62,684 bases of DNA, from NCBI GenBank assembly GCA_021810045.1, contig JAJZJR010000012.1, positions 1-62,684 of the forward strand, given 5' to 3'. The position numbers were made by a program, and so were the translations under genes. Within the stretch, counting starts at the first letter, position 1, and every line of letters starts with the position of its first letter. Positions 1 through 62,684 of this stretch are shown one piece after another. Below the pieces are notes generated by a model that made no database searches, had not been told where the DNA came from, and saw nothing but the letters and a program-made list of their open reading frames with translations. The DNA comes from Thermoplasmata archaeon. Lineage in GTDB: Archaea > Thermoplasmatota > Thermoplasmata > Thermoplasmatales > Thermoplasmataceae.

Positions 1-111
1 GTCATGGGCGAGATCATAAGGGCGAAAAGAACGGATTACATGATCCAGGAAGTCGGCCTGAAGGTGCTCTATTACAATATCATGAGGGAAAACACAAGGG
101 CATATGGGTAG
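1..111 (+). CDS. C-terminal end of an unidentified protein (partial)
   Basis: The reading frame is open from the first base and ends at a TAG at 109-111, giving 36 residues that finish with ENTRAYG. It is rich in charged and aromatic residues and has no motif I recognise. The start lies outside the window, so family and function cannot be assigned. It converges on the DUF35/thiolase cluster on the other strand, with about 30 nt between the stops. Confidence 0.55.
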   Translation, partial: VMGEIIRAKRTDYMIQEVGLKVLYYNIMRENTRAYG

Positions 112-142
112 TTATGCAACACAGTTTAATTTCTGGAAAATA

Positions 143-433
143 TTATTCGGGCTCACATACGGGCCCGTATTCGTCTACAGTTATCCTGATCCTGTCTCCT
201 CTTTTTATCTCTGAAACAGTGCGGCAGAAACCTCTTGCACCATTTGGTGTCTGGAACATTACTACGCTGTAGTCATCCGGCATGGGTTCCGGAGTTGCTA
301 TGAGATGCACACTATCTATAGCCGTTCCCTGTGTTATATCGACCCCTGTAAACTCCTCAGAGCCGCACTTATGGCAAACAGCTCTCCTGAAAACATATTC
401 CTCTGAACATTTTGTGCACTTGAAAAATTCCAT
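143..433 (-). CDS. DUF35 OB-fold/zinc-ribbon protein, thiolase partner
   Basis: This 96-residue protein has an N-terminal rubredoxin-like zinc ribbon with two CxxC pairs (CTKC at residues 6-9, CHKC at 20-23), followed by a short beta-rich OB-fold ending in a GDRIRITVDEYGP segment. That is the DUF35 (YqgP-like) layout. In archaea DUF35 proteins bridge acetoacetyl-CoA thiolase and HMG-CoA synthase and channel the acyl-CoA intermediate. Here the start codon overlaps the stop of the thiolase-like gene by 1 nt (TAATG), so the two are translationally coupled and probably form a complex. No HMG-CoA synthase gene is in the window. Family assignment is firm; the exact substrate is unknown. Confidence 0.85.
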   Translation of the reverse strand: MEFFKCTKCSEEYVFRRAVCHKCGSEEFTGVDITQGTAIDSVHLIATPEPMPDDYSVVMFQTPNGARGFCRTVSEIKRGDRIRITVDEYGPVCEPE

Positions 434-1572
434 TATGCCACCTCGTATACAAATGATGTTGAATTATTGCCAAATCCTGCCATGCTAACGCTGAATCCTG
501 TGCTGGCATTTTTGACCTGCCTTTTCCCTGCCTGGCCGGTGAGTTGCAGGAATATCTCTGCAGACTGTGCCACTCCACTGGCACCTATCGGATGTCCCTT
601 GGAATTCAATCCTCCGCTTGTATTGATGGGCAGTCTTCCCTCTATGGTTGTCTCTCCGGACTCGAGAGCTTTCCATCCCTCTCCTTTCCTGAAGAAACCA
701 ACATCCTCAGATTCAACAATCTCCAGAATTGAGGCCATGTCATGGAGCTCGGCAATATCCATGTCCCCCGGCGTCTTTCCTGCAGATCTGAATGCTTTCA
801 CCGCCGATTCCTTCACAGAATCAATTGAAACAAGTGATTCCCTGGAAGTAATGGAAGAAACACCTGAACTGGCACCGGTTCCGGTAATCCTGACTGCTTT
901 GCTCCCAAAACTTGCAGCATTGTCGTCAGAAGTCACCAGAAGGCTCACAGCTCCGTCACTTACAGGACAGTATTCAAAGATCCTGAGGGGATCTGCAATA
1001 ACCTTGGAGGTCATGACCTTCTCCAGGGTTACCTCAGCCTGGAAATGTGCATACGGATTCAGCGATCCGTTGTGATGGTTCTTAACAGCCACCCTGGCTA
1101 TACTCTCCCTCGTGGGTGAAAACTCCCTGATATAAGATCTGGTCATGAATGCAGCCAGGGAGGGAAGGGACGGACCGCCACGTCTTTCTTCCGGAGGCAG
1201 CAGAGAAGCAATGATCCTTGTGGACCTCTTTGTGGGGTATCCTGTCATCTTCTCTGCTCCTATTACAAGAACATTCTGTGCTTCCCCGGAGGCTACAAGG
1301 GATTTTGCCACAAGCACAGCTGAACCACCGCTGCCGCTTGTATTGTCAACCCTCAGTGAAGGAACACTGTCCATCCCAAGGTGAGTGGTCAGAAGATTGT
1401 TCAATCCTGAGATATCATTGAATTCACCGGAATATGAATTTGACACCACAACAAAATCAATGGAATCACGGAATTTGTCAAGAAGAGGCAATGCAGATTC
1501 TGAGGCTATGGAAAATATATCCTCCTCTCTTTTGCCAAACCTGGCAAAGTTGGCCGCTGCTATTGAAACCAT
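433..1572 (-). CDS. thiolase-like acyl-CoA acyltransferase, nucleophile position Ser
   Basis: This 379-residue protein of the SCP2-type archaeal thiolase family has the full fold: an N-terminal half with the VDNTSGSGGSA loop, a central GAEKM element, and a C-terminal GGLNSKGHPIGASG block that supplies the conserved catalytic histidine. Normal archaeal thiolases read NACASG at the nucleophile loop. Here Ser79 appears to occupy the cysteine position, so classical Claisen thiolysis may be lost or altered. It is followed by a DUF35 gene (1-nt overlap) and preceded by an SDR gene 37 nt upstream, probably in one transcription unit. A role in acyl-CoA or isoprenoid/lipid metabolism is an inference from family and context. 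Confidence 0.85.
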   Translation of the reverse strand: MVSIAAANFARFGKREEDIFSIASESALPLLDKFRDSIDFVVVSNSYSGEFNDISGLNNLLTTHLGMDSVPSLRVDNTSGSGGSAVLVAKSLVASGEAQNVLVIGAEKMTGYPTKRSTRIIASLLPPEERRGGPSLPSLAAFMTRSYIREFSPTRESIARVAVKNHHNGSLNPYAHFQAEVTLEKVMTSKVIADPLRIFEYCPVSDGAVSLLVTSDDNAASFGSKAVRITGTGASSGVSSITSRESLVSIDSVKESAVKAFRSAGKTPGDMDIAELHDMASILEIVESEDVGFFRKGEGWKALESGETTIEGRLPINTSGGLNSKGHPIGASGVAQSAEIFLQLTGQAGKRQVKNASTGFSVSMAGFGNNSTSFVYEVA

Positions 1573-1609
1573 GAAAAAAGAAATGTCTTGGTGTTAAAAA
1601 TGATGCCGA

Positions 1610-2311
1610 TTAAAGGCCGCTAGGGACCAAGGAACTGAAACCGCCATCGATCTCAAGCAACTGTCCTGTGGCTATCTGGTTTTCAATGAACATCCTTACA
1701 GCCTCAGAGACGTACTTTGCATCATGCCTGCCTTCTTTTGCCAGTTTATCCTGGAAATCCGCTTTTCCACAGTTTTCCTTTGAAATGAAGCCGGGAGAAA
1801 CCGCATTTACCCTTATGTTGCGTGGTGCAAGCTCGTGTGCCAGCAGCTTTACCATGTAATCTATCGCCCCCTTTCCTGCAGCATATCCTGCGTGGCTGTT
1901 AAGGTAAACATTCCTTGCAGCAGAAATGACAACAACTGAACCCCCTTCTTTGCTGAAATTAGACAGGGAACCTTTCACCACATTGTAGAATGTTGATGCA
2001 TTGTTATTCAGTGCTGAACTGAAATACGACGGTTCAACGTCCTCAAGCTTCCTGTTCCCGAAAAATCCACCGGCAAGGTGTACCACGGCATCAAGGCCTC
2101 CAAGCTTCCCTGTCAGATCAGATATGGTTTTGGAGGTCTCCTCAAAATTCATGAGGTCGCAACTGGCATAATGTGCCCCAATTTCCCTGGCCACATTTGC
2201 TCCTGTCTCTCCCCTTGATATTATTGCTATCTCATGTCCGGATGATTTCAGAAGTTTTGAAACGTTACAGCCCATCCCTTTTCCGACGCCTGAAACAATT
2301 ATTCTTGACAT
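1610..2311 (-). CDS. short-chain dehydrogenase/reductase (SDR)
   Basis: A classical SDR of 233 residues. The N-terminal Rossmann glycine motif is GVGKGMG (residues 8-14), an acidic cofactor loop and NNAST-like element follow, and the catalytic YAAGK (YxxxK) precedes the RNIRVNAVSPGFI segment typical of the family. The C-terminal ATGQLLEIDGG is also standard. It would reduce or oxidise a keto/hydroxy group using NAD(P)H in the cytoplasm. It lies just upstream of the thiolase-like and DUF35 genes in the same direction, which suggests that it acts on a beta-ketoacyl-CoA or similar product. The substrate cannot be read from the sequence. Confidence 0.88.
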   Translation of the reverse strand: MSRIIVSGVGKGMGCNVSKLLKSSGHEIAIISRGETGANVAREIGAHYASCDLMNFEETSKTISDLTGKLGGLDAVVHLAGGFFGNRKLEDVEPSYFSSALNNNASTFYNVVKGSLSNFSKEGGSVVVISAARNVYLNSHAGYAAGKGAIDYMVKLLAHELAPRNIRVNAVSPGFISKENCGKADFQDKLAKEGRHDAKYVSEAVRMFIENQIATGQLLEIDGGFSSLVPSGL

Positions 2312-2416
2312 TGATTTACATGAACATGTCCTGTTATTTTAGTTGAATGTTCCTGACACATAATATTGAAACCCGGTATCAAACAAAATTATGAACCATT
2401 CTGCAATTTCCCTTAA

Positions 2417-4081
2417 ATGAAATTGTCTGAACCAGGAAGAATAGGCGATCTTGAGATCAGAAACAGGATCGTCATGGCTCCAATGATTTCCAATCTTGCA
2501 AATCCTGATGGGAACACCAATGACAACCATATAGCATATCTTGAGGAAAGAGCAGCCGGGGGAGCCGGACTTATAATTACCGAATACACCTATGTGAACA
2601 ACCTCAATTCAAGGGGATCCCGAAATGAGGCAGGTGCCTACAACCCCGATTTCACTCCAAAATACAGGAGGCTCACCGACAGGATCCACTCCCATGGTGC
2701 CAGGACCTTCATGCAACTTGTGCACGCAGGAGGAAAAGCTTTCCTGGACACGAACAGGGAGGGCCCAATGGCCCCAACTGCCACAGATTATGTCGGTTAC
2801 ACTCCAAGGGAAATGACACTTGAGGACATAGAAAACGTGAAGGAGGATTTCATAAGAGGAGCAAGATTCGCCGCACACTCACAGTTTGACGGAATAGAAC
2901 TTCATGGTGCCCATGGATATCTGCTGCAGGAATTCATCTCTCCGACGCTCAACAGAAGAAGCGACAGATACGGAGGTTCACTTGAAAACCGTCTTAGGTT
3001 TCCCCAGGAAATCATAGATTCCATAAAGGGGGAACTGAACATTCCAGTGGGCATAAGGCTAAGCCTGTATGAAGACGATCCGGACGGATATACCCCTGAA
3101 TATGGACTCCAGGTTGCCGAAACCCTGAAAGGTATCGATTATGCACACTTCTCTGCAGGAAGGTTTGCACCTCCAGGTTCATCTTCGGCATTTTACGGAA
3201 TCAAGGCACATATTTCCGCCAGGTTGCCAAGGAAACCCAAAGTTACTTCCATTGTTGTGGGATCTGTTACATTACTTCCTGACGCCGAAAAAGTCCTGGA
3301 GAAGTCAGATTTTGTTGCTGTGGGCAGAGCATTCCTTGCTGATCCGTATTTTGCAGACAAGATCCTCAAGACACCGGACCTTGTCAGGCCCTGCATAAGG
3401 TGCAACCAGGCATGCAGGGACCTGGGATACGGGGAGGTAAGGTGCACGGTTAACCCGGATGTTGGTTACGAACTCAGGAACAACACCCTTGCCTCAGACA
3501 GAAAAGAGGTAAAGATCGTAGGTGCAGGAATAAAGGGCCTGGAAGCTGCCCTCACTGCTGCAAAAGCAGGAATGTATGTTACCATTTATGACATGAGAGA
3601 TGAAATAGGCGGTCAGATCCTTGACTATGCTGACCAAAGGAAGAAAGAGGAGTTCAGGACTCTTGTGCAGTACTACGGAAACACACTGAAGAAGCTGGGT
3701 GTCAGATTTGAATTGGGAAAGAAGTATACTGAGGACGACGCACTTTACTGCCTTCCCGATGTAACTTATCCCCAATTGGAGGGATCAGAAACCATCAGGA
3801 TAGACTCAAATATCTACCAGTACCATGACCTTGCACTGAAATTAGCAGGAAAACACAAAGTTATAATGTCAAAGAGAAGCCTTACAAGCCTTGACCGTGT
3901 AAGGGCCCATTCTTATATAGAAATGGCCAGGAATGCTGGAGTTGAATTCGTGGAAAAAATGGATGGAACACCCAGTGTGGATATAATGCAGAGGCTTCAG
4001 TACGATATAAGGTCAGCAATGGTTTCCGGAAGGGAGGCTTTGAGAAAATATCTGGAAAATGATTCTAAGGCTCATCTCTGA
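2417..4081 (+). CDS. NADH:flavin oxidoreductase, old yellow enzyme / 2,4-dienoyl-CoA reductase family
   Basis: This 554-residue protein has two parts. Residues 1 to about 330 form an FMN-binding TIM barrel with the HGAHGYL active-site motif and the FISPTLNRRSDRYGGS signature. A cysteine cluster (CIRCNQAC and a fourth Cys eleven residues later, about 330-350) should bind a [4Fe-4S] cluster. The C-terminal part starts an FAD/NAD(P) domain with VGAGIKGLEAAL. FadH-like enzymes are usually about 640-680 residues, so the pyridine-nucleotide domain is shortened. It probably reduces an activated C=C bond of an enoyl-CoA or related compound. It ends inside the convergent kptA gene (17-bp 3' overlap) and starts about 105 nt from the divergent SDR gene. 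Confidence 0.85.
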   Translation: MKLSEPGRIGDLEIRNRIVMAPMISNLANPDGNTNDNHIAYLEERAAGGAGLIITEYTYVNNLNSRGSRNEAGAYNPDFTPKYRRLTDRIHSHGARTFMQLVHAGGKAFLDTNREGPMAPTATDYVGYTPREMTLEDIENVKEDFIRGARFAAHSQFDGIELHGAHGYLLQEFISPTLNRRSDRYGGSLENRLRFPQEIIDSIKGELNIPVGIRLSLYEDDPDGYTPEYGLQVAETLKGIDYAHFSAGRFAPPGSSSAFYGIKAHISARLPRKPKVTSIVVGSVTLLPDAEKVLEKSDFVAVGRAFLADPYFADKILKTPDLVRPCIRCNQACRDLGYGEVRCTVNPDVGYELRNNTLASDRKEVKIVGAGIKGLEAALTAAKAGMYVTIYDMRDEIGGQILDYADQRKKEEFRTLVQYYGNTLKKLGVRFELGKKYTEDDALYCLPDVTYPQLEGSETIRIDSNIYQYHDLALKLAGKHKVIMSKRSLTSLDRVRAHSYIEMARNAGVEFVEKMDGTPSVDIMQRLQYDIRSAMVSGREALRKYLENDSKAHL

Positions 4082-4814
4082 CATTTTCCCTGTTGAGCCT
4101 TCTCTCCATTTTTCCTCTTACCCATTTTATTTCCTTTTCTTCCTCAGGGGTCAGTTCGAACTGTTCGGTTATCTTCTCTCCAACAAATTCGGGAGGAATT
4201 TCGTTTACAAGGAATACCTCATCAGTGGCCCTGTACGTTTCTCTGCCTGATTCTCTCAGGCCGTCGATGTCTATTTCCACAACAGTTGGGGAATCAATGT
4301 GGAACATTCCGGAAACATATGCCTGTCTTGCTGTGAGTGACAGGTGTATCCATGTCTTGTCAGATGGGCTGATTCCTGTCTCCCTTATGAATTCCAGTTC
4401 CTCTTCAGTTGTCTGGTAATAAAGCTTTGAAGGAACGCCGTCAGTGGGCAAATCATCCATGTTGATGGGAATGGTATGTCCATAGGATGCCCTTATCTCG
4501 TGTTCCCTGTTGACCTGGTATCTCTGTTTGGGATCTGTCATGGCAAGAGCTTCTATGTGAAAGGGTGTAAGCCAGTAGAAATGCTTCTTCTGGGCCTTGA
4601 TCACGGGGACTATGCTGTAAATTCTGACCCAGCCATGTTCATCCAGCTTAACGCCATAATTCTCAGGAAAATGCCTCAGCATTCCTGCAATAATTCTTCC
4701 AACACCCTCGATCTCGCTTTCCCTCATCAGGAGCTTTCCATGGTTCCCGCAAGTTGGGCATTCCGAACCACGAAAGGGTCCATGGCTCATGCAGTTCTTC
4801 AATTCATTTGCCAT
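4065..4814 (-). CDS. kptA: RNA 2'-phosphotransferase KptA/Tpt1
   Basis: A 249-residue protein of the KptA/Tpt1 family. The conserved HGWVRI block, the REHEIRASYGHT block, the WIHLSLTARQAY segment and a VEIDIDGL strand are all present, supplying the Arg-His-Arg-Arg core of the family. It transfers the RNA 2'-phosphate to NAD+, forming ADP-ribose 1'',2''-cyclic phosphate and nicotinamide. A small CPTC zinc-finger-like pair sits in the N-terminal extension (about residues 19-22). Its start is 3 nt after the prs stop, so it is co-transcribed with PRPP synthase. Its role in archaea, where tRNA splicing does not leave a 2'-phosphate, is unsettled. Confidence 0.93.
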   Translation of the reverse strand: MANELKNCMSHGPFRGSECPTCGNHGKLLMRESEIEGVGRIIAGMLRHFPENYGVKLDEHGWVRIYSIVPVIKAQKKHFYWLTPFHIEALAMTDPKQRYQVNREHEIRASYGHTIPINMDDLPTDGVPSKLYYQTTEEELEFIRETGISPSDKTWIHLSLTARQAYVSGMFHIDSPTVVEIDIDGLRESGRETYRATDEVFLVNEIPPEFVGEKITEQFELTPEEEKEIKWVRGKMERRLNRENVRDEP

Positions 4815-4817
4815 TGC

Positions 4818-5675
4818 CTACACATCCCCAGCAAGTGCTCTTGAAATATCTCCGGATATGGAGATCAGACTATGGGCACCTTCAATGGTATCTGATACGG
4901 CAAGAAGATCCACCAGTGGCTTTATTTTACTGTCTGAATCCTTTGCAAAGATGCCATGAACAGCACTTACGCTGACTTTAGAGACACCGCTGCTCTTGAG
5001 AAGATTTACTGCTTTAATAATTGTTCCACCGGTTGATATGATGTCGTCTACCAGTAGGACAGACCTGCCGGAAAAGTCAACATCCGGAAGGTGCATTTCA
5101 ACGGTTTTGGAATCTATTCTCTTCTTGTTTATGTAATATGCCGGAATGGAAAGGATTTCACCCATCTTCTTTGCCCTCTCATACCCTCCGTCATCGGGGG
5201 ATAGAATAAGGTCCACGCCCTTGTTCCTGAAAAATTCGCTGGAAGTGTTTATTACGCTCAGGTTCACGAAGGGATGGGACGCAAATCCAAGAGTCTCCTC
5301 GTCATGAATCTCGACGCATATTATCCTGTCTGAGAAGTTTTCCAGGGACTTTGTCATCACCTTCGAGGAAACAGGTTCACCAGGTTTGTAAATCATGTGC
5401 TGCCTGGAGTACCCAAAATAAGGCAGAACCGCTGTAACCTTTGCAGCTCCACCTTCCTTTGAGGCATTAAGGAGAAGGAGCAGCTCGACGAAATCCTCAT
5501 CGCTCCTGTTGTTTCCAATAACAGCCACTTCAGAATTTTTCAGTTCAGAGTTTATCCGGACGTACATTTCTCCGTCTGGGAACCTCTTTTTATCAACTTC
5601 GGCAAGGGTAGCTCCCATATCCTTTGCAACCCTGGCAGCAAGATCCAGGGAAGAACTAGCCGGGACAATTATCAT
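4818..5675 (-). CDS. prs: ribose-phosphate pyrophosphokinase (PRPP synthase)
   Basis: This 285-residue archaeal-length PRPP synthase makes phosphoribosyl pyrophosphate from ribose 5-phosphate and ATP for purine, pyrimidine, histidine and NAD synthesis. Diagnostic segments are KRFPDGEMYVRI near the N-terminus, YFGYSRQ, the Mg-ATP region EIHDEET, SPDDGGYERAKKMG, and the PRPP-binding loop VLLVDDIISTGGTI at about residues 205-218. It is shorter than bacterial Prs (about 315), as usual for class III/archaeal forms. It is first in a two-gene unit with kptA and is transcribed divergently from ilvE. Confidence 0.95.
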   Translation of the reverse strand: MIIVPASSSLDLAARVAKDMGATLAEVDKKRFPDGEMYVRINSELKNSEVAVIGNNRSDEDFVELLLLLNASKEGGAAKVTAVLPYFGYSRQHMIYKPGEPVSSKVMTKSLENFSDRIICVEIHDEETLGFASHPFVNLSVINTSSEFFRNKGVDLILSPDDGGYERAKKMGEILSIPAYYINKKRIDSKTVEMHLPDVDFSGRSVLLVDDIISTGGTIIKAVNLLKSSGVSKVSVSAVHGIFAKDSDSKIKPLVDLLAVSDTIEGAHSLISISGDISRALAGDV

Positions 5676-5781
5676 GATTTTTATCCTTATGGTTTGTTTG
5701 GTTTAAATGTTATTTAATGCTCAACCAGACCCGGGAATCCAGATTCAATGAGTTTATAGTGCTCGGGAGATTTCAAGGATC

Positions 5782-6693
5782 ATGGAAAACTCAAGGATAT
5801 GGTTCGATGGTGCAATTACAGGTTACATTGAGGTAAAAGTACCACTTCTTACACATTCATTACAGTACGGTACAGGTATTTTTGAGGGCATAAGGGCCTA
5901 TGATGCAGGTGGGAAGCCTGCCATATTCCGGCTCGATGAGCATGTTGAAAGATTCATGAGGTCGGCAGGGATCTACAGGATGCATCTGAGATTCAGCAGG
6001 GAAGAGATCAGGCAGGGCATAATTGATGTTGTAAGGGAAAACGGATACGGTGCATGTTACATCAGGCCTTTCGCCTTCTTCAATGATGACAGCATTTCTC
6101 TCCAGACAAAGGGGAAGAAGGTAAGCGTTGCAGTTGTTGCAGTCCCTTATGATAACTACTTCGGGGAAAAATTCAGCAAAGGAGTCTCCTGCAAGGTATC
6201 GGGCTGGAGGAGAATAAATTCGGATATCCTGCCCATACAGGCCAAGGCAAGCGGAAACTACCTGAATTCCGTGGCTGCAATAGGTGAAGCCGATGCATCC
6301 GGTTTCGACGAAGCCATTCTGCTCTCAAAAAACGGTTACATAGCGGAGGGTCCCGGAGAGAATATCTTCCTTGTCAAGAACGGAAAACTCCTGACCCCCG
6401 GTCTGGAATCGGACATTCTTTTTGGAATAACAAGATTTTCACTTATTGAGATGGCAAGGAAAATGGGTATTGAGGTCATAGAGCGCCAGATACACAGGGA
6501 TGAACTGTATACCTGTGACGAAGCATTCTTCTGTGGAACGGCAGCAGAGGTTACCCCGATTGTCAACGTTGACGGAATAGCGGTGGGGAATGGAAAACCC
6601 GGGCAGCTGACAGAAAAGATAGGCAAAGCCTTCATGGACATTGTGGCTGGAAAGTCAAAGGAATATGCTCACTGGCTGACCTTTGTGGGGTGA
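5782..6693 (+). CDS. ilvE: branched-chain amino acid aminotransferase
   Basis: This 303-residue fold-type IV PLP enzyme transfers the amino group between glutamate and branched-chain 2-oxo acids, the last step of Val/Leu/Ile synthesis. The N-terminal SLQYGTGIFEGIRAY block, the Schiff-base lysine in QAKASGNYLNS (about residue 155) and the C-terminal EAFFCGTAAEVTPI block match IlvE rather than D-amino acid transaminase. Length agrees with the family. The ATG at 5782 follows a purine-rich AAGGATC. It stands alone, divergent from prs, and is followed by a short hairpin (GACCT/AGGTC near 6692-6706). Confidence 0.94.
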   Translation: MENSRIWFDGAITGYIEVKVPLLTHSLQYGTGIFEGIRAYDAGGKPAIFRLDEHVERFMRSAGIYRMHLRFSREEIRQGIIDVVRENGYGACYIRPFAFFNDDSISLQTKGKKVSVAVVAVPYDNYFGEKFSKGVSCKVSGWRRINSDILPIQAKASGNYLNSVAAIGEADASGFDEAILLSKNGYIAEGPGENIFLVKNGKLLTPGLESDILFGITRFSLIEMARKMGIEVIERQIHRDELYTCDEAFFCGTAAEVTPIVNVDGIAVGNGKPGQLTEKIGKAFMDIVAGKSKEYAHWLTFVG

Positions 6694-6838
6694 CCTCTTC
6701 CAGGTCATTCCATAACTGGTTTTCCTGCTCAAATTGTTAAAACGGCAATTCCCTTATAAAAAACTCTACTGAGTGATGCCTTGTACACAATTGTACCAAA
6801 TGGTTTTTCTTTAATACTTGAAATAGCAGGAGGATTTT

Positions 6839-7165
6839 ATGGCACAGAGAATAGAATACCAGCTTGGAGCACTGGGCGGGGCAATAGGCCTCCTCATAGG
6901 TATCCTGTCCTTCATAATAGGCGGGATTGTATCAGTTGTCAGGCTGCATTTTCAGAACTCAGTGGTTGCATCAATAATTATGATGGTCATATCCGTCATT
7001 GCGCTTTTTGGAGCGGGCCTGTCACGGAGAGACAGGCTCATTGGTGGAATCGTGATGGTTTTCGCAGCCATTCTGGGATTTGCAATATCTGATGGGTTTT
7101 TCCTTATATCCAGCATAATTGTGCTGCTGGCAGGCATCATTGCCCTGGTGGAACAGTTCAGGTAG
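6839..7165 (+). CDS. small multi-pass membrane protein (DUF4064-like)
   Basis: A 108-residue very hydrophobic protein with about four membrane segments: GALGGAIGLLIGILSFIIGG, SVVASIIMMVISVIALFGAG, a segment around 60-75, and FFLISSIIVLLAGIIALVE. A short RRDRL loop lies between the second and third. The size and the glycine-rich first helix resemble the DUF4064 group. A good ribosome-binding site (AGGAGG, about 6828-6833) stands just before the ATG. No function can be given, and neighbours are unrelated in direction or theme. Confidence 0.7.
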   Translation: MAQRIEYQLGALGGAIGLLIGILSFIIGGIVSVVRLHFQNSVVASIIMMVISVIALFGAGLSRRDRLIGGIVMVFAAILGFAISDGFFLISSIIVLLAGIIALVEQFR

Positions 7166-7343
7166 AGTTATTAACCATTTTTTTGTAATACAATATTACC
7201 ATCTATCATATTTTGGCTATTTTGCAGCCTCCACTTCAAAACGTATTTATGAAAGGTGAAATACCATCAAAGGGGACAGCAGTTTAATTCTTATCCAAAG
7301 CCTTGGAAAAGAACTAACCTGTAGATTGCCAAAGTCCCACGGA

Positions 7344-7850
7344 ATGGAGTTTAATAAAATGCCTGAAGAAGTCCAATCTAATGGCCTGAGGGAGATTCTC
7401 AGAAGATATCCCACAGGTGTAACTGTGGTAACTGCATTGCTTGACGGAAAGCCATGGGGAGGAACAATGAATTCGTTCACATCAGTTTCCCTGGATCCGC
7501 CCATAGTTGCTATTTTTGTTATGGAAAAAAGCCGTACAACAACTGCCATCAACCAGACAGGCAGGTTTGTTGTGAATATACTTAAGTTCGATCAGGAAAA
7601 AGAGGCCAGGCAGTTTGCAACAGACAGCATACAGGACAAGTTCCAGGACATACAGTACAGGGAAAGCAGTAATGGAATACCTGTCATAGACGGTTCCCTG
7701 GGTTACATAGAATGTGATCTCCTGGAGGCCAGGAAGATTGCCGATCACATAATGTTTCTTGGAAGTGTTTCCAATTCAGAGGTTACAAGAGATGAAGAGG
7801 CCCTGCTCTTTTACAGAAGGGCATTCAGGAGCTTCAGCGAAATCCCGTGA
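7344..7850 (+). CDS. flavin reductase-like domain protein
   Basis: An HpaC/flavin-reductase family protein of about 168 residues with an FMN-binding split barrel. RRYPTGVTVVTA near the N-terminus, the NSFTSVSLDPPIVAI core and TGRFVVNIL are the usual signature. It reduces FMN with NAD(P)H, either to feed a monooxygenase or as a stand-alone flavoprotein. The frame is open from a TTG at 7326, but ATG 7344 (or ATG 7359) fits the family N-terminus better, so 7344 is chosen. No partner oxygenase is adjacent. Its stop lies 14 nt from the stop of the convergent gene at 7864. Confidence 0.86.
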   Translation: MEFNKMPEEVQSNGLREILRRYPTGVTVVTALLDGKPWGGTMNSFTSVSLDPPIVAIFVMEKSRTTTAINQTGRFVVNILKFDQEKEARQFATDSIQDKFQDIQYRESSNGIPVIDGSLGYIECDLLEARKIADHIMFLGSVSNSEVTRDEEALLFYRRAFRSFSEIP

Positions 7851-7863
7851 TCCTTTTCGGGCA

Positions 7864-8514
7864 TCACATAAGTATGTCTCTTTCCGAAGGGACTCTTACA
7901 AAATTTATGAGGTTGAAGGGCTTTGATAGAAGATTATCAGTCATTTTTGCCGCACCGGATTTTCTCAGCCTGAATCCAGCCTGTTTCCTCATTATTTTCA
8001 GTTCAGATCCAAGGAGATCCGAGAATTTCTTCTGAACGTCTCCTGAATTGAATCCTATGGTAACGGTAAAATTGAATCTATCTGCTATCCTCATCCTGCT
8101 GGTACCGGAACGGATGGAAACACAATATCTCATTACGGCGGAACTGTCTATTGATGTATAATCGAATATATTCCTCACAAAAGCAGGATGGTAGAATTCC
8201 TTTCTTCTGAAGTTCAAAAAGGAATTCCGCAGAATCACAGCGCTCGACTCTCCCTCCATGGGCGGCAGCTCCGAATCCTCGAATATGGTATCATAAAGCC
8301 TGGAGAAGAAGGACTCCATCCTTTCAAGATTCCTCTGGCTTTCAGATGACAGGAAAAACCTGGTGTTATAATGGTCACTGTGTACAAGGAAAAGGTTCTG
8401 TGTACGGGGTTCCGGAAGCAACAATCTTGATTTTTCCCTGTAAAGAAGGGAATCTGTTTTGATATCGGTGTTGGGGAACAGTATTTCCCTGGTACGCATG
8501 CCTCCATTAACCAT
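7864..8514 (-). CDS. conserved-looking protein of unknown function
   Basis: A 216-residue soluble protein with no recognised motif and no membrane segment. It has a charged N-terminal third, a central stretch of alternating hydrophobic and basic residues (FTVTIGFNSG) that looks beta-rich, and a basic C-terminus. Codon usage matches the surrounding chromosome and the frame is uninterrupted, so it is probably a real gene. It is divergent from the S9 peptidase, with about 95 nt between the starts. Function unknown. Confidence 0.6.
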   Translation of the reverse strand: MVNGGMRTREILFPNTDIKTDSLLYREKSRLLLPEPRTQNLFLVHSDHYNTRFFLSSESQRNLERMESFFSRLYDTIFEDSELPPMEGESSAVILRNSFLNFRRKEFYHPAFVRNIFDYTSIDSSAVMRYCVSIRSGTSRMRIADRFNFTVTIGFNSGDVQKKFSDLLGSELKIMRKQAGFRLRKSGAAKMTDNLLSKPFNLINFVRVPSERDILM

Positions 8515-8608
8515 ATGGGGGAATCCTCTCTCTCCAATAAAACTTGCAGGAAAAATTCAAGTTTCCAGCGAACACAGCAATAAAATAGGCAACTGCCCTA
8601 AGGTTATC

Positions 8609-10453
8609 ATGGGGAAGGAACACACTGTTGAACAGTACCTCAAACTCAGAAACCTCTCATCTGTCTCAATGGACAGGAAGGGAGAAAATATTGTGCTGGA
8701 AGTTTCAAATACCTTTCATGAGAAGAAAAAGCCTACGGAGACTGCAGTGGTTGTATTTTCTGCAAAAGAAAGAAAACTCATTCATGAATTCAGGGAGACA
8801 AACGTAAGAAAATACTCTCCGTTATTCAGCGAGGACGGCAACAGAGTGGCATTCCTTGAAAAGAATTCGGATAGGCACTACCTTGTTGTCCATAACCTGA
8901 AGGAGAACATTTCCGAGAAACTGGAACTTGATGGTGAACCCTCCCAGATTCAATGGAACAGGGATTCAATCCTTGTTCTCAAGAACGAGCCCAAGGATCC
9001 CGCTCTAAAGAAAAAGCATGAAGATGGGCTTGACGGGACATTCTTCGAAGAAGAGGACCCTTTCAGCTCCCTTTACCAGTATATCCCCGGATCAGGGTTC
9101 AGAAAACTCACAGAGAACATCCAGGTATGGGAATTTGATTCCGCCGGCAATGTTGCAGTGATAATCGCATCCCCAAGCCCGCAGGAAGCATCATGGTACC
9201 GCGCCAGGCTATATTCACTTGAAATCGAATCAGGGAAGATCAGGGAACTTTACAATCCCGGATTCAGGACCCTTGCCAGGCCAAAAGTGTCACCTGACGG
9301 TTCCAATGTTCTTGTTGCAGAGTCCCTTAGAAGCGACAGGGGTCTTACATATGGTGACATCCTTAAAGTGAATATACAAAGCGGAAAGACAGAAAACATT
9401 ACAGCTGGCCTGAAAAGGAGTTATTCTGACATGGTGTGGCTCGACAGCAGCAAATTCGCAACACTGTGGTTACAGGAATGCACTTTCGGGATCTCGGAAT
9501 TCGATGGAGGGTTCAGGGATATCTGGAATGCAATGGGTACAGTTCTGTCACCATTCAACCCAGGTTTTGCTTACGCATCGGGAAGATATGCATTCGCCTT
9601 CACGGATCACAACAATCCCTCAGAACTTTACATTATGGGCCATGATGGCAGGGCAGAAAGAATAAGCAGCTTCAACTCCCACATGTCTGAGATGGAGAGA
9701 TACCCTGCCGAGGCAGTGAAGTGGAAAGCCGATGACGGGATGGAAATCCACGGCTTCCTAAGGAGTCTCGGCCCTGAAAAGCCTCTGGTCGTGTACGTCC
9801 ATGGGGGGCCCACTTCAGCTTCCACCATCTCATTCATGGACAGAAGCACCGTATACATGGGTTCAGGTTTCTCGGTGTTTGCACCCAACTACCGTGGAAG
9901 CACAGGTTCAGGAAGGGAATATGCTGAGGCAAATCGCAGGGACATGGGAGGGAAGGACTTCACAGACATCATGTCAGGCCTGGAACACCTGAAAAAAACC
10001 GGGAAACTGAAAACTGATAAAATATTCATAACAGGAGGCTCGTACGGTGGGTACATGACTGCATGGGCCGTCACTCAGACAAATGTATTCACTGCTGCTG
10101 CAGGACACTTTGGAATAACAGACTGGTTGAGCTTCCATGGAATGAGCAACATCCCGGACTGGGACCAGATCCACTACGACGATGATCCTTACAGCGGGGA
10201 ATTATATCCTAAGTTCAGTCCCATCAAGTATGTTAAAAATGTTGAAACGCCCATAATACTGCTGCATGGAATAAACGATCCTTGTGTGCCTGTTTCCCAG
10301 TACCACCAGTTCTACAGGGCACTGAAGGATCTTGGAAAGCCTGTCCGGTTGCTCCTGTTCCCAAGGGAAGGCCATGGGTTTTCTGAAAAAAAGCACATAG
10401 AACAGTCCATAGAGGAAAGTATCAGCTGGTTCAGGAATTACCTGAATCAGTGA
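8609..10453 (+). CDS. S9 family acylaminoacyl-peptidase / prolyl oligopeptidase
   Basis: A serine peptidase of about 614 residues. The N-terminal part (to about 370) is a seven-bladed beta-propeller with repeated SPDGSNV-type strands; the C-terminal alpha/beta hydrolase carries the nucleophile in GGSYGGY (about residues 475-481), the Asp in GINDPCVP (about 553) and the His in REGHGF (about 588). It cleaves small peptides or removes N-acylated residues in the cytoplasm. The frame is open to ATG 8459, but that stretch overlaps the divergent gene and lacks the family N-terminus; ATG 8609 (MGKEHTVEQYL) is the better start. It overlaps the convergent aminotransferase by 7 bp. Confidence 0.93.
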   Translation: MGKEHTVEQYLKLRNLSSVSMDRKGENIVLEVSNTFHEKKKPTETAVVVFSAKERKLIHEFRETNVRKYSPLFSEDGNRVAFLEKNSDRHYLVVHNLKENISEKLELDGEPSQIQWNRDSILVLKNEPKDPALKKKHEDGLDGTFFEEEDPFSSLYQYIPGSGFRKLTENIQVWEFDSAGNVAVIIASPSPQEASWYRARLYSLEIESGKIRELYNPGFRTLARPKVSPDGSNVLVAESLRSDRGLTYGDILKVNIQSGKTENITAGLKRSYSDMVWLDSSKFATLWLQECTFGISEFDGGFRDIWNAMGTVLSPFNPGFAYASGRYAFAFTDHNNPSELYIMGHDGRAERISSFNSHMSEMERYPAEAVKWKADDGMEIHGFLRSLGPEKPLVVYVHGGPTSASTISFMDRSTVYMGSGFSVFAPNYRGSTGSGREYAEANRRDMGGKDFTDIMSGLEHLKKTGKLKTDKIFITGGSYGGYMTAWAVTQTNVFTAAAGHFGITDWLSFHGMSNIPDWDQIHYDDDPYSGELYPKFSPIKYVKNVETPIILLHGINDPCVPVSQYHQFYRALKDLGKPVRLLLFPREGHGFSEKKHIEQSIEESISWFRNYLNQ

Positions 10454-11511
10454 AGTGTCTTCATATAGGAATCCAGGGCTTCCATGGATTCCCTGAATTT
10501 TTCAGGTTCCTCAGTGAAACATAGCCTGAAGCTCTTCTCCTCACCGAAATAGGATCCCGGACAGATGAGTATCTTCTCTTTTTCAAGTGCGCCTTTGCAG
10601 AAATCTTCTGCTTTCATGTCGTACCGGTATCTTACAAGGCCATAAGATCCATTTACAGGTTCTTCCCAGTGGAGGTTACTGTGTTCCTTCATGAATTTTT
10701 TCAGGTACTGCAGATTGGGTTCAAGAATATCTTTTCCCCTTTTCATGAACCAGTTCCTTTTGTCAAGGAACTGACCAGCTATCCACAGTGGATATTCCGG
10801 ATTCCTGATGCCTGTTATGTTCCTCAAATCACGGAGCATTTTCACAATTTCTTCAGAAGCTACGATCCATCCCACTCTCAAGCCTGAGAAACCATAGAAT
10901 TTGGTCATGCTTCCATTGACAACTATCTCCGGGGAATCCTCATAGAATGTCTCAGGTTTATCCCTGAAAGTGAACTCCAGAAACGCTTCATCCGCATACA
11001 TGAAGCCTCCATTCCTGAACTGCCTCTCCCTGATTCCACTTATGAATTCACTATCATGCAGGTTTCCTGCAGGATTGTTGGGGTTTGAGAAAAAGAATGC
11101 TTTGTTTCCCGGTTTCCCAGACATCTTTTCCTCTATCCGGTCAAAGGGAGCAAGAATGGTTTCAATTTCCATGTTCTGGGGAACGTTGAAAATTGGTTCA
11201 TATTCGGGGAGTCCCACGAACACGGGCAGATGTTTCGCCTTTGCTGCCATGCTCAGGAGACTGATGGATTCTGAACCTCCTGTAGTGAGAAAAACGTTTT
11301 CTTCAGGGAACCCGTAAAGTCTGCACAATTTCTCCCTGAAGAACTCTCTGGCATCGATCTTTTCCTTCTTCATGTCTTCGAGGGATGTATTTACTCCAAC
11401 CTCTGCAAAATCCGGTTCCTCAAGTCCGCTGCTTGAAAGATTGTGTTTAGTCTGTGAGAAGTGATCCTCAATCCAGCGGATGAGTTTCTGTTCCATTGGG
11501 TATTGAGACAT
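10447..11511 (-). CDS. class I/II PLP-dependent aminotransferase (HisC/CobD-like)
   Basis: A fold-type I aminotransferase of 354 residues. The GGSESISLLS loop, the FFSNPNNPAG substrate/PLP segment, the YADEAFLEF strand with the cofactor Asp, and the Schiff-base lysine in NGSMTKFYGFSGLRVGW identify it. Its size and spacing resemble histidinol-phosphate aminotransferase and L-threonine-O-3-phosphate decarboxylase. No histidine or cobamide genes are adjacent, so the substrate stays open. It lies 8 nt downstream of the epimerase gene, in the same direction. Confidence 0.85.
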   Translation of the reverse strand: MSQYPMEQKLIRWIEDHFSQTKHNLSSSGLEEPDFAEVGVNTSLEDMKKEKIDAREFFREKLCRLYGFPEENVFLTTGGSESISLLSMAAKAKHLPVFVGLPEYEPIFNVPQNMEIETILAPFDRIEEKMSGKPGNKAFFFSNPNNPAGNLHDSEFISGIRERQFRNGGFMYADEAFLEFTFRDKPETFYEDSPEIVVNGSMTKFYGFSGLRVGWIVASEEIVKMLRDLRNITGIRNPEYPLWIAGQFLDKRNWFMKRGKDILEPNLQYLKKFMKEHSNLHWEEPVNGSYGLVRYRYDMKAEDFCKGALEKEKILICPGSYFGEEKSFRLCFTEEPEKFRESMEALDSYMKTLH

Positions 11512-11519
11512 GAAAATCC

Positions 11520-12470
11520 CTAGAGCCCCATCTGGGAGATAGTTTCCCTGGTTGCCTGTATAACTGCCCCGTCGCTGTCATACTTGTTTTTCCATCCTGT
11601 GGAGGCAAGTTTCTTCACATCGAGCTGAGCAATCTTCACGTCACCCTTCCAGCCTCTTCCGTTAACCCCGCCTGTGTAGTTGTATTTCACATCCTTGAGG
11701 CCAAGTTCAGAAACAACAATGTCTGCGATCCTTGTTACAGAGGTTGTTAGCGGGTTTCCAAGGTTGTAAATGTCGGTTTTCTGTGATTTCTCATGAACAT
11801 AAAGCATGGAGTTTACACAGTCCTCCACGTAGAGATACGATTTCCTCTGAGTTCCATCGCCAAGGATTTCCAGTTCCCTGTTGTTCTTCTGGAGTTTTTT
11901 CATGAAATCAAAGATAACACCATGGGTGGAATTCTTTCCAACAATGTTTGCAAACCTGAAGTTTGTTCCCTTTATGCCGTAGTAATGGGAATATGCAGTG
12001 ATGAATCCTTCACCAGCCATCTTGGAAGCTCCGTAGCTGGATATGGGCATGTAGGGGCCATAATCTTCAGGTGTGGGCATGACAGTTGCCTCGCCATACA
12101 CCGTGGAACTTGAAGCAAAGAGAATCTCCTTGACATCCTTCTTTCTCATGTATTCAAGGAGGTTGAAGGTCCCTTCCACATTGTTCTGGAAATCAACCCG
12201 GGGGTTCTCAGCACCGTTTCTTACATCTGAGTTTGCTGCCAGGTGTATCACAACATCAACATCATCCAGGCCGGGAACTGAGGGCAGATCATTTATATCG
12301 CCCCTTATGAACTTGAAATTCTCTGAACTCCTGAAAGGTTCAACATACCTCTCATCAACATTGGAAAGGTTGTCCAGGGCTATGACTTCGTTGTCCTGCA
12401 CCAGTGCTTCAACCATGTTCGAGCCAATAAATCCCGCGCCGCCTGTAACAAGTATCTTCTTTCCTTTCAT
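11520..12470 (-). CDS. NAD-dependent sugar-nucleotide epimerase/dehydratase (GalE-like)
   Basis: A 316-residue extended SDR. GGAGFIGSN (residues 10-18) is the NAD loop, DVVIHLAA follows at about 73-80, catalytic Ser sits in FASSSTVYG, and SYGASK holds the Tyr/Lys pair. The C-terminal sugar-nucleotide domain includes RFANIVG and the YLYVEDCV block. UDP-glucose 4-epimerase is the nearest guess; UDP-glucuronate or dTDP-sugar enzymes remain possible. It probably supplies activated sugar for surface glycoprotein or glycolipid. It precedes the aminotransferase (8-nt gap), so a joint amino-sugar role is conceivable but unproven. Confidence 0.88.
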   Translation of the reverse strand: MKGKKILVTGGAGFIGSNMVEALVQDNEVIALDNLSNVDERYVEPFRSSENFKFIRGDINDLPSVPGLDDVDVVIHLAANSDVRNGAENPRVDFQNNVEGTFNLLEYMRKKDVKEILFASSSTVYGEATVMPTPEDYGPYMPISSYGASKMAGEGFITAYSHYYGIKGTNFRFANIVGKNSTHGVIFDFMKKLQKNNRELEILGDGTQRKSYLYVEDCVNSMLYVHEKSQKTDIYNLGNPLTTSVTRIADIVVSELGLKDVKYNYTGGVNGRGWKGDVKIAQLDVKKLASTGWKNKYDSDGAVIQATRETISQMGL

Positions 12471-12529
12471 TGAGAGGTTTCCTCCTTCAGTTACCGGGTT
12501 ATTTTCAATTATGTGTTAAAGGTTCGCAG

Positions 12530-13678
12530 TCATACCCTGTATGTCCTGTACCTGGCAAAGAAGGCCACATCGTACGCTATCTTGATCAGTGCAGCCGAGA
12601 AGAATACGCCCTCAGGAAACACTTCAAACAGAAGTCCCGCCAGTCCTGGGCCAGGTATCTGCATCCCGTTCCTGACGCCCAGTAATATGGAATTGCTTGC
12701 AACCCGTGCATCCTTTGGAATCTTTGTATTTATGAGGCTGTCCCTGGGAGGCACATCCATCTGGCTGGTGGTCTGTCTGAGATAAAGGAAAAGCTCACTG
12801 ATGACAAGACTGTGGAAAACCGGTACAAGGAAGAGCATCACGTTGCTGAACAGGTGGGTATACACCATGGTCCGAACCAGTCCCAGGTTTTTGGACAACC
12901 TTCCTGACAGGATCACGGAGATGGCAGTTACAATATTCACTATTATGAAAATCAGGCCTGCTCCAGAGAGGCTTATGTGGTAAACCACCTTGAACCAGAG
13001 GGTTATAATTGCAGTGTTGACCAGCCCTCCTCCAAGAGAATCCACGGAAAACAGTGCAGCAAGGGCTTTGACATCTCTTTTGACCTCAGGATCTGATATC
13101 GCCTGTTTCTGTGCCTTCGGTTTCAGTTCAGGGAACTTCTGCCATAAGTAGATGGCAACCTGCAACACAGAAAGTATGAAGTCTATGAGGAAAATGGTCT
13201 CAAAACTGAGGCCCTTGTCAAAGAAGAGAAGGGCACTTGCAAGGGCTCCACTGGCATAGGAAGCAAAATTGTACACGGAAAACATCATGGTCTTCCGGTG
13301 CTGGTCTTCTATGGAAATACTGATTGTGTACTGTTCCAGGGACTGATTTGTTGTAAGATCCCTTCCTGCAAAGGAAAGTGCACCTATCACCATTGCAATG
13401 AGCAGGAAATAGATGTTGTTTCCAAGATACAATATGATCAGGGACAAACTGAAAAGACCTGACATCAGGAGAAGCTTATGCTTTATCCTCATCTTTGCTG
13501 CAGTGAATAGATAGAGGTACAGCGTAGAAATGCCAAGGCTTACCAAGACAACAATGGAAGTGTAAAGTGCACTGAATCCAAGAAAGGCAAGGTAAAATGG
13601 AATGGATATTGCAAGAGAAGTGAAAATGAATGATCTTATGGCCTTGGCCAGTGAAAGCATTGGTCCCGGTTTTGGCAT
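12530..13678 (-). CDS. major facilitator superfamily transporter
   Basis: A 382-residue membrane protein with about 10-12 hydrophobic helices and no signal peptide. A central cytoplasmic loop rich in Lys/Glu/Gln (around residues 180-200) divides two halves. A GRLSKNLGL segment resembles the MFS motif A loop at the start of the second half. It most likely exports or imports a small solute by proton coupling. Substrate unknown. It is 60 nt upstream of the epimerase in the same direction and may share its transcript. Confidence 0.85.
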   Translation of the reverse strand: MPKPGPMLSLAKAIRSFIFTSLAISIPFYLAFLGFSALYTSIVVLVSLGISTLYLYLFTAAKMRIKHKLLLMSGLFSLSLIILYLGNNIYFLLIAMVIGALSFAGRDLTTNQSLEQYTISISIEDQHRKTMMFSVYNFASYASGALASALLFFDKGLSFETIFLIDFILSVLQVAIYLWQKFPELKPKAQKQAISDPEVKRDVKALAALFSVDSLGGGLVNTAIITLWFKVVYHISLSGAGLIFIIVNIVTAISVILSGRLSKNLGLVRTMVYTHLFSNVMLFLVPVFHSLVISELFLYLRQTTSQMDVPPRDSLINTKIPKDARVASNSILLGVRNGMQIPGPGLAGLLFEVFPEGVFFSAALIKIAYDVAFFARYRTYRV

Positions 13679-13803
13679 GAGTGTGGATTTACTGGTTGTT
13701 GAAAAAACTTATTTTTCATAAGGATATTGAAAAAACATCATGAGAATTACACTTGTTTTCCATGGGCACCGCAAATCCACCGTATCAAAATCCAGGTACG
13801 AAA

Positions 13804-14580
13804 TCAGCTGAAGAACTGGTAGTCGTAAAGGACCATGACATCCGCATCCCTGTCCACGGTTCTTACCCGTGATATGCTCTCCTTTGCAGCCCTGAGATTC
13901 TCCGAATAGCAGAAGAGTACACCTGCGGTGGCGTCCCTGATCATGAAAATGGTCTGTGGTTCAAGCAACTGTGACAGGGCATTGACCTGGTGAGAGAATA
14001 TGGAATAAATCACTACATCGCCTCCTGAGAGGTCTATCTGGGATACAACCCCGATAAGCCTGTTCTTCAGGAGGAGGTTCATCCTTCGCTTCACAGTCAT
14101 ATATGGAAGATCCAGTTTTGCTGCAATGTCCGTAACAGACATCCTTGGATCCTGGCGAAGAAGCTTTATGATCTCCCTGTCGTTGCTGTTCAGGTTCATG
14201 CCGATCTGGCCCGTGGGAGGAATGTACTTCATTACAGGCTCTCCAAGTTCCTTTCCAGCCTCAGCAATCTTCTTCTCCACATCTTCAACTTTTTCCCCCC
14301 GGAAACCGTAGAGCGTGATTTCCTCAAGGCATTTCGTAACAGATGAGACTTCCCCTGTGTATTCCTTATCGGATTTGAATGCTGCAAAACCCTCTACCTT
14401 GCCATCAAGAATGGGACTGACAATAAGGGAATACCCTTTGATCACGCCATCTGCAATGAGCTTGTTTATCCTGTATCCAAGAGCCTGTGCTGAGATTCCC
14501 ACATTCTGGGCTATCTGCCTCTGGGATACCCGTCCGTCCTTCAGAAGATTGAAAAGAATTTTCTTGTCGACCTGGTCCAT
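13804..14580 (-). CDS. Lrp/AsnC-type regulator with two winged-helix domains
   Basis: A 258-residue DNA-binding protein with duplicated winged helices: DKKILFNLLKDGRVSQRQIA with AQNVGISAQALGYRINKL (residues 5-45), and NDREIIKLLRQDPRMSVTDI with AAKLDLPYMTVKRRMNLLL (about 135-170). The rest is mixed alpha/beta but not a clear RAM ligand domain. Tandem-HTH Lrp relatives of this size are common in Thermoplasmatales. It is divergent from egtB with only 124 nt between the starts, so it may regulate the ergothioneine genes and itself. That link is an inference from position. Confidence 0.87.
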   Translation of the reverse strand: MDQVDKKILFNLLKDGRVSQRQIAQNVGISAQALGYRINKLIADGVIKGYSLIVSPILDGKVEGFAAFKSDKEYTGEVSSVTKCLEEITLYGFRGEKVEDVEKKIAEAGKELGEPVMKYIPPTGQIGMNLNSNDREIIKLLRQDPRMSVTDIAAKLDLPYMTVKRRMNLLLKNRLIGVVSQIDLSGGDVVIYSIFSHQVNALSQLLEPQTIFMIRDATAGVLFCYSENLRAAKESISRVRTVDRDADVMVLYDYQFFS

Positions 14581-14624
14581 GTTTTCTAACCTATGGATAA
14601 GTACTGAACTATTAATTACATTGC

Positions 14625-14695
14625 CTTTTTATAGGGATTATCAGAAAAGGTTAATTCCAACGAAAGTCATGGAATAAACTGTACTGCCCGGAGGG
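14625..14695 (+). promoter_or_regulatory. egtB promoter and ribosome-binding site
   Basis: CTTTTTATAG at 14625-14634 is a plausible archaeal TATA element, and GGAGGG at 14690-14695 is a strong Shine-Dalgarno match 9 nt before the egtB ATG. The region is shared with the divergent Lrp-type gene (start 14580). Confidence 0.5.
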
Positions 14696-14704
14696 ACAGT
14701 TATC

Positions 14705-15985
14705 ATGAACAAATCAGAAACTAGGAATAATTCTGACAGTGAAAACATTGTGGAAGGTTTTCAGAAAACCAGGCAAACCACAATGGAGCTTTGCAAACCT
14801 CTGGAAAGAGACGATTACATGGTTCAGTCCACCCCTGACACAAGCCCTCCAAAATGGCATCTTGGTCATACCACATGGTTTTTCGAGAAATTCATACTCA
14901 GACCCATGGCCAGGAACTACAGGGCATTCGATGAGAAACTCGACTACGTCTTTAATTCCTATTACGAGACCGTAGGGGATTTTGTCCCGAAGTCCATGAG
15001 GGCAACCATTTCTAGGCCCTCCCTGGAAACAGTGCTTGACTACAGGAAGCACGTTGAAGACTCAATGCTCTCACTCCTAAGCGAATCAGGAAGGAATCAG
15101 GAGATTCTGGAAAGAACACTGCTCGGCATCAACCATGAGCAGCAGCACCAGGAACTTCTCCTCATGGATATAAAGAGGAATTACTATGAATCCTCCTTCA
15201 GGCCTGCTTATGCAGATGGAAGAAAACCCACATCTTCTGGCATTGACAGCAGGTACCATGATTTCACTGAACAGACAGCTTTCATTGGTTTTGATGGCCA
15301 CGGTTTCAGCTTTGACAATGAAACACCCCGCCACAGGGAGCTTGTACCTCCTTTTTCCATCGCAAACCGGCCTGTTACCAACGGGGAGTTCATGAGATTC
15401 ATTGAGGACGGAGGCTACAGGAAACCGGATCTATGGCTGTCAATGGGCTGGAGCTGGCTCAGGAAAAACAGAATCGAAATGCCTCTGTACTGGGAGAAGA
15501 AAGATGGTAACTTCAGGTACTTCACATTGTACGGAATGCAGGACGTTGATCCAGGTGAACCCGTCATGCACATCTCGTATTATGAAGCAGACGCATTTGC
15601 CAGGTGGGCAGGAGCAAAACTTCCAACTGAATCGCAGTGGGAAGTTGCCATGGCTTCGTCAATGCACCATGGGGATGAAAACTTCCTTGAAACCTGGAAA
15701 TACACTCCATTTATGGACGATTCTTCTCAAGGTATATCCGCCACAGGGAACGTATGGGAATGGACTCTCAGCTCATACCTGCCTTACCCTGGATTCAGGC
15801 CACTTGGGGGCTCTCTTGGGGAATACAATGGAAAATTCATGTCAGGACAGATGGTGCTGAAAGGATCAAGTTTCAGCACTCCAAAAGGCCATTCAAGGAC
15901 ATCCTACAGGAATTTTTATGTTCCGTGGAGCAGATGGCAGTTTTCGGGAATGAGGATTGCAAAGGATGGATACAATGGACAATAA
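14705..15985 (+). CDS. egtB: EgtB-type iron-dependent sulfoxide synthase, ergothioneine biosynthesis
   Basis: A 426-residue protein of the EgtB family. The N-terminal DinB-like helical domain carries the iron ligands: WHLGHTTWFFEKF (about residues 50-62) and NHEQQHQE (about 143-150), forming the HX3HXE triad. The C-terminal half is a formylglycine-generating-enzyme-like domain (NGEFMRFIEDGGY, ARWAGAKLPTESQWEVA, ATGNVWEWT). EgtB joins hercynine to a thiol donor with oxygen. No gamma-glutamyl-cysteine ligase (egtA) or egtC amidase is nearby, which favours a subtype that uses cysteine directly. It overlaps egtD, so the two are co-expressed. Confidence 0.93.
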   Translation: MNKSETRNNSDSENIVEGFQKTRQTTMELCKPLERDDYMVQSTPDTSPPKWHLGHTTWFFEKFILRPMARNYRAFDEKLDYVFNSYYETVGDFVPKSMRATISRPSLETVLDYRKHVEDSMLSLLSESGRNQEILERTLLGINHEQQHQELLLMDIKRNYYESSFRPAYADGRKPTSSGIDSRYHDFTEQTAFIGFDGHGFSFDNETPRHRELVPPFSIANRPVTNGEFMRFIEDGGYRKPDLWLSMGWSWLRKNRIEMPLYWEKKDGNFRYFTLYGMQDVDPGEPVMHISYYEADAFARWAGAKLPTESQWEVAMASSMHHGDENFLETWKYTPFMDDSSQGISATGNVWEWTLSSYLPYPGFRPLGGSLGEYNGKFMSGQMVLKGSSFSTPKGHSRTSYRNFYVPWSRWQFSGMRIAKDGYNGQ

Positions 15986-16931
15986 AACAGAAATCATAGA
16001 CATGAAGCCCAAAATATCCGATTTCAGGACAGAGATAATCATGGGTCTTCAAAATAACCCAAAGAACACTCATCCAAAATTCCTCTACGACGAGAAGGGA
16101 TCAAACCTTTTTGACCAGATCACAGGGCTGGAGGAATATTATCCCACAAGGTCTGAAACTGAGATACTTGAAAAGCAGGGACCCGGCATTGCAGAATATA
16201 TTGGAGAAAACTCATTCATAATTGAACTCGGTGGGGGAAACGGCACTAAGGGCTCAATTCTTCTCAGGTCGCTAAAAGCCCCTCTGGGATATATTCTGGT
16301 AGACATATCAAAGGATGCACTGGAACTTGCTGTCAGGAATATATCGTCAAGATATCCGGAACTTGAAGTGAAGGGAATCTGTGCAGACTACACCGACACA
16401 GAGGTCATGGAAAACCTGAAGGTTCCAGGAAGGAAAAGTATAGTTTTTCTCGGTTCAACCATTGGAAACATGGAGCCTCCTGAGGCTTACAGATTTGTTG
16501 AAAGCTGCAGGAAGATAATGTCAGATGGAGACACCCTGACAATTGGCGTTGATCTCAAGAAGGACATCACTAAGCTGGAGAGGGCGTACAATGATTCCAT
16601 GGGAATAACCGCGGAGTTCAATGAAAATCTCATAGAGAGGATAAACCAGGTGTTCGGCTGCAAAATAGGGAAATCCGCGTTCAGGCACAAAGCCTTCTAC
16701 AACAGGGAAAAGGGAAGGATAGAGATGCACCTTGAAAGCACCACGGATCAGGAAATAGTCCTGGACGGTATCAGGATAGGATTCCGGAAAGGAGAGACAA
16801 TCCACACAGAAAACTCCTACAAGTACTCTCTGGAGGATTTCGAAAGCATGCTGAAGGAGGCCCGCCTCAGGAATATTGTGCACTGGACGGATTCCGGAGA
16901 AAACTTTGCCCTCTTCTCAGCCACCACCTGA
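15966..16931 (+). CDS. egtD: EgtD L-histidine N-alpha-methyltransferase
   Basis: A SAM-dependent methyltransferase of about 321 residues that trimethylates histidine to hercynine, the first ergothioneine step. Family marks are FLYDEKGSNLFDQI, EYYPTRSETEIL, the SAM loop ELGGGNGTKG, LVDISKDAL, FLGSTIGNM and IGVDLKKD; the C-terminal IEMHL strand is also typical of DUF2260/EgtD. Upstream in-frame TTG (15957) is possible, but ATG 15966 lies about 9 nt after a TGAGGA ribosome site and is preferred; ATG 15975 is a further option. The start lies inside egtB. Confidence 0.93.
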   Translation: MDTMDNKTEIIDMKPKISDFRTEIIMGLQNNPKNTHPKFLYDEKGSNLFDQITGLEEYYPTRSETEILEKQGPGIAEYIGENSFIIELGGGNGTKGSILLRSLKAPLGYILVDISKDALELAVRNISSRYPELEVKGICADYTDTEVMENLKVPGRKSIVFLGSTIGNMEPPEAYRFVESCRKIMSDGDTLTIGVDLKKDITKLERAYNDSMGITAEFNENLIERINQVFGCKIGKSAFRHKAFYNREKGRIEMHLESTTDQEIVLDGIRIGFRKGETIHTENSYKYSLEDFESMLKEARLRNIVHWTDSGENFALFSATT

Positions 16932-16984
16932 TTTCAAATTCGCCACTGCGTAAACGTTAAAACCGGTTTGGCATAGTTCAGGCC

Positions 16985-17467
16985 ATGAAGGAAGAGATCA
17001 GCAGCGGCATTGTTGTTTACCGGGAGGAAAACGGTGCACGGAAATATCTTCTTCTCAACAGGAGGGAAGGATTTCTTGATTTTCCAAAGGGACACATTGA
17101 GGCAGGGGAAAATGAGGAAACTGCTGCTGAGAGAGAAACACTTGAGGAAACCGGACTTCACGTGAAACCCCTGCCTGGATTCAGGAAGGAAACAGTCTAC
17201 TGGTTCAGGGCACCGGCATTAACTGAGGAGGAAAAGGAGCAGTCAGTGTCCCAGTACGCCAAAAAAAGGGCAAACAGGGAACTGATACACAAGAGACTTG
17301 TAATGTTCCTCGGGAAAGCACCACATGGTGAGGAACCTGAAGTATCCGTTGAACACACAGGTTTCCAGTGGCTGGATTATGAACGATGCCTTTCCCTGCT
17401 CAGGTATGACAACCAGAAGGAACTTCTTGGGGAAGCAGAGAAATTCCTGTCGGCTCCCGGAAAATGA
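16985..17467 (+). CDS. Nudix hydrolase (Ap4A hydrolase-like)
   Basis: A 160-residue Nudix protein. The box GHIEAGENEETAAERETLEE at about residues 38-57 matches GX5EX7REUXEEXGU, with the catalytic Glu residues in RETLEETG. The opening MKEEISSGIVVYREENG and a single domain resemble NUDT2/diadenosine tetraphosphatase-like enzymes. It would hydrolyse a nucleoside diphosphate-linked compound in the cytoplasm. It lies 54 nt after egtD in the same direction, so it may ride on that transcript; no functional tie to ergothioneine is evident. Confidence 0.9.
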   Translation: MKEEISSGIVVYREENGARKYLLLNRREGFLDFPKGHIEAGENEETAAERETLEETGLHVKPLPGFRKETVYWFRAPALTEEEKEQSVSQYAKKRANRELIHKRLVMFLGKAPHGEEPEVSVEHTGFQWLDYERCLSLLRYDNQKELLGEAEKFLSAPGK

Positions 17468-17473
17468 AATTAT

Positions 17474-18076
17474 TCAGTAACTTCTTCTCATGCTGCCATT
17501 TTCCATAACATAGAGGTGTTCACCCTGCATGTCAGCAAGGGAATGGGCAACAATAATTACATCTGTTTTCAGGGAACCGGAAAGCCTTGTTATTTCTGCA
17601 AAGACTTCTTTTGCATAGCTGAGGTTTGAAAGTGCCTCATCGATGAGCAGTGCCTCAGGTTTCCTGTAAAAAGCAGTTGCAAGGGCCACCCTGATTTTCT
17701 GTCCCATGCTGAGATTTCCAACTTTTCCCCTGAAGTCTATGCCAAAGCTTTCCTTAAGCTCCCCTATAAGTCCAGTATCTGCGTCAGGTTTACCAGGGAA
17801 CGCAATGTGTTTTTCAACACTGAGATTGCCAATGTAGGAATTGGGTGTTATGTGTACTATGTTCCTCCTCTGTATCTCCATGGAAGTGATGTCTCTTCCG
17901 TTCAGCATTATGGTTCCGGAATCAACTGGAACAAACCCTGCCAGGGCATTGAGGAATGTTGACTTACCGGTTCCATTTTCTCCGGTCAGTATTGTAACGC
18001 CTCCGTCGTGGAAACTGGCATTGAGGCCGAATTCTCCACGTTTTAACTTAAACTCTGCCTCTATCAGATGTTCCAC
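17474..18076 (-). CDS. ABC transporter ATP-binding protein (molybdate/tungstate-type)
   Basis: An ABC ATPase of about 200 residues with Walker A GENGTGKST, the signature LSMGQ, Walker B ALLIDEA and a switch His in VAHSL. It powers the import system encoded just upstream. The frame is open to 18130, but that would overlap the permease by 53 bp. GTG 18076, one nucleotide after the permease stop and preceded by GATGAG, is the likely coupled start. It is shorter than ModC because the C-terminal regulatory MOP/TOBE domain is absent. Confidence 0.88.
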   Translation of the reverse strand: MEHLIEAEFKLKRGEFGLNASFHDGGVTILTGENGTGKSTFLNALAGFVPVDSGTIMLNGRDITSMEIQRRNIVHITPNSYIGNLSVEKHIAFPGKPDADTGLIGELKESFGIDFRGKVGNLSMGQKIRVALATAFYRKPEALLIDEALSNLSYAKEVFAEITRLSGSLKTDVIIVAHSLADMQGEHLYVMENGSMRRSY

Positions 18077-18077
18077 C

Positions 18078-18893
18078 TCATCTATAACCCCCACTCCGGT
18101 TCCTGGATGCAATATTTCCTCCCCCGACAAATCTTATGATTATTACAATGGCAAGTGAAAACAGGATCATAAGGGCAGAGGATGTTATGGCTACACCTGG
18201 ACCAAGGTAACCATAGGCCTGGAAGATTTCCACGGAAACGGTCTGGGCACCATTGAATGGATAGGTAAGGATATAGTTTGCAATGATGGCAACCGACCCG
18301 TATTCGCTCATGGCCCTGCTCATTGCTGTAAGGCTTGATGAGATGATTTCCCTGGAGGCGCCGGGAATAAGAACCGAATAGAGTACCCTTAACCTGGAGG
18401 CTCCAAGAGACATTGCAAAATTTTCAGGTTCAACAGGTGAGGAAGCGAATATGGATTGTGCGGATCTCAGGTAAATGGGCATGGCAACAAAGCTAAGTGC
18501 AATAACAAGTCCCTGGAATGTATTGAAAAGTCCGAAGCCAATTGAAATGAGGAACCTTCCAAGAGGAGTAAGGGGACTCCCCACAATTAAAAATGCAATT
18601 CCCACGATGGGATGGGGAATGGAGGCTGGAAGATCAGATACAGCCTCCCATACAGAGTGGGATTTCCTTGAAAGCTCATATGCAAGAGGCGTAAATACGA
18701 GAAAAATGACGAAAGCGGCAACTGCCGAGGATACAATAGTAACAGCAATGGATTCAAAAACAGTTCTGCTGAGACCTGCTGCAGAATGGAAAACAATGAA
18801 CCCGTAATAAAGGATGAAGATTATTGGAACTGCAGTAATGGCAACAGAAAAAATCGAAATGCCCCATACCCAGTCCTTGCCTTTCATGTCCAA
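18078..18893 (-). CDS. ABC transporter permease (ModB/WtpB-like)
   Basis: A 271-residue membrane protein with about six helices. The cytoplasmic EAA-like loop reads SLGASRLRVLYSVLIPGASR, and RAMSEYGSVAII is the segment conserved in sulfate/molybdate/tungstate permeases. It forms the channel for the oxyanion-type importer and would pair with the ATPase downstream. The order binding protein-permease-ATPase is kept, with 12 nt between binding protein and permease. Confidence 0.9.
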   Translation of the reverse strand: MDMKGKDWVWGISIFSVAITAVPIIFILYYGFIVFHSAAGLSRTVFESIAVTIVSSAVAAFVIFLVFTPLAYELSRKSHSVWEAVSDLPASIPHPIVGIAFLIVGSPLTPLGRFLISIGFGLFNTFQGLVIALSFVAMPIYLRSAQSIFASSPVEPENFAMSLGASRLRVLYSVLIPGASREIISSSLTAMSRAMSEYGSVAIIANYILTYPFNGAQTVSVEIFQAYGYLGPGVAITSSALMILFSLAIVIIIRFVGGGNIASRNRSGGYR

Positions 18894-18905
18894 TGCCCAG
18901 TGAAA

Positions 18906-19946
18906 CTAGATAGTTCCACCTGATGTAATTTTTCCCCGGCTAAGCAATGTTTCAATGGGGGACGGCACAGACGTATCGTTATACAGGACAGGCTTTACCA
19001 AGGGAGTAAGGCCGAAGGAAGCCATTTCATTGCTGTGTTCCACCACGTATACCGTGAAATTCAGTGAAGTCCCGTTCAGGACACCATTTCCTGCGAGGCT
19101 CGACACAAGCAGCAGTATGGGCGATCCCGAAGCGGCCCCACTGGCAGTATTGTAGGAAAAGCCGGAGTAAAAGGATGCCATGGATGCATTACCGAAGTTG
19201 GTGTAATTGGAAAGCTCAATAAACGGGAGATGTTCTGAAACAGCAACGGATCTGTAAATGAAAAGGAACTGGATATTTCCTGTTGTCAGCGGAGACACAA
19301 GTTCGGCCGCACTGGTGGAATTCCGGACTCCCTGGTTCTTCATGATTGCCGTGGTGTAATAGTTTTCATTGCCGGCATAAAGCTTACCCGCAATCTCCAG
19401 CGAAATCCATCCTCTAAGGCCGGCAGGGTCACTGCTCGGGTTTGAAATTCCAACCGTTACCTTCCCTGATGTAAGGTTGTTGTATGCCTGTGAATAATTG
19501 TGGGGGTTATTGTTTTCCAGTGCCGTTCCAAACTGATCCACTATGTTTTTTACAAGGGTCTTTTCTGTTAGGTTGGAATATTCACTTGTGTAGGCCAGAA
19601 CAAGCTGGTCTGAAGCAAAAGCCACCGCCCAGCCGGAATACCTGGGCCCAAGGTAGGACTTTTCGTAAGAGCTTCTGGAAACAGATATGAATGCATTGGC
19701 CGGATCACCCTGGCTTATCTCTCTCGCATCAGTGAATGAACCTCCTCCTTTTGCTTTCAGCACACTGGCCCCTGATGCATTATGATATCCTGAAAGAAGG
19801 TAGTTTGACTCAGCAACATACGCATCGGCCGAATAAACGATGAGTGGGTTGGAGTGATCAGAATGGTAGTAGCTGTAACCGGCATAAATGCCAACACCAA
19901 CAACCAGTACTGCCAGAACAATGACTCCTATCCGGCTGGTTTTCAT
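18906..19946 (-). CDS. ABC transporter substrate-binding protein (molybdate/tungstate-like)
   Basis: A 346-residue exported protein. The N-terminal RIGVIVLAVLVVGVGIYAGY is an uncleaved anchor or signal, followed by LIVYSADAYVAESNYLLSGY, equivalent to the start of ModA/WtpA binding lobes. VTVGISNPSSDPAGLRGW in the middle matches the conserved oxyanion-site region of that family, and many NxS/T sites suggest surface glycosylation. It captures the oxyanion outside the membrane. The specificity (molybdate versus tungstate) cannot be read with certainty. The divergent neighbour is a Tfx-type regulator. Confidence 0.88.
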   Translation of the reverse strand: MKTSRIGVIVLAVLVVGVGIYAGYSYYHSDHSNPLIVYSADAYVAESNYLLSGYHNASGASVLKAKGGGSFTDAREISQGDPANAFISVSRSSYEKSYLGPRYSGWAVAFASDQLVLAYTSEYSNLTEKTLVKNIVDQFGTALENNNPHNYSQAYNNLTSGKVTVGISNPSSDPAGLRGWISLEIAGKLYAGNENYYTTAIMKNQGVRNSTSAAELVSPLTTGNIQFLFIYRSVAVSEHLPFIELSNYTNFGNASMASFYSGFSYNTASGAASGSPILLLVSSLAGNGVLNGTSLNFTVYVVEHSNEMASFGLTPLVKPVLYNDTSVPSPIETLLSRGKITSGGTI

Positions 19947-19995
19947 ATGTTGCCCATAGAAAAATGCAATATAAATGGTTGTTTAATAATTGCAG

Positions 19996-20013
19996 AATGT
20001 AAACATTATTATT
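19996..20013. promoter_or_regulatory. candidate operator/TATA between importer and tfx-type gene
   Basis: The 89-bp divergent gap holds a short dyad AATGT-N2-ACATT (19996-20007) that runs into a T/A-rich TATA-like stretch (20006-20013) located about 26 nt before ATG 20036. This suggests a leaderless tfx-type gene and a site where its product could control both directions. The dyad is short; the call is tentative. Confidence 0.35.
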
Positions 20014-20035
20014 TTACCATAAGCTGTATCGTTTA

Positions 20036-20461
20036 ATGTCCGGGAGTGAAAACATTTCACGAAACCTTTTCCTTTCAACACGACAGATTCAGATAATGAA
20101 ACTGAGACAGGAAGGGTATTCCACTGAAAAAATAGCCAGGGAAATCGGAACAACAAGACAGAATGTTTCCATCCTGGAGAAGAGGGGTCACAGGAACCTT
20201 GAAAAGGCCATAAGGACACTGAATGCAGTCAGGGAACTGAAACTCTCCCACGAGATACGCATAGAGGGAAATATCCACGTTCTGGATGCTGTAAAGAAAA
20301 TCATACAGAACGCGGATGATTTAAGCATAAGGCTCAATGACAATCTTATTGGCATAATGACGCGGCTCAAGGTTGCTGTGGAAGGAGACCTTAAGAACGG
20401 CATAATCCAGAGGGACCTCAACATCCTTCTGTTTCATGATGGCAGTATCCAGTTCACCTGA
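20036..20461 (+). CDS. Tfx-family DNA-binding regulator
   Basis: A 141-residue protein with the Tfx helix-turn-helix: LSTRQIQIMKLRQEGYSTEK followed by IAREIGTTRQNVSILEKRG (residues 13-51). The C-terminal part (about 70-141) is a small alpha/beta domain, possibly ligand-sensing. Tfx was described as a regulator tied to molybdenum formylmethanofuran dehydrogenase in Methanothermobacter; related proteins sense tungstate or molybdate. Divergent placement beside a molybdate/tungstate-like importer supports the same role here. It overlaps the convergent MFS gene by 8 bp. Confidence 0.88.
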   Translation: MSGSENISRNLFLSTRQIQIMKLRQEGYSTEKIAREIGTTRQNVSILEKRGHRNLEKAIRTLNAVRELKLSHEIRIEGNIHVLDAVKKIIQNADDLSIRLNDNLIGIMTRLKVAVEGDLKNGIIQRDLNILLFHDGSIQFT

Positions 20462-21719
20462 ACCTGATCGTAGCTCCTGATGGGCTGCCTGGGGGCTTAA
20501 GCCTGAACAGCAGGGAATACAGGTGAAGCGGGGCTCTTCCTCTTACGTCCGGCTCCTTGAGTCTCAGGAAGAGCAGTGATGACAGGAATCTGCCCGTAAA
20601 TACAATGAGATAACCGTAAATCAAAGCCTCATAGAGTGGCAGGCCTGTCATGAGGTACGAAAGCAGGTAACCACCAGTAAGTGCACCTGCAAGGTATATT
20701 ATTCCGTTAAAGCCGTTTATTATGGAAAGGTATTCGGCCCTCTGCTTCTCAGGAACAATATCCAGTAAATATGAGTTCATGACAATGTTCTGTATTCCTC
20801 CCACAATGCCGCTGTAAACCTCAAGTATAACAAATTCAGGAAATGTTCTGGAAAATGCATAAAAAAGAGGAATACCGCTCAGAAGCAGCCTGTTAAGGAA
20901 GATCAATGGCGGTCTCTGGATCCTGTCGGTTACTTTTCCCAGGATGAACTGTACTGCTATGGTGGAACCAATGGAGGCAACCGTGAGGAATGCAACATCA
21001 GAGAGGTTGAAATTCATTACCAGGACCATGGTTATCGGGAACATTGGCCAGGCCAGTGACCAGAAAAATCCCTGGGTGTTCATGGCCATAAGGTATCGGA
21101 AAAACAGCCTGTCCTTCCTGATATTTTTCAGGGTTTTCAGGAGGCTCCCCACAACTTTGGTCGAATGCCTGCTTTCCCTTATCCTTACCATAAGGACGGC
21201 ACTGATGGCATAAGATCCTGCTGCAGCAAAAAAGGCAATGGATATATCTGAGTCAACATGTCCGCTGAAAAAGAAGGTCATTACCAGCAGTGAAACCAGT
21301 GTACCCACTGAGCTGAGATTGTTTATGAGTGCAAGAAAACGGCCTCTGACACTCGACTGGGTTTCATCTGCAATAAGTGAGAACCAGTTCACGGTTATCA
21401 TTGCAGAAAAGAATGAGACCAGACCGTAAACAACAATGAGACCAAAAGGTGTCTTCACTATGCCGAGGAAATACCACAGAAAAGCCAGTATGAGGCTTCC
21501 TGCAACAAGAAAAGGCCTTCTTGCCCCAACCTTGTCGCTGATTCTTCCCCAGAGTAGCTGCCCACCGTTTCCAAGTGCATTTGCCGCGGACTGGAGCCAT
21601 CCCATGTCTATGGCCGTGGATCCCAGAAACACTCCATAAACTCCAACGAAGGAGGAAGCAGCAACAGCACCCACTGCAATTACAATGGATCTCAATGTGA
21701 GGATTGTTTTGTTGAGCAT
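20454..21719 (-). CDS. major facilitator superfamily transporter
   Basis: A 421-residue MFS protein with about 12 helices. The motif A loop GRISDKVGARRPF (about residues 59-71) and its second-half counterpart GKVTDRIQRPPL are clear. It probably exports a drug or metabolite. Its C-terminus extends as a positively charged tail with prolines. It stands between two divergent/convergent units and has no obvious partner. Confidence 0.9.
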   Translation of the reverse strand: MLNKTILTLRSIVIAVGAVAASSFVGVYGVFLGSTAIDMGWLQSAANALGNGGQLLWGRISDKVGARRPFLVAGSLILAFLWYFLGIVKTPFGLIVVYGLVSFFSAMITVNWFSLIADETQSSVRGRFLALINNLSSVGTLVSLLVMTFFFSGHVDSDISIAFFAAAGSYAISAVLMVRIRESRHSTKVVGSLLKTLKNIRKDRLFFRYLMAMNTQGFFWSLAWPMFPITMVLVMNFNLSDVAFLTVASIGSTIAVQFILGKVTDRIQRPPLIFLNRLLLSGIPLFYAFSRTFPEFVILEVYSGIVGGIQNIVMNSYLLDIVPEKQRAEYLSIINGFNGIIYLAGALTGGYLLSYLMTGLPLYEALIYGYLIVFTGRFLSSLLFLRLKEPDVRGRAPLHLYSLLFRLKPPGSPSGATIRFR

Positions 21720-21819
21720 ATAGTCCAGGTCTGAATTTCAGGCAGATATCTCTTCATCAGATGAATCTTTCTTCTGTTCATTACAAAAAGGTTTTCCGGT
21801 AGGAGCGGAATACATATTC

Positions 21820-22734
21820 ATGAAAGCTCTGGTTCTTGGAGGTACGGGTTTTATAGGCAGGCGGCTGGTTGATCAGCTCCTTTCAGAAGGCAATGAAGTT
21901 ACGATGGTAACCTCAGGAAAATCGGCAAATCCCTTTGGAAAGAAAGTTTCAACCATAACGGCAGACAGGTTCAAAAGAGAAAGCCTGATGAAAGCATTTT
22001 CCGGAAATGCTTACTTCGACGTGACTTTCGACACCATTGGTTTCAGGTCCATGGACGTCAAGAACTCCCTGGATGCCCTCGAGGGAAGAACCGGGAAATA
22101 CGTATACATTTCCAGTGCAGCCGTATATACAGGAAACAAGGAAGAGGTAAGTGAGGATGATTTCGATCCGTCCAGGACCGACGACATTGAACCAGGGCAT
22201 GAAAAATCATACGGCGAGGGCAAGCAGCAATCAGAAGTATATATAGCAAAAAATTCAGGAATACCTTACGCAATGGTGCGGTATCCCATAGTCATAGGAT
22301 ACGATGACAGCACAATGAGGTTCCAGGATCATATTTCGCGAATCCTGAACGGTGAGGAATTCCATTTCATGGAACCGGAGGGAAGTAGGAATTACGTTTG
22401 GGTGGAAGATGCAGGACAATTCCTTGCATGGCTCGGTGAACCCGGGAATGATGGGATATACAATGCTGCCTCTCCAGACGCCTTTAAGGCAAGTGATTTC
22501 GTAAGGAAAATGGCAGACTCCATAGGAATGGAAGCCAAAATAGTTCATGGTTCAGAATATTCGGATTCAGGCTATGCATTTTCCAGCAGCAGGGTACTCA
22601 TCGTCAGGAAGGCAGAAGCAAAAGGTTTCAGCTTTCATGGTTCCAATGAATGGATCGGACCAGAGGCAAAAAAGGCAAGGGAATACGGAAACCTGTCACC
22701 AAACTCGTTCGGTTACTTTGGGGACCTGTTTTGA
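21820..22734 (+). CDS. NAD-dependent epimerase/dehydratase family protein
   Basis: A 304-residue atypical extended SDR. LGGTGFIGRRLVDQL (about residues 6-20) binds the cofactor, YVYISSAAVYTG gives the Ser region, and SYGEGKQQSE replaces the usual YxxxK (Tyr-Gly-Glu-Gly-Lys), so the catalytic pair is retained. RYPIVIGYDD and YVWVEDAGQF are typical of CSP41/isoflavone-reductase-like SDRs. Substrate unknown; a nucleotide sugar is possible. It may be co-transcribed with pdxA (34 nt gap), although a TATA-like TTTTTAAAT lies in that gap. Confidence 0.83.
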   Translation: MKALVLGGTGFIGRRLVDQLLSEGNEVTMVTSGKSANPFGKKVSTITADRFKRESLMKAFSGNAYFDVTFDTIGFRSMDVKNSLDALEGRTGKYVYISSAAVYTGNKEEVSEDDFDPSRTDDIEPGHEKSYGEGKQQSEVYIAKNSGIPYAMVRYPIVIGYDDSTMRFQDHISRILNGEEFHFMEPEGSRNYVWVEDAGQFLAWLGEPGNDGIYNAASPDAFKASDFVRKMADSIGMEAKIVHGSEYSDSGYAFSSSRVLIVRKAEAKGFSFHGSNEWIGPEAKKAREYGNLSPNSFGYFGDLF

Positions 22735-22768
22735 TGAAGTCATGAGGGACTTTTTAAATCAGTAGCAG

Positions 22769-23749
22769 ATGGGCATCAGCATGGGTCTCAAGGTAGGGGT
22801 AACCCTTGGCGATCCCGCCGGTATAGGTCCGGAGATCGTTGCAAAATCACTTCCACATCTGCTGGATTCCAGCAGTAAAATAACCCTCATTGGCAACTGG
22901 AGAAACTTTTTACATGTCCTCAGTGAGCTTGCCATAGGGGAAGAGATCTATTCCCGGTTCGACTTTGTAGACATAAAACCTGAATCCGGCGAAATCAACC
23001 CGGGAAAAGTTTCACCAGAGGCAGGCGAAATTGCATTAAGAAGTATAGAGAACGCCACAAGACTCGCAATGAAAGGGGAGCTCACAGGGATCTGCACAGC
23101 TCCAATAAACAAGGAGGCAATAATTCAGGCCGGTTCCAGATACATTGATCACACAGAAATGCTCAAGGCCCTCACTGGATCAGGTGACGTCACGACAGTC
23201 TTCGAAACCCGCAATCTCAGGATCCTTTTCCTGAGCAAACACCTGTCCCTGAAACAGGCAATTGAATCCATATCACAGGAATCGGTGAGGAAATATATCG
23301 GCCTCTCCAACTATGCACTTGGAATGCTTGGGGTTGAAAACAGGAAAATAGCTGTGGCCGCCCTTAATCCCCATGGGGGTGAAAACGGTCTTTTCGGGTC
23401 AGAAGAGACGGACATCATCAGGCCGGCTGTTGAAAAAGAAGCAGTACATTATGATGTCAGCGGTCCCTACCCGGCCGATTCCGTGTTTCACAGGGCAGCA
23501 GAGGGGGAATTCGGGATTGTACTATCCCTTTTTCATGATCAGGGTCACATAGCAGCCAAAATGTATGATTTCCACAGAACAGTGAGTATGAACATCGGAC
23601 TCCCATTCCTCAGGACATCGGTTGATCATGGGACAGCATTTGAAATAGCCGGAAAATGGACAGCCAACGAAACCAGCATGGTTGAAGCCATTGACAAGGC
23701 TTTGAGATACTCTGCAAAATACCGGGAAAACTATTCCGGAAAATCTTAG
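22769..23749 (+). CDS. pdxA: PdxA-family 4-phospho-hydroxythreonine / threonate dehydrogenase
   Basis: A 326-residue metal-dependent NAD dehydrogenase. GVTLGDPAGIGPEI (about residues 9-22), TAPINKEA, the metal His in YIDHTEML, AALNPHGGENG and LFHDQGHIAAKM are the family hallmarks. PdxA oxidises 4-phosphohydroxy-L-threonine in the DXP-dependent vitamin B6 route; the PdxA2 branch acts on D-threonate or D-erythronate 4-phosphate. Archaea normally make PLP with PdxS/PdxT, so the PdxA2-type role is more likely. A TATA-like element at 22750-22759 is spaced for a leaderless start near ATG 22769 or ATG 22781. Confidence 0.88.
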   Translation: MGISMGLKVGVTLGDPAGIGPEIVAKSLPHLLDSSSKITLIGNWRNFLHVLSELAIGEEIYSRFDFVDIKPESGEINPGKVSPEAGEIALRSIENATRLAMKGELTGICTAPINKEAIIQAGSRYIDHTEMLKALTGSGDVTTVFETRNLRILFLSKHLSLKQAIESISQESVRKYIGLSNYALGMLGVENRKIAVAALNPHGGENGLFGSEETDIIRPAVEKEAVHYDVSGPYPADSVFHRAAEGEFGIVLSLFHDQGHIAAKMYDFHRTVSMNIGLPFLRTSVDHGTAFEIAGKWTANETSMVEAIDKALRYSAKYRENYSGKS

Positions 23750-23793
23750 AATACAGTGTGTCAATGCGATGATGTTTCAGGCAGGATGAAAAA

Positions 23794-24573
23794 ATGAAGC
23801 ACGATAAAGGTGAAGGTTTTACAGGAAGAACAGGTAATTATTCCAGGAGCAGGCCGGACTATCCAGATGAGATTATCGATCACCTTGTGAAAGACAGGGT
23901 TATTGGCACGGGATCCCTCATTGCAGATATTGGTTCAGGAACCGGCAAGCTTTCCAGGCTGTTCCTTAAACATGGATTCAGCGTCATATGCGTAGAACCA
24001 AATCCCGAAATGAGGGAGCAGGCCAAACGTGACCTCATGGAATTCTCCAATGTTACCATAAATGATGCTACGGCAGAGAACACAGGTCTTCCTGACCACT
24101 CCGTGGATATTGTGGTTGCGGGACAGGCATTTCACTGGTTTGATCCTATGGCTGCAGGTAAGGAATTCCTGAGAATACTGAAACCCGGTGGGAAGGTGGC
24201 ATTGATCTGGAATGACAGGGTCCAGAACAGTGGGAGCTTCAATGAAGACTACGAAAGGATATGTTCCACATACAGCAATGGGTATCACAAATCCGGGAGC
24301 AGGAGCCTGGACAGGGAAGTAATCGGAGGATTCTTTGGGGGTAAAGAAAAGCTGTACCTGATGGAAAACAGCCAGAAACTGGATCTGAACGGTGTCATGG
24401 AAAGGTATTTCTCAGCATCCTATGCCATTGGCAGGGAAGACGCACAATTTAACACCCTGATTAAAGAGATTGAAAATGCCTATTCCAGGCACGAAAGGAA
24501 TGGATATGTTACCATAGAATACGAAACACGGCTTTTCCTTGGAATACCTAACGCCTATCCAGAAGATCCATAA
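23794..24573 (+). CDS. class I SAM-dependent methyltransferase
   Basis: A 259-residue methyltransferase. SAM motif I is IADIGSGTGKLSRLF (about residues 43-57), motif II has the acidic VEPNPEM, and AGQAFHWFD with LKPGGKVALIWNDR marks the Methyltransf_11/trans-aconitate-like group. The N-terminal YSRSRPDYPDEI is common in these small-molecule methyltransferases. Substrate unknown. It follows pdxA by 44 nt, and both may be on one transcript. Confidence 0.85.
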   Translation: MKHDKGEGFTGRTGNYSRSRPDYPDEIIDHLVKDRVIGTGSLIADIGSGTGKLSRLFLKHGFSVICVEPNPEMREQAKRDLMEFSNVTINDATAENTGLPDHSVDIVVAGQAFHWFDPMAAGKEFLRILKPGGKVALIWNDRVQNSGSFNEDYERICSTYSNGYHKSGSRSLDREVIGGFFGGKEKLYLMENSQKLDLNGVMERYFSASYAIGREDAQFNTLIKEIENAYSRHERNGYVTIEYETRLFLGIPNAYPEDP

Positions 24574-25029
24574 CATTCAGTTTTCCATGAAAGTCAAATT
24601 TCAATATTTCTTTCAACACAAAAATATATTTATTAAAAATAAGTCCATAATTTATGTGGGGCACCAATAAAAGGATCATTGCTGTTACCATTACAGTTCT
24701 TCTTGCCCTGACTTCCATTTCTGCAATGACAAGCATTGCACCAGGTCATACAAATGTCCACAGTGCCAGTACCAATACAGCTGCAAAAAAACTGTCACCG
24801 GAAAGCATGTCACCATCCAATATACATTACAATGTTACTTTCCTTGTTTCAGGACTTCCGTCCTATGTGATATGGGATGTTACCTTTAATGGCACCCAGA
24901 AAAATAATTATGTCAGATATGCACCAATTTATGCCAATAATATTTCATTCAATGCAACCGCAGGTCTCTACAATTATTCCATAAGCAGTTATGTCAACCT
25001 TGTTACAACTTACCATAGCCGAGCGTGAA

Positions 25030-25054
25030 ATCCCACACCATTTATGGGTGGGAT
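25030..25054 (+). repeat. left-end hairpin of the IS element
   Basis: ATCCCAC (25030-25036) pairs with GTGGGAT (25048-25054) across an 11-nt loop. It is the subterminal structure expected at the left end of IS200/IS605 elements. Confidence 0.65.
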
Positions 25055-25121
25055 GAAAGCGAGGCACATTGTTTAGAGGAATAAACGATTTTTAGTAAGA
25101 TGACTAAATAACTTAAATATA

Positions 25122-26342
25122 ATGTTGAGAGCCTACAGATACCGATTGTATCCTTCTGAAGATCAGAAGATGATGCTTGCAAAGCATTTCGGTAGCTGCA
25201 GGTTTGTGTGGAACTATTTTCTTGATCTTAATAACAGGCGTTATGCGGAGACCGGAAAAGGTTCATCATTCAAGCAGATGTGCAAGGAACTGACTCTACT
25301 GAAGAAAGAGGATGAATACCGGTGGCTCATGGAAGTTAATTCACAGAGCCTTCAACAGTCATTGCTCCATCTTGAAACAGCATACAGGAGATTCTTCAGG
25401 AAACTCGGAGAAGAACCCGTGTTCAAGGGAAAACACAAGAGAAAGTCCTTCACGGTAACACAGAGATTCAGCATTGAAGATAATCAACTGAACATTCCCA
25501 ATTTCAAAAAACCAATCAGGATGTTCAGGCACAGGGATTTCAACGGTCAGGTGAGAAGCATAACGATCTCACAGGAACCATCAGGGAAGTATCACGCTTC
25601 CATTCTGGTATACGAACAGGATCCTGATATTCAGCAGATGCCAGTCGCAGAGGAATCCGCCATAGGCATCGATATGGGAATCAATACCTTCGCAACTCTT
25701 TCTAACGGAATGCGGATACAGAAACCAAAACATATTGTACAGTCAGAAAAGAAACTGGTGAAGGCACAGAGGAGACTTTCACGGAAGAAGAAAGGATCAC
25801 ACAACAGAATGAAACAGCGTGTCAGGGTGGCACGCATACAGGAACACATGGCGAATCAGAGGAGGGATTTCCTCAACAGGGTATCCGATATCCTCACAAG
25901 GACATACGATACAATAGCCGTTGAGGATCTGAGCCTCAAAGATATGATGAATGGCAATCACCGCCGTGCAAAGGCAGTAGCCGATGCAGGATGGTATTCC
26001 TTTAAAATGATGCTGAAAACCAAGGCATCACAGAGGGGGAAGAACTTCACAGAGATAGGAAGGTACGAGCCATCCACGAAGATGTGTTCGTCCTGTGGCC
26101 ATGTGAAGTCGCAAATGAAGCTGACCGAGAGACGCTTCATCTGTGACATTTGTGGCTACACTAATGATCGTGATGTGAACGCAGCCATCAACATAAGAAG
26201 ATTCGCACTTATTTCGGAAGGAGTACCCACGGAGAGTGGGGAATTAACGCCTGTGGACAGACACACCTCTGCTCTGGAACTTCTCGCAAGGGAAGGGATC
26301 AGGGCAAGTGTACTGGTTGAAGCAGGAAGCCCACGGCTTTAG
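25122..26342 (+). CDS. tnpB: TnpB RNA-guided nuclease (IS605 OrfB)
   Basis: A full-length 406-residue TnpB. RuvC residues are all present: Asp in GIDMGINTFA (about residues 183-192), Glu in VEDLSLKDM (about 267), Asp in NDRDVNAAINI (about 349). A zinc ribbon CSSCG...CDICG lies at about 323-344. The N-terminal RAYRYRLYPSEDQKMML with SCRFVWNYFL is the usual opening. TnpB uses an RNA from the element's right end to cut DNA next to a TAM and so helps the element persist. The frame is unbroken and the motif set complete, so it is probably active. Confidence 0.95.
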   Translation: MLRAYRYRLYPSEDQKMMLAKHFGSCRFVWNYFLDLNNRRYAETGKGSSFKQMCKELTLLKKEDEYRWLMEVNSQSLQQSLLHLETAYRRFFRKLGEEPVFKGKHKRKSFTVTQRFSIEDNQLNIPNFKKPIRMFRHRDFNGQVRSITISQEPSGKYHASILVYEQDPDIQQMPVAEESAIGIDMGINTFATLSNGMRIQKPKHIVQSEKKLVKAQRRLSRKKKGSHNRMKQRVRVARIQEHMANQRRDFLNRVSDILTRTYDTIAVEDLSLKDMMNGNHRRAKAVADAGWYSFKMMLKTKASQRGKNFTEIGRYEPSTKMCSSCGHVKSQMKLTERRFICDICGYTNDRDVNAAINIRRFALISEGVPTESGELTPVDRHTSALELLAREGIRASVLVEAGSPRL

Positions 26343-26349
26343 TCGTGGG
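26330..26349 (+). repeat. right-end hairpin of the IS element (guide RNA scaffold)
   Basis: CCCACG (26330-26335) pairs with CGTGGG (26344-26349) around GCTTTAGT, overlapping the tnpB stop at 26340-26342. The same CCCAC/GTGGG stem occurs at the left end. Confidence 0.7.
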
Positions 26350-26760
26350 AGGATTTCACATCAATGGAACACATTACACAAATTTCACAGTTGCAATATC
26401 TGCTCAGGGAGGAAATTATGCAGTGATACTTTCTGTTAAGGGACTCAGCAAGGATCCAAACCTGTTATGGGTAATATCACCCTCTAAGTCTCCTCAGGGA
26501 ACGATTTTCGGCATAAACCGTAATGTTCTGGAACTCATCAGTGCAGTAGTTGTAGTTGCGGTTCTTGCAACAACGGTTTTTTCGCTGTACAGGAGAAAAA
26601 GACCTTGAATCGCAATCAACATGAATAGATGAGGGTTTCAAACCTCACCGGATTATATATATGCCCCATAGAAAGCACCAATTGATATGGGCACAGAACT
26701 GTCATAACCATTGCAGTACTGAGCAGGTGCAGTTTATATGGTATCAAATATTGTAGAAAA

Positions 26761-28758
26761 ATGAGTAATAAAGTGGCTGGCAATAGTGAAAATTCAGGAA
26801 AATTATCCAGGTTCTCAGTTGAATACATGGACACTTCCGCAAACCCCCTTACAGATTTTTATTCATATGCCGCAGGGAGATGGATCTCAAATAATCCTGT
26901 TCCTTCTGACAAGTCATCATGGGGTTCCTTCCAGGAACTGATGGAAAGGAACCTGGAGAATCTTGGAGTCATCCTGAAGGAATGCATGGAGATATCAAAA
27001 AACACTGATTCAGGAATAGAGGCCAAGCTTGGCAGGTTCTACTCTTCTGTAATGGACAGAGAAGCCATCGAAGCCGCTGGCCTGAACCCAATCCAGGGAT
27101 ACCTGGACAGGCTGGAAAAAGTTACATCCATGCAGGAATTGAGGGATTATCTTGTTTTCCTCCACAGGTCTGGTATAGGATCTCTTTTCAGTTCATATTC
27201 CAGTCCGGACAGGAAGAACAGTGAAGTGTACGCGTTCTACCTGGCACAGGGAGGATTGGGTCTTCCCAACAGGGATTATTACCTTACTGAAAATTACAAA
27301 GAAATAAGGGATTATTATGCAGGCCACATTGAGCGTGTCTATGACATAATCGGCGTGGAAGCTGGAGAAGCAAGGAAAATCTCTGAACAGATACTTAAAT
27401 TTGAGACAGAGATTGCCCAAAACAGCAGGGCTCCTGCCGAGCTCAGGGATGCTGAGAAAAACTACAATCCCGTATCTTTCCAGGCTCTAGAGGAGAAATA
27501 TCCAGAACTTTCGCTGAAATCATACATACTCGGCCTTTCCATCCCGGAAGTGGATAAGGTCATAATTGGCCAGCCTGAATATTTCTCATATCTTGAAACC
27601 ATCTTCAGGGAAGAGAACCTTCCGGTTCTAAAGCAATATCTCCATTGGGTTATACTCAACTCTTCCTCGCCGTTTCTGTTTTCAAAGCTTGAGGACGAGC
27701 ATTTTGACATGTATAACCGCAAGCTGAGGGGCCAGGAGGTTCCTGAGCCAAGATGGAAGACGGCAGTTCATGCCGTCGATGGACTCCTTGGTGAAGCCCT
27801 TGGTGAAATTTATGTAAAAAAGCACTTCGGGGAAGATTCAAGAAAAGGCATGGAAACACTCATCAGTGACATAAGACAGGTTTTTGTGGGGCGGCTTAAA
27901 AGTCTTCCATGGATGGGAGATGCAACAAAGGAACAGGCACTTAATAAATTTGAGAAATTCAGGGCAAAAATAGGACACCCTGATGTTTTCAGGGATTACT
28001 CATCGGTTGAGATCCGTGAGAAGGATTTCGCAGGCAATGTAAGGAGAGCAGTGGAATTCGAGGTTCGCAGGACTCTTGACAGGATTGGAAAAAAGGTTGA
28101 CAGGAATGAATGGTTCATGACACCTCCGACTGTGAACGCATACTTCTCTCCACCTGATAATGAGATTGTGTTTCCGGCAGGCATACTCCAGCCCCCATTC
28201 TTTGATCCCGAGATGGACGACGCAGTCAATTACGGAGCCATAGGTGCTGTTATATCACATGAGATAACCCATGGATATGACGATCAGGGAAGGCGATACG
28301 ATCTCCATGGAAACCTTAAGGACTGGTGGACTGATGAAGACAGGACGAATTTCCTGGAGAGAGCAAAGGAACTCGTAGAACTGTATTCCTCCCTTGAAGT
28401 TTATCCCGGTTTCAGGGTAAACGGTGAACTTACCCTGGGCGAAAACATAGCCGACCTGGGAGGAGTGAGTATCGCATACGAGGCATTACAGAAACATCTT
28501 GAAAAGAACCCAGGCATGAGAAAGACAGTTGATGGCCTTACGCCCGAACAGAGATTTTTCATCTCCTGGGCACAGATATGGAAATCAAACCAGAAGGAAC
28601 AGCATGCCAAGATGCTCATCTCCATTGACCCTCACTCGCCAAACAGGTTCAGGGCAACAATACCTGTATACAATCACCAGGACTTCGAGAAGACTTTCGC
28701 GGTTGATGGTGTTGAAAATAACAGCAATGGCGGGAAAAAGAAAATTGGGTTGTGGTAA
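26761..28758 (+). CDS. M13 family metallopeptidase (neprilysin-like)
   Basis: A 665-residue zinc peptidase. The zinc motif HEITH is at about residues 499-503 within AVISHEITHGYDDQG, the third ligand Glu lies in GENIADLGG (about 560), and VNAYFSPPDNEIVFPAGI gives the substrate-binding NAY motif (VNAY here). The N-terminal half is the helical lid domain (NPLTDFYSYAAGRWI). No signal peptide or membrane anchor is visible, unlike animal neprilysins, so it probably degrades peptides in the cytoplasm. It stands alone with its own promoter and converges on the arginase-family pseudogene 7 bp away. Confidence 0.94.
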   Translation: MSNKVAGNSENSGKLSRFSVEYMDTSANPLTDFYSYAAGRWISNNPVPSDKSSWGSFQELMERNLENLGVILKECMEISKNTDSGIEAKLGRFYSSVMDREAIEAAGLNPIQGYLDRLEKVTSMQELRDYLVFLHRSGIGSLFSSYSSPDRKNSEVYAFYLAQGGLGLPNRDYYLTENYKEIRDYYAGHIERVYDIIGVEAGEARKISEQILKFETEIAQNSRAPAELRDAEKNYNPVSFQALEEKYPELSLKSYILGLSIPEVDKVIIGQPEYFSYLETIFREENLPVLKQYLHWVILNSSSPFLFSKLEDEHFDMYNRKLRGQEVPEPRWKTAVHAVDGLLGEALGEIYVKKHFGEDSRKGMETLISDIRQVFVGRLKSLPWMGDATKEQALNKFEKFRAKIGHPDVFRDYSSVEIREKDFAGNVRRAVEFEVRRTLDRIGKKVDRNEWFMTPPTVNAYFSPPDNEIVFPAGILQPPFFDPEMDDAVNYGAIGAVISHEITHGYDDQGRRYDLHGNLKDWWTDEDRTNFLERAKELVELYSSLEVYPGFRVNGELTLGENIADLGGVSIAYEALQKHLEKNPGMRKTVDGLTPEQRFFISWAQIWKSNQKEQHAKMLISIDPHSPNRFRATIPVYNHQDFEKTFAVDGVENNSNGGKKKIGLW

Positions 28759-28765
28759 GGCATTT

Positions 28766-29702
28766 TCAACTTTCAAAAGCCACTGCAACCACATCCATTA
28801 ATTTTTCAACAAACCTGCGTATGGTGGAGCCATCCTCTTCTCCATGGTAAGGATTCAATTCTGTAATTGTCAGTGCAACCCAGTTTGGCGATCTTAAGAA
28901 AACATGGAGAACAGCAAGTAATTGGTCAAAAAGCAATCCTCTCTTCCTGCAGTTTTCAGCCAGCGGGAGATCATTGGCATTGAGCACATCCAGATCAACA
29001 TGAATCAGGAGGCGATCAAAATTCTTCGCCCAGCCCTCAACCACAGAACTCGCAGCTTTTATTGGATCTGACACCACCTGATCGAATGGCACTTCCTTTA
29101 TTCCCATTTTTTCAATGATGTCCCGTTCAAATGGAAGGGAATTATCATTGGAGAAAAATAGGATCTGGTCTGAATTTGCCAGTGGGACTCTTCCTGCAAA
29201 TCCTGCCACTTCGGGAATCACACCGTCCACATTCAGCATATGGGCTACACCCATCCAGTCCATGGCACCTGCATCTTCTCCTGTGCTTTCAGGGATGTTC
29301 AAATCTGTATCAAGATCGATATACACAAGCCCAAACCTTTTCAGTTTTTTCCGTTGCCCCCGCGAAGGTACCAAGCTCAACTGAACAGTCTCCTCCAAGC
29401 ACAAGAACCCTGGATCCGGAATCAAGTATTGTCTCAACCCTTTTAGAAAGCGACCTTGCAACAAGAGCCACTTTGTCATAGTTCATAGCCTTGGGATTTG
29501 CCTTGTCAATGCTCCATCTGTAACCTGCTATATCCCCCTGATCCTCGCATCTGATACCCCGATCAAGAAGATCCCTTACCAGTCCCGCAACCCTCAATGC
29601 GTTAGGGGCTTTTTCCTGTCCAGGCCCGTATGCAGCCACACTGGAAGGTGTTCCGATAATAGTCAATGTTTTCCTGCTTTTGTCATCAACGTTGTTATCC
29701 AT
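28766..29702 (-). pseudogene. arginase/agmatinase-family gene with a single-base frameshift
   Basis: The 5' part (from ATG 29702) reads through VLGGDCSVELGTFAGATEK, and the rest continues in another frame as KLKRFGLVYIDLDTDLNIP to the stop at 28766. The two overlap at a run of six T (plus strand 29345-29350). Removing one base from that run joins them into about 311 residues, the normal ureohydrolase size. Ligand motifs are unusual: GGDCS for GGDHS and IDLDTD for the usual DAHxD, while HVDLDVLN keeps the last Asp pair. It is either a recently inactivated gene or a homopolymer sequencing error. Confidence 0.8.
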
Positions 29703-30024
29703 GAATTATTCACTAAAAAATGAATCATTATTTTTGTGCCTTCCATGGGCGGTTTATAACACATTTTTTCAACAAAAGATGCCTGGGGAGGCGTTCCAGA
29801 TAGGCATAACCAGCAGTAAATATTTCAATAGGATCTGTCCTCATTCTTTTCTCTATGCAATCATCTTTTCCTGCAAAATTGAAAATATATCCTGGACTTT
29901 GTACATCTTACCACAGAAGATAATGTGAGAATATTTCCGGATGAGTGACGATGATTGGCAGCATTGAAATTATAGTGCAAATGTGAAAAGCTAATTAAGA
30001 ACCCATTCCTTTGTGATTTCCTCA
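29703..30024. other. intergenic, no gene seen
   Basis: This 322-bp gap between two divergent starts holds only short A+T-rich stretches and presumably the two promoters. A spurious frame across 29680-29928 has poor composition. I see no tRNA, repeat or small gene I would defend. Confidence 0.5.
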
Positions 30025-30987
30025 ATGGACAAGAAAAACAGCCACGCCTATATGGGCCTTAAGAAAATTCCGGAACTCCTTGACCTGGAAATCCTCGTTT
30101 CAAGAACCGGAATCGGCGAATCCGATTCAACCTTTATCTGGGCTTCAACATTTATGGCCCCAGAAAGCATTGTAATGCTCGATGGCCAGATGTTTCTCAA
30201 CCTTTTTCTCCCTGAAGGTTCTGAAACTGACCAAGAGAAGAAGATATTCCTGAACAGGGTGGATGCAAAACTACTGGATGGCTTATGGCAGGTCAGGAGG
30301 CGAATGGATCAGCTGAAGGGCGATTACGGTGGCCCATTACAGTTCACTCTCTCCACGTTCAGAACTGCAGTGGTTGACCAGGCATATATCAGGAACGGCA
30401 GGGCCTATGTCCGCCTTCTCATGAATAGTTGTGATTTCGATTTATACTCCAGGCTCATGTTGAGGGCAATAAGGGAAAGAAAGGATTTGAAGATCGAATA
30501 CTTCCGCAAGTCTGAAGGAAAGAATACTAATTACCTTATTCCGGGACTGGAAGAAGATCTGTGTTTTGTTACCATGAAATTTGGAACAGGCAACCAAATC
30601 TCCCCCTCATATGAAGAGGATGACCAGTTCTTCTTCATAATGGCCAATTTTGTGGAAGGTGGTGTCAAGACCATAGGCCGCACAAAAAGTGGCTCTGTTC
30701 CGCAAATCCTGCTGCCGGAAGAAGTATCAAATCCTGCAGAAAATGTTTACACATTCAAGACAAACAATAAATTTGTCCTGTCACTGATGAGGCAAATTGC
30801 TTATCAGTATGCCGTAATATTCGGCTTTTATGGAACAATAAGCAAAGATAGTGCTTCATTGACAGCAGCGATTCCAAAAGAACAGGTTCAGTTTTTCCTC
30901 AAGATCCTTGCATCTGTATCCGAAGAAAACGGTGACTGTACCCCATTGGTCACTGAAATAATGTCAATAAAAGATTTTCAGGATTGA
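30025..30987 (+). CDS. protein of unknown function
   Basis: A soluble protein of about 320 residues with no motif I recognise. The middle third has alternating hydrophobic strands (RAYVRLLMNSCDFDLYSRLM) and the C-terminal third is helix-rich and basic. The frame opens at GTG 30013, but ATG 30025 (MDKKNSHAYM) is the more natural start. Codon use fits the chromosome. No neighbour suggests a role. Confidence 0.6.
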   Translation: MDKKNSHAYMGLKKIPELLDLEILVSRTGIGESDSTFIWASTFMAPESIVMLDGQMFLNLFLPEGSETDQEKKIFLNRVDAKLLDGLWQVRRRMDQLKGDYGGPLQFTLSTFRTAVVDQAYIRNGRAYVRLLMNSCDFDLYSRLMLRAIRERKDLKIEYFRKSEGKNTNYLIPGLEEDLCFVTMKFGTGNQISPSYEEDDQFFFIMANFVEGGVKTIGRTKSGSVPQILLPEEVSNPAENVYTFKTNNKFVLSLMRQIAYQYAVIFGFYGTISKDSASLTAAIPKEQVQFFLKILASVSEENGDCTPLVTEIMSIKDFQD

Positions 30988-31015
30988 ATGACAGAGCTAT
31001 TGGATAGTAATCACA

Positions 31016-31201
31016 TCATGATTCTTTGGTCTGTTTTCTCCACGATAGTATGAGAAATAAAAGTGATACAAGAAGGAAAAGAACTCCAGCCTTGCCGGTT
31101 TCATTCTTTTCGTCGTTTACGGCAGTGGGATTGAGGCCACAATCAATACTGGGCATTCGTTCAAAAGCTATCGGGCTGGATTTGTTGTTTATGGCTAACA
31201 T
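31016..31201 (-). CDS. possible small C-terminally anchored protein
   Basis: This 61-codon frame ends with KAGVLFLLVSLLFLILSWRK, a single membrane helix followed by a charged tail, as in archaeal surface proteins with a C-terminal anchor. It could be a small membrane protein or the remnant of a larger surface-protein gene. No upstream signal or domain supports it, and an overlapping plus-strand frame of similar length exists. Confidence 0.25.
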   Translation of the reverse strand: MLAINNKSSPIAFERMPSIDCGLNPTAVNDEKNETGKAGVLFLLVSLLFLILSWRKQTKES

Positions 31202-31270
31202 ATTAGGGATAAATGGAAAAAGAGAGACTTATGAAACAGGTGCTGACACATCAGCAGAGCACATATGCTC

Positions 31271-31729
31271 TTACTTCAGAGGAATATATACATACAACTC
31301 TTTCTGGCTCCTGTAGTATTCCACACTGAACCTGCTTTCGTCAATCATGGTTTCATTCCTTTGTGCCATCTCCCCGAAAATATCCGGCAACCCCTCAATG
31401 TTATCTCCGTCCCATTTGGATGACCAGTCCCTTATTACTTCACGATCGTACCTGCCCGCTTCAAACACAACTTCAGAAAGTCCCAGTTTTTCAGGCTCAT
31501 CGCCTGCTTCCACACGCACACATGCAAAATACTCCTCCTTTCCATTCTCCATCCTGGAGAGCCCGTAGAATCTCCGCCCCTTAAGTGATCCAATTCTCTT
31601 TTCAAGTTCATCAAAGGTTTCTGAAGCACCTGGAATGCCATTGGGTGATTTCAGGCACATAAGTGGCTCGTTCTCCCCTTTCAGGTATATCATGTTACGA
31701 TCCAGACAAACGACTTTATAAAACGTCAC
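31271..31729 (-). CDS. GyrI-like/AraC effector-binding domain protein
   Basis: A 152-residue protein whose C-terminal half (EVIRDWSSKWDGDNIEGLPD, then RFSVEYYRSQKELYVYIPLK) has the pattern of a GyrI-like small-molecule binding domain (SHS2 fold). No DNA-binding domain is present. Stand-alone proteins of this type bind amphipathic or aromatic compounds. It is divergent from a MarR regulator and an MFS pump, which supports a role in response to toxic organics. The two divergent starts are 127 nt apart and share an inverted repeat. Confidence 0.72.
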   Translation of the reverse strand: MTFYKVVCLDRNMIYLKGENEPLMCLKSPNGIPGASETFDELEKRIGSLKGRRFYGLSRMENGKEEYFACVRVEAGDEPEKLGLSEVVFEAGRYDREVIRDWSSKWDGDNIEGLPDIFGEMAQRNETMIDESRFSVEYYRSQKELYVYIPLK

Positions 31730-31793
31730 TCCGAAGAAAGAGTATCAGTCCGGCACATGTGTGTACAGGCGGATCATGAAATGAGTAGGCGTA

Positions 31794-31816
31794 AATAATT
31801 GTCTAATACAATTATT
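31794..31816. promoter_or_regulatory. MarR-type operator (inverted repeat)
   Basis: AATAATTGT (31794-31802) and ACAATTATT (31808-31816) form a perfect 9-bp dyad with a 5-bp spacer, the size and symmetry of MarR sites. It lies just upstream of a TATA-like ACATATAAATAA (about 31822-31833) before the MarR start at 31857, so autorepression is likely. Confidence 0.65.
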
Positions 31817-31856
31817 GTATAAACATATAAATAAACACCATAACTAACTCAGTTCA

Positions 31857-32324
31857 ATGGCTGACAACGATCCAATGAATATTCTGAGAGTCATAACAAG
31901 GAGATTCTCCCAGATTCAGAGAAGAGTTATGGCGTGTTGCTCACCCTCTTCAGAAATCCAGTGCATGATACTTACAGAGCTCTACCATGGGGAATCGCCA
32001 TCTGTCCACGAAATCGCTGACAGAATAGGCAGTGATGACCCATGGGTCAGCAGGATGGTGGAAAGTCTCAGGAAGGATGGTATGTTGACCCGTGAACCTG
32101 ACCCTGATGACAGGAGGTCTGTCAAGGTAAAACTCACCCATAAAGGTCTTTTGCAGGCCAGCAGGCTGCAGGAGACACTCGATGGACAGGCGGAGGCCAT
32201 AATGGCAAAGGTCCCGCCGGATGAAAGGAAGGTATTGCTCGCTTCTCTGGAGAGGCTGGCAGGTGTCCTGGATAACGAATGGCAGAATCCCATGTTTGTC
32301 CTGAAGGACTCCGGAGATGAATAA
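31857..32324 (+). CDS. MarR family transcriptional regulator
   Basis: A 155-residue winged-helix regulator. ILTELYHGESPSVHEIADRI with GSDDPWVSRMVESLRKDGML supplies the recognition helix, followed by the wing REPDPDDRRSVKVKLTHKG. MarR proteins repress genes for efflux or catabolism until they bind a phenolic or similar ligand. It sits 99 nt upstream of an MFS transporter in the same direction, the standard regulator-pump pairing, and has a matching dyad in its promoter. Confidence 0.93.
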   Translation: MADNDPMNILRVITRRFSQIQRRVMACCSPSSEIQCMILTELYHGESPSVHEIADRIGSDDPWVSRMVESLRKDGMLTREPDPDDRRSVKVKLTHKGLLQASRLQETLDGQAEAIMAKVPPDERKVLLASLERLAGVLDNEWQNPMFVLKDSGDE

Positions 32325-32423
32325 AACCTCAGCAGAGGGATATGGCGGAAATGTCCTGTTTCCCTTTATCTGTCCTCCCGGGAATCCGTTGAACCTGCAT
32401 GCTGATGTGCCCATGGTATTTCC

Positions 32424-33647
32424 ATGAACCTTAATCCTGTTATCCTGCGGCTTAGTACCCTCATTTCCATTACAACCTTTGCAGATGTGGCCACACCTCT
32501 TGTCCTTCCATGGTACGGGTACGATCTCGGCCACTCCCTGGCCCTCATGGCTCTCATGTTCATGTCGGAGGCACTGATTCCTGTTGGGACCGGCATCTGG
32601 CTCTCCTCACTCACCAGGAACAGGCCATCAGGCAGGCTGATGAGGTTCGGCCAGGGATTCAGGACCATAATTTTCTCATCTCTCGTAATAGCGCCAATTC
32701 TTGGCCAGGGCTGGATTTTGTGGTTCATGCTTGTGATTGGCTCCGGCCTCAACGGGCTATGCAGCATTCTGTCCGAGGCATCGATTCAATCTGCAATACC
32801 GGGAAACGGGAGCGAGATAACTGTGAACGCAGGAAAGCTGCAACGTGTCAGCACCCTGGTAAAGAGTGCAGGCATTCCAATGGGAGCTGTAATGATCAGT
32901 TTTTTCGGTCCCTCACTAACCATGATTGCACTGGCAGCAGGTGCCGGCATTACTGGCATTATGGGGCCTTACTGGATGCCTTCAAAGGTTCCGGAGGCTG
33001 CACCAGATGCAATGACATCAGACAGGTGGTTCGGGTTCAGGAAACTTTGGAGTATTCCCGCCATCCGTTCACTGTCCCTCCAGGCAATGGTGGGAAACTT
33101 TGGGTATACCATTGTGATGAGTGGTTTTCTTTATTACCTCCTTGATGGGCTTTCACTGGTTTCCCTCGAGGTATCAGTGGTCTACCTGATTATAGCTGCA
33201 GGGAGCGCACTGGGAAGCATAATTGTCGTTCCGCTCCTGCGAAGGTTCACCAGGGGACAGCTTTATCCTGCTTTTCTTACAGGGGGATTCCTTGGCCTGA
33301 TGCTGTTGCAGATAAGGACTCCCATGGCAGCAGCCCTTGGGGAAGGTATTGTTGGCTTATGTGACACCGCCTGGGTGATTCTCAGCATTGGAGTACGCCT
33401 GGAACTCATAAGGAAGGAAGACAGGGCACCAGTACTGGTGGCATCGAGACTGATTTCCAACAGCCTTGTGGCCGTTGCAGGAATAATTGTGGCAATATGG
33501 GGATTATCACTTGGATTTCCGGCTCTCTTTGGCATAGGGGCTGCAGTCAAGGCAATGGAAGCCATAATGGCAAAAACCACTGCTGTTTCAGGCATTGACC
33601 GTGGGTCCTGCTGTGCAAAAACTGCCATGGCACAATCTGCCTCATGA
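32424..33647 (+). CDS. MFS efflux transporter
   Basis: A 407-residue MFS protein with about 12 helices (FADVATPLVLPWYGYDLGHS in helix 1, VAGIIVAIWGLSLGFPALFG near the end). Motif A is weak (TRNRPSGRLMRF). Placed after MarR and opposite a GyrI-like protein, it is likely a drug or organic-solvent exporter controlled by MarR. A short polar tail ends at 33647. Confidence 0.87.
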   Translation: MNLNPVILRLSTLISITTFADVATPLVLPWYGYDLGHSLALMALMFMSEALIPVGTGIWLSSLTRNRPSGRLMRFGQGFRTIIFSSLVIAPILGQGWILWFMLVIGSGLNGLCSILSEASIQSAIPGNGSEITVNAGKLQRVSTLVKSAGIPMGAVMISFFGPSLTMIALAAGAGITGIMGPYWMPSKVPEAAPDAMTSDRWFGFRKLWSIPAIRSLSLQAMVGNFGYTIVMSGFLYYLLDGLSLVSLEVSVVYLIIAAGSALGSIIVVPLLRRFTRGQLYPAFLTGGFLGLMLLQIRTPMAAALGEGIVGLCDTAWVILSIGVRLELIRKEDRAPVLVASRLISNSLVAVAGIIVAIWGLSLGFPALFGIGAAVKAMEAIMAKTTAVSGIDRGSCCAKTAMAQSAS

Positions 33648-33685
33648 AAAAAGAAAAGTCCCAGCCAATCTCGCAGACCGCTAAG

Positions 33686-33720
33686 CCCGGGTTGAACCGG
33701 GAATGCCAGTGCACTGGCAT
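33686..33720. repeat. two adjacent dyads between convergent genes
   Basis: CCCGG-N6-CCGGG (33686-33701) is followed at once by a perfect 18-bp palindrome ATGCCAGTGCACTGGCAT (33703-33720). They lie between the stop of the MFS gene and the stop of etfA. They could act as a two-sided transcription end, a protein site or a processed RNA structure. Confidence 0.5.
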
Positions 33721-33768
33721 CAAATCAGATAAAGTTCCTGTTGATTCTTTCACTCCTGTAGAGGAAAA

Positions 33769-34821
33769 TCAGGTGGTGATTTCCTCTACCTTTTCACCCT
33801 TGAGCTTTTTTATCTCCTTAAGAATAGCAGGAATTGCGTTGTAGACATCATCGTTGATGAAATAATCTGAATACTTCACAATCTCGGCATCAGGATCCGT
33901 GTTTATGGCGATGATAACATCACTCAGCTTCATTCCCACAATATGCTGTGCTTTTCCGGAAATTCCAGCAGCAATGTAGAGTTTCGGCCTGACCACCCTG
34001 CCTGTCTGGCCCACCTGGTGATCCCTCTCTATCCATCCCACATCAACTGCTGGCCGCGATGCTCCAACCACTCCTCCAAGCTCTTCGGCAAGTTCCTGAA
34101 GCATGGAAAAACCTTCTTTCTTTCCAAGGCCAATACCTCCTGATACAACGATGTCCGCTCCCGTGATATCAAACTCCTCTTTTGGCCTGAAACCTATGAT
34201 TTCCTTTCGGATGAGATCAGGATCAACCTTCACCTTTCGTATGTCCATTTCACAGTTCTTTCCATCCACCCTGTCGGGAACCTTGAAAACTCCGGGTCTT
34301 GCTGTAGCCATCTGTGGCCTGTGGTTTTTGCAAAGAATTTCTGCAAGTGTGCTCTCACCGTATACAGGGCGGTTTGCCAGCAGTATCCTCTCCTTGGGAT
34401 CAATGTCTATGACAGTGCAGTCTGCAGTAACGCCAGTTCTGGACTTCACAGCAATTCTTGATGCGAGGTCCCTGCCGTCATGTGTTGCGGCAATAAGGAA
34501 AATATTTGGTTTCTCCTCAGAAATGAATTCAGCTGCATAATGGGCATAGGGCATGGTCTTGAAATCCTCGAGGTCCGGCGACTCTGCACCAAGAACCTTG
34601 TCACAGCCGTATTTTGCAGCTTCTTCTGCCATGGGTTCCAGGTGGTTGCCAATGATGACACACACCAGTTTTTCTCCAACCTTGTCCGCAATCTCTCTTC
34701 CAATGCCGATCATTTCCAGTGAAGACTTTACTACCGATCCCTTCCTTGTTTCAAGGAAAACAAAGACATTCCTGTATTCATCAGGCTTATCTGTGGGAAC
34801 TGCATTTATAAGTCCTGTCAT
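33769..34821 (-). CDS. etfA: electron transfer flavoprotein alpha subunit
   Basis: About 350 residues. The N-terminal domain I (VFVFLETRKGSVVKSSLEMI) is followed by the FAD-binding domain, with DIVVSGGIGLGKKEG, GASRPAVDVGWIERDHQVGQ and KLYIAAGISGKAQHIVGM, and the C-terminal INTDPDAEIVKYSDYFINDD. It carries FAD and passes electrons from acyl-CoA or other dehydrogenases to the quinone pool. The frame extends to 34977, but ATG 34821 overlaps the etfB stop by ATGA coupling and fits the family N-terminus. Confidence 0.95.
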   Translation of the reverse strand: MTGLINAVPTDKPDEYRNVFVFLETRKGSVVKSSLEMIGIGREIADKVGEKLVCVIIGNHLEPMAEEAAKYGCDKVLGAESPDLEDFKTMPYAHYAAEFISEEKPNIFLIAATHDGRDLASRIAVKSRTGVTADCTVIDIDPKERILLANRPVYGESTLAEILCKNHRPQMATARPGVFKVPDRVDGKNCEMDIRKVKVDPDLIRKEIIGFRPKEEFDITGADIVVSGGIGLGKKEGFSMLQELAEELGGVVGASRPAVDVGWIERDHQVGQTGRVVRPKLYIAAGISGKAQHIVGMKLSDVIIAINTDPDAEIVKYSDYFINDDVYNAIPAILKEIKKLKGEKVEEITT

Positions 34822-35621
34822 TGTTCCTTCACCTCCATTTTCAAAACTCCGCTGTCTGAAAGTTCCTTCACCATCTGCCCTATTTCTTCTATGGTGATCC
34901 TCTTCGCGGACCTTTCCTTCTCCTTGATGGTCTTCATGGATCTGACAACTGTGGGTGATCCCTTGAACCCAACCCATTCAGGAGGGATTCCAAGATTCTG
35001 CAGAGTCCATGATTCCACCCCTTTCCTCAGTGCGTCGATCTTTTTCCTTAAAGTCTGCCTTCTGGGGATATTGGAACCAAGCCTCACGGTAATGAGCACC
35101 GGTGGTTTTGCCTTTACAATTTCCACACCATCTTCCAGTTCCCTTTCTCCAATTACATAGCCATCCTCAAATCTGACAGACTGGGTGTATGTGATCTGTT
35201 CAATGCCAAGAAATTCAGCAACTCCTGGTCCCACATGCCCGGTACTGGAATCTGAAGTTTCCTCTCCGGCAAAGATCATATCAAAGTGATCAAGCTTGCT
35301 GATTGCTGCCGCCAGCGTAAGGCCTGTAGGGTAAGTATCCGCACCGGCAAAGGCCCTGTCGGTCAGCAGAATCCCGCGGTCTGCTCCCTTTCCCATACAT
35401 TCCAGGATTGCCTCATCAGCCATGGGTGGCCCCATGGAAACTATTGTGATATGTGCGTCAACCTTGTCCTTGATACTCAGTGCAGCTTCCAGTGCATTGT
35501 CATCGGCAACATTGAGGACGTTTCTGGCCTTCATCCGGTTCAGTGTCTTGGTTACAGGATCGATTTCAACCTCCTGGCTGTCTGGGACCTGTTTTATCAT
35601 TACAACTATTTCAAGTGCCAT
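34818..35621 (-). CDS. etfB: electron transfer flavoprotein beta subunit
   Basis: A 267-residue EtfB. IVVMIKQVPDSQEVEIDPVT opens the protein, NVADDNALEAAL, the adenine-nucleotide region AGEETSDSSTGHVGPGVAE and the late signature block LEDGVEIVKAKPPVLITVRL are all present. It forms the heterodimer with EtfA encoded immediately downstream (4-bp overlap). The AMP site distinguishes a classic ETF from bifurcating types, which I cannot separate by eye. Confidence 0.95.
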   Translation of the reverse strand: MALEIVVMIKQVPDSQEVEIDPVTKTLNRMKARNVLNVADDNALEAALSIKDKVDAHITIVSMGPPMADEAILECMGKGADRGILLTDRAFAGADTYPTGLTLAAAISKLDHFDMIFAGEETSDSSTGHVGPGVAEFLGIEQITYTQSVRFEDGYVIGERELEDGVEIVKAKPPVLITVRLGSNIPRRQTLRKKIDALRKGVESWTLQNLGIPPEWVGFKGSPTVVRSMKTIKEKERSAKRITIEEIGQMVKELSDSGVLKMEVKEQ

Positions 35622-35743
35622 AAAATCGCCTTTATCTATACCATTCAGACTACCTGACCGCCACTTATAAGGCTAGCAACTGAAATTTTAGGGTTCACCC
35701 ATGGGTCCGGCATCCCGGTGTAGAAATAATCTGCCGCATTGAC

Positions 35744-36829
35744 CTAATGGGGTTTTTCCATTTCGTATTTCTTCAGTCTGTCAAGGCGAAGAATCAGGCT
35801 GTATCTCCTTCCGTTGAATGGCGCAAGGGGGATGAGGTTGAGTTTCCGTGCTTTCAGCAAAGCGATTGCAAGGTTCACATAACCGTTGTGGAAAACCGCA
35901 AACCTGTCAGCATCATTCTCCTGCCTCGACCTGATAAGCGCCGACGGGAAAACTATGGAAAATATGATTGCGTATACTATCACCTGGATGTATATGGGCA
36001 TCATGGCCTGTATTCCCCTTATTCTTATGAATCCTGAAAGTGCCATCCCAAGAAAAATTATGGCGGCAGTTGCGGCAATGAGAACAACCACAGTGGGAAG
36101 GATTCTCTTGAGGACATGCCTGTATTTAAGGTGGGCGAGTTCGTGTGCCAGCAGTGAAACAGCCTCGTCCTCAGACACGGATTCAAGAAGCAGATCGGTA
36201 ATGAAGATTTTCGGCCTGAATACTCCAACACAGAAAGCATTGGCAACTCCGAAAGTCTTCCCGTCAATTACCCTGGCCCTTACTTCATGAATTCCGGCCT
36301 CTCTTTCCATGGCGGAAAGCCTGGCGTTTATTCCAGGGGAATCCAGTTCTGTGGAATGTCTAATCAGGTTCCTGATGTATGGACTCCAGAGAAGGAGAAA
36401 TGAAGTTATTCCCATGAAGGCAACGAGTTCAATTATCCCGGTGAAAATTGTAGGTGGCAGGTAAGAGAGGGAAATAATTGAGGACAGAACCAATATCCCG
36501 AATATGAAATATTTCAGGAAACTGAAGGATATGGGCGAATTGAAAAGGAAATACCTGAAACTCATGCTCATCTGCCGGTATTCCTTATCCAGTTTGTAGC
36601 GGCTGTGGATGAGAAGCACTATGAGGCCTGTGTAGAGTGCCGCACTGCCCGCCAGGACCAGTAAATAATGTGCAAATATTGCGCCTATGAAGACAAATGC
36701 AAATGGAAAAAGGAAAAGGACAGCTGTATTCCTGCCGGCCAGTTTCCTGACCATGTACATGTAGTTCCGTGAAGTAGGGTCTGTTTTGAATTCACTCGCA
36801 ATAAATGCTTTTACGGGGTCTTCCTGCAT
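35744..36829 (-). CDS. M48 family metallopeptidase (HtpX-like)
   Basis: A 361-residue integral membrane zinc peptidase. Two helices near residues 30-80, more around 110-145, then the cytoplasmic catalytic part with the zinc motif HELAH in SLLAHELAHLKYRH (about residue 228), followed by two helices and a third-ligand region RSRQENDADRFAV. It would degrade misfolded membrane proteins. GRRYSLILRLDRLKK at the end is a basic tail. Transcribed alone. Confidence 0.9.
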   Translation of the reverse strand: MQEDPVKAFIASEFKTDPTSRNYMYMVRKLAGRNTAVLFLFPFAFVFIGAIFAHYLLVLAGSAALYTGLIVLLIHSRYKLDKEYRQMSMSFRYFLFNSPISFSFLKYFIFGILVLSSIISLSYLPPTIFTGIIELVAFMGITSFLLLWSPYIRNLIRHSTELDSPGINARLSAMEREAGIHEVRARVIDGKTFGVANAFCVGVFRPKIFITDLLLESVSEDEAVSLLAHELAHLKYRHVLKRILPTVVVLIAATAAIIFLGMALSGFIRIRGIQAMMPIYIQVIVYAIIFSIVFPSALIRSRQENDADRFAVFHNGYVNLAIALLKARKLNLIPLAPFNGRRYSLILRLDRLKKYEMEKPH

Positions 36830-36898
36830 TATATGTCTTCAATGAGTATAAATATAAAAGAATGTTTATTGGACTTCCAAGAGAATTTGTGGATTTCC

Positions 36899-37774
36899 TT
36901 ATACGGCCGGAGTCCTTGCTGCTGATTCCTTTTTCACTGCGAACAGATACACCGTGACCATTGCTGCAAGGATGAACCCACCGATCACTGTTATGTAGAA
37001 AAATGCCTGAGCCATGGGTCCGGAGGTTGTAATGGAATCAACCGCCAGTGTTTTTCCAAAAGCCGAGGGATAAACCAGGAAGTTCAGTGAGAAGACTATT
37101 ACTACTGAGACAATGGCAAAGAAAAGCTTGTTCGTGACAAGAGAATATGTTTTTTCCAGGTTGAAGAGCACCGGGACAAGAATGGTGAGGATCACCGGTA
37201 TAGCAATATATGACGAAAGGAGTGAAGGCATGTAAAGGTAAAACGACAGGATGGAAACCACAACACCAAGTATGGTCGCCGGCAGGGCAACGGCTCTAAG
37301 AGCTTTCAGGTCGTAGAAAACAGGAGAAAGGCCAACTCCGATAAGGAGAACGCCTATTATGAAGGCATAACTTCCTCCAGAGGATAGCCAGGATCCCAGG
37401 TTCAGCTGTGCACTTATGAGATCGACACCCTTTCCTCCAATTATTGAGGAAAGAATCACCATAACAACAATGGAAAGAGCAAGCGTCGATATCGAATATA
37501 GTCTGTACAGTATCTTTTCATCAAGCCACCCTTCCTTTATTATATACTCCCCAAAGACTATGGATGCATTCCTTGACACAATGAGTATAAGGAACAGCAT
37601 TATGGCAACAGCATAAATGTGGGCAGCAGGGATAAGGATTGACGGGAATGAGAAATCAACAACCACAACCCAGAAAACACCAAATGTTCCGGTAACTTCC
37701 CAGATTGGTATAATATACCCCAATACCTTCGATTTCACCTTATCATATGCTATAAGCATCAGCACGGACCCCAT
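36899..37774 (-). CDS. cydB: cytochrome bd-type oxidase subunit II
   Basis: A membrane protein with about eight helices that partners CydA in the bd-type quinol oxidase reducing O2 to water. PIWEVTGTFGVFWVVVVDFS matches the CydB helix-2 region. The ATG at 37774 leaves out helix 1: the frame continues upstream as NLIFYVSFLIFAVFASLLIT without a stop until 37846, with no ATG, GTG or TTG start but an ATT at 37841-37843 overlapping the cydA stop and preceded by GAGGGGG. The true start is therefore probably noncanonical, giving about 314 residues. Confidence 0.88.
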   Translation of the reverse strand: MGSVLMLIAYDKVKSKVLGYIIPIWEVTGTFGVFWVVVVDFSFPSILIPAAHIYAVAIMLFLILIVSRNASIVFGEYIIKEGWLDEKILYRLYSISTLALSIVVMVILSSIIGGKGVDLISAQLNLGSWLSSGGSYAFIIGVLLIGVGLSPVFYDLKALRAVALPATILGVVVSILSFYLYMPSLLSSYIAIPVILTILVPVLFNLEKTYSLVTNKLFFAIVSVVIVFSLNFLVYPSAFGKTLAVDSITTSGPMAQAFFYITVIGGFILAAMVTVYLFAVKKESAARTPAV

Positions 37775-37838
37775 TACCTCGGTAATAAGCAGGGACGCAA
37801 AAACTGCAAAAATAAGGAATGAAACATAGAAGATCAGG

Positions 37839-39203
37839 TTAATAGTTCACACCCCCTCTCGTTTCTTTCCCGGACAGTTCATCTGCAAGTTTCCCCGAAT
37901 TGAACACTCTTGCGAAGAAGTAAAAGGTAACAGGCAGGAGCACAGCATAAAACACTATAATGAAAAGCCCCGGAATAAGCAGGGTCGGAGTAAGATTTAC
38001 CGCAGTATGGGTTTTCATTACGTTGTAGACGATCCATGGCTGCCTTCCAACCTCATCTGTGACCCAACCAAGTTCGTACACAATCATGGAAAGTACTGCA
38101 GCTGCGACCTGTGAATAAAGGATATATTTCACGGTGAAAGGTTTCTTTCTGAGAAGCCACATTACAGTTACAATAAAGAGGAAGAGGCCAATGAAGAGCC
38201 CTCCAATGACCATTATGTCAAAAGAGGTGTGAATCAGCAATGGCGGCCATACAGAGGAAGGAAACTGTGTGAGGCCCGGGACATTACCACTCCCCGTTTC
38301 CAGGGTAGCCAGAAGCGACTGTGCGTTAGGCACAACAAGGCCCCAAAGATACTGTCCATTCTGAAGGAATCCAAATACTCTTTCAGGCATATTTGAACCT
38401 GGAAGATAATTCAGTTCCATGGCTGCATATTTCAGGGGCTGGTAGGTTAACAGTGTACCCATTTCATGACTGCCAGTGATTCCGGAAAGTATTATTCCCA
38501 CTATAGAAACTGCAGCAGTGAGTTTCAGTCCCTTTGAATAGAAGGTTTTTTCATCATTTTCCTTCGACTTGATGTATTTGTAGGCAAAATAAGCACCAAT
38601 TATCATTGATCCCGTGAATACCGTTGTGGTTACGACATGGGCAATCTGTGCCAGGGTTGTAGAAGTCAGGAATGGTGCCCATGGATCAATACCTGTCACC
38701 TGGCCTGTGGATATGAACTGCTGCAGGTTGAAGCCATTGGGGCTGTTCATCCATGCATTAACCATTGTTATGAACACTGCTGATAAGAGGGTACCAGTCG
38801 CAATGAGTACAGCGAATATCCAGTGGGTGTATTTTCCGGTGAAGGCTTTCCGGTAATAAACGTAAATAACAAGAGATATTGTTTCAAGGAAAAAAGCAAA
38901 AACTTCCGCATAGAACAGGGCTATTGCACCGGTTTTTGAAACAAGGGTCATGAAGGGCGGGAAAAGGTTGATCAGTTCAACAGCCATGACAATACCACTG
39001 GCAGTCCCCACTCCAAAGGATATGACAAAGACCTTTGTGAGGCGTTCAGATAGCGTAATGTAATGCTGATCGGATTTTCTTATTCCTATGAACTCTGCTA
39101 TGGTAATGATCACTATCAGCGAAATACTCAGGGTAACCAGTATTATATGAGCTCCAATGGTGTAAGCGAAAAGAAACCGATCAAAAACGTCCATCGCAAC
39201 CAT
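37839..39203 (-). CDS. cydA: cytochrome bd-type oxidase subunit I
   Basis: A 454-residue, nine-helix subunit that binds the hemes. FAYTIGAHIILVTLSI holds the first heme-ligand His, GSHEMGTLLTYQPLKYAAME is the quinone-binding Q-loop start, and GWVTDEVGRQPWIVYNVMKT is the conserved late segment. The short loop after QPLKY suggests a short-Q-loop form. It precedes cydB with overlapping stop/start. ATG 39203 or the internal ATG three codons later could be the start. Present in an aerobic respiratory chain. Confidence 0.95.
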   Translation of the reverse strand: MVAMDVFDRFLFAYTIGAHIILVTLSISLIVIITIAEFIGIRKSDQHYITLSERLTKVFVISFGVGTASGIVMAVELINLFPPFMTLVSKTGAIALFYAEVFAFFLETISLVIYVYYRKAFTGKYTHWIFAVLIATGTLLSAVFITMVNAWMNSPNGFNLQQFISTGQVTGIDPWAPFLTSTTLAQIAHVVTTTVFTGSMIIGAYFAYKYIKSKENDEKTFYSKGLKLTAAVSIVGIILSGITGSHEMGTLLTYQPLKYAAMELNYLPGSNMPERVFGFLQNGQYLWGLVVPNAQSLLATLETGSGNVPGLTQFPSSVWPPLLIHTSFDIMVIGGLFIGLFLFIVTVMWLLRKKPFTVKYILYSQVAAAVLSMIVYELGWVTDEVGRQPWIVYNVMKTHTAVNLTPTLLIPGLFIIVFYAVLLPVTFYFFARVFNSGKLADELSGKETRGGVNY

Positions 39204-39481
39204 TGTAGTATTATTTTCACAGCTTAGAAATAACCTGAACCTAAAATGTAAGACACTATGGTCATGGAATGATCCAGATTGGGTTGAACTGAATACTCAG
39301 GAAGCGTTTTCCCTGCTCTCAGGTGAAGGATTTCTATAAAGATGAATGTTAAATGTAAAATAATAAACTATAATGTAAACAATACTTATATAATTGTCAA
39401 AACAATGACCCTAACGATAATAATCTTACATTCGCATCCATACGCGATGTGGAATAACCAATGAAAAAGGGATGAATAAAT

Positions 39482-40861
39482 TTGGAAACCACTCTCAAAA
39501 AAGATTCAATAGGGCTTAAGGAGACAATGCTGCAGGGCGTCGCAAGCTCTGCTCCAGCCGGTGCGGCAGTAGCAACACTAACGGGGGCTGCTGCCTTTGC
39601 CCTGGGGTCATTGCCTCTCACAGCCGTCATAGGATTCCTGGTTGTATTTCTTAATGCAATTGTCATTAACCGCATTTCATCAAAGGTATCCGGAGCAGGC
39701 GGGTACTATGAATATGTAAAGAACGGGTACGGAGCAAGGGCAGCCATGTTCACCGGCCTCTTTTATGTGTTCTATCAGACCATGGCACTTACCCTAATCG
39801 TTCTGAGTATTGCTGTCTTTCTTCCAGCAATATTTTCCATAGGTTTTGGTATCAGTATTCCCAGCATAATCTGGTTGCCCCTCCTTATTTTGGCACTGGC
39901 CTTCGCCTTCACCGTTTCCTATCTGGGAATAAAGGGATCCACAGGGTACACAGCTATCATGGCACTCGTGGAAATCATAATAATAGGGGCCCTGGGTGCA
40001 TACATTATCCTTTCACATCCTGCAATCAATAACGTATCAGTATTCACGCCAAAATACGCTGCAGGAGGTTTCAGCGGTGTAGGTTTGGGTGTTCTGCTCA
40101 TGTATACCGCATTCTCAGGATTCGGGGCATCCACTCCCCTGGGAGAAGAGGCAAGGAAACCCAAGAAGATCATTGGGAGGTCAGTGATTTTCTCCGTGAT
40201 CATACTTGGTGCATTCTTCATATTCATTTCCTATGTTTTCACAGTTGCACAGGGACCTTCCAATATGATCACTTATGCTGGTGAAATTGTACCTGGAATA
40301 ACCATTCTCAAGTCCTCAGTTGGCCCCATTGCTGCAATAGTGGTGGCAGCCCTGTTCATAAACAGCCTCCTGACGGGAGCAGTTGTGCTCGTTAACGGAG
40401 CTTCTAGAGTGATGATGGCCATGGGAAGGGACGGTTTACTCCCTTCAGGCCTGTCCAGGATCAGTGTAAGGAGGAAGACACCATACATCTCTGCTGCAGC
40501 TATAACACTGGCCTCATTCGTAATTGGACTCATAGGCGTGCTGACATTTGGAGGCTTCAACGCCTTCCTGATGGCAGCAATAGCAGCAACCCTTGGTGTG
40601 CTCTTCGTTCATGCCGTGATCAATGCGTCACTTCCAAGGATTGAAAAGAAGTTCGATGGGAGGATGACAGCATCGGGAATTCTGCTTTCCGCTGTTACGG
40701 TGGTGATCTTCGGTTTAATATTCTACAGCACATTCCTGCAGATCGAACCTTATGTTGTGGTTGGGACAGGTCTTTTCATCGCCTGGCTGGTCTTCAATTT
40801 CATTTATGTTTTCCTTGTCAGGGAAAAGTTTTCCACAATTAATGCTGCAGAATCGGCCTGA
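39482..40861 (+). CDS. APC superfamily amino acid permease
   Basis: A 459-residue transporter with about 12 helices. The opening GLKETMLQGVASSAPAGAAV is the APC helix-1 unwound region with a small-residue GVASSAPAG signature, and the consensus amphipathic region GEEARKPKKIIGRSVIFSVI follows helix 6. It imports amino acids or polyamines. TTG 39482 is the only reasonable start, just after a GGGATGAATA ribosome-site-like stretch. Next to UbiD (convergent), no operon. Confidence 0.9.
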   Translation: METTLKKDSIGLKETMLQGVASSAPAGAAVATLTGAAAFALGSLPLTAVIGFLVVFLNAIVINRISSKVSGAGGYYEYVKNGYGARAAMFTGLFYVFYQTMALTLIVLSIAVFLPAIFSIGFGISIPSIIWLPLLILALAFAFTVSYLGIKGSTGYTAIMALVEIIIIGALGAYIILSHPAINNVSVFTPKYAAGGFSGVGLGVLLMYTAFSGFGASTPLGEEARKPKKIIGRSVIFSVIILGAFFIFISYVFTVAQGPSNMITYAGEIVPGITILKSSVGPIAAIVVAALFINSLLTGAVVLVNGASRVMMAMGRDGLLPSGLSRISVRRKTPYISAAAITLASFVIGLIGVLTFGGFNAFLMAAIAATLGVLFVHAVINASLPRIEKKFDGRMTASGILLSAVTVVIFGLIFYSTFLQIEPYVVVGTGLFIAWLVFNFIYVFLVREKFSTINAAESA

Positions 40862-40913
40862 GCAATAGATGAGACGGCCTTGTTAAATAGACAAATTTTT
40901 CCATTTTTTATCT

Positions 40914-42545
40914 TCAACTTCCGGAAGCCTCAGAGTCAGGGAAAAGCCTTCTTATTCTTTCCACAGCTGATTTATCCAGTGCCGGAACTTCAGGGGTGAC
41001 GCGATCTGCACGTATAACAATGCTGTTCCGGGATATCTCAACGTCCGTATGCGGGTTTACCCGAGTTGAAACGGCCCATTGGACCTGCTCAGGGTCTGTT
41101 GCGTCTATGTCCTCTCCCACGATGATATTGATCCTCCTGTCATTCCTGTAGCTGTGGGAAATAACGGCTTCACCTTTTCCTGCCCTGACAATCAGGTCCC
41201 TGCCGGATATGGAGGTGGTGAATTCCTCATCACTGCTGTCTGTTACAGCAATAATCTTTCCAGTGGTGCCGTCTTTCCCTGCGGTGAAGTCTGAACTTAT
41301 CACAAAGACTCCGGGAATTCTAGTAAAGACTTCTCCATAATCCTCTCCTGTATTTATGAGCCTGGCAAGCGTACTTGTAAAGTCAAGTGCTGCAACGCCC
41401 TGGTTGATTATTATGAACTTCCCCCAGAGCGGATCAAGTGCCATGATTCCCAGTCCAAGCTGTCTTGCCAATCCTCTGGATGGCGGCACAACATAACCCA
41501 GGGAAAGGAATCTTGCTCCGGAGTGGGGCCATACAACACTGAAATCTGTTCCTCTCGGCATGTAATCTCTCAGAGTGCCCATTATTCCGGCAGATCTTGG
41601 CATGGAGAAGGTATTCACGTGTTCGCTGGAATTTGATGGCTGGATATCATAATAGATAGGATCGTTTCTCATTAGGATGGATTTCACATGAGCAGTGTAT
41701 CTGGTGGAATCATGCCCCATATATCCGGTGTACTCTGCAAAAGGTCCCTCATCAAAGTTCTTTCCCGGTTTGAATCTTGCCTCAAGAACTATTTCTGCAT
41801 CATGTGGCAGGTAGATGTCGTTCTCAAGCCCACGGGAAAGTTCCACATCCATGAAAGTTGAGGCTCTGTCATATTCTCTGTCAGTGAATGATGCAGCCAG
41901 CAGGTAATACAGTGGGTGCACACCAATCATGACCGTGAGTTCAACCTCCTCTCCTTTCTGTGAGGCATGATTCAGGTAGTTCCACAGGTGTCCATGGCTG
42001 CCTGCATCAAAGGCATACATGTTTTTTGAAATAGGCTGGATTCTTGTAAAGCTGAGATTTATGATTTCAGGGTTCTCAAGGGTCCTGTGTGCAACAATAC
42101 CCGAGCTTATGTATCGTGATTTTCCCGCCTTTGATCCATCTGAAGGATAATGTGACGGTACTGGAATAGAGTATAGATCTACAGAATCATCTCTCATGAC
42201 CCTTTCCATAAAGGTGGCTGATCCCTTTTGGAAAGTGACGGATCCGGATGGGTATTCTGAGAGTGCCCTGGCATATCTCTCGTTAAAGGATCTAAGGTCA
42301 GAAGTGCCAGTTCCGTAGAATATCCTGCGTTCACTTCCCAGGACATTGGTCAGGAGCCTGAAATCCCTGTAACCACTGAGACAGTTGAACATCAGCATGC
42401 TGTTTGAATCATTTCTCAGGACAGAATACGCTGTTGTTTCGTACTCGGCGCTTATTTCCTGGTTTATCTCCCTATAATCGTCCGGGTTGTCTGTTTTGTA
42501 GTTTTGGATAAATTCCCTAAGTGTGGATCCATTTCTCCTGTCCAT
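40914..42545 (-). CDS. UbiD-family prenylated-FMN decarboxylase
   Basis: A 543-residue protein with the UbiD fold: LREFIQNYK at the start, GIVAHRTLENPEIINLSFTR region, and the catalytic Glu-Arg-Glu zone around EIVLEARFKPGKNFDEGPFA EYTGYMG (about residues 255-285). UbiD enzymes use prenylated FMN made by UbiX to add or remove carboxyl groups on aromatic or unsaturated acids. No ubiX is in the window. Substrate unknown; quinone, aromatic acid or mevalonate-derived acids (as in the archaeal trans-anhydromevalonate route) are candidates. Confidence 0.88.
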   Translation of the reverse strand: MDRRNGSTLREFIQNYKTDNPDDYREINQEISAEYETTAYSVLRNDSNSMLMFNCLSGYRDFRLLTNVLGSERRIFYGTGTSDLRSFNERYARALSEYPSGSVTFQKGSATFMERVMRDDSVDLYSIPVPSHYPSDGSKAGKSRYISSGIVAHRTLENPEIINLSFTRIQPISKNMYAFDAGSHGHLWNYLNHASQKGEEVELTVMIGVHPLYYLLAASFTDREYDRASTFMDVELSRGLENDIYLPHDAEIVLEARFKPGKNFDEGPFAEYTGYMGHDSTRYTAHVKSILMRNDPIYYDIQPSNSSEHVNTFSMPRSAGIMGTLRDYMPRGTDFSVVWPHSGARFLSLGYVVPPSRGLARQLGLGIMALDPLWGKFIIINQGVAALDFTSTLARLINTGEDYGEVFTRIPGVFVISSDFTAGKDGTTGKIIAVTDSSDEEFTTSISGRDLIVRAGKGEAVISHSYRNDRRINIIVGEDIDATDPEQVQWAVSTRVNPHTDVEISRNSIVIRADRVTPEVPALDKSAVERIRRLFPDSEASGS

Positions 42546-42719
42546 TTCGAGCCTTCTTTATGGTGTCAGGCGGTTATTATTCATATTTTTGGCGATTCAG
42601 GCAAGCGCCTGGATTCTTAATATTCTTGACTATAGATTCCATTAGAAAGAAGTACTAGCGGATAACGCCATCAGTCATATCTCCGGTCCAGGAATTATCT
42701 GTTCTGATAAGTATTTCAG

Positions 42720-43919
42720 CTAAATCTTCGATTTCCTTATCTCCAAGTGCAGTTTTATAGCAGATGCCAGAAAAGAGCCAATTATCAACATGATCCCATA
42801 GATCAAAGTGATGTAGACTATGGGCCAGATCACAAGATAAAGAAGGTCTGCGGTAGCAGTAATATAGGGAAGAAAGAATAAAGTATACCAGAATCCCAGC
42901 CCAAGGGTGTAACGGAGCAAAGATTCCGTGTAAATAAGAGATATAATGATTAAAAACACAAGATATGGTGCTTTTTCCAAAACCATCTGCCTGAATGTTC
43001 TTCCCACGGCACGGTTTGCTTCCAAGACAGAATTCCTATTGTTTTCAGTACCATGTCCCGGCTCCTGATGGTTTGCAAGATAGTTCTTCCATGCAGAACC
43101 CCGTATGGCAAGAAGGGTTGAGAAAAGCATCAATGAAACCGAAAGTACAGGTGGAATTACTTTGACAATCATGATTTCCAATCTTCCCATACTACCTTGG
43201 ATAAGGGCGTTCCAGAAAGGATTTCCCGAATAATGGATCAATAGAGCGTAATTTCTGAAACCATTTTCACTGATTTGACTTATGTAGCCTGAATTCTGGA
43301 ATGCAGAAAGTATGCTAAGGCCGCTCCCGGAACCAAAAATACTGTCAAACTCATATCCCATCAGTACCACTGCGGCCAACATCAGGTAGTATGAAATTAA
43401 TGGCACAATAATGACAATGGGGGCCCATATGAACCAGGAATAATTACCGCTCTTTTTCCTTTCTAAAACAATTCTTGCCTGCAACTGTGCTGTAACTCTC
43501 ACAAACAGAAATGAAATGAAGAGTGATGCCAGTATTATGAGCAAGATAGCAGGCAGAAATGTTTCAATGCACAGCCGATATATCGTGGCCCAGTTTCCTG
43601 CAAATATACCCTCAATGAACCACGCATACTGTAGATAGAGTGGCTCGTTCAGATGCATTTGAGCAGACAGATTTACAATCTGTACACTGCGGGGTATTGG
43701 ACTGTGTGGATTTACGAATGCAGAAACCAATACTTCATTTGGATAAGATCTCCAATAGATAAAAAGTAGGATTGTAAGAAGAAAGAAAGCCAATACTGCA
43801 AATAAGATCAGTCTCGGGTATCCCGTGACAGATTTCATGGAGATATTAACTGATTTTTGGATATATTCTTTTTCTGCAATTGTTTTTCTTCCCAATCTAA
43901 AAAATAAAGAGAATTTCAA
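42720..43919 (-). CDS. divergent DppB/OppB-like membrane protein
   Basis: A 399-residue protein with about seven or eight helices. The segment MHLNEPLYLQYAWFIEGIFA resembles the LGLDxPLxxQYxxWLxxxxxGxxG element of dipeptide ABC permeases, and the C-terminal ESLLRYTLGLGFW with a late pair of helices matches their ends. The EAA loop is poorly recognisable and no DppC, ATPase or binding protein is adjacent. It may be an orphan or degenerate permease. The gene lies just before the integrated element. Confidence 0.5.
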   Translation of the reverse strand: MKFSLFFRLGRKTIAEKEYIQKSVNISMKSVTGYPRLILFAVLAFFLLTILLFIYWRSYPNEVLVSAFVNPHSPIPRSVQIVNLSAQMHLNEPLYLQYAWFIEGIFAGNWATIYRLCIETFLPAILLIILASLFISFLFVRVTAQLQARIVLERKKSGNYSWFIWAPIVIIVPLISYYLMLAAVVLMGYEFDSIFGSGSGLSILSAFQNSGYISQISENGFRNYALLIHYSGNPFWNALIQGSMGRLEIMIVKVIPPVLSVSLMLFSTLLAIRGSAWKNYLANHQEPGHGTENNRNSVLEANRAVGRTFRQMVLEKAPYLVFLIIISLIYTESLLRYTLGLGFWYTLFFLPYITATADLLYLVIWPIVYITLIYGIMLIIGSFLASAIKLHLEIRKSKI

Positions 43920-43971
43920 AAGAAGGCGAGGGTGACTTCAGCTAGTTAGTCGCTAAATTTACAAGAATATT

Positions 43972-43981
43972 GGGGGGGGGG
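43972..43981 (+). repeat. ten-guanine homopolymer
   Basis: A run of ten G (43972-43981) in otherwise A+T-rich intergenic DNA, about 50 bp upstream of the DppB-like start and 115 bp before the zinc-ribbon gene. It could vary in length or be an assembly-prone site. Confidence 0.7.
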
Positions 43982-44095
43982 AGTTACGGTACTCCTTAAT
44001 TTAAAAATATGCAAGCATTTCATCATTTTCTTAGTAAATCAGACCATTTTCACCTTTTCAGAAAGTAATATATATAATTTGCAGTATGCATTTAT

Positions 44096-44317
44096 ATGAC
44101 AATGAAACATTGTCCTAGCTGCAAAAGAAATGTAGACACTGAGCACAGTTGGAATACTGTTGTTCTTGTGGTTTTACTCATATTCTTTCTAATACCGGGT
44201 TTAATTTATTTGGCCTGGAAATGGAAGAGACGTTGCCCAATTTGCCATACACCAGAAAAGATGCTTACAGCACCTAAGTTTGATGATCAGGCTGTATCGC
44301 CCGGTGCTTTTCCATAA
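44096..44317 (+). CDS. small zinc-ribbon membrane protein
   Basis: A 73-residue protein. CPSC near the N-terminus (residues 6-9), a single hydrophobic helix VVLVVLLIFFLIPGLIYLAW, then CPIC (about 48-51): two CxxC halves of one zinc site around a membrane insertion, like LITAF-type proteins. A TATA-like AATATATATAAT (44067-44078) lies 20-30 nt before ATG 44096 or the second ATG 44102, indicating a leaderless transcript. Function unknown. Confidence 0.7.
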   Translation: MTMKHCPSCKRNVDTEHSWNTVVLVVLLIFFLIPGLIYLAWKWKRRCPICHTPEKMLTAPKFDDQAVSPGAFP

Positions 44318-44779
44318 GCCGGAATGACTTTTCCCATTTTCCCTTATTTTATTTATTTTTCAAACTTACTGTTTACCACCATGTGGATTCCTGCAAAAAT
44401 CGCAACTGAAGCAATTTTTCTAATAAATTTATTGTAGCGGATAAATTTTCACAATTGCGAGAAATACTTGGATATAAAACAGGTTCTTCCTAGTTTTGTG
44501 TGGGTTGAAAGTAGAGAAATATATCTGCGAACATTTGTTATGGCCAATCCAATTCCAGGTTTAAGATCAGGGCACTTCAGGAATAACTCAATTCTATCTT
44601 TACAACCTGATTTGCAGGTTGCCTGGAAAATTTATGGTTAAGTAACCCACACAAAAGTCCGATGAACCATAAAACAAAAATCCATAATCAGGTTCATGCT
44701 AACTTATAGGGAGTTAAATCTTGTACAACTACAAAATTAAGCCTGTAATATCTGTTAGAAAACCACTATTATCAAAGAG
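44318..44779. other. intergenic, nested inverted repeats next to the attachment site
   Basis: No gene is visible. The region holds TTTTGTGTGGGTT (44494-44506) and its exact inverse AACCCACACAAAA (44644-44656), a 7-bp hairpin CAACCTG/CAGGTTG (44603-44621), TTTATGGTT/AACCATAAA (44631-44639 and 44665-44673) and AACCTGATT/AATCAGGTT (44604-44612 and 44686-44694). These could fold into one structure or serve as protein-binding arms beside the att site. Confidence 0.5.
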
Positions 44780-44821
44780 AGCCACTGGAGGGTTTCGATC
44801 CCCCGACCTGCTGATTACAAA
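44780..44821 (-). other. attachment site: 3' half of a tRNA-Thr(UGU) gene
   Basis: On the minus strand this reads anticodon loop TTTGTAA (anticodon TGT), 3' stem TCAGC, variable loop AGGTC, T stem-loop GGGGG-ATCGAAA-CCCTC, acceptor CAGTGGC and discriminator T at 44780. The 5' half is absent: past 44822 the sequence (TCCAA) does not pair with the anticodon stem. SSV-type integrases recombine at this point in tRNA genes, so this is the partial copy left at one end of the element. The intact tRNA-Thr should lie at the far end. Confidence 0.8.
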
Positions 44822-45607
44822 TTGGATGAAATTCGTGATGAGTTTGTTAAATGGCTTAAAAACAAGAATTTGTCAAAATCATACATCAAGGATTTAGTTG
44901 GAACATTTGATAAGGAAGTCAGATTCTTGGATTTATCAGATATTGACTCTATTCGAGAATATCTTGAAAGTCTAAACAGTAAAACAATGGCTGTAAATTC
45001 TCTCAGAGCAGTTTGTAATTTCCTTGAATACAAAGGAGCCCCAAAAGAAGAACTGACAAGGATTAGAACCTATCTGAAATCAGAGAAAGGCCAATCTGAT
45101 AATTTTGTCCCATCAGATAAACAGGTAATTGAGGCTTTACTGAAGATCAATGACAAACGCTTCAGAACAATGTTTCTGATATTTGCTTATTCAGGAATTA
45201 GAGGGACCGAATTAGTAAAAATGGTTAGGGAATTCGACAAGGACAAGTTGATCATAAATGGAACGATCGCTAAGTATCAGTTATTCTATTCAAGAGGAAT
45301 GAAAAACAATTATTACGTGTATATGCCAAAACATCTTGCCGAGCAGTTGCATAAATTCTACATACACGGCGACACGATCAGCCATAATTTTAGTAAAGCA
45401 GGATTGGCCCCCAAGTATCTTCGTAAGTGGCTCTACAACTTCCTGATTTACAACAATGTTCCTGAAAGTGTGGCTGACTTCATTGAGGGAAGGTCAGCTA
45501 ACACAGTTGGAAGCATGCATTACTTGGCGAGAGCAAAACAGGCTGATCATTGGTATGGGTTAGTTGTGGATAAGTTAAAAGAAACCCTTGAACCAACAAA
45601 TGAATGA
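44822..45607 (+). CDS. int: SSV/pNOB8-type tyrosine integrase, probably the int(C) fragment
   Basis: 261 residues from TTG 44822. The tyrosine-recombinase core has Arg127 in YSGIRGTELVKM, a basic strand with Lys151, PKYLRKWLYNFL (about 197-208), ESVADFIEGR (Arg224) and the nucleophile Tyr234 in GSMHYLAR. The frame continues upstream through the tRNA fragment to a TAG at 44756-44758 with no start codon, reading HWRVSIPRPADYK antisense to the tRNA. This is how an integrase gene split by its own integration looks, with int(N) at the other end. Alternatively the TTG yields a short working protein. Confidence 0.88.
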   Translation: MDEIRDEFVKWLKNKNLSKSYIKDLVGTFDKEVRFLDLSDIDSIREYLESLNSKTMAVNSLRAVCNFLEYKGAPKEELTRIRTYLKSEKGQSDNFVPSDKQVIEALLKINDKRFRTMFLIFAYSGIRGTELVKMVREFDKDKLIINGTIAKYQLFYSRGMKNNYYVYMPKHLAEQLHKFYIHGDTISHNFSKAGLAPKYLRKWLYNFLIYNNVPESVADFIEGRSANTVGSMHYLARAKQADHWYGLVVDKLKETLEPTNE

Positions 45608-46457
45608 TATAAACTAACTAAACAACTCATTTCTTTTATGCTTCCAATATAATGTGTTGAGTGGTTAATTGAAACCCTATTTTTCTCAATAGGAATAAGG
45701 TTTGGATAAGTAAAATAATTTCAAGTTATTTCATCCACTAACTGTTTCCTTACTGCTGGAAAATTGATAACCCTATAATTCCTATGTAATATAGGGTTGA
45801 TGGCAACCATGAATTATATTGTTAATTCTACCGGAACATACACAACTTGACTATGATTTGTATATAAGGAAATTCCAAAAAAGTGGTCCATTTCCATGAG
45901 TTTTAATTTAAATTCATTGAAATTTTACCTAGGCTTTAATGGTTAGAACACTTGGAATACTATCAAGTTGTCATGTTATAAGGAAATTTGAATTTTGTAG
46001 ATGATTTCTGAGGGTTTTATAAAAAACATGGTATACCTACTAATTGTACTTGGAGTGAGACACAATGTTTAAGCACGACTTGGTTCGAGCTCGTATACAT
46101 TAAATTTAAAACTAAATCAATAAAAACATGTAATTTAACAAAACCATATCACATTAATCTGAAAATCAGTCATTTAGGACTATTTATACACATTTTTGCC
46201 AGTAGATTTTTTCTTCGAAATTGGATTAAAAAGGCATTATTGTTTATGTTATTAATATGGGGAAGTAAAATTAATTATCTACCTACATCATTCAATTTCT
46301 GTGTTTCTGGATAAGTATAATGTTCCGTTTCTCCCAATGGGAACGATGTGGGAAACCACGAATAAGCTATGTGTTAAAGGAGCTCTTCAACCTACAAGCT
46401 TGAGAAATAGAATATATTTTTCTTTCAAAGGAGGGGTACAACATTAGAGCATTCTTA
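45608..46457. other. 850-bp A+T-rich intergenic region with dyads
   Basis: No convincing gene. Three copies of AACCCTAT occur: plus at 45672-45679 and 45769-45776, and minus at 45791-45798. The last two form a 9-bp hairpin AACCCTATA/TATAGGGTT (45769-45777, 45790-45798). ACAACTTGA (45842-45850) is inverted at 45963-45971. The region separates the integrase from the DISARM-like operon and may hold a replication or control region of the element, plus the operon promoter. Confidence 0.45.
46427..46436 (+). promoter_or_regulatory. strong ribosome-binding site of drmA
   Basis: AAAGGAGGGG is a near-perfect Shine-Dalgarno sequence. It is 6 nt before an in-frame ATT (46443) and 21 nt before the first in-frame GTG (46458), which bears on the choice of the drmA start. 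Confidence 0.6.
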
Positions 46458-49400
46458 GTGAGGGAGTTAGTAAAGGAAGTCTTGGGCCCCAGAAATGGCA
46501 TCAACGAGATCATTACAAATCCAATGGAAGAGTACATAACAGGCGTTTTGGCCCCCGCAGAACCTGAGAATGATGTAGAAGATGGCGATTATGAAATAAA
46601 TGGTGGCGGTGGTGGTGAAGAGGCTGAAGAATATAATGAACCTCCTGTGAGTGGTCCTCTTCTCTCAACCTCAGTCATGGATCCAAAGAAGAGAGCACAG
46701 ACTATGGGGATATCATTTGAATTAGAGAGGAAAGCAGATTCTAAGTTTGAAGTCTGTCTGACTTGGGCAATTTACAAAAGAGATCCTGAAAGTTCTGTGT
46801 TTAAGCGTTTTCCCATTTACAAGATTTTAGATTTCGATGCAGAAAGCAGCTCTGATGTGTGGATGAACTCAACTGGAGGAATTGCAGACAGGTCGGAAGC
46901 TTTTTTGTCTTTACATTCAGTGATCAGAGTAAAAAAAGGAAATACTAGGAATGTACATCTCTACCTTGTCAATAGAAATGTATCAAGGCGACAAATTGGA
47001 TTAGATGAGACCAGTATTTTGCAAAATAGAGTTGAACTTCATATATTTCAACCACAAATCAGAATAAAATTACATAACTGCGATATACTTTCCTTAAGGA
47101 AAGCACAATTAGGGCATAAATCACCTAGCGAGGAAATTTTCGATTTCCAGTACAGAGATGAAAAGATATACGCAAAGGGGCATATGTGCTCTGCGATTTG
47201 GAAAGAAGCAGACCATGAGTCAAAAATTGATCTAAAATCTAAAGACAGTGAGGATGCTTATTTTATGTGGTGGGAAGACTCATCCATAGTTCCCGAAGAA
47301 CAATTAGTGAAATTTCTTCCAGCAGACATCAGAACTGAGTTTGTTCCCCTTTCCATAGTAGAAGGGTCATCAGTAAATGTAGGTAACATGCAAAGTGGAG
47401 CTTTATCTGCAAGTACTCTAGCAAATGCTTTGGGGCCAACTGAACTTGAGAGTATGTTGAAGCCAATTTTACATGGTTACAGGGACTGGATTGACGAAAT
47501 CAGAAACAGTGAATCATTCCCCGAGGACGAAAGCAAAATTAAGGAGATAATCGGAAGGCATGAGGAAAGTTACCTTCGCATTTCAAGAAGCATAGAACTG
47601 ATATTGGGCGACGAAGATGTCAGATTATCTTTCTGCTTCTCAAACAAGGCCATGGATCTGCAGAGAAAATGGAGTGAGGGCGATGGACTAAAATGGAGAC
47701 CTTTTCAACTGGCTTTCATTCTAACTGTTCTTGAGTCCATGACTTCAGAAAGTTCTGAATTTAGAGAATTGTGCGATTTGCTCTGGGTACCAACAGGTGG
47801 CGGTAAAACAGAAGCTTATCTGGGACTCATGGCATTTGCATTGGCATATCGACGAAGAAAAGCAATTTCATCTGATGACAAATTCAGAGGAGGGGCCGGT
47901 ATAACTTCCATAATACGGTATACGTTACGATTACTGGCAATTCAGCAATTTAGAAGAATAACCGCGATGGTCACTGCTTGTGAATATCTGAGAGTTATCA
48001 AAACCTCAAGTTCCGAAATTGGTTGGAGACCAGAGCCTACCCAAATTGAAGGAAACTTCATATGGGGCTCAACCCCTTTTTCAATTGGATTGTGGGTAGG
48101 CGGCAATGTCACCCCCAACAGAATACAGGATTTTGGAGAGGAGAAGGTCAGATATAAAGGGTCAATGATTGAGAATAAATTTTATCGCCCTGGGGCGATC
48201 TCATCGTTAAGAAAACATCATAAGAACGCAGAAGGTGAACCTGCGCAAGTATTGAACTGCCCCTCATGCAAGAGTTCACTCGCGCTCCCTTTCCAAGAAG
48301 ATGGTCTGCTAATTAGCAAAAGGAAACTTTACTTCGTTTTGAAAGTCCCTGATAACGAAAATCCTCCAGAAAAGACAATCGAATTCAAACATAGAGGGAT
48401 ACAAATAGGGGATTTGATTTTGTCTTCTCTTCCGTCGGGATACTACACAATGGAGGTGCAAATTGAATCTGATAGGAAAGTGACGAGAGAAGAGTTTGAT
48501 TCGGCCTTAAAAAAATATGTCAAGCAAATTTGGACAGCGGCAGAAATAGCTTCTATTAGCCCAAGCAGGATGGGGTATTTTAACAGGTTTTATCTGTCGA
48601 ATAGCTCAAGAGCGACAAATAATGCTGAGATAGATTTCGATTTTGATATATTCTGTCCTAGTTCTAACTGTGATCTAAATGCGACTTGGTTTGGTGGTGC
48701 ACCATATGGCCTTGTTCACAATTCAATTCCAGAAAGTAAGCCCACGGTGAGTGTCTTAGGACTAAGATTCAAAGATGACAACAAATTCATGTCGGTGATT
48801 AATCCCTTCCGTTTTGGGAATGCCTTTACTTCCTGTAAGATTCCGATAAATGCCTATACAGTGGATGAGCAAATTTATGGCCGGCTCCCCTCAATTCTTG
48901 TGTCAACTGTAGATAAGTTTGCGAGAATGCCTTTTGAATCTGCAATAGGCTCACTTTTTGGTAACGTGAATTACTACCATTCAATGAAAGGATTCTACAG
49001 GAAGGATGCATTAGCAAATTCTTGGAATTCAGATTCTTCGAAATCACACCCAAGTCCAAAGGGAAGGGGGGCCTATCTGGCTTATCGTTCTGTCCCGGAA
49101 CTTGAACCGCCTGAGTTGATTGTGCAGGATGAATTGCACCTGATAGAGGGCCCCCTTGGGAGTCTTATGGGCTCTTACGAAACCGCAGTAGATTTCCTAA
49201 GTACGCAAGAGAGTGCTCCAAAACTGGTAGCTTCTTCAGCTACGGTATCAGGTTCTGAGGAACACATAAGAAGTGTGTTCAACCGTGGCGCTAGAATTTT
49301 TCCACCTTTAGGAAAGAAACCAAATGACAGGTATTTTGTGCATAATGATGAAACGGATCTGACAGACGAAAAACGACCGGGAAGAATTTACATAGGAGTC

Positions 49401-50417
49401 ATTGCCCCTGGTAGAGGCGCTCTTACTCCTTTGGTTCGGATATATTCTAACTTGCTTCAATCAGCTGAATTAATTAGAAAACATGAGAATCCAGACCCTT
49501 ACTGGACGTTGGTCGGATACTTCAATGCAGTTAGGGAGCTATCAGGAGCAAGGGCGCTGTACAGACAAGATATTCCTTTGAGAATCAGTGAAATAAAAGG
49601 TAACGAAGCATCCAGGCCTACCCAGGAAGAATCATCCATAGAGCTTTCAGGAAGGACCGATTCCACCATCCTCCCTTCTATTCTCGAGGAACTTGAACAG
49701 CCTTTTCCCGAAGCACCAGATGTGCTTTTCACAACTTCCATGTTTGGGACTGGAGTCGATATCAAGAGATTATCATTGATGGTTGTCAATGGCCAACCAA
49801 AGACCACGTCCTCTTACATACAAGCTACTGGAAGAGTGGGTAGAAATATGGGTGGACTCGTTGTTACCTTCTATAGGGCTTCTCGACCTAGAGATTTGAG
49901 CCATTATGAGTACTTTACAAGTTATCACAAGTCATTAAACAGACATGTTGAGAAAATAAGCGTATATCCTTTTGCTTCCACCGCTGTGCAGAGATTCGGA
50001 GGGCCCGTTCTTGTATCAATGCTCAGGAATATGAGGAATGCTTCACTCAATTGGAGGTTAAGAAGAGGTGGGTCTGAAATCAGTGGAAATCGGATATCTC
50101 CAGATATTGAAAGAGTGGTGACTGCTTTTCAAAAGAGGTCCCAATCCCAGCCGCCTATCAGGAGGCCCTCAGTGAGTTCTCTAATGCATTCTATAAACAG
50201 TCAGCTTGATAACTGGGAGGCGATAGCGGATAGTTATCAAGACCTACTATATGTGGAATATTCTATGATGTCAGAGTTAAATGAAAATGTAGTGCTTGGA
50301 GACCCACAGCACAGATATGCAGACAAAGCAATAGTTTTTGACGATGTGCCACAGTCAATGAGGGATATAGAGGAAAGTATAACTTTTCAGACTCGGCCAT
50401 TTAGGAGAAGACCTTAA
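46458..50417 (+). CDS. drmA: DrmA-like superfamily 2 helicase, DISARM core
   Basis: A 1319-residue helicase. The N-terminal third is an accessory domain; Walker A is PTGGGKTEAY (about residues 445-452), the DEAD-type box is QDELHLIEG (about 890), motif III region ASSATVSG, and motif VI QATGRVGRNMGG (about 1120). Two Cys-rich spots (CPSCKSS near 600 and CPSSNCD near 735) may bind zinc. DISARM DrmA has this layout with a DUF1998 partner, and drmB begins directly after its stop. It probably loads on foreign DNA with DrmB. The start may be ATT 46443 rather than GTG 46458, judging by the ribosome site. Confidence 0.88.
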   Translation: MRELVKEVLGPRNGINEIITNPMEEYITGVLAPAEPENDVEDGDYEINGGGGGEEAEEYNEPPVSGPLLSTSVMDPKKRAQTMGISFELERKADSKFEVCLTWAIYKRDPESSVFKRFPIYKILDFDAESSSDVWMNSTGGIADRSEAFLSLHSVIRVKKGNTRNVHLYLVNRNVSRRQIGLDETSILQNRVELHIFQPQIRIKLHNCDILSLRKAQLGHKSPSEEIFDFQYRDEKIYAKGHMCSAIWKEADHESKIDLKSKDSEDAYFMWWEDSSIVPEEQLVKFLPADIRTEFVPLSIVEGSSVNVGNMQSGALSASTLANALGPTELESMLKPILHGYRDWIDEIRNSESFPEDESKIKEIIGRHEESYLRISRSIELILGDEDVRLSFCFSNKAMDLQRKWSEGDGLKWRPFQLAFILTVLESMTSESSEFRELCDLLWVPTGGGKTEAYLGLMAFALAYRRRKAISSDDKFRGGAGITSIIRYTLRLLAIQQFRRITAMVTACEYLRVIKTSSSEIGWRPEPTQIEGNFIWGSTPFSIGLWVGGNVTPNRIQDFGEEKVRYKGSMIENKFYRPGAISSLRKHHKNAEGEPAQVLNCPSCKSSLALPFQEDGLLISKRKLYFVLKVPDNENPPEKTIEFKHRGIQIGDLILSSLPSGYYTMEVQIESDRKVTREEFDSALKKYVKQIWTAAEIASISPSRMGYFNRFYLSNSSRATNNAEIDFDFDIFCPSSNCDLNATWFGGAPYGLVHNSIPESKPTVSVLGLRFKDDNKFMSVINPFRFGNAFTSCKIPINAYTVDEQIYGRLPSILVSTVDKFARMPFESAIGSLFGNVNYYHSMKGFYRKDALANSWNSDSSKSHPSPKGRGAYLAYRSVPELEPPELIVQDELHLIEGPLGSLMGSYETAVDFLSTQESAPKLVASSATVSGSEEHIRSVFNRGARIFPPLGKKPNDRYFVHNDETDLTDEKRPGRIYIGVIAPGRGALTPLVRIYSNLLQSAELIRKHENPDPYWTLVGYFNAVRELSGARALYRQDIPLRISEIKGNEASRPTQEESSIELSGRTDSTILPSILEELEQPFPEAPDVLFTTSMFGTGVDIKRLSLMVVNGQPKTTSSYIQATGRVGRNMGGLVVTFYRASRPRDLSHYEYFTSYHKSLNRHVEKISVYPFASTAVQRFGGPVLVSMLRNMRNASLNWRLRRGGSEISGNRISPDIERVVTAFQKRSQSQPPIRRPSVSSLMHSINSQLDNWEAIADSYQDLLYVEYSMMSELNENVVLGDPQHRYADKAIVFDDVPQSMRDIEESITFQTRPFRRRP

Positions 50418-52244
50418 ATGACACAAGAAATTAGAAAATCGCAGTTTGTAATCACGTACGGACCGGGATCAATTTTAGAGAGTATGGACGGCCCCAGAAT
50501 TATCCCCAAGAGCGACATAGGCCTGTTCAAACATAATAATTTAGATCCAAAAGATTACAGAATAGACGATGAAAGGATGTCAAAGGGGTTACTGGACGGA
50601 AATGGAGTATATGAATTGCCATCAAGTGCAGTCCTTGGTAACACAAAAAACTGGGATTGGTACAGGACAAAAACTTTTCCCGAATGGAAACTGTGCTTAA
50701 ATGCGACAAAACATCCAGGGGGTCTTTACATTCTTTACCACAGTTTTTATTCGAATGTTTGTCCGGAATGCAAGGAATATAACAGATCCGAGAGTATACG
50801 ATTTGTCAGCGCCTGCTCCGATGGCCACCTTGACGAATTCAATTGGGAAGAGTTTGCACATAAACAAAATAGGAACTGTGGCAATAAATCAAGTTACTAT
50901 TGGAGTGGTGGGGGTGGAGCCTTATCACAAATATACATAAAGTGTCCGGATTGCAATGCAGAGAGCAGAAGCTTAAGAGATGCCTATACAGATTTCTGGT
51001 CCTGTAGTGGAAGGAATCCAGAGTCCGAAGATGTGAACGGGCCCCCGGTAAGACCACATGGATGCTCATCACCCTCTAGACTCATTCAGAGACAAGCTTC
51101 GAACCTCCGAATGACTGAATTGGACACTCTCTTTTCGATTCCTCCAATTGTAACTAAATTACACAGCGACCTTGGCACTTCAGAAATGAAGGCCGCATTA
51201 TCTAGTTTAGAACGACTCCCGCAAGACAAAACGACCTTGGAATCAATACTCGGAAGGTTAGTTGAGAACGAGGTGATCAATGAAAGCGTGAAGATTAGAA
51301 TCCTATCGAATCCTTGGAATGAAATTCAACGTGCGATAGATGATATTTTTAGCACAAAGAGAGATGAAGAAGCATATTCAAACCTACTCGAAGAAGAGTT
51401 TTTTGCGCTGATAAAAGCATCTAAGGATGGGCAACCACCAGTTCGGGGGGGTTATCCAAAATCCTCGGTTTTCTTTGAAGTATCACCAAATGACGTTGAG
51501 TTTGCAAAGGTGAATGAGAAAATTGGTTTACGTATTACACCAGTAAATAAACTTCGAACAGTCATAGTCCAAAAAGGATACAGGAGAAACATTGGAAGAG
51601 GTAAGGGTCGGTCGGCATCTCCAGAAGCAGACACTCCAAGGTTCGTAGATGTTTCTTTTGAGCATAATAATAAAAGATGGTACCCCGGAGTACAATTTCT
51701 GGGGGAAGGGTTATTCATCACATTGGACGAAGAGACTGAGTTCTCATTCGATGGTGAGGTTGGTCAAGTTTGGACCGAGGCAGATAGAAATTTTTATTCA
51801 GATACATATCATAATAGTGATGATAAACACGAGATAGAACCTCTATACGTATGGTGGCATACGCTCAGTCACTTGTTGATAAGAAGAATTTCACAAGATG
51901 CAGGGTATTCTTCAGCATCCATTAGAGAACGGATATATTTTGCAGACCGAGATGGAAAGAAGCAGGGTGGCATAATTCTCTATGCAACACAACCTGGCAC
52001 AGATGGTACATTGGGAGGACTTATATCACTGACGAAGAATATTCAGACAATTATAGATGAAGCAATAGAAGAGGCAGAAAATTGCTCTGCTGATCCCCTC
52101 TGCAGCGAAAATTTCTTCGAAAGTGGAAAATATAGTGGAGCAGCTTGCTACAGTTGTTTACATCTGTCCGAAACTTCATGTGAGAAGAGAAATATGTGGC
52201 TTGACAGAAATCTAATCCGAGAGACGTTATATGGGCGACTGTGA
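50418..52244 (+). CDS. drmB: DrmB-like DUF1998 protein, DISARM core
   Basis: A 608-residue protein. It opens with IRKSQFVITYGPGSILESMD, typical of DrmB; CPECKEY and a further CPDC pair (about residues 115-180) look like zinc sites; LYVWWHTLSHLLIRRISQDA near the C-terminus is the DUF1998 signature, followed by a cysteine cluster (CSADPLC, CYSC, SETSC) in the last 60 residues. In DISARM, DrmB binds DrmA to form the DNA-sensing complex. It starts on the base after the drmA stop and overlaps drmC by 14 bp. Confidence 0.88.
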   Translation: MTQEIRKSQFVITYGPGSILESMDGPRIIPKSDIGLFKHNNLDPKDYRIDDERMSKGLLDGNGVYELPSSAVLGNTKNWDWYRTKTFPEWKLCLNATKHPGGLYILYHSFYSNVCPECKEYNRSESIRFVSACSDGHLDEFNWEEFAHKQNRNCGNKSSYYWSGGGGALSQIYIKCPDCNAESRSLRDAYTDFWSCSGRNPESEDVNGPPVRPHGCSSPSRLIQRQASNLRMTELDTLFSIPPIVTKLHSDLGTSEMKAALSSLERLPQDKTTLESILGRLVENEVINESVKIRILSNPWNEIQRAIDDIFSTKRDEEAYSNLLEEEFFALIKASKDGQPPVRGGYPKSSVFFEVSPNDVEFAKVNEKIGLRITPVNKLRTVIVQKGYRRNIGRGKGRSASPEADTPRFVDVSFEHNNKRWYPGVQFLGEGLFITLDEETEFSFDGEVGQVWTEADRNFYSDTYHNSDDKHEIEPLYVWWHTLSHLLIRRISQDAGYSSASIRERIYFADRDGKKQGGIILYATQPGTDGTLGGLISLTKNIQTIIDEAIEEAENCSADPLCSENFFESGKYSGAACYSCLHLSETSCEKRNMWLDRNLIRETLYGRL

Positions 52245-52725
52245 AGTAGTATCAACTGGAGATATACTAATCAAAGCTGGGTCTAGGGGAACATACTCTG
52301 TAGCAATGGAACTGATAAGGAACACTAAGAAGGAACTTCAAATTGCTTCCTTTTCATTCTCAGACAGTATGGGGGAGCTTCTTGATCTGTTCGAAATACT
52401 CCTTTTGAAGGGAATCAGGATAACTGTCATCTTAAATTCTCCCAGTACAGTCGGTACAGTTATAAAGAAGAGACTTGGAAAACTCAGTAAAAGGTTCTCC
52501 GATTTCATCACTTATGATTTTGTTGGGACATCCGGGCGCCTTCTTCACTCAAAGGTCATAATTTCAGACAGAGCTAAAGCTCTAGTGGGTTCTGCCAATC
52601 TATCTTGGGGGGGACTCAGAGGGAATTATGAGATCGGAATTCTTGTCAAAGAAGAACAGGCTTGGGAGATTTCAAAATTATTGGATGAGATTGCAGAAGT
52701 TTCCGAAATGTTTAGGTTCGATTAA
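52231..52725 (+). CDS. drmC: DrmC-like phospholipase D-family nuclease
   Basis: A 164-residue protein with one PLD/HKD motif: HSKVIISDRAKALVGSANLS (about residues 105-124). The first half forms the alpha/beta core that starts with AMELIRNTKKELQIASFSFS. Single-motif PLD nucleases act as dimers. In DISARM DrmC is the PLD nuclease and is not always required for protection. Its start lies within drmB and its stop is 2 nt before a small ORF that links it to drmMII. Confidence 0.85.
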   Translation: MGDCEVVSTGDILIKAGSRGTYSVAMELIRNTKKELQIASFSFSDSMGELLDLFEILLLKGIRITVILNSPSTVGTVIKKRLGKLSKRFSDFITYDFVGTSGRLLHSKVIISDRAKALVGSANLSWGGLRGNYEIGILVKEEQAWEISKLLDEIAEVSEMFRFD

Positions 52726-52727
52726 TA

Positions 52728-52883
52728 ATGGGATATTGTAAGTTTAAGAATATGCACATGGGCACCATAGGATTCAAAGAACCTAAATTACAATCCATCA
52801 TAAGCGCATTCGTTTCCAAGTATAACATAACTTATTCAAAATCTGTAGGTCACCAAAATAGAAGTTTTCGAGGGGAATTATGA
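52728..52883 (+). CDS. 51-residue small protein inside the DISARM-like operon
   Basis: ATG 52728 begins 2 nt after the drmC stop, and the TGA (52881-52883) overlaps the drmMII ATG (52880) as ATGA. The product opens MGYCKFKNMHMGTIGFKEPK and ends NRSFRGEL; it is basic, with a likely amphipathic helix in LQSIISAFVSKY, and has no membrane segment. It is in a different frame from both neighbours, so it is not a readthrough of drmC. The packing is that of a coupled operon member. Family unknown; it could be an accessory or regulatory subunit. Confidence 0.6.
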   Translation: MGYCKFKNMHMGTIGFKEPKLQSIISAFVSKYNITYSKSVGHQNRSFRGEL

Positions 52884-54481
52884 TAAAGGTTATAGATCTG
52901 TTCGCAGGACCTGGTGGATTAAGCGAAGGTTTTTCCAGAGTAAAAGACAGAAATAAGGACCAAGTCTTTGATGTTGTTCTATCAATAGAGAAGGAATTCT
53001 GGGCCTATCAGACTCTGAAACTGAGGACATTCAGTCGCGCTTTTGAGAATTCGCTTCCTGAAACTTACTATTCATATCTGCGTGGCGAAATTGAATTGAA
53101 TGATTTATATGTTAGACATCAAACAGAAGCAGAAGAGGCAGAAAAGAAGTGTTGGAATTTTGAGTTGAAAGACGACATAGAATCAGTCCGGCTAACTAGG
53201 TCAAAAATAATTGAGGCATTGAGGGAGGATAGAAACTTTGTGCTCATTGGAGGCCCGCCATGCCAAGCATATTCAATCGCTGGAAGGTCAAGAAACGCCC
53301 GTAATACAGGATATGATGAGACAAAAGACGAAAAGCAGGTGCTTTACAAGGAGTATCTTCAGATCCTAGCGGACCATGAACCGGTCATCTTCATAATGGA
53401 AAATGTAAAAGGTCTACTATCTTCTGAATACCAAAATGAAAAGATAGTTGACAAAATAATGAAAGATCTGGAAAATCCGAAACTTGCAATGGAGCAAGAA
53501 GGTAGAGAGGTTTGTAACCCCAATTATCCTGAGTATTCAATCTACTCACTAGTAGATGGTGAGTTATTAGCTGGAAGAAACCCATCATACGCTGTAATCC
53601 GTTCCGAGAGATACGGAATACCTCAAAAAAGACACCGTGTCATTCTGCTTGGAATCCGAAAGGATATAACCGGTGTAAAGCCACTCCCCCTTGAAACGGA
53701 GGATCCAGTTGAGCTACGCAAGGTGATTAATGATTTACCCAAGTTGAGAAGCGGGCTGTCCAAGGAAGAGGACAGCCTAAACGATTGGATTCAAGCGATA
53801 ACCTCAGTTGAAAATGAAGAATGGTTTAAAAAATTAGAAGCTGATGATAGATTTCATTCACTTGCTATTCACATGAAACAAATTTTGTCAGATATTAGGA
53901 AGGCTAAATTGGAGAAAGGCAAACATTTCGTCGAAGGAGATTTTACAGTTGATTTTGAAACCGAATGGTACAGGTCATCAAATTCAAGTGGGGTGACATT
54001 GCACAATACAAGGTCCCATATCCGAAGGGACCTGCACCGCTACTTATTTTCAACATGTTTTGCTAATGTTAAAGAGAAAAGTCCTGTTTTAGACGATTTC
54101 CCAGAGGAACTGCTCCCAGACCATGCCAATGTTAAAAAGGCAACTCGAAAGAATGGTAATTTTGCAGATAGGTTCAGAGTTCAGTTATATGATAGACCAT
54201 CGACAACAGTTGTATCACATATTAGCAAAGACGGGCATTACTATATACATCCTGACCCAGTTCAATGCAGAAGCTTCACCGTAAGAGAAGCCGCTAGAGT
54301 TCAGACTTTTCCTGACAACTATTATTTCTGCGGGAAAAGAACCTCACAATACCAGCAAGTCGGAAATGCTGTGCCACCATTGTTGGCAAGAAAAATAGGT
54401 CAAGTTGTCTACGATATACTTAACAGTTCGGGATTGAAGATGACCAGCAAATTTTCACTGGAAAACTCAAACTTAAAGTGA
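52880..54481 (+). CDS. drmMII: DrmMII-like DNA (cytosine-5) methyltransferase
   Basis: A 533-residue m5C methyltransferase with all main motifs in order: DLFAGPGGLSEGF (I, residues 5-17), GGPPCQAYS (IV, catalytic Cys at about 128), MENVKG (VI, about 172), RYGIPQKRHRVILLGIR (VIII), and YQQVGNAVPP (X, about 490). It would methylate host DNA so that the DISARM helicase complex ignores it. The size, larger than typical restriction methylases, and the operon place it as DrmMII. Recognition sequence unknown. Confidence 0.93.
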   Translation: MIKVIDLFAGPGGLSEGFSRVKDRNKDQVFDVVLSIEKEFWAYQTLKLRTFSRAFENSLPETYYSYLRGEIELNDLYVRHQTEAEEAEKKCWNFELKDDIESVRLTRSKIIEALREDRNFVLIGGPPCQAYSIAGRSRNARNTGYDETKDEKQVLYKEYLQILADHEPVIFIMENVKGLLSSEYQNEKIVDKIMKDLENPKLAMEQEGREVCNPNYPEYSIYSLVDGELLAGRNPSYAVIRSERYGIPQKRHRVILLGIRKDITGVKPLPLETEDPVELRKVINDLPKLRSGLSKEEDSLNDWIQAITSVENEEWFKKLEADDRFHSLAIHMKQILSDIRKAKLEKGKHFVEGDFTVDFETEWYRSSNSSGVTLHNTRSHIRRDLHRYLFSTCFANVKEKSPVLDDFPEELLPDHANVKKATRKNGNFADRFRVQLYDRPSTTVVSHISKDGHYYIHPDPVQCRSFTVREAARVQTFPDNYYFCGKRTSQYQQVGNAVPPLLARKIGQVVYDILNSSGLKMTSKFSLENSNLK

Positions 54482-54548
54482 TATTGAAATTCTCTATGAA
54501 GCGTGATATTTATTAGTTTTTTGAATTTTTTACTAGAGGTTGGATTCT

Positions 54549-54965
54549 TTGACTGACAGAATCACAAGAGAACAAAGAAGCAGAAATATGGCCAATATTA
54601 AAGGTAAAAACACAAAACTGGAAATGGTTGTAAGAAGATATCTCTTCTCTCATGGATTAAGATATAGGATTCATTATGAAATTCTGGGCAGACCAGATAT
54701 AGCGTTTCCAAGACACAAGATAGCCATTTTCATAAATGGATGCTTTTGGCACCAGCATGGTTGCGAGCTTTCAGCAAAACCAAAAACTAGAACAGAGTTC
54801 TGGCAGAAGAAGCTAGCTACAAACAAGGAAAGGGATCAAAAGATACAGTGGGAATTAACTGATGAGGGGTGGGAAGTTATTACAATATGGGAATGTGATC
54901 TAAAGAGTACAACTGCCTTGACTTTAGAAAGACTCATAAGAACAATAGTTGAAAAGAGATCCTAG
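54549..54965 (+). CDS. vsr: very-short-patch-repair endonuclease (Vsr family)
   Basis: About 138 residues. EQRSRNMANIKGKNTKLEMV, GRPDIAFP (metal-binding Asp) and IFINGCFWHQHGCE are the Vsr signature. Vsr nicks next to T:G mismatches that arise when 5-methylcytosine deaminates. The frame is open from TTG 54540, but TTG 54549 stands 8 nt after TAGAGGT and is preferred. It follows drmMII by 67 nt in the same direction, so it likely repairs or guards sites methylated by DrmMII; an alternative is use as a nuclease effector. Confidence 0.9.
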   Translation: MTDRITREQRSRNMANIKGKNTKLEMVVRRYLFSHGLRYRIHYEILGRPDIAFPRHKIAIFINGCFWHQHGCELSAKPKTRTEFWQKKLATNKERDQKIQWELTDEGWEVITIWECDLKSTTALTLERLIRTIVEKRS

Positions 54966-55105
54966 ATATTATCCATATAAATCTTTAAATTCTGGTAAGA
55001 CCGGATAATTCAAGATTTTGTCAATGTTAACACATAATTTTAAGTTGTTATGAAGATGGAAATCAATATATAACCACTCATATTTTAACTGTTAAGTCGA
55101 TAATA

Positions 55106-56836
55106 ATGAGTGAGAAGTTAGTGTCTCCGAATCCCGTGGTGATTTTGAAGAACGCGATACAAAAGGAAGAGGAATACATTAAATCAAAGCTTCCAAGTGA
55201 GCCGAGATTAGCTTTATTTGAAATTATAAGGGAGTCCGATGCTTATTTCGCTCATTTACTATCCATAAGTAAAAGAGAGGCTGCAGAGTTAGTCGAAGAT
55301 AATGAATTTATGTTTTTTCGAAGAATAGGTATTAACAAAGCAATTTCAATTTGCCTAGGAAATTGGTGTAATCAGATAGGTACCCCGTTGGTGGGCTCCA
55401 CAACAGAATTTCAAGATTTCATCGAAGCTATAATACAACATTGTGGGAGAATAGGATTATCAGAACGCATTTTGGACTTTGATCATTACAAATTAGGGCA
55501 ACTGAGTTATGTGGCAGAAAATGAAGTAAGGTTTAAGCACGCAAGATTTCGATACTTGGGACTTGAAAGCAAAGAAGCCGAGGAATTTAACATTTATCGT
55601 AAATTCAGTGACAAATATGATGGTGATAGACTATCGAAATTAAATAAGAAAAGGCATAAAATGATACAAGAGATGAAAAAATACGTAAAACCTTGGCGTG
55701 AACACTATATTCAGTATGATTCAACACCTGAAATTGATGAATTTTACGAGGAACTTGGGATTATATGGACTAGACCTAAATTTTTTGAAGCAATTTCATT
55801 TCCTGCAGATGTTAAGTTCGGTAAACTGCCCTTTCACCTATACATGTCAACAATAGCTATCCTTGCTGGTTGGGACCTTAAACACATGGACTTTTGCAAC
55901 GCCCTTCTTATGAAAAATCCAGGAATGGAATGGAGAAATGTATTAACAATTTTTCAGAATACAGAAAAACTCTGTGAATATCTTTCTATGGCGCTTAATT
56001 TAACAGTTGAAAATGCTAGAGGGCTGCTTGAAGTATTGACCCTAAATCCAGGAAATGCAAAAACTCATACGTCAACACCAGGGGGATATCTCGCACCACT
56101 AGTGAAAGTAAGTAAGGAATCTGTTATAAGATCTATTTCTGGAATTCTAAGTGGCGGGGCATATTTCTTTATGCTAAACGAATTAAAAAGGAGGTTTCAG
56201 AAGGACTGGGACCGTGCGGTGCTGGAAAGAGAGCAAGTATTCCGTTACGAGATTCAATTGCAACTAATGTCTGAAAATATATATAGTAATACTGGTCCAA
56301 TTAAAATTCGCTTCAATAACAAGATTGTAACAGACATAGATGCTGCCTTTTTCGATGAAAGAAATGGCGAATTGGGGTTATTTCAATTAAAGTGGCAAGA
56401 TTTTTTTGGTGATTCTTTGCAGAAGAGGGAAACCAAGAAGAAAAACTTCCTTGAGGAGTCCACAAAATGGATTGAAAAAGTGACTGATATGATTACTTCA
56501 AACACTAATGAGAAGATAATGGAGATAATTAATTTAGACAAATTTACTCATACAAGAATATCAAAGATCTACCTTTTCGTGATAGGAAGAAATTTTTCAC
56601 ATTTTTCTGGTAATGAAGTACCAGATGATAGAGCCGCTTGGGGAATGTGGCCTCAGTTGCTACGTATTCTGAATGAGGGAGGGGAGAATGATAATTTAAT
56701 AAAGTCTAACAAAATTTCTTGGCTGCATAATAAGCTAAAGGACGAATCCCCCATTCATGATAAACCCCCAGAATTCAAAGATAACTTTCAGTACGAAGTA
56801 GGTGGGTGCAAAGTAACTTTTGGTCCCCGATTATGA
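55106..56836 (+). CDS. protein with a possible D...QxK nuclease core, next to the defence operon
   Basis: A 576-residue protein. The first 380 residues are helical with no known motif. At about 407-429 VTDIDAAFFDERNGELGLFQ is followed by LKW, giving D-x(n)-QxK, a known variant of the PD-(D/E)xK nuclease core, in NERD-like surroundings. The C-terminal 150 residues are mixed alpha/beta. A TATA-like CATATTTTAAC lies about 26 nt before the ATG, so it probably has its own leaderless promoter. Placed 140 nt after vsr, it may be an added effector. Role inferred only. Confidence 0.6.
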   Translation: MSEKLVSPNPVVILKNAIQKEEEYIKSKLPSEPRLALFEIIRESDAYFAHLLSISKREAAELVEDNEFMFFRRIGINKAISICLGNWCNQIGTPLVGSTTEFQDFIEAIIQHCGRIGLSERILDFDHYKLGQLSYVAENEVRFKHARFRYLGLESKEAEEFNIYRKFSDKYDGDRLSKLNKKRHKMIQEMKKYVKPWREHYIQYDSTPEIDEFYEELGIIWTRPKFFEAISFPADVKFGKLPFHLYMSTIAILAGWDLKHMDFCNALLMKNPGMEWRNVLTIFQNTEKLCEYLSMALNLTVENARGLLEVLTLNPGNAKTHTSTPGGYLAPLVKVSKESVIRSISGILSGGAYFFMLNELKRRFQKDWDRAVLEREQVFRYEIQLQLMSENIYSNTGPIKIRFNNKIVTDIDAAFFDERNGELGLFQLKWQDFFGDSLQKRETKKKNFLEESTKWIEKVTDMITSNTNEKIMEIINLDKFTHTRISKIYLFVIGRNFSHFSGNEVPDDRAAWGMWPQLLRILNEGGENDNLIKSNKISWLHNKLKDESPIHDKPPEFKDNFQYEVGGCKVTFGPRL

Positions 56837-57016
56837 ACCTGGGACTTCCATTAATATCAAAAATTCTCTCGGTACGTCCATTGTGTTTAGGTTTCTTTCA
56901 GAGTTGACTAATCTATCACGTTGATTAAAATCCTACAAAATGAATGGTCTTCTTGACACATTATATTGGAATACTTCCTGACTGCCCTAATTCTCGTAGT
57001 TTATATCCCACTTTGT

Positions 57017-57319
57017 TTAGATTCCACCAAGTATTACAGGTGTCAGGATGACATAGGCAACGATGAGCCAAAGAACAAACATCACAATCATTGACTTATA
57101 GCCAAAAACGAGACGGTGAAAGATCAAAGTAATTGCTATGGCTATGAATATCGGAAACGCTAACATTATTCCCGTCAGTTGAGCGTAAAGTGCTGTATTC
57201 TGTCCGATGGTGTAATCCCGCATTATTTTCAGAATAATCAAAACGATTCCCAACATTGTTAGAATCATTGTTCCGAACACTCTTGGATTGAATTTTGTTA
57301 AAACTGCTACCCCAAGCAT
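57017..57319 (-). CDS. small membrane protein (three or four helices)
   Basis: 100 residues, mostly hydrophobic: MILTMLGIVLIILKIM, LTGIMLAFPIFIAIAITLIF, MIVMFVLWLIVAYVILTPVI. It starts 1 nt after the stop of the 75-residue gene. Last in a tight three-gene unit of unknown role, probably a plasmid or virus membrane component. Confidence 0.65.
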   Translation of the reverse strand: MLGVAVLTKFNPRVFGTMILTMLGIVLIILKIMRDYTIGQNTALYAQLTGIMLAFPIFIAIAITLIFHRLVFGYKSMIVMFVLWLIVAYVILTPVILGGI

Positions 57320-57320
57320 T

Positions 57321-57548
57321 TCAGATCATCTTCCTTATGTCAAAAATTGTGTCAAGAGTTATTCTGACAGTGCTACCGTCTATGTTATCAACTAAAATCA
57401 AGGACTTCTGATTCAGTTTCAGCAACAGGCCATCCCTGAATTTTGGAATCGATAAGCTTGTGATACTTCTCTTGTGCGGAGTAAAACCAACGGAAACAAG
57501 CTGCCCTTTTAGCAACGAGGCACTATTGTATATGTTGTCAAATTCCAT
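57321..57548 (-). CDS. unknown 75-residue protein
   Basis: A small, probably beta-rich protein (LLLKLNQKSLILVDNIDGST) of the size of Sm-like or SH3-like folds, but no family can be named. Its ATG begins on the base next to the stop of the upstream 160-residue gene, so the three genes are translationally linked. Confidence 0.65.
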   Translation of the reverse strand: MEFDNIYNSASLLKGQLVSVGFTPHKRSITSLSIPKFRDGLLLKLNQKSLILVDNIDGSTVRITLDTIFDIRKMI

Positions 57549-58031
57549 CTAAATCTTCTCCAGGTATATCCTTATGAACTGTTTCCAGTCAAATGGTGGA
57601 ATCCCTGCTTTATGCATCATCGGATCTTCCTGTTGTAGTGCCTGTTTGATTAAGTGAAGTCTGTCCCTTACAATAGCCAATTCTTTCATCAGATCAGCGT
57701 ACTCAAGTTTTGTAAAACCCGTTGAATGATATGTTTTCTCTTTCTCTGTGCCTTTATCCTCTGTCCACTTTAATGGTGCGTGAATATAACCGCCCTGGTG
57801 CTTCGATCTTTCCAACTGCTCCGGAAGCCACTTTATATCTCTGCATCTTGGGCAAACACGCAAGATTGGACTTGAGTGTTTAACGTGTTGATCATCAGTC
57901 CATTGAACTGTTGCAGTGTGCATTAGAACCTTCTTGCCTTCATAACTGCATCTTCGACAGTATTTCCCAAGTTTCTCTTCCTCTGATTTGATGTCCTTTT
58001 GAAGAACTTCTAAAGCCTGACTGTATGCCAT
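57549..58031 (-). CDS. zinc-finger protein of unknown function
   Basis: 160 residues. A pair of CxxC motifs, CRRC (about 23-26) and CPRC (about 60-63), frame a beta hairpin, giving one zinc ribbon. The C-terminal half is helical (LEYADLMKELAIVRDRLHLI). First gene of a minus-strand cassette. Such proteins are common in archaeal viruses and plasmids and may bind nucleic acid. Confidence 0.7.
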   Translation of the reverse strand: MAYSQALEVLQKDIKSEEEKLGKYCRRCSYEGKKVLMHTATVQWTDDQHVKHSSPILRVCPRCRDIKWLPEQLERSKHQGGYIHAPLKWTEDKGTEKEKTYHSTGFTKLEYADLMKELAIVRDRLHLIKQALQQEDPMMHKAGIPPFDWKQFIRIYLEKI

Positions 58032-58351
58032 TTTAAAAATTTATTCTCGACTACATATTTAAAACTATATAAACTGAAATCTCTAATTGAAAGTTGGCCA
58101 AATATACTTGAAAAGAGCTACTTCTAATATGAAATTCGCAACATGTCTATTGTAAATTCGGGGGCTGATTTTTTAGACGATTTCGGTGTTTGGAAATAAA
58201 ATTGCTGAATTGCCCCATCAAAAATTGTATAATTCTTTAGGTATACAATTGTAAAGAGGCGTTCACCAAATATCGTTCAAAGGATTTCCAACTCAGCTTG
58301 ATCTGAATTTTTAAAATGATAATATTATAAATATCCACTTGTTAACTAACT
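58032..58351. other. divergent intergenic region
   Basis: 320 bp between the zinc-finger gene and a nuclease-like gene. It holds the two promoters and a strong dyad (58223-58250). A TATA-like TAATATTATAAATA (about 58320-58333) stands before ATG 58352, fitting a leaderless start. No small gene is evident. Confidence 0.5.
58223..58250. promoter_or_regulatory. operator-like inverted repeat
   Basis: AATTGTATA (58223-58231) and TATACAATT (58242-58250) are perfect 9-bp arms with a 10-bp gap, so the half-sites lie on one face about two helical turns apart. It lies 102 bp before the nuclease-like start and could bind a dimeric repressor from the element. Confidence 0.5.
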
Positions 58352-58978
58352 ATGGCGAATGTTTCTTATAACAACATTATTGAAAGCGTCAATTCAGGTA
58401 TCGAAGTAGCTGTGAAAGAACATCTGAAGCTGACTAACAATGAAACTGAGTTGTCTTGGGCCCCAGAGTATTTTATTAATGTCAATATAGTCAAAAAACT
58501 AAAGACACTTTCCGCTTCTTATGTCAATCTGGAAGAACCGATGGGTGAGTCCTGGGAACCACCGAAAGGCAAAGCGCCTGAAGACTGGAAGCCTAATAAA
58601 AGATATGACATTGTTGTCAGAAAGAGCAATAACTTCCCCTACGCTGCAATAGAAGTCAAAAACAGAGTTTATAAAGTGTCAGATAGGGAGATTGAGGACT
58701 TCAAAAGAATATCAACTGCTGTGAATTCTAAAGAAAATGGTGAGAACGTGTTCAAAATGGGGATATTCGCTTTTTATACTGTGTTCGATGAAGATTACAC
58801 AAATCAAACAGAGAAGAAGGAAAACATCTTGGACCTGTATTCCAATCTTGAAAAAGAACTAAAAAGGCTTAAAGGAAGGGCAGAAGTAGATAGTGATCAT
58901 CTTTTTGATCCTACTCCTTATACTCACTTAGAAAATTCAGTCTGGGGCGGGGGATGCTTCATTCTGTCCCCACAATAA
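58352..58978 (+). CDS. PD-(D/E)xK nuclease-like protein
   Basis: 208 residues. KRYDIVVRKSNNFPYAAIEV followed by KNR gives the D-x(n)-ExK core (about residues 88-113) of restriction-type nucleases, after a helical N-terminal part. ISTAVNSKENG and the C-terminal WGGGCFIL are unassigned. It may be a restriction or repair enzyme of the element. No methyltransferase is adjacent, so self/non-self discrimination is unclear. Confidence 0.65.
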   Translation: MANVSYNNIIESVNSGIEVAVKEHLKLTNNETELSWAPEYFINVNIVKKLKTLSASYVNLEEPMGESWEPPKGKAPEDWKPNKRYDIVVRKSNNFPYAAIEVKNRVYKVSDREIEDFKRISTAVNSKENGENVFKMGIFAFYTVFDEDYTNQTEKKENILDLYSNLEKELKRLKGRAEVDSDHLFDPTPYTHLENSVWGGGCFILSPQ

Positions 58979-59028
58979 TATTTGTATGAAATTGCATATT
59001 TTTTAATAAAATACATTAATTACACTTG

Positions 59029-59187
59029 ATGCCACAGTTAGTAGATGTATCACATGTATCGAGAAGAGGTAGTTCCTTAAGAATAACTTTTCCAAAGAAG
59101 GTCCAGGAAAAATTAGGAATTAAGGAAGAAGACATTTTGGGCTATTACGAAGAAGATGGAAAGATTGTGTTGAAAAAGATGGAGTGA
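59029..59187 (+). CDS. AbrB/SpoVT-type DNA-binding protein (52 residues)
   Basis: MPQLVDVSHVSRRGSSLRIT opens a complete swapped-hairpin AbrB domain, continued by FPKKVQEKLGIKEEDILGYY and a basic end LKKME. Such proteins act as dimers on promoters or as antitoxins in VapB-like pairs. No toxin lies directly downstream; the next gene is on the other strand. A T/A-rich stretch (about 58996-59010) before the ATG suggests a leaderless transcript. Confidence 0.82.
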   Translation: MPQLVDVSHVSRRGSSLRITFPKKVQEKLGIKEEDILGYYEEDGKIVLKKME

Positions 59188-59197
59188 ATTTTGGTTA

Positions 59198-59737
59198 TTA
59201 AGAATTGACTCTGCGATATCTATTCAATGACGGCCCCTGGTTTTGAATAATATCTCGCTCAATAACTCCAACGCTTTGTGCCTCTTTGTTGGTGAATGGC
59301 TTTACCTCTTCCTCAGAATAATTATCATTTTCCCTCAATATCCCATCATAAGTGAAATTGACCAAGAATAATTTGAATCTATTCAGTGCTTCTAATGATA
59401 TTGATGAAATATCATCTCCGGCCATTCCCTCCGCGCCGAGCCTCTTAGATATTGTGGCGAAGGCAGCATGTTTTCGGCAATCAAAATGAGCAGGGATTCT
59501 CTCTAAGAAAGACCTTGAAGTGCATTTTCCTACATACTGTAATACATTATTTTGATCATAAAAGAGATAAAGGCCGATTCCAGGATATATGGCCAGATCA
59601 TTCAACTTGAGTTCCGACAGGGGCAAAGCTTTGTCTGGGTCTACATAGTTCATAATTGTCTCGCTTGACAGTCCTTCAGCACTTTCAAAGGATATAACAT
59701 GCTTCCGAATTGGATCAGCAATAGGTTCTGGTTTCAT
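59198..59737 (-). CDS. GIY-YIG nuclease-like protein
   Basis: 179 residues. The core YPGIGLYLFYDQNNVLQYVG (residues 51-70) is followed by KCTSRSFLERIPAHFD, giving the GIY and YIG elements with the conserved Arg80 and His84. The remaining part is unassigned. It could be a homing or restriction-like nuclease of the element or a DNA repair enzyme. Convergent with the AbrB-like gene (10 bp). Confidence 0.7.
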   Translation of the reverse strand: MKPEPIADPIRKHVISFESAEGLSSETIMNYVDPDKALPLSELKLNDLAIYPGIGLYLFYDQNNVLQYVGKCTSRSFLERIPAHFDCRKHAAFATISKRLGAEGMAGDDISSISLEALNRFKLFLVNFTYDGILRENDNYSEEEVKPFTNKEAQSVGVIERDIIQNQGPSLNRYRRVNS

Positions 59738-59920
59738 AGGGTATCAATCAACAATTGTTTTTAGGTTTTGGGACTGGATTTATCGCTAGTGCTATATTTG
59801 CATGTGGACGACAATGTTTGCAGACAATCTTACTTTCCAAGTAAATAAGAGATAACTACAAGTATGTCTCCAAAAGAATGTGTCAACAAAGAATTATAAC
59901 ACAATTGTTCTTCTTTCAGT

Positions 59921-60775
59921 ATGGGCTCATCCATCGGCCTTACAAGTTCGTTCACGTTACGCGATTTTTGGGAACTAATCTTCTCAAGGTTAGGTCCTTC
60001 ATCGATTGTTATTGCAATTATTGCCTTTATAGGTCTAATTGCATACATGTCTTCGCTACCAGTTAACAAGACGTTTACGACGAGAGACAGTAGAATAACT
60101 GGGTTGGGACTGTTGAATTATTTCATGTACTTTCTATCGGCCCCTATTCTATTCTGGATGCTGATATACAGATTCTTTCAGTTTTCTGGGTTCTTTGTGG
60201 CATTCATTATACCACTGCTACTCATAGCACTAAATTTCAGGTGGCTAAGCAAAAGGTGGAATTATTGTGATCTTATAGTTTACCATCGACCTCATAAATT
60301 TAAGGAATTTTTAAACGACTTGGATAAAAGAAGACACATCGGAACACCTATTTTGATTATCGTTTTCCTAACTGAAATTACTTTGCTATACTTTTTCAAT
60401 CCAATTTTTTCCGTTGTTGGCTGGCTCCTCTTAATCTATGTTTTCATCATAAATTTGCTAAATATAGCATTGAGTTATGGTATAGGTCTAGGTTTTAAAC
60501 GAGCACCCTATCTTAAGTTTTCTCTCAATAATGGGGAATCGTTTGCTGGATTTCTTATCACAAAGGATTTAGATAATTGTTTCATTGTGACGAGAAATTG
60601 GTCAAAAGCCATTTTTACAAATAGATTTCTTGAAATGGAAGTAATAGAAATTACTAATAAAGAGGTAGAAGATTGTAAGAAGCAACCTGCAAATCAAGGA
60701 GAAATATCTGAACAAAATAATATACAAGCCAAAGATGAAACGTCTATTGCAAACGATGCCACAGATTCAAAGTGA
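59921..60775 (+). CDS. multi-pass membrane protein of unknown function
   Basis: 284 residues with about six helices in the first 190 (SSIVIAIIAFIGLIAYMSSL; FVAFIIPLLLIALNF; LIIVFLTEITLLYFF). The C-terminal 90 residues are cytoplasmic, ending in a Gln/Asn/Glu-rich tail (QANQGE-type). Not recognised. Convergent with another membrane protein. Confidence 0.65.
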   Translation: MGSSIGLTSSFTLRDFWELIFSRLGPSSIVIAIIAFIGLIAYMSSLPVNKTFTTRDSRITGLGLLNYFMYFLSAPILFWMLIYRFFQFSGFFVAFIIPLLLIALNFRWLSKRWNYCDLIVYHRPHKFKEFLNDLDKRRHIGTPILIIVFLTEITLLYFFNPIFSVVGWLLLIYVFIINLLNIALSYGIGLGFKRAPYLKFSLNNGESFAGFLITKDLDNCFIVTRNWSKAIFTNRFLEMEVIEITNKEVEDCKKQPANQGEISEQNNIQAKDETSIANDATDSK

Positions 60776-60784
60776 GCCCTATTC

Positions 60785-61441
60785 TTAAGGTTCTGTACTA
60801 ATTGACTTAAATTGTTCACGAAGAAGAAGTTTTCTATTCAATTTTACAACAAAAAGGTATGCGAAGGTCATCGAAAGAGGAAGTATGAAATCAGCATCAA
60901 ACACTCCTCCTGCACCGTAGGTAGTAGCAACCGCAGTATGTGTTAATGACTCAAGATCGCTGATTGCTCCGACCAAGAAACCAAGGATGAACGAAAGATA
61001 GACACCTTGTTTGCCGATTCCTCTTAAAATCATATAGAATATGAAAATCAGAACTGCAAGCAACGCTAACCAATTAACGCCTCCGCCGTTCGAAGAGATT
61101 GGTCTGAGCTCGTATATGAAAAGGGAATAGAGTAAATCTCCGACTAACACAATCACAAGGATCAGGGCCCCTAACCAATGTATTCTTTTTTCCTTCAACC
61201 GTAAAATTGGATAAATCATTAACAGGCTTATGACGAGTGGTAAACAGAAGCCAATGTAATCAAATCTGGCCTTTCCCCCCAAAAATACAGGGCTCCTGAA
61301 GTAGAACATAAAGCTTGAAAGCCTAGGATAATAGATACTCGCAATTCCTTGCAGTATCAATAATACATAGAGAATAACTCCAAAAAATGAAAAGAAGATT
61401 ACTATTGAAGCAGATTTCCGTATAATTTCTTCGATCTTCAT
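60785..61441 (-). CDS. membrane protein of unknown function
   Basis: 218 residues and about six helices (SIVIFFSFFGVILYVLLILQ; LVISLLMIYPIL; LALLAVLIFIFYMILRGIGK; VYLSFILGFLVGAIS). A charged N-terminus and C-terminus. No motif recognised. It converges on the preceding membrane protein with 9 bp between stops. Confidence 0.65.
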   Translation of the reverse strand: MKIEEIIRKSASIVIFFSFFGVILYVLLILQGIASIYYPRLSSFMFYFRSPVFLGGKARFDYIGFCLPLVISLLMIYPILRLKEKRIHWLGALILVIVLVGDLLYSLFIYELRPISSNGGGVNWLALLAVLIFIFYMILRGIGKQGVYLSFILGFLVGAISDLESLTHTAVATTYGAGGVFDADFILPLSMTFAYLFVVKLNRKLLLREQFKSISTEP

Positions 61442-61552
61442 TTAAGCCAAATTACCCTTATTTTTATGTTTTCTCTACTTCATTGGTCAAAAGCTTCTAT
61501 CAATTCAGATTGAATGTCTCCAAAACGCAAAATTTCTTAGACTTCAACGAGG

Positions 61553-62089
61553 TTAGAAAAGAGAAGACAAAACTCCTCCAAGGTTTCTAAATACTTCTTC
61601 TATTTTGTTGAATCCATTATCCCCTTCATACTTTTCATATTTCTTATTTTTTATAGGAGTCATACCAGACATTCCGGACAATAGTATGTGAGATTTCCCG
61701 ATATTTTTCCCATTCTTGTTTTGACTGGCCAATTTGTAAAGTTCTAAAGAAGGGAATATCCAGCTGGTGTCTAACCATTCTGAATAAAAAAGGAAGAGAT
61801 AGTTATCTCTTGGCTCCTTTATGTCCATAGCCGCAAAGCGAGCAGCGTCATATGCTGCACAATTTTTGGAACGTGCTTTAATCTGCAAGTCTATGTAGTA
61901 AGGCTTAGAATCTATAGTTTTGCGAATGATGCAATCAATACCCTGGTCATCTACCAATGTTTTGTATACATCATACCCTCTTTTCAGAAGTTCAGAAATA
62001 GCTACATATTCATAACGCTCACCAAATGATTTCAAGCTTCTGTAAGTATGGTTGCCCGACTTCGTTGCATCATCTTTAGCTTCTTCCAT
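61553..62089 (-). CDS. DUF4365-like PD-(D/E)xK nuclease-family protein
   Basis: 178 residues. GERYEYVAISELLKRGYDVY with DDQGIDCIIRK and YYIDLQIKARS supplies Glu, Asp and the QxK of a DUF4365-type restriction nuclease core (about residues 23-73). LFLFYSEW follows. Typical of mobile DNA; its target is unknown. Confidence 0.7.
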   Translation of the reverse strand: MEEAKDDATKSGNHTYRSLKSFGERYEYVAISELLKRGYDVYKTLVDDQGIDCIIRKTIDSKPYYIDLQIKARSKNCAAYDAARFAAMDIKEPRDNYLFLFYSEWLDTSWIFPSLELYKLASQNKNGKNIGKSHILLSGMSGMTPIKNKKYEKYEGDNGFNKIEEVFRNLGGVLSSLF

Positions 62090-62311
62090 AATTCAGATAC
62101 TATTTTTGTTATATTAAAATATTGGAAGACCATATTAATTAAAAATGAATCCTGAGTAATGTATCCTTGTCAAAATAATAAAAAGTGCAATCACGATATT
62201 CGGGATTCGAAGATAGAAATCAACTCGTCTGAATTCACCACAGGTCATGGCGTGTAGCAACAGCAACAAAAATGAGACTAAGAGCCAATAATAAGGTTGG
62301 GGCTACCTGGA

Positions 62312-62572
62312 TTATAGGATTCTGTGCTTTCTCAGAATCCCAATTATAACAAATATAAGCGATACAATGCTAAATACGGTTAGGACTGCCTCTAAACCTT
62401 TTATTGATGAGAAAAGAGGATCAATCGAGGGAATTGATTGGGAGGTAGTGTTTAACACACTGTTTATTGCCCCTTCACCTGCTCCTTCAAGCACACTTTC
62501 TATTGCAAAAGTTAGGATCACAATAGTAATTGCCAACCCTGCCAGTATAAATTTTTTGGATCTCTTTAACAT
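62312..62572 (-). CDS. small two-helix membrane protein
   Basis: 86 residues: KKFILAGLAITIVILTFAI near the start and LTVFSIVSLIFVIIGILRKH at the end, with a small-residue extracellular loop between. Its ATG overlaps the stop of the transposase fragment. A hairpin GGATTCTG/CAGAATCC (62317-62324, 62333-62340) lies at the end of the coding sequence. Function unknown. Confidence 0.55.
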   Translation of the reverse strand: MLKRSKKFILAGLAITIVILTFAIESVLEGAGEGAINSVLNTTSQSIPSIDPLFSSIKGLEAVLTVFSIVSLIFVIIGILRKHRIL

Positions 62573-62684
62573 TGTGGGGGTAGCTTAAGTCCTCCCGCAA
62601 CCAGATAGATGATCGTATCTCTGTATTCATGAGCCTTGAAGCCATAGGATCTTTTGAACGCAGTACGGATCTTGTTGTTCAGGC
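62566..62684 (-). CDS. C-terminal end of a DDE transposase (partial, ISL3-like)
   Basis: Reading in from the window edge, the frame NNKIRTAFKRSYGFKAHEYR leads to DTIIYLVAGGLKLPPQC and a TAA at 62566-62568. The spacing of NNKI...YGF...YR...GGL.LP is that of the ISL3-like DDE transposase C-terminus. The catalytic residues are outside the window. Confidence 0.5.
   Translation of the reverse strand, partial: LNNKIRTAFKRSYGFKAHEYRDTIIYLVAGGLKLPPQC

Follow-up and report, generated by a model that had tools for sequence, protein, structure and literature searches.

The right-hand part of the window studied here, which begins at position 44777 and takes in the rest of the contig, almost certainly represents one terminus of an integrated mobile element (the Thr element below) whose integrase gene is split across tRNA-Thr(UGU). 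The window is the whole of contig C62, 62,684 bp long, from genome G000 (2,258,164 bases in 81 contigs). We observed both integrase halves, the repeat, their common frame, an agreeing orientation and empty sites in related genomes, and the arrangement of half tRNA and integrase in the window was confirmed. The attachment (att) core, on the reverse strand at 44777..44822, comprises the 3' half of tRNA-Thr(UGU), from anticodon loop to discriminator, and 2 bp beyond the gene. A preliminary description had placed a 42-bp tRNA half at the start of the integrase frame; the half is present and antisense to that frame, and the exact repeat proves to be longer, with window 44777-44822 identical over 46 bp, 44 of them within the tRNA gene, to C53:4061-4106. 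ARAGORN identified an intact tRNA-Thr with anticodon TGT at C53:4063-4136 and no whole tRNA in the window. The C53 copy has the same 3' half; an intact tRNA-Thr(UGU) with a different one, named earlier as a case that would speak against integration, was not seen. A 34-base core probe, allowing up to 3 mismatches, found two sites in the 2.26-Mb genome, both exact, and the reversed control probe found none in the same sequence. The rise in A+T content to the right that had been reported was reproduced, with G+C falling from 0.454 in window 1-44776 to 0.384 in 44777-62684.

The window half of the gene, int(C) (44759..45607, forward strand), is an open frame that crosses the att core and encodes the C-terminal part of a suicidal tyrosine recombinase. 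The whole frame comprises 282 residues, 261 of them after the core. As first described, it has no upstream start: the first ATG, GTG or TTG before the stop at 45607 is TTG at 44822, the last base of the repeat. Its catalytic domain, Phage_integr_3 (PF16795; 151 bits, E 3.1e-44, cut-off 27), occupies 45104..45571 on the same strand, residues 116-271 of the 282-residue frame, and residues 114-266 match the SSV1 integrase catalytic domain structures 3vcf, 4dks and 3uxu. In the numbering of that frame, R148, K182, R222, R245 and Y255 are invariant in all 12 alignment rows. We take their catalytic roles to be those assigned in the tyrosine-recombinase family, and int(C) is a putative recombinase with conserved candidate catalytic residues.

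The other half, int(N), lies directly before the intact tRNA-Thr(UGU) on C53 and on the opposite strand to it. Its frame starts at GTG 3908 and encodes a 51-residue ribbon-helix-helix-like (RHH-like, CcdA-type) domain, scoring 24.0 and 25.4 bits against a Pfam cut-off of 22.4. Both halves enter the 46-bp core in the same phase and, joined there, give a 327-residue open frame without internal stop, which bears out the proposal that an SSV-style integrase had cut its own gene and left int(C) with the partial tRNA at one end of the element. An intact tRNA-Thr(UGU) preceded by int(N) had been expected further along the window contig; it was found in the same frame, on C53 instead. The features of a suicidal integrase are thus present: a PF16795 domain, an att site within the integrase gene that yields int(N) and int(C) on integration, and a tRNA target restored beside int(N). 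Taken together, the earlier reading of an integrated element with a self-split integrase is supported.

Relatives with an empty site, also suggested earlier, were found in two congeners. In G079, genes of the C53 side, an intact tRNA-Thr(UGU) and genes of the C62 side lie together on one contig, and the whole genome has no match to the integrase at E 1e-10. In G080, contigs C20 and C8 overlap by exactly 127 bp at the unoccupied tRNA-Thr and lead on to those two sides, a gene of the C62 side lying some 380 bp away. The G080 assembly breaks in this region (end of L132, start of L133), as might happen if two versions of the site coexisted in the population. A chromosomal flank gene of the window (40914..42545, reverse strand), which we take to be UbiD-like, has homologues near the unoccupied tRNA-Thr of congeners. 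The left flank gives no clean empty-site match, because the 2.2 kb beside the half tRNA (window 42546-44776) have almost no counterpart at the G079 or G080 sites; this stretch may be the remnant of an earlier insertion.

The two ends agree in orientation: in the window the element extends rightward from 44777, and on C53 it extends leftward from 4106. With 17,908 bp visible in the window and 4,060 bp on C53 (21,968 bp), the element spans at least 21.97 kb; the minimum of 17.9 kb given earlier holds and is raised by the C53 end. The middle of the element, including at least parts of two insertion sequences, lies outside the visible sequence, because an insertion sequence interrupts the assembly at each inner contig end: C62 ends in one terminus (62558..62684, reverse strand; also on C46, C80, C78 and C21) and C53 begins in another, different one, and a search of both contig ends named no bridge between them. 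Window positions 1-129, like 62558-62684, are an insertion-sequence terminus common to other contig ends in the genome.

Similar split integrases with both halves on a single contig were found twice, and for that reason serve as positive controls. Contig C11 of G000 carries two further int(C) genes, both placed on half copies of tRNA-Ala(UGC). For the second (13435-13484), the partner is an int(N) at 30853-31062 beside an intact tRNA-Ala at 31018-31089; the two are linked by a 50-bp repeat 17.6 kb apart, are in the same phase, and give a joined frame of 332 residues. The first (8780-8825) uses a different frame for the same att DNA, and no int(N) partner was seen for it. The region 8780-31089 (L038/L039) shows tandem occupation of tRNA-Ala(UGC), with two half copies and one whole tRNA. 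In the relative G044, a one-contig genome, a 45-bp pair lies in tRNA-Thr(GGU), 15,826 bp apart and in the same phase.

An improbable account is that C62 and C53 hold two remnants of different integrations, each partly deleted, for which tRNA-Thr was a shared hot spot, and that there is no single element. C62 and C53 do not meet, and the tRNA-Thr site is reused in relatives: G082 has a diverged half copy and an intact tRNA-Thr(UGU) 5.2 kb apart (L134:620-5891, G082:C55), and G108 has a frame-shifted, decayed int(N) at its tRNA-Thr. The tandem occupation on C11, where one int(N) is seen for two int(C) genes, points the same way. However, two separate elements should have left behind a third copy of the core or signs of decay, of the kind found in C11 and G082, whereas the genome holds only two copies of the Thr core and both integrase halves are undamaged and in one frame. 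Between the G082 cores are an RRXRR/HNH protein, a PIN protein and a Fic protein.

Integrases of pNOB8-type elements stay whole. It is very improbable that the window holds such an element, its integrase lying beside rather than across the att site, even though the homologues L156 and L174 are whole in one frame: the window frame has neither an N-terminal domain nor a start before the core, and the N-terminal domain is found at C53. In addition, pNOB8-type integrases carry PF00589 according to PMC8371274, whereas the window integrase carries PF16795 and is split. The pNOB8 type was rejected on these grounds and, of the preliminary assignment to an SSV/pNOB8 type, the SSV half stands: the window gene is classed as a suicidal (SSV-class, PF16795) archaeal integrase. 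L156:9809-10780 (the same locus as L063:1492-2490, genome G105) belongs to the same family and encodes an RHH-type integrase at full length; no antisense T-arm was detected in its linker, and it is possibly a non-suicidal member.

The fuselloviruses SSV1 and SSV2 share with the window the catalytic domain, an att site within the gene and a split at integration, as described in PMC8371274. The N terminus of SSV2 is PF07935, whereas int(N) on C53 is a CcdA-type RHH-like domain, and a fusellovirus integrase proper was rejected on this difference. The identity of int(C) is 36-37% to the integrase of ApPV1, its best match in the phage collection, 33% to pT26-2 and 25% to SSV2; among suicidal integrases, the window integrase is nearer to those of pT26-2 and Archaeoglobus than to SSV2. 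The tree groups pT26-2, pGE2, ApPV1 and AvPV1 with five rows (Archaeoglobaceae and one Thermococcaceae record) at 95/98, with the window outside; it gives no resolution of the window's place among the remaining rows, and SSV2 and AvPV1 form long branches. Like the Thr element, the pT26-2 family of Thermococcales (pT26-2, pGE2) has PF16795, a weak CcdA/BrnA-type N-terminal RHH match and, by eye, a tRNA-like antisense peptide within the integrase frames. One of the 32 pT26-2 proteins, the integrase t26-1, has a counterpart in the visible sequence of the Thr element (E 0.01), and membership of the plasmid family beyond the integrase is unsupported. The Archaeoglobus pleomorphic proviruses (ApPV1) and Archaeoglobaceae likewise have PF16795-like integrases; in contrast to ApPV1, no pleolipovirus-like gene was recognised among the scanned proteins of the visible element. 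An RHH match above the Pfam cut-off occurs in the int(N) pieces of C53, C11 and L137, and below it in L063/L156, L138, pT26-2 and pGE2, with no match in the frame-shifted L139; the full-length homologues tested gave a weak Pfam match only (E 0.0018 to 0.026).

To describe how far the arrangement extends, homologous loci were collected and surveyed for an antisense tRNA T-arm. The integrase occurs in 18 of the 117 genomes of the order (E 1e-10). The genome_contigs set holds 43 loci, in MAGs named Thermoplasmata, Archaeoglobi, Thermococci, Woesearchaeota, Nanoarchaeota, Bathyarchaeota and one Thermoproteales, and viral contigs hold two. The survey began with 61 loci, namely 16 of the 26 places in the order (10 broken or partial ones were left out) and the 45 genome_contigs and viral loci; six without an N side were dropped. 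An antisense T-arm was present within 190 bp in 32 of the remaining 55, against 0.014 expected per 190 bp, and undetected in 23. Twelve of the 16 order loci repeat named loci and L189 repeats L190; with duplicates removed, the T-arm is found in 25 of 42 unique loci, some of them close relatives. These counts are a lower bound, because the test misses real cases such as the G044 half tRNA with its non-canonical T-arm. Although tRNA fragments are reported to occur in prokaryote genomes (PMC9897764), the notion that the half tRNA is a chance or unrelated fragment and the integrase merely truncated or misassembled can be dismissed for practical purposes, because a frame-matched int(N) lies beside the intact tRNA-Thr(UGU), the same repeat and frame arrangement recurs in three tRNA genes of two genomes, and the T-arm survey exceeds chance.

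The visible cargo of the Thr element includes defense genes; cargo genes in the window are on the forward strand unless stated. The defense genes begin with the long form of the DISARM helicase DrmA (46458..50417; PADLOC PDLC02571, 1413.7 bits; NCBIfam NF038326, 1395.8 bits, cut-off 999), followed by DrmB (50418..52244; PDLC02583, 622.9 bits; NF038324, 461.2 bits, cut-off 240), the PLD-like nuclease DrmC (52231..52725; PDLC02614, 131.7 bits; PLDc_2) and the DNA cytosine-5 methyltransferase DrmMII (52880..54481; PDLC02649, 312.9 bits; PF00145). A Vsr-like endonuclease (54540..54965; PF03852, 93.9 bits; PDLC03397) adjoins the methyltransferase. Further along are a 576-residue protein with no match in Pfam, PADLOC or NCBIfam (55106..56836), a 208-residue protein with a weak Tin match over 50 residues (58352..58978; PDLC02359, 26.4 bits) and no Pfam, NCBIfam or PHROG match, and, on the reverse strand, a DUF4365/Mrr-like nuclease candidate (61553..62089; PF14280 at 16.9 bits, below the cut-off of 24.3). 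The C53 end encodes a 474-residue protein without confident family.

The cluster at 46458-54481 joins drmA, drmB and drmC to a 5mC methyltransferase, drmMII, in adjacent positions as in DISARM class 2, to which it is assigned. It differs in its location on an archaeal suicidal-integrase element and in the Vsr-like endonuclease beside DrmMII. DrmB is present in 7 of the 117 genomes of the order and in one of the six of the genus, where it lies on the Thr element. With drmA, drmB, drmC and drmMII in its visible cargo, the element brought an antiviral island, and the DISARM cluster is predicted from its genes to function in antiviral defense. Among the 10 proteins scanned against PHROGs, no viral structural gene was recognised and the integrase alone gave a functional match. 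The Thr element is best called an integrated plasmid-like defense island; the scan covered its visible parts, and it may instead be a virus. The tRNA-Ala element of C11 carries HsdR, HsdS and HsdM of a type I restriction-modification system, together with a Prim-Pol/D5-like replication protein.

In the free circle, the integrase frame would run through the att site, encoding in order an N-terminal RHH-like DNA-binding domain, a linker, a core-binding domain and the catalytic domain, with the linker encoded antisense by the tRNA-Thr(UGU) 3' half. Recombination with the host tRNA-Thr(UGU) would then have kept the tRNA whole at C53 while splitting the integrase, so that int(N) adjoins the complete tRNA and int(C) the partial copy in the window. 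A circular form was not seen. The element is expected to remain where it is unless a related integrase, acting in trans, allows its excision.

The sister elements of G044 and C11 occupy tRNA-Thr(GGU) and tRNA-Ala(UGC), respectively, and their att-coded peptides differ. They are collinear over most of their length, with listed tblastx matches of 49-85% identity; their int(N) pieces share 84.9% identity over 53 residues, and their int(C) pieces 74.1% over 255. At the sequence level, collinear sisters in different tRNA genes are a clear indication of a target switch. In the intact homologue L174 (Archaeoglobaceae), an RHH-like part, an antisense T-arm and the catalytic domain share one frame. Its predicted structure has two N-terminal helices, then residues 48-67 with pLDDT below 50, then a fold that best matches the SSV1 catalytic domain; the low-confidence linker, residues 48-67, is modeled to contain most of the peptide encoded by att. 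Pfam is the basis of the RHH assignment, because the model, a monomer, shows no RHH strand and no RHH protein is among the Foldseek matches listed. Freedom in the linker may permit a change of target in such integrases.

Tentatively, and with the odds somewhat against it, we propose that one branch of RHH-type suicidal integrases is particular to Thermoplasmata and would deliver islands of DISARM or type I restriction-modification to tRNA genes, where they become fixed. The att stretch would be an unstructured linker readable in more than one frame and, because it would encode only this linker, the target could change by swapping that stretch alone. That suicidal integrases exist, split and have diverse targets is established, and Thermoplasmatales are not among the archaeal groups with inventoried tRNA targets in the Fig. 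12 legend (both from PMC8371274). We found no report of split integrases or DISARM in Thermoplasmatales in the open-licence literature, which is weak evidence of absence. The present case adds a branch from Thermoplasmata whose N-terminal domain is RHH-like, the cargo of type I restriction-modification and DISARM, and two sister elements in different tRNA genes. It also shows how DISARM came into G000, on the Thr element; one genome of six in the genus has DrmB, and has it there. A suicidal integrase poses a puzzle, as it disrupts its own gene and carries its target as part of the protein sequence: how do target and protein change together? Target switching becomes directly testable with three tRNA-split pairs from two genomes of one family, sisters in different tRNA genes, two frames on the same att DNA and a model with a flexible linker.
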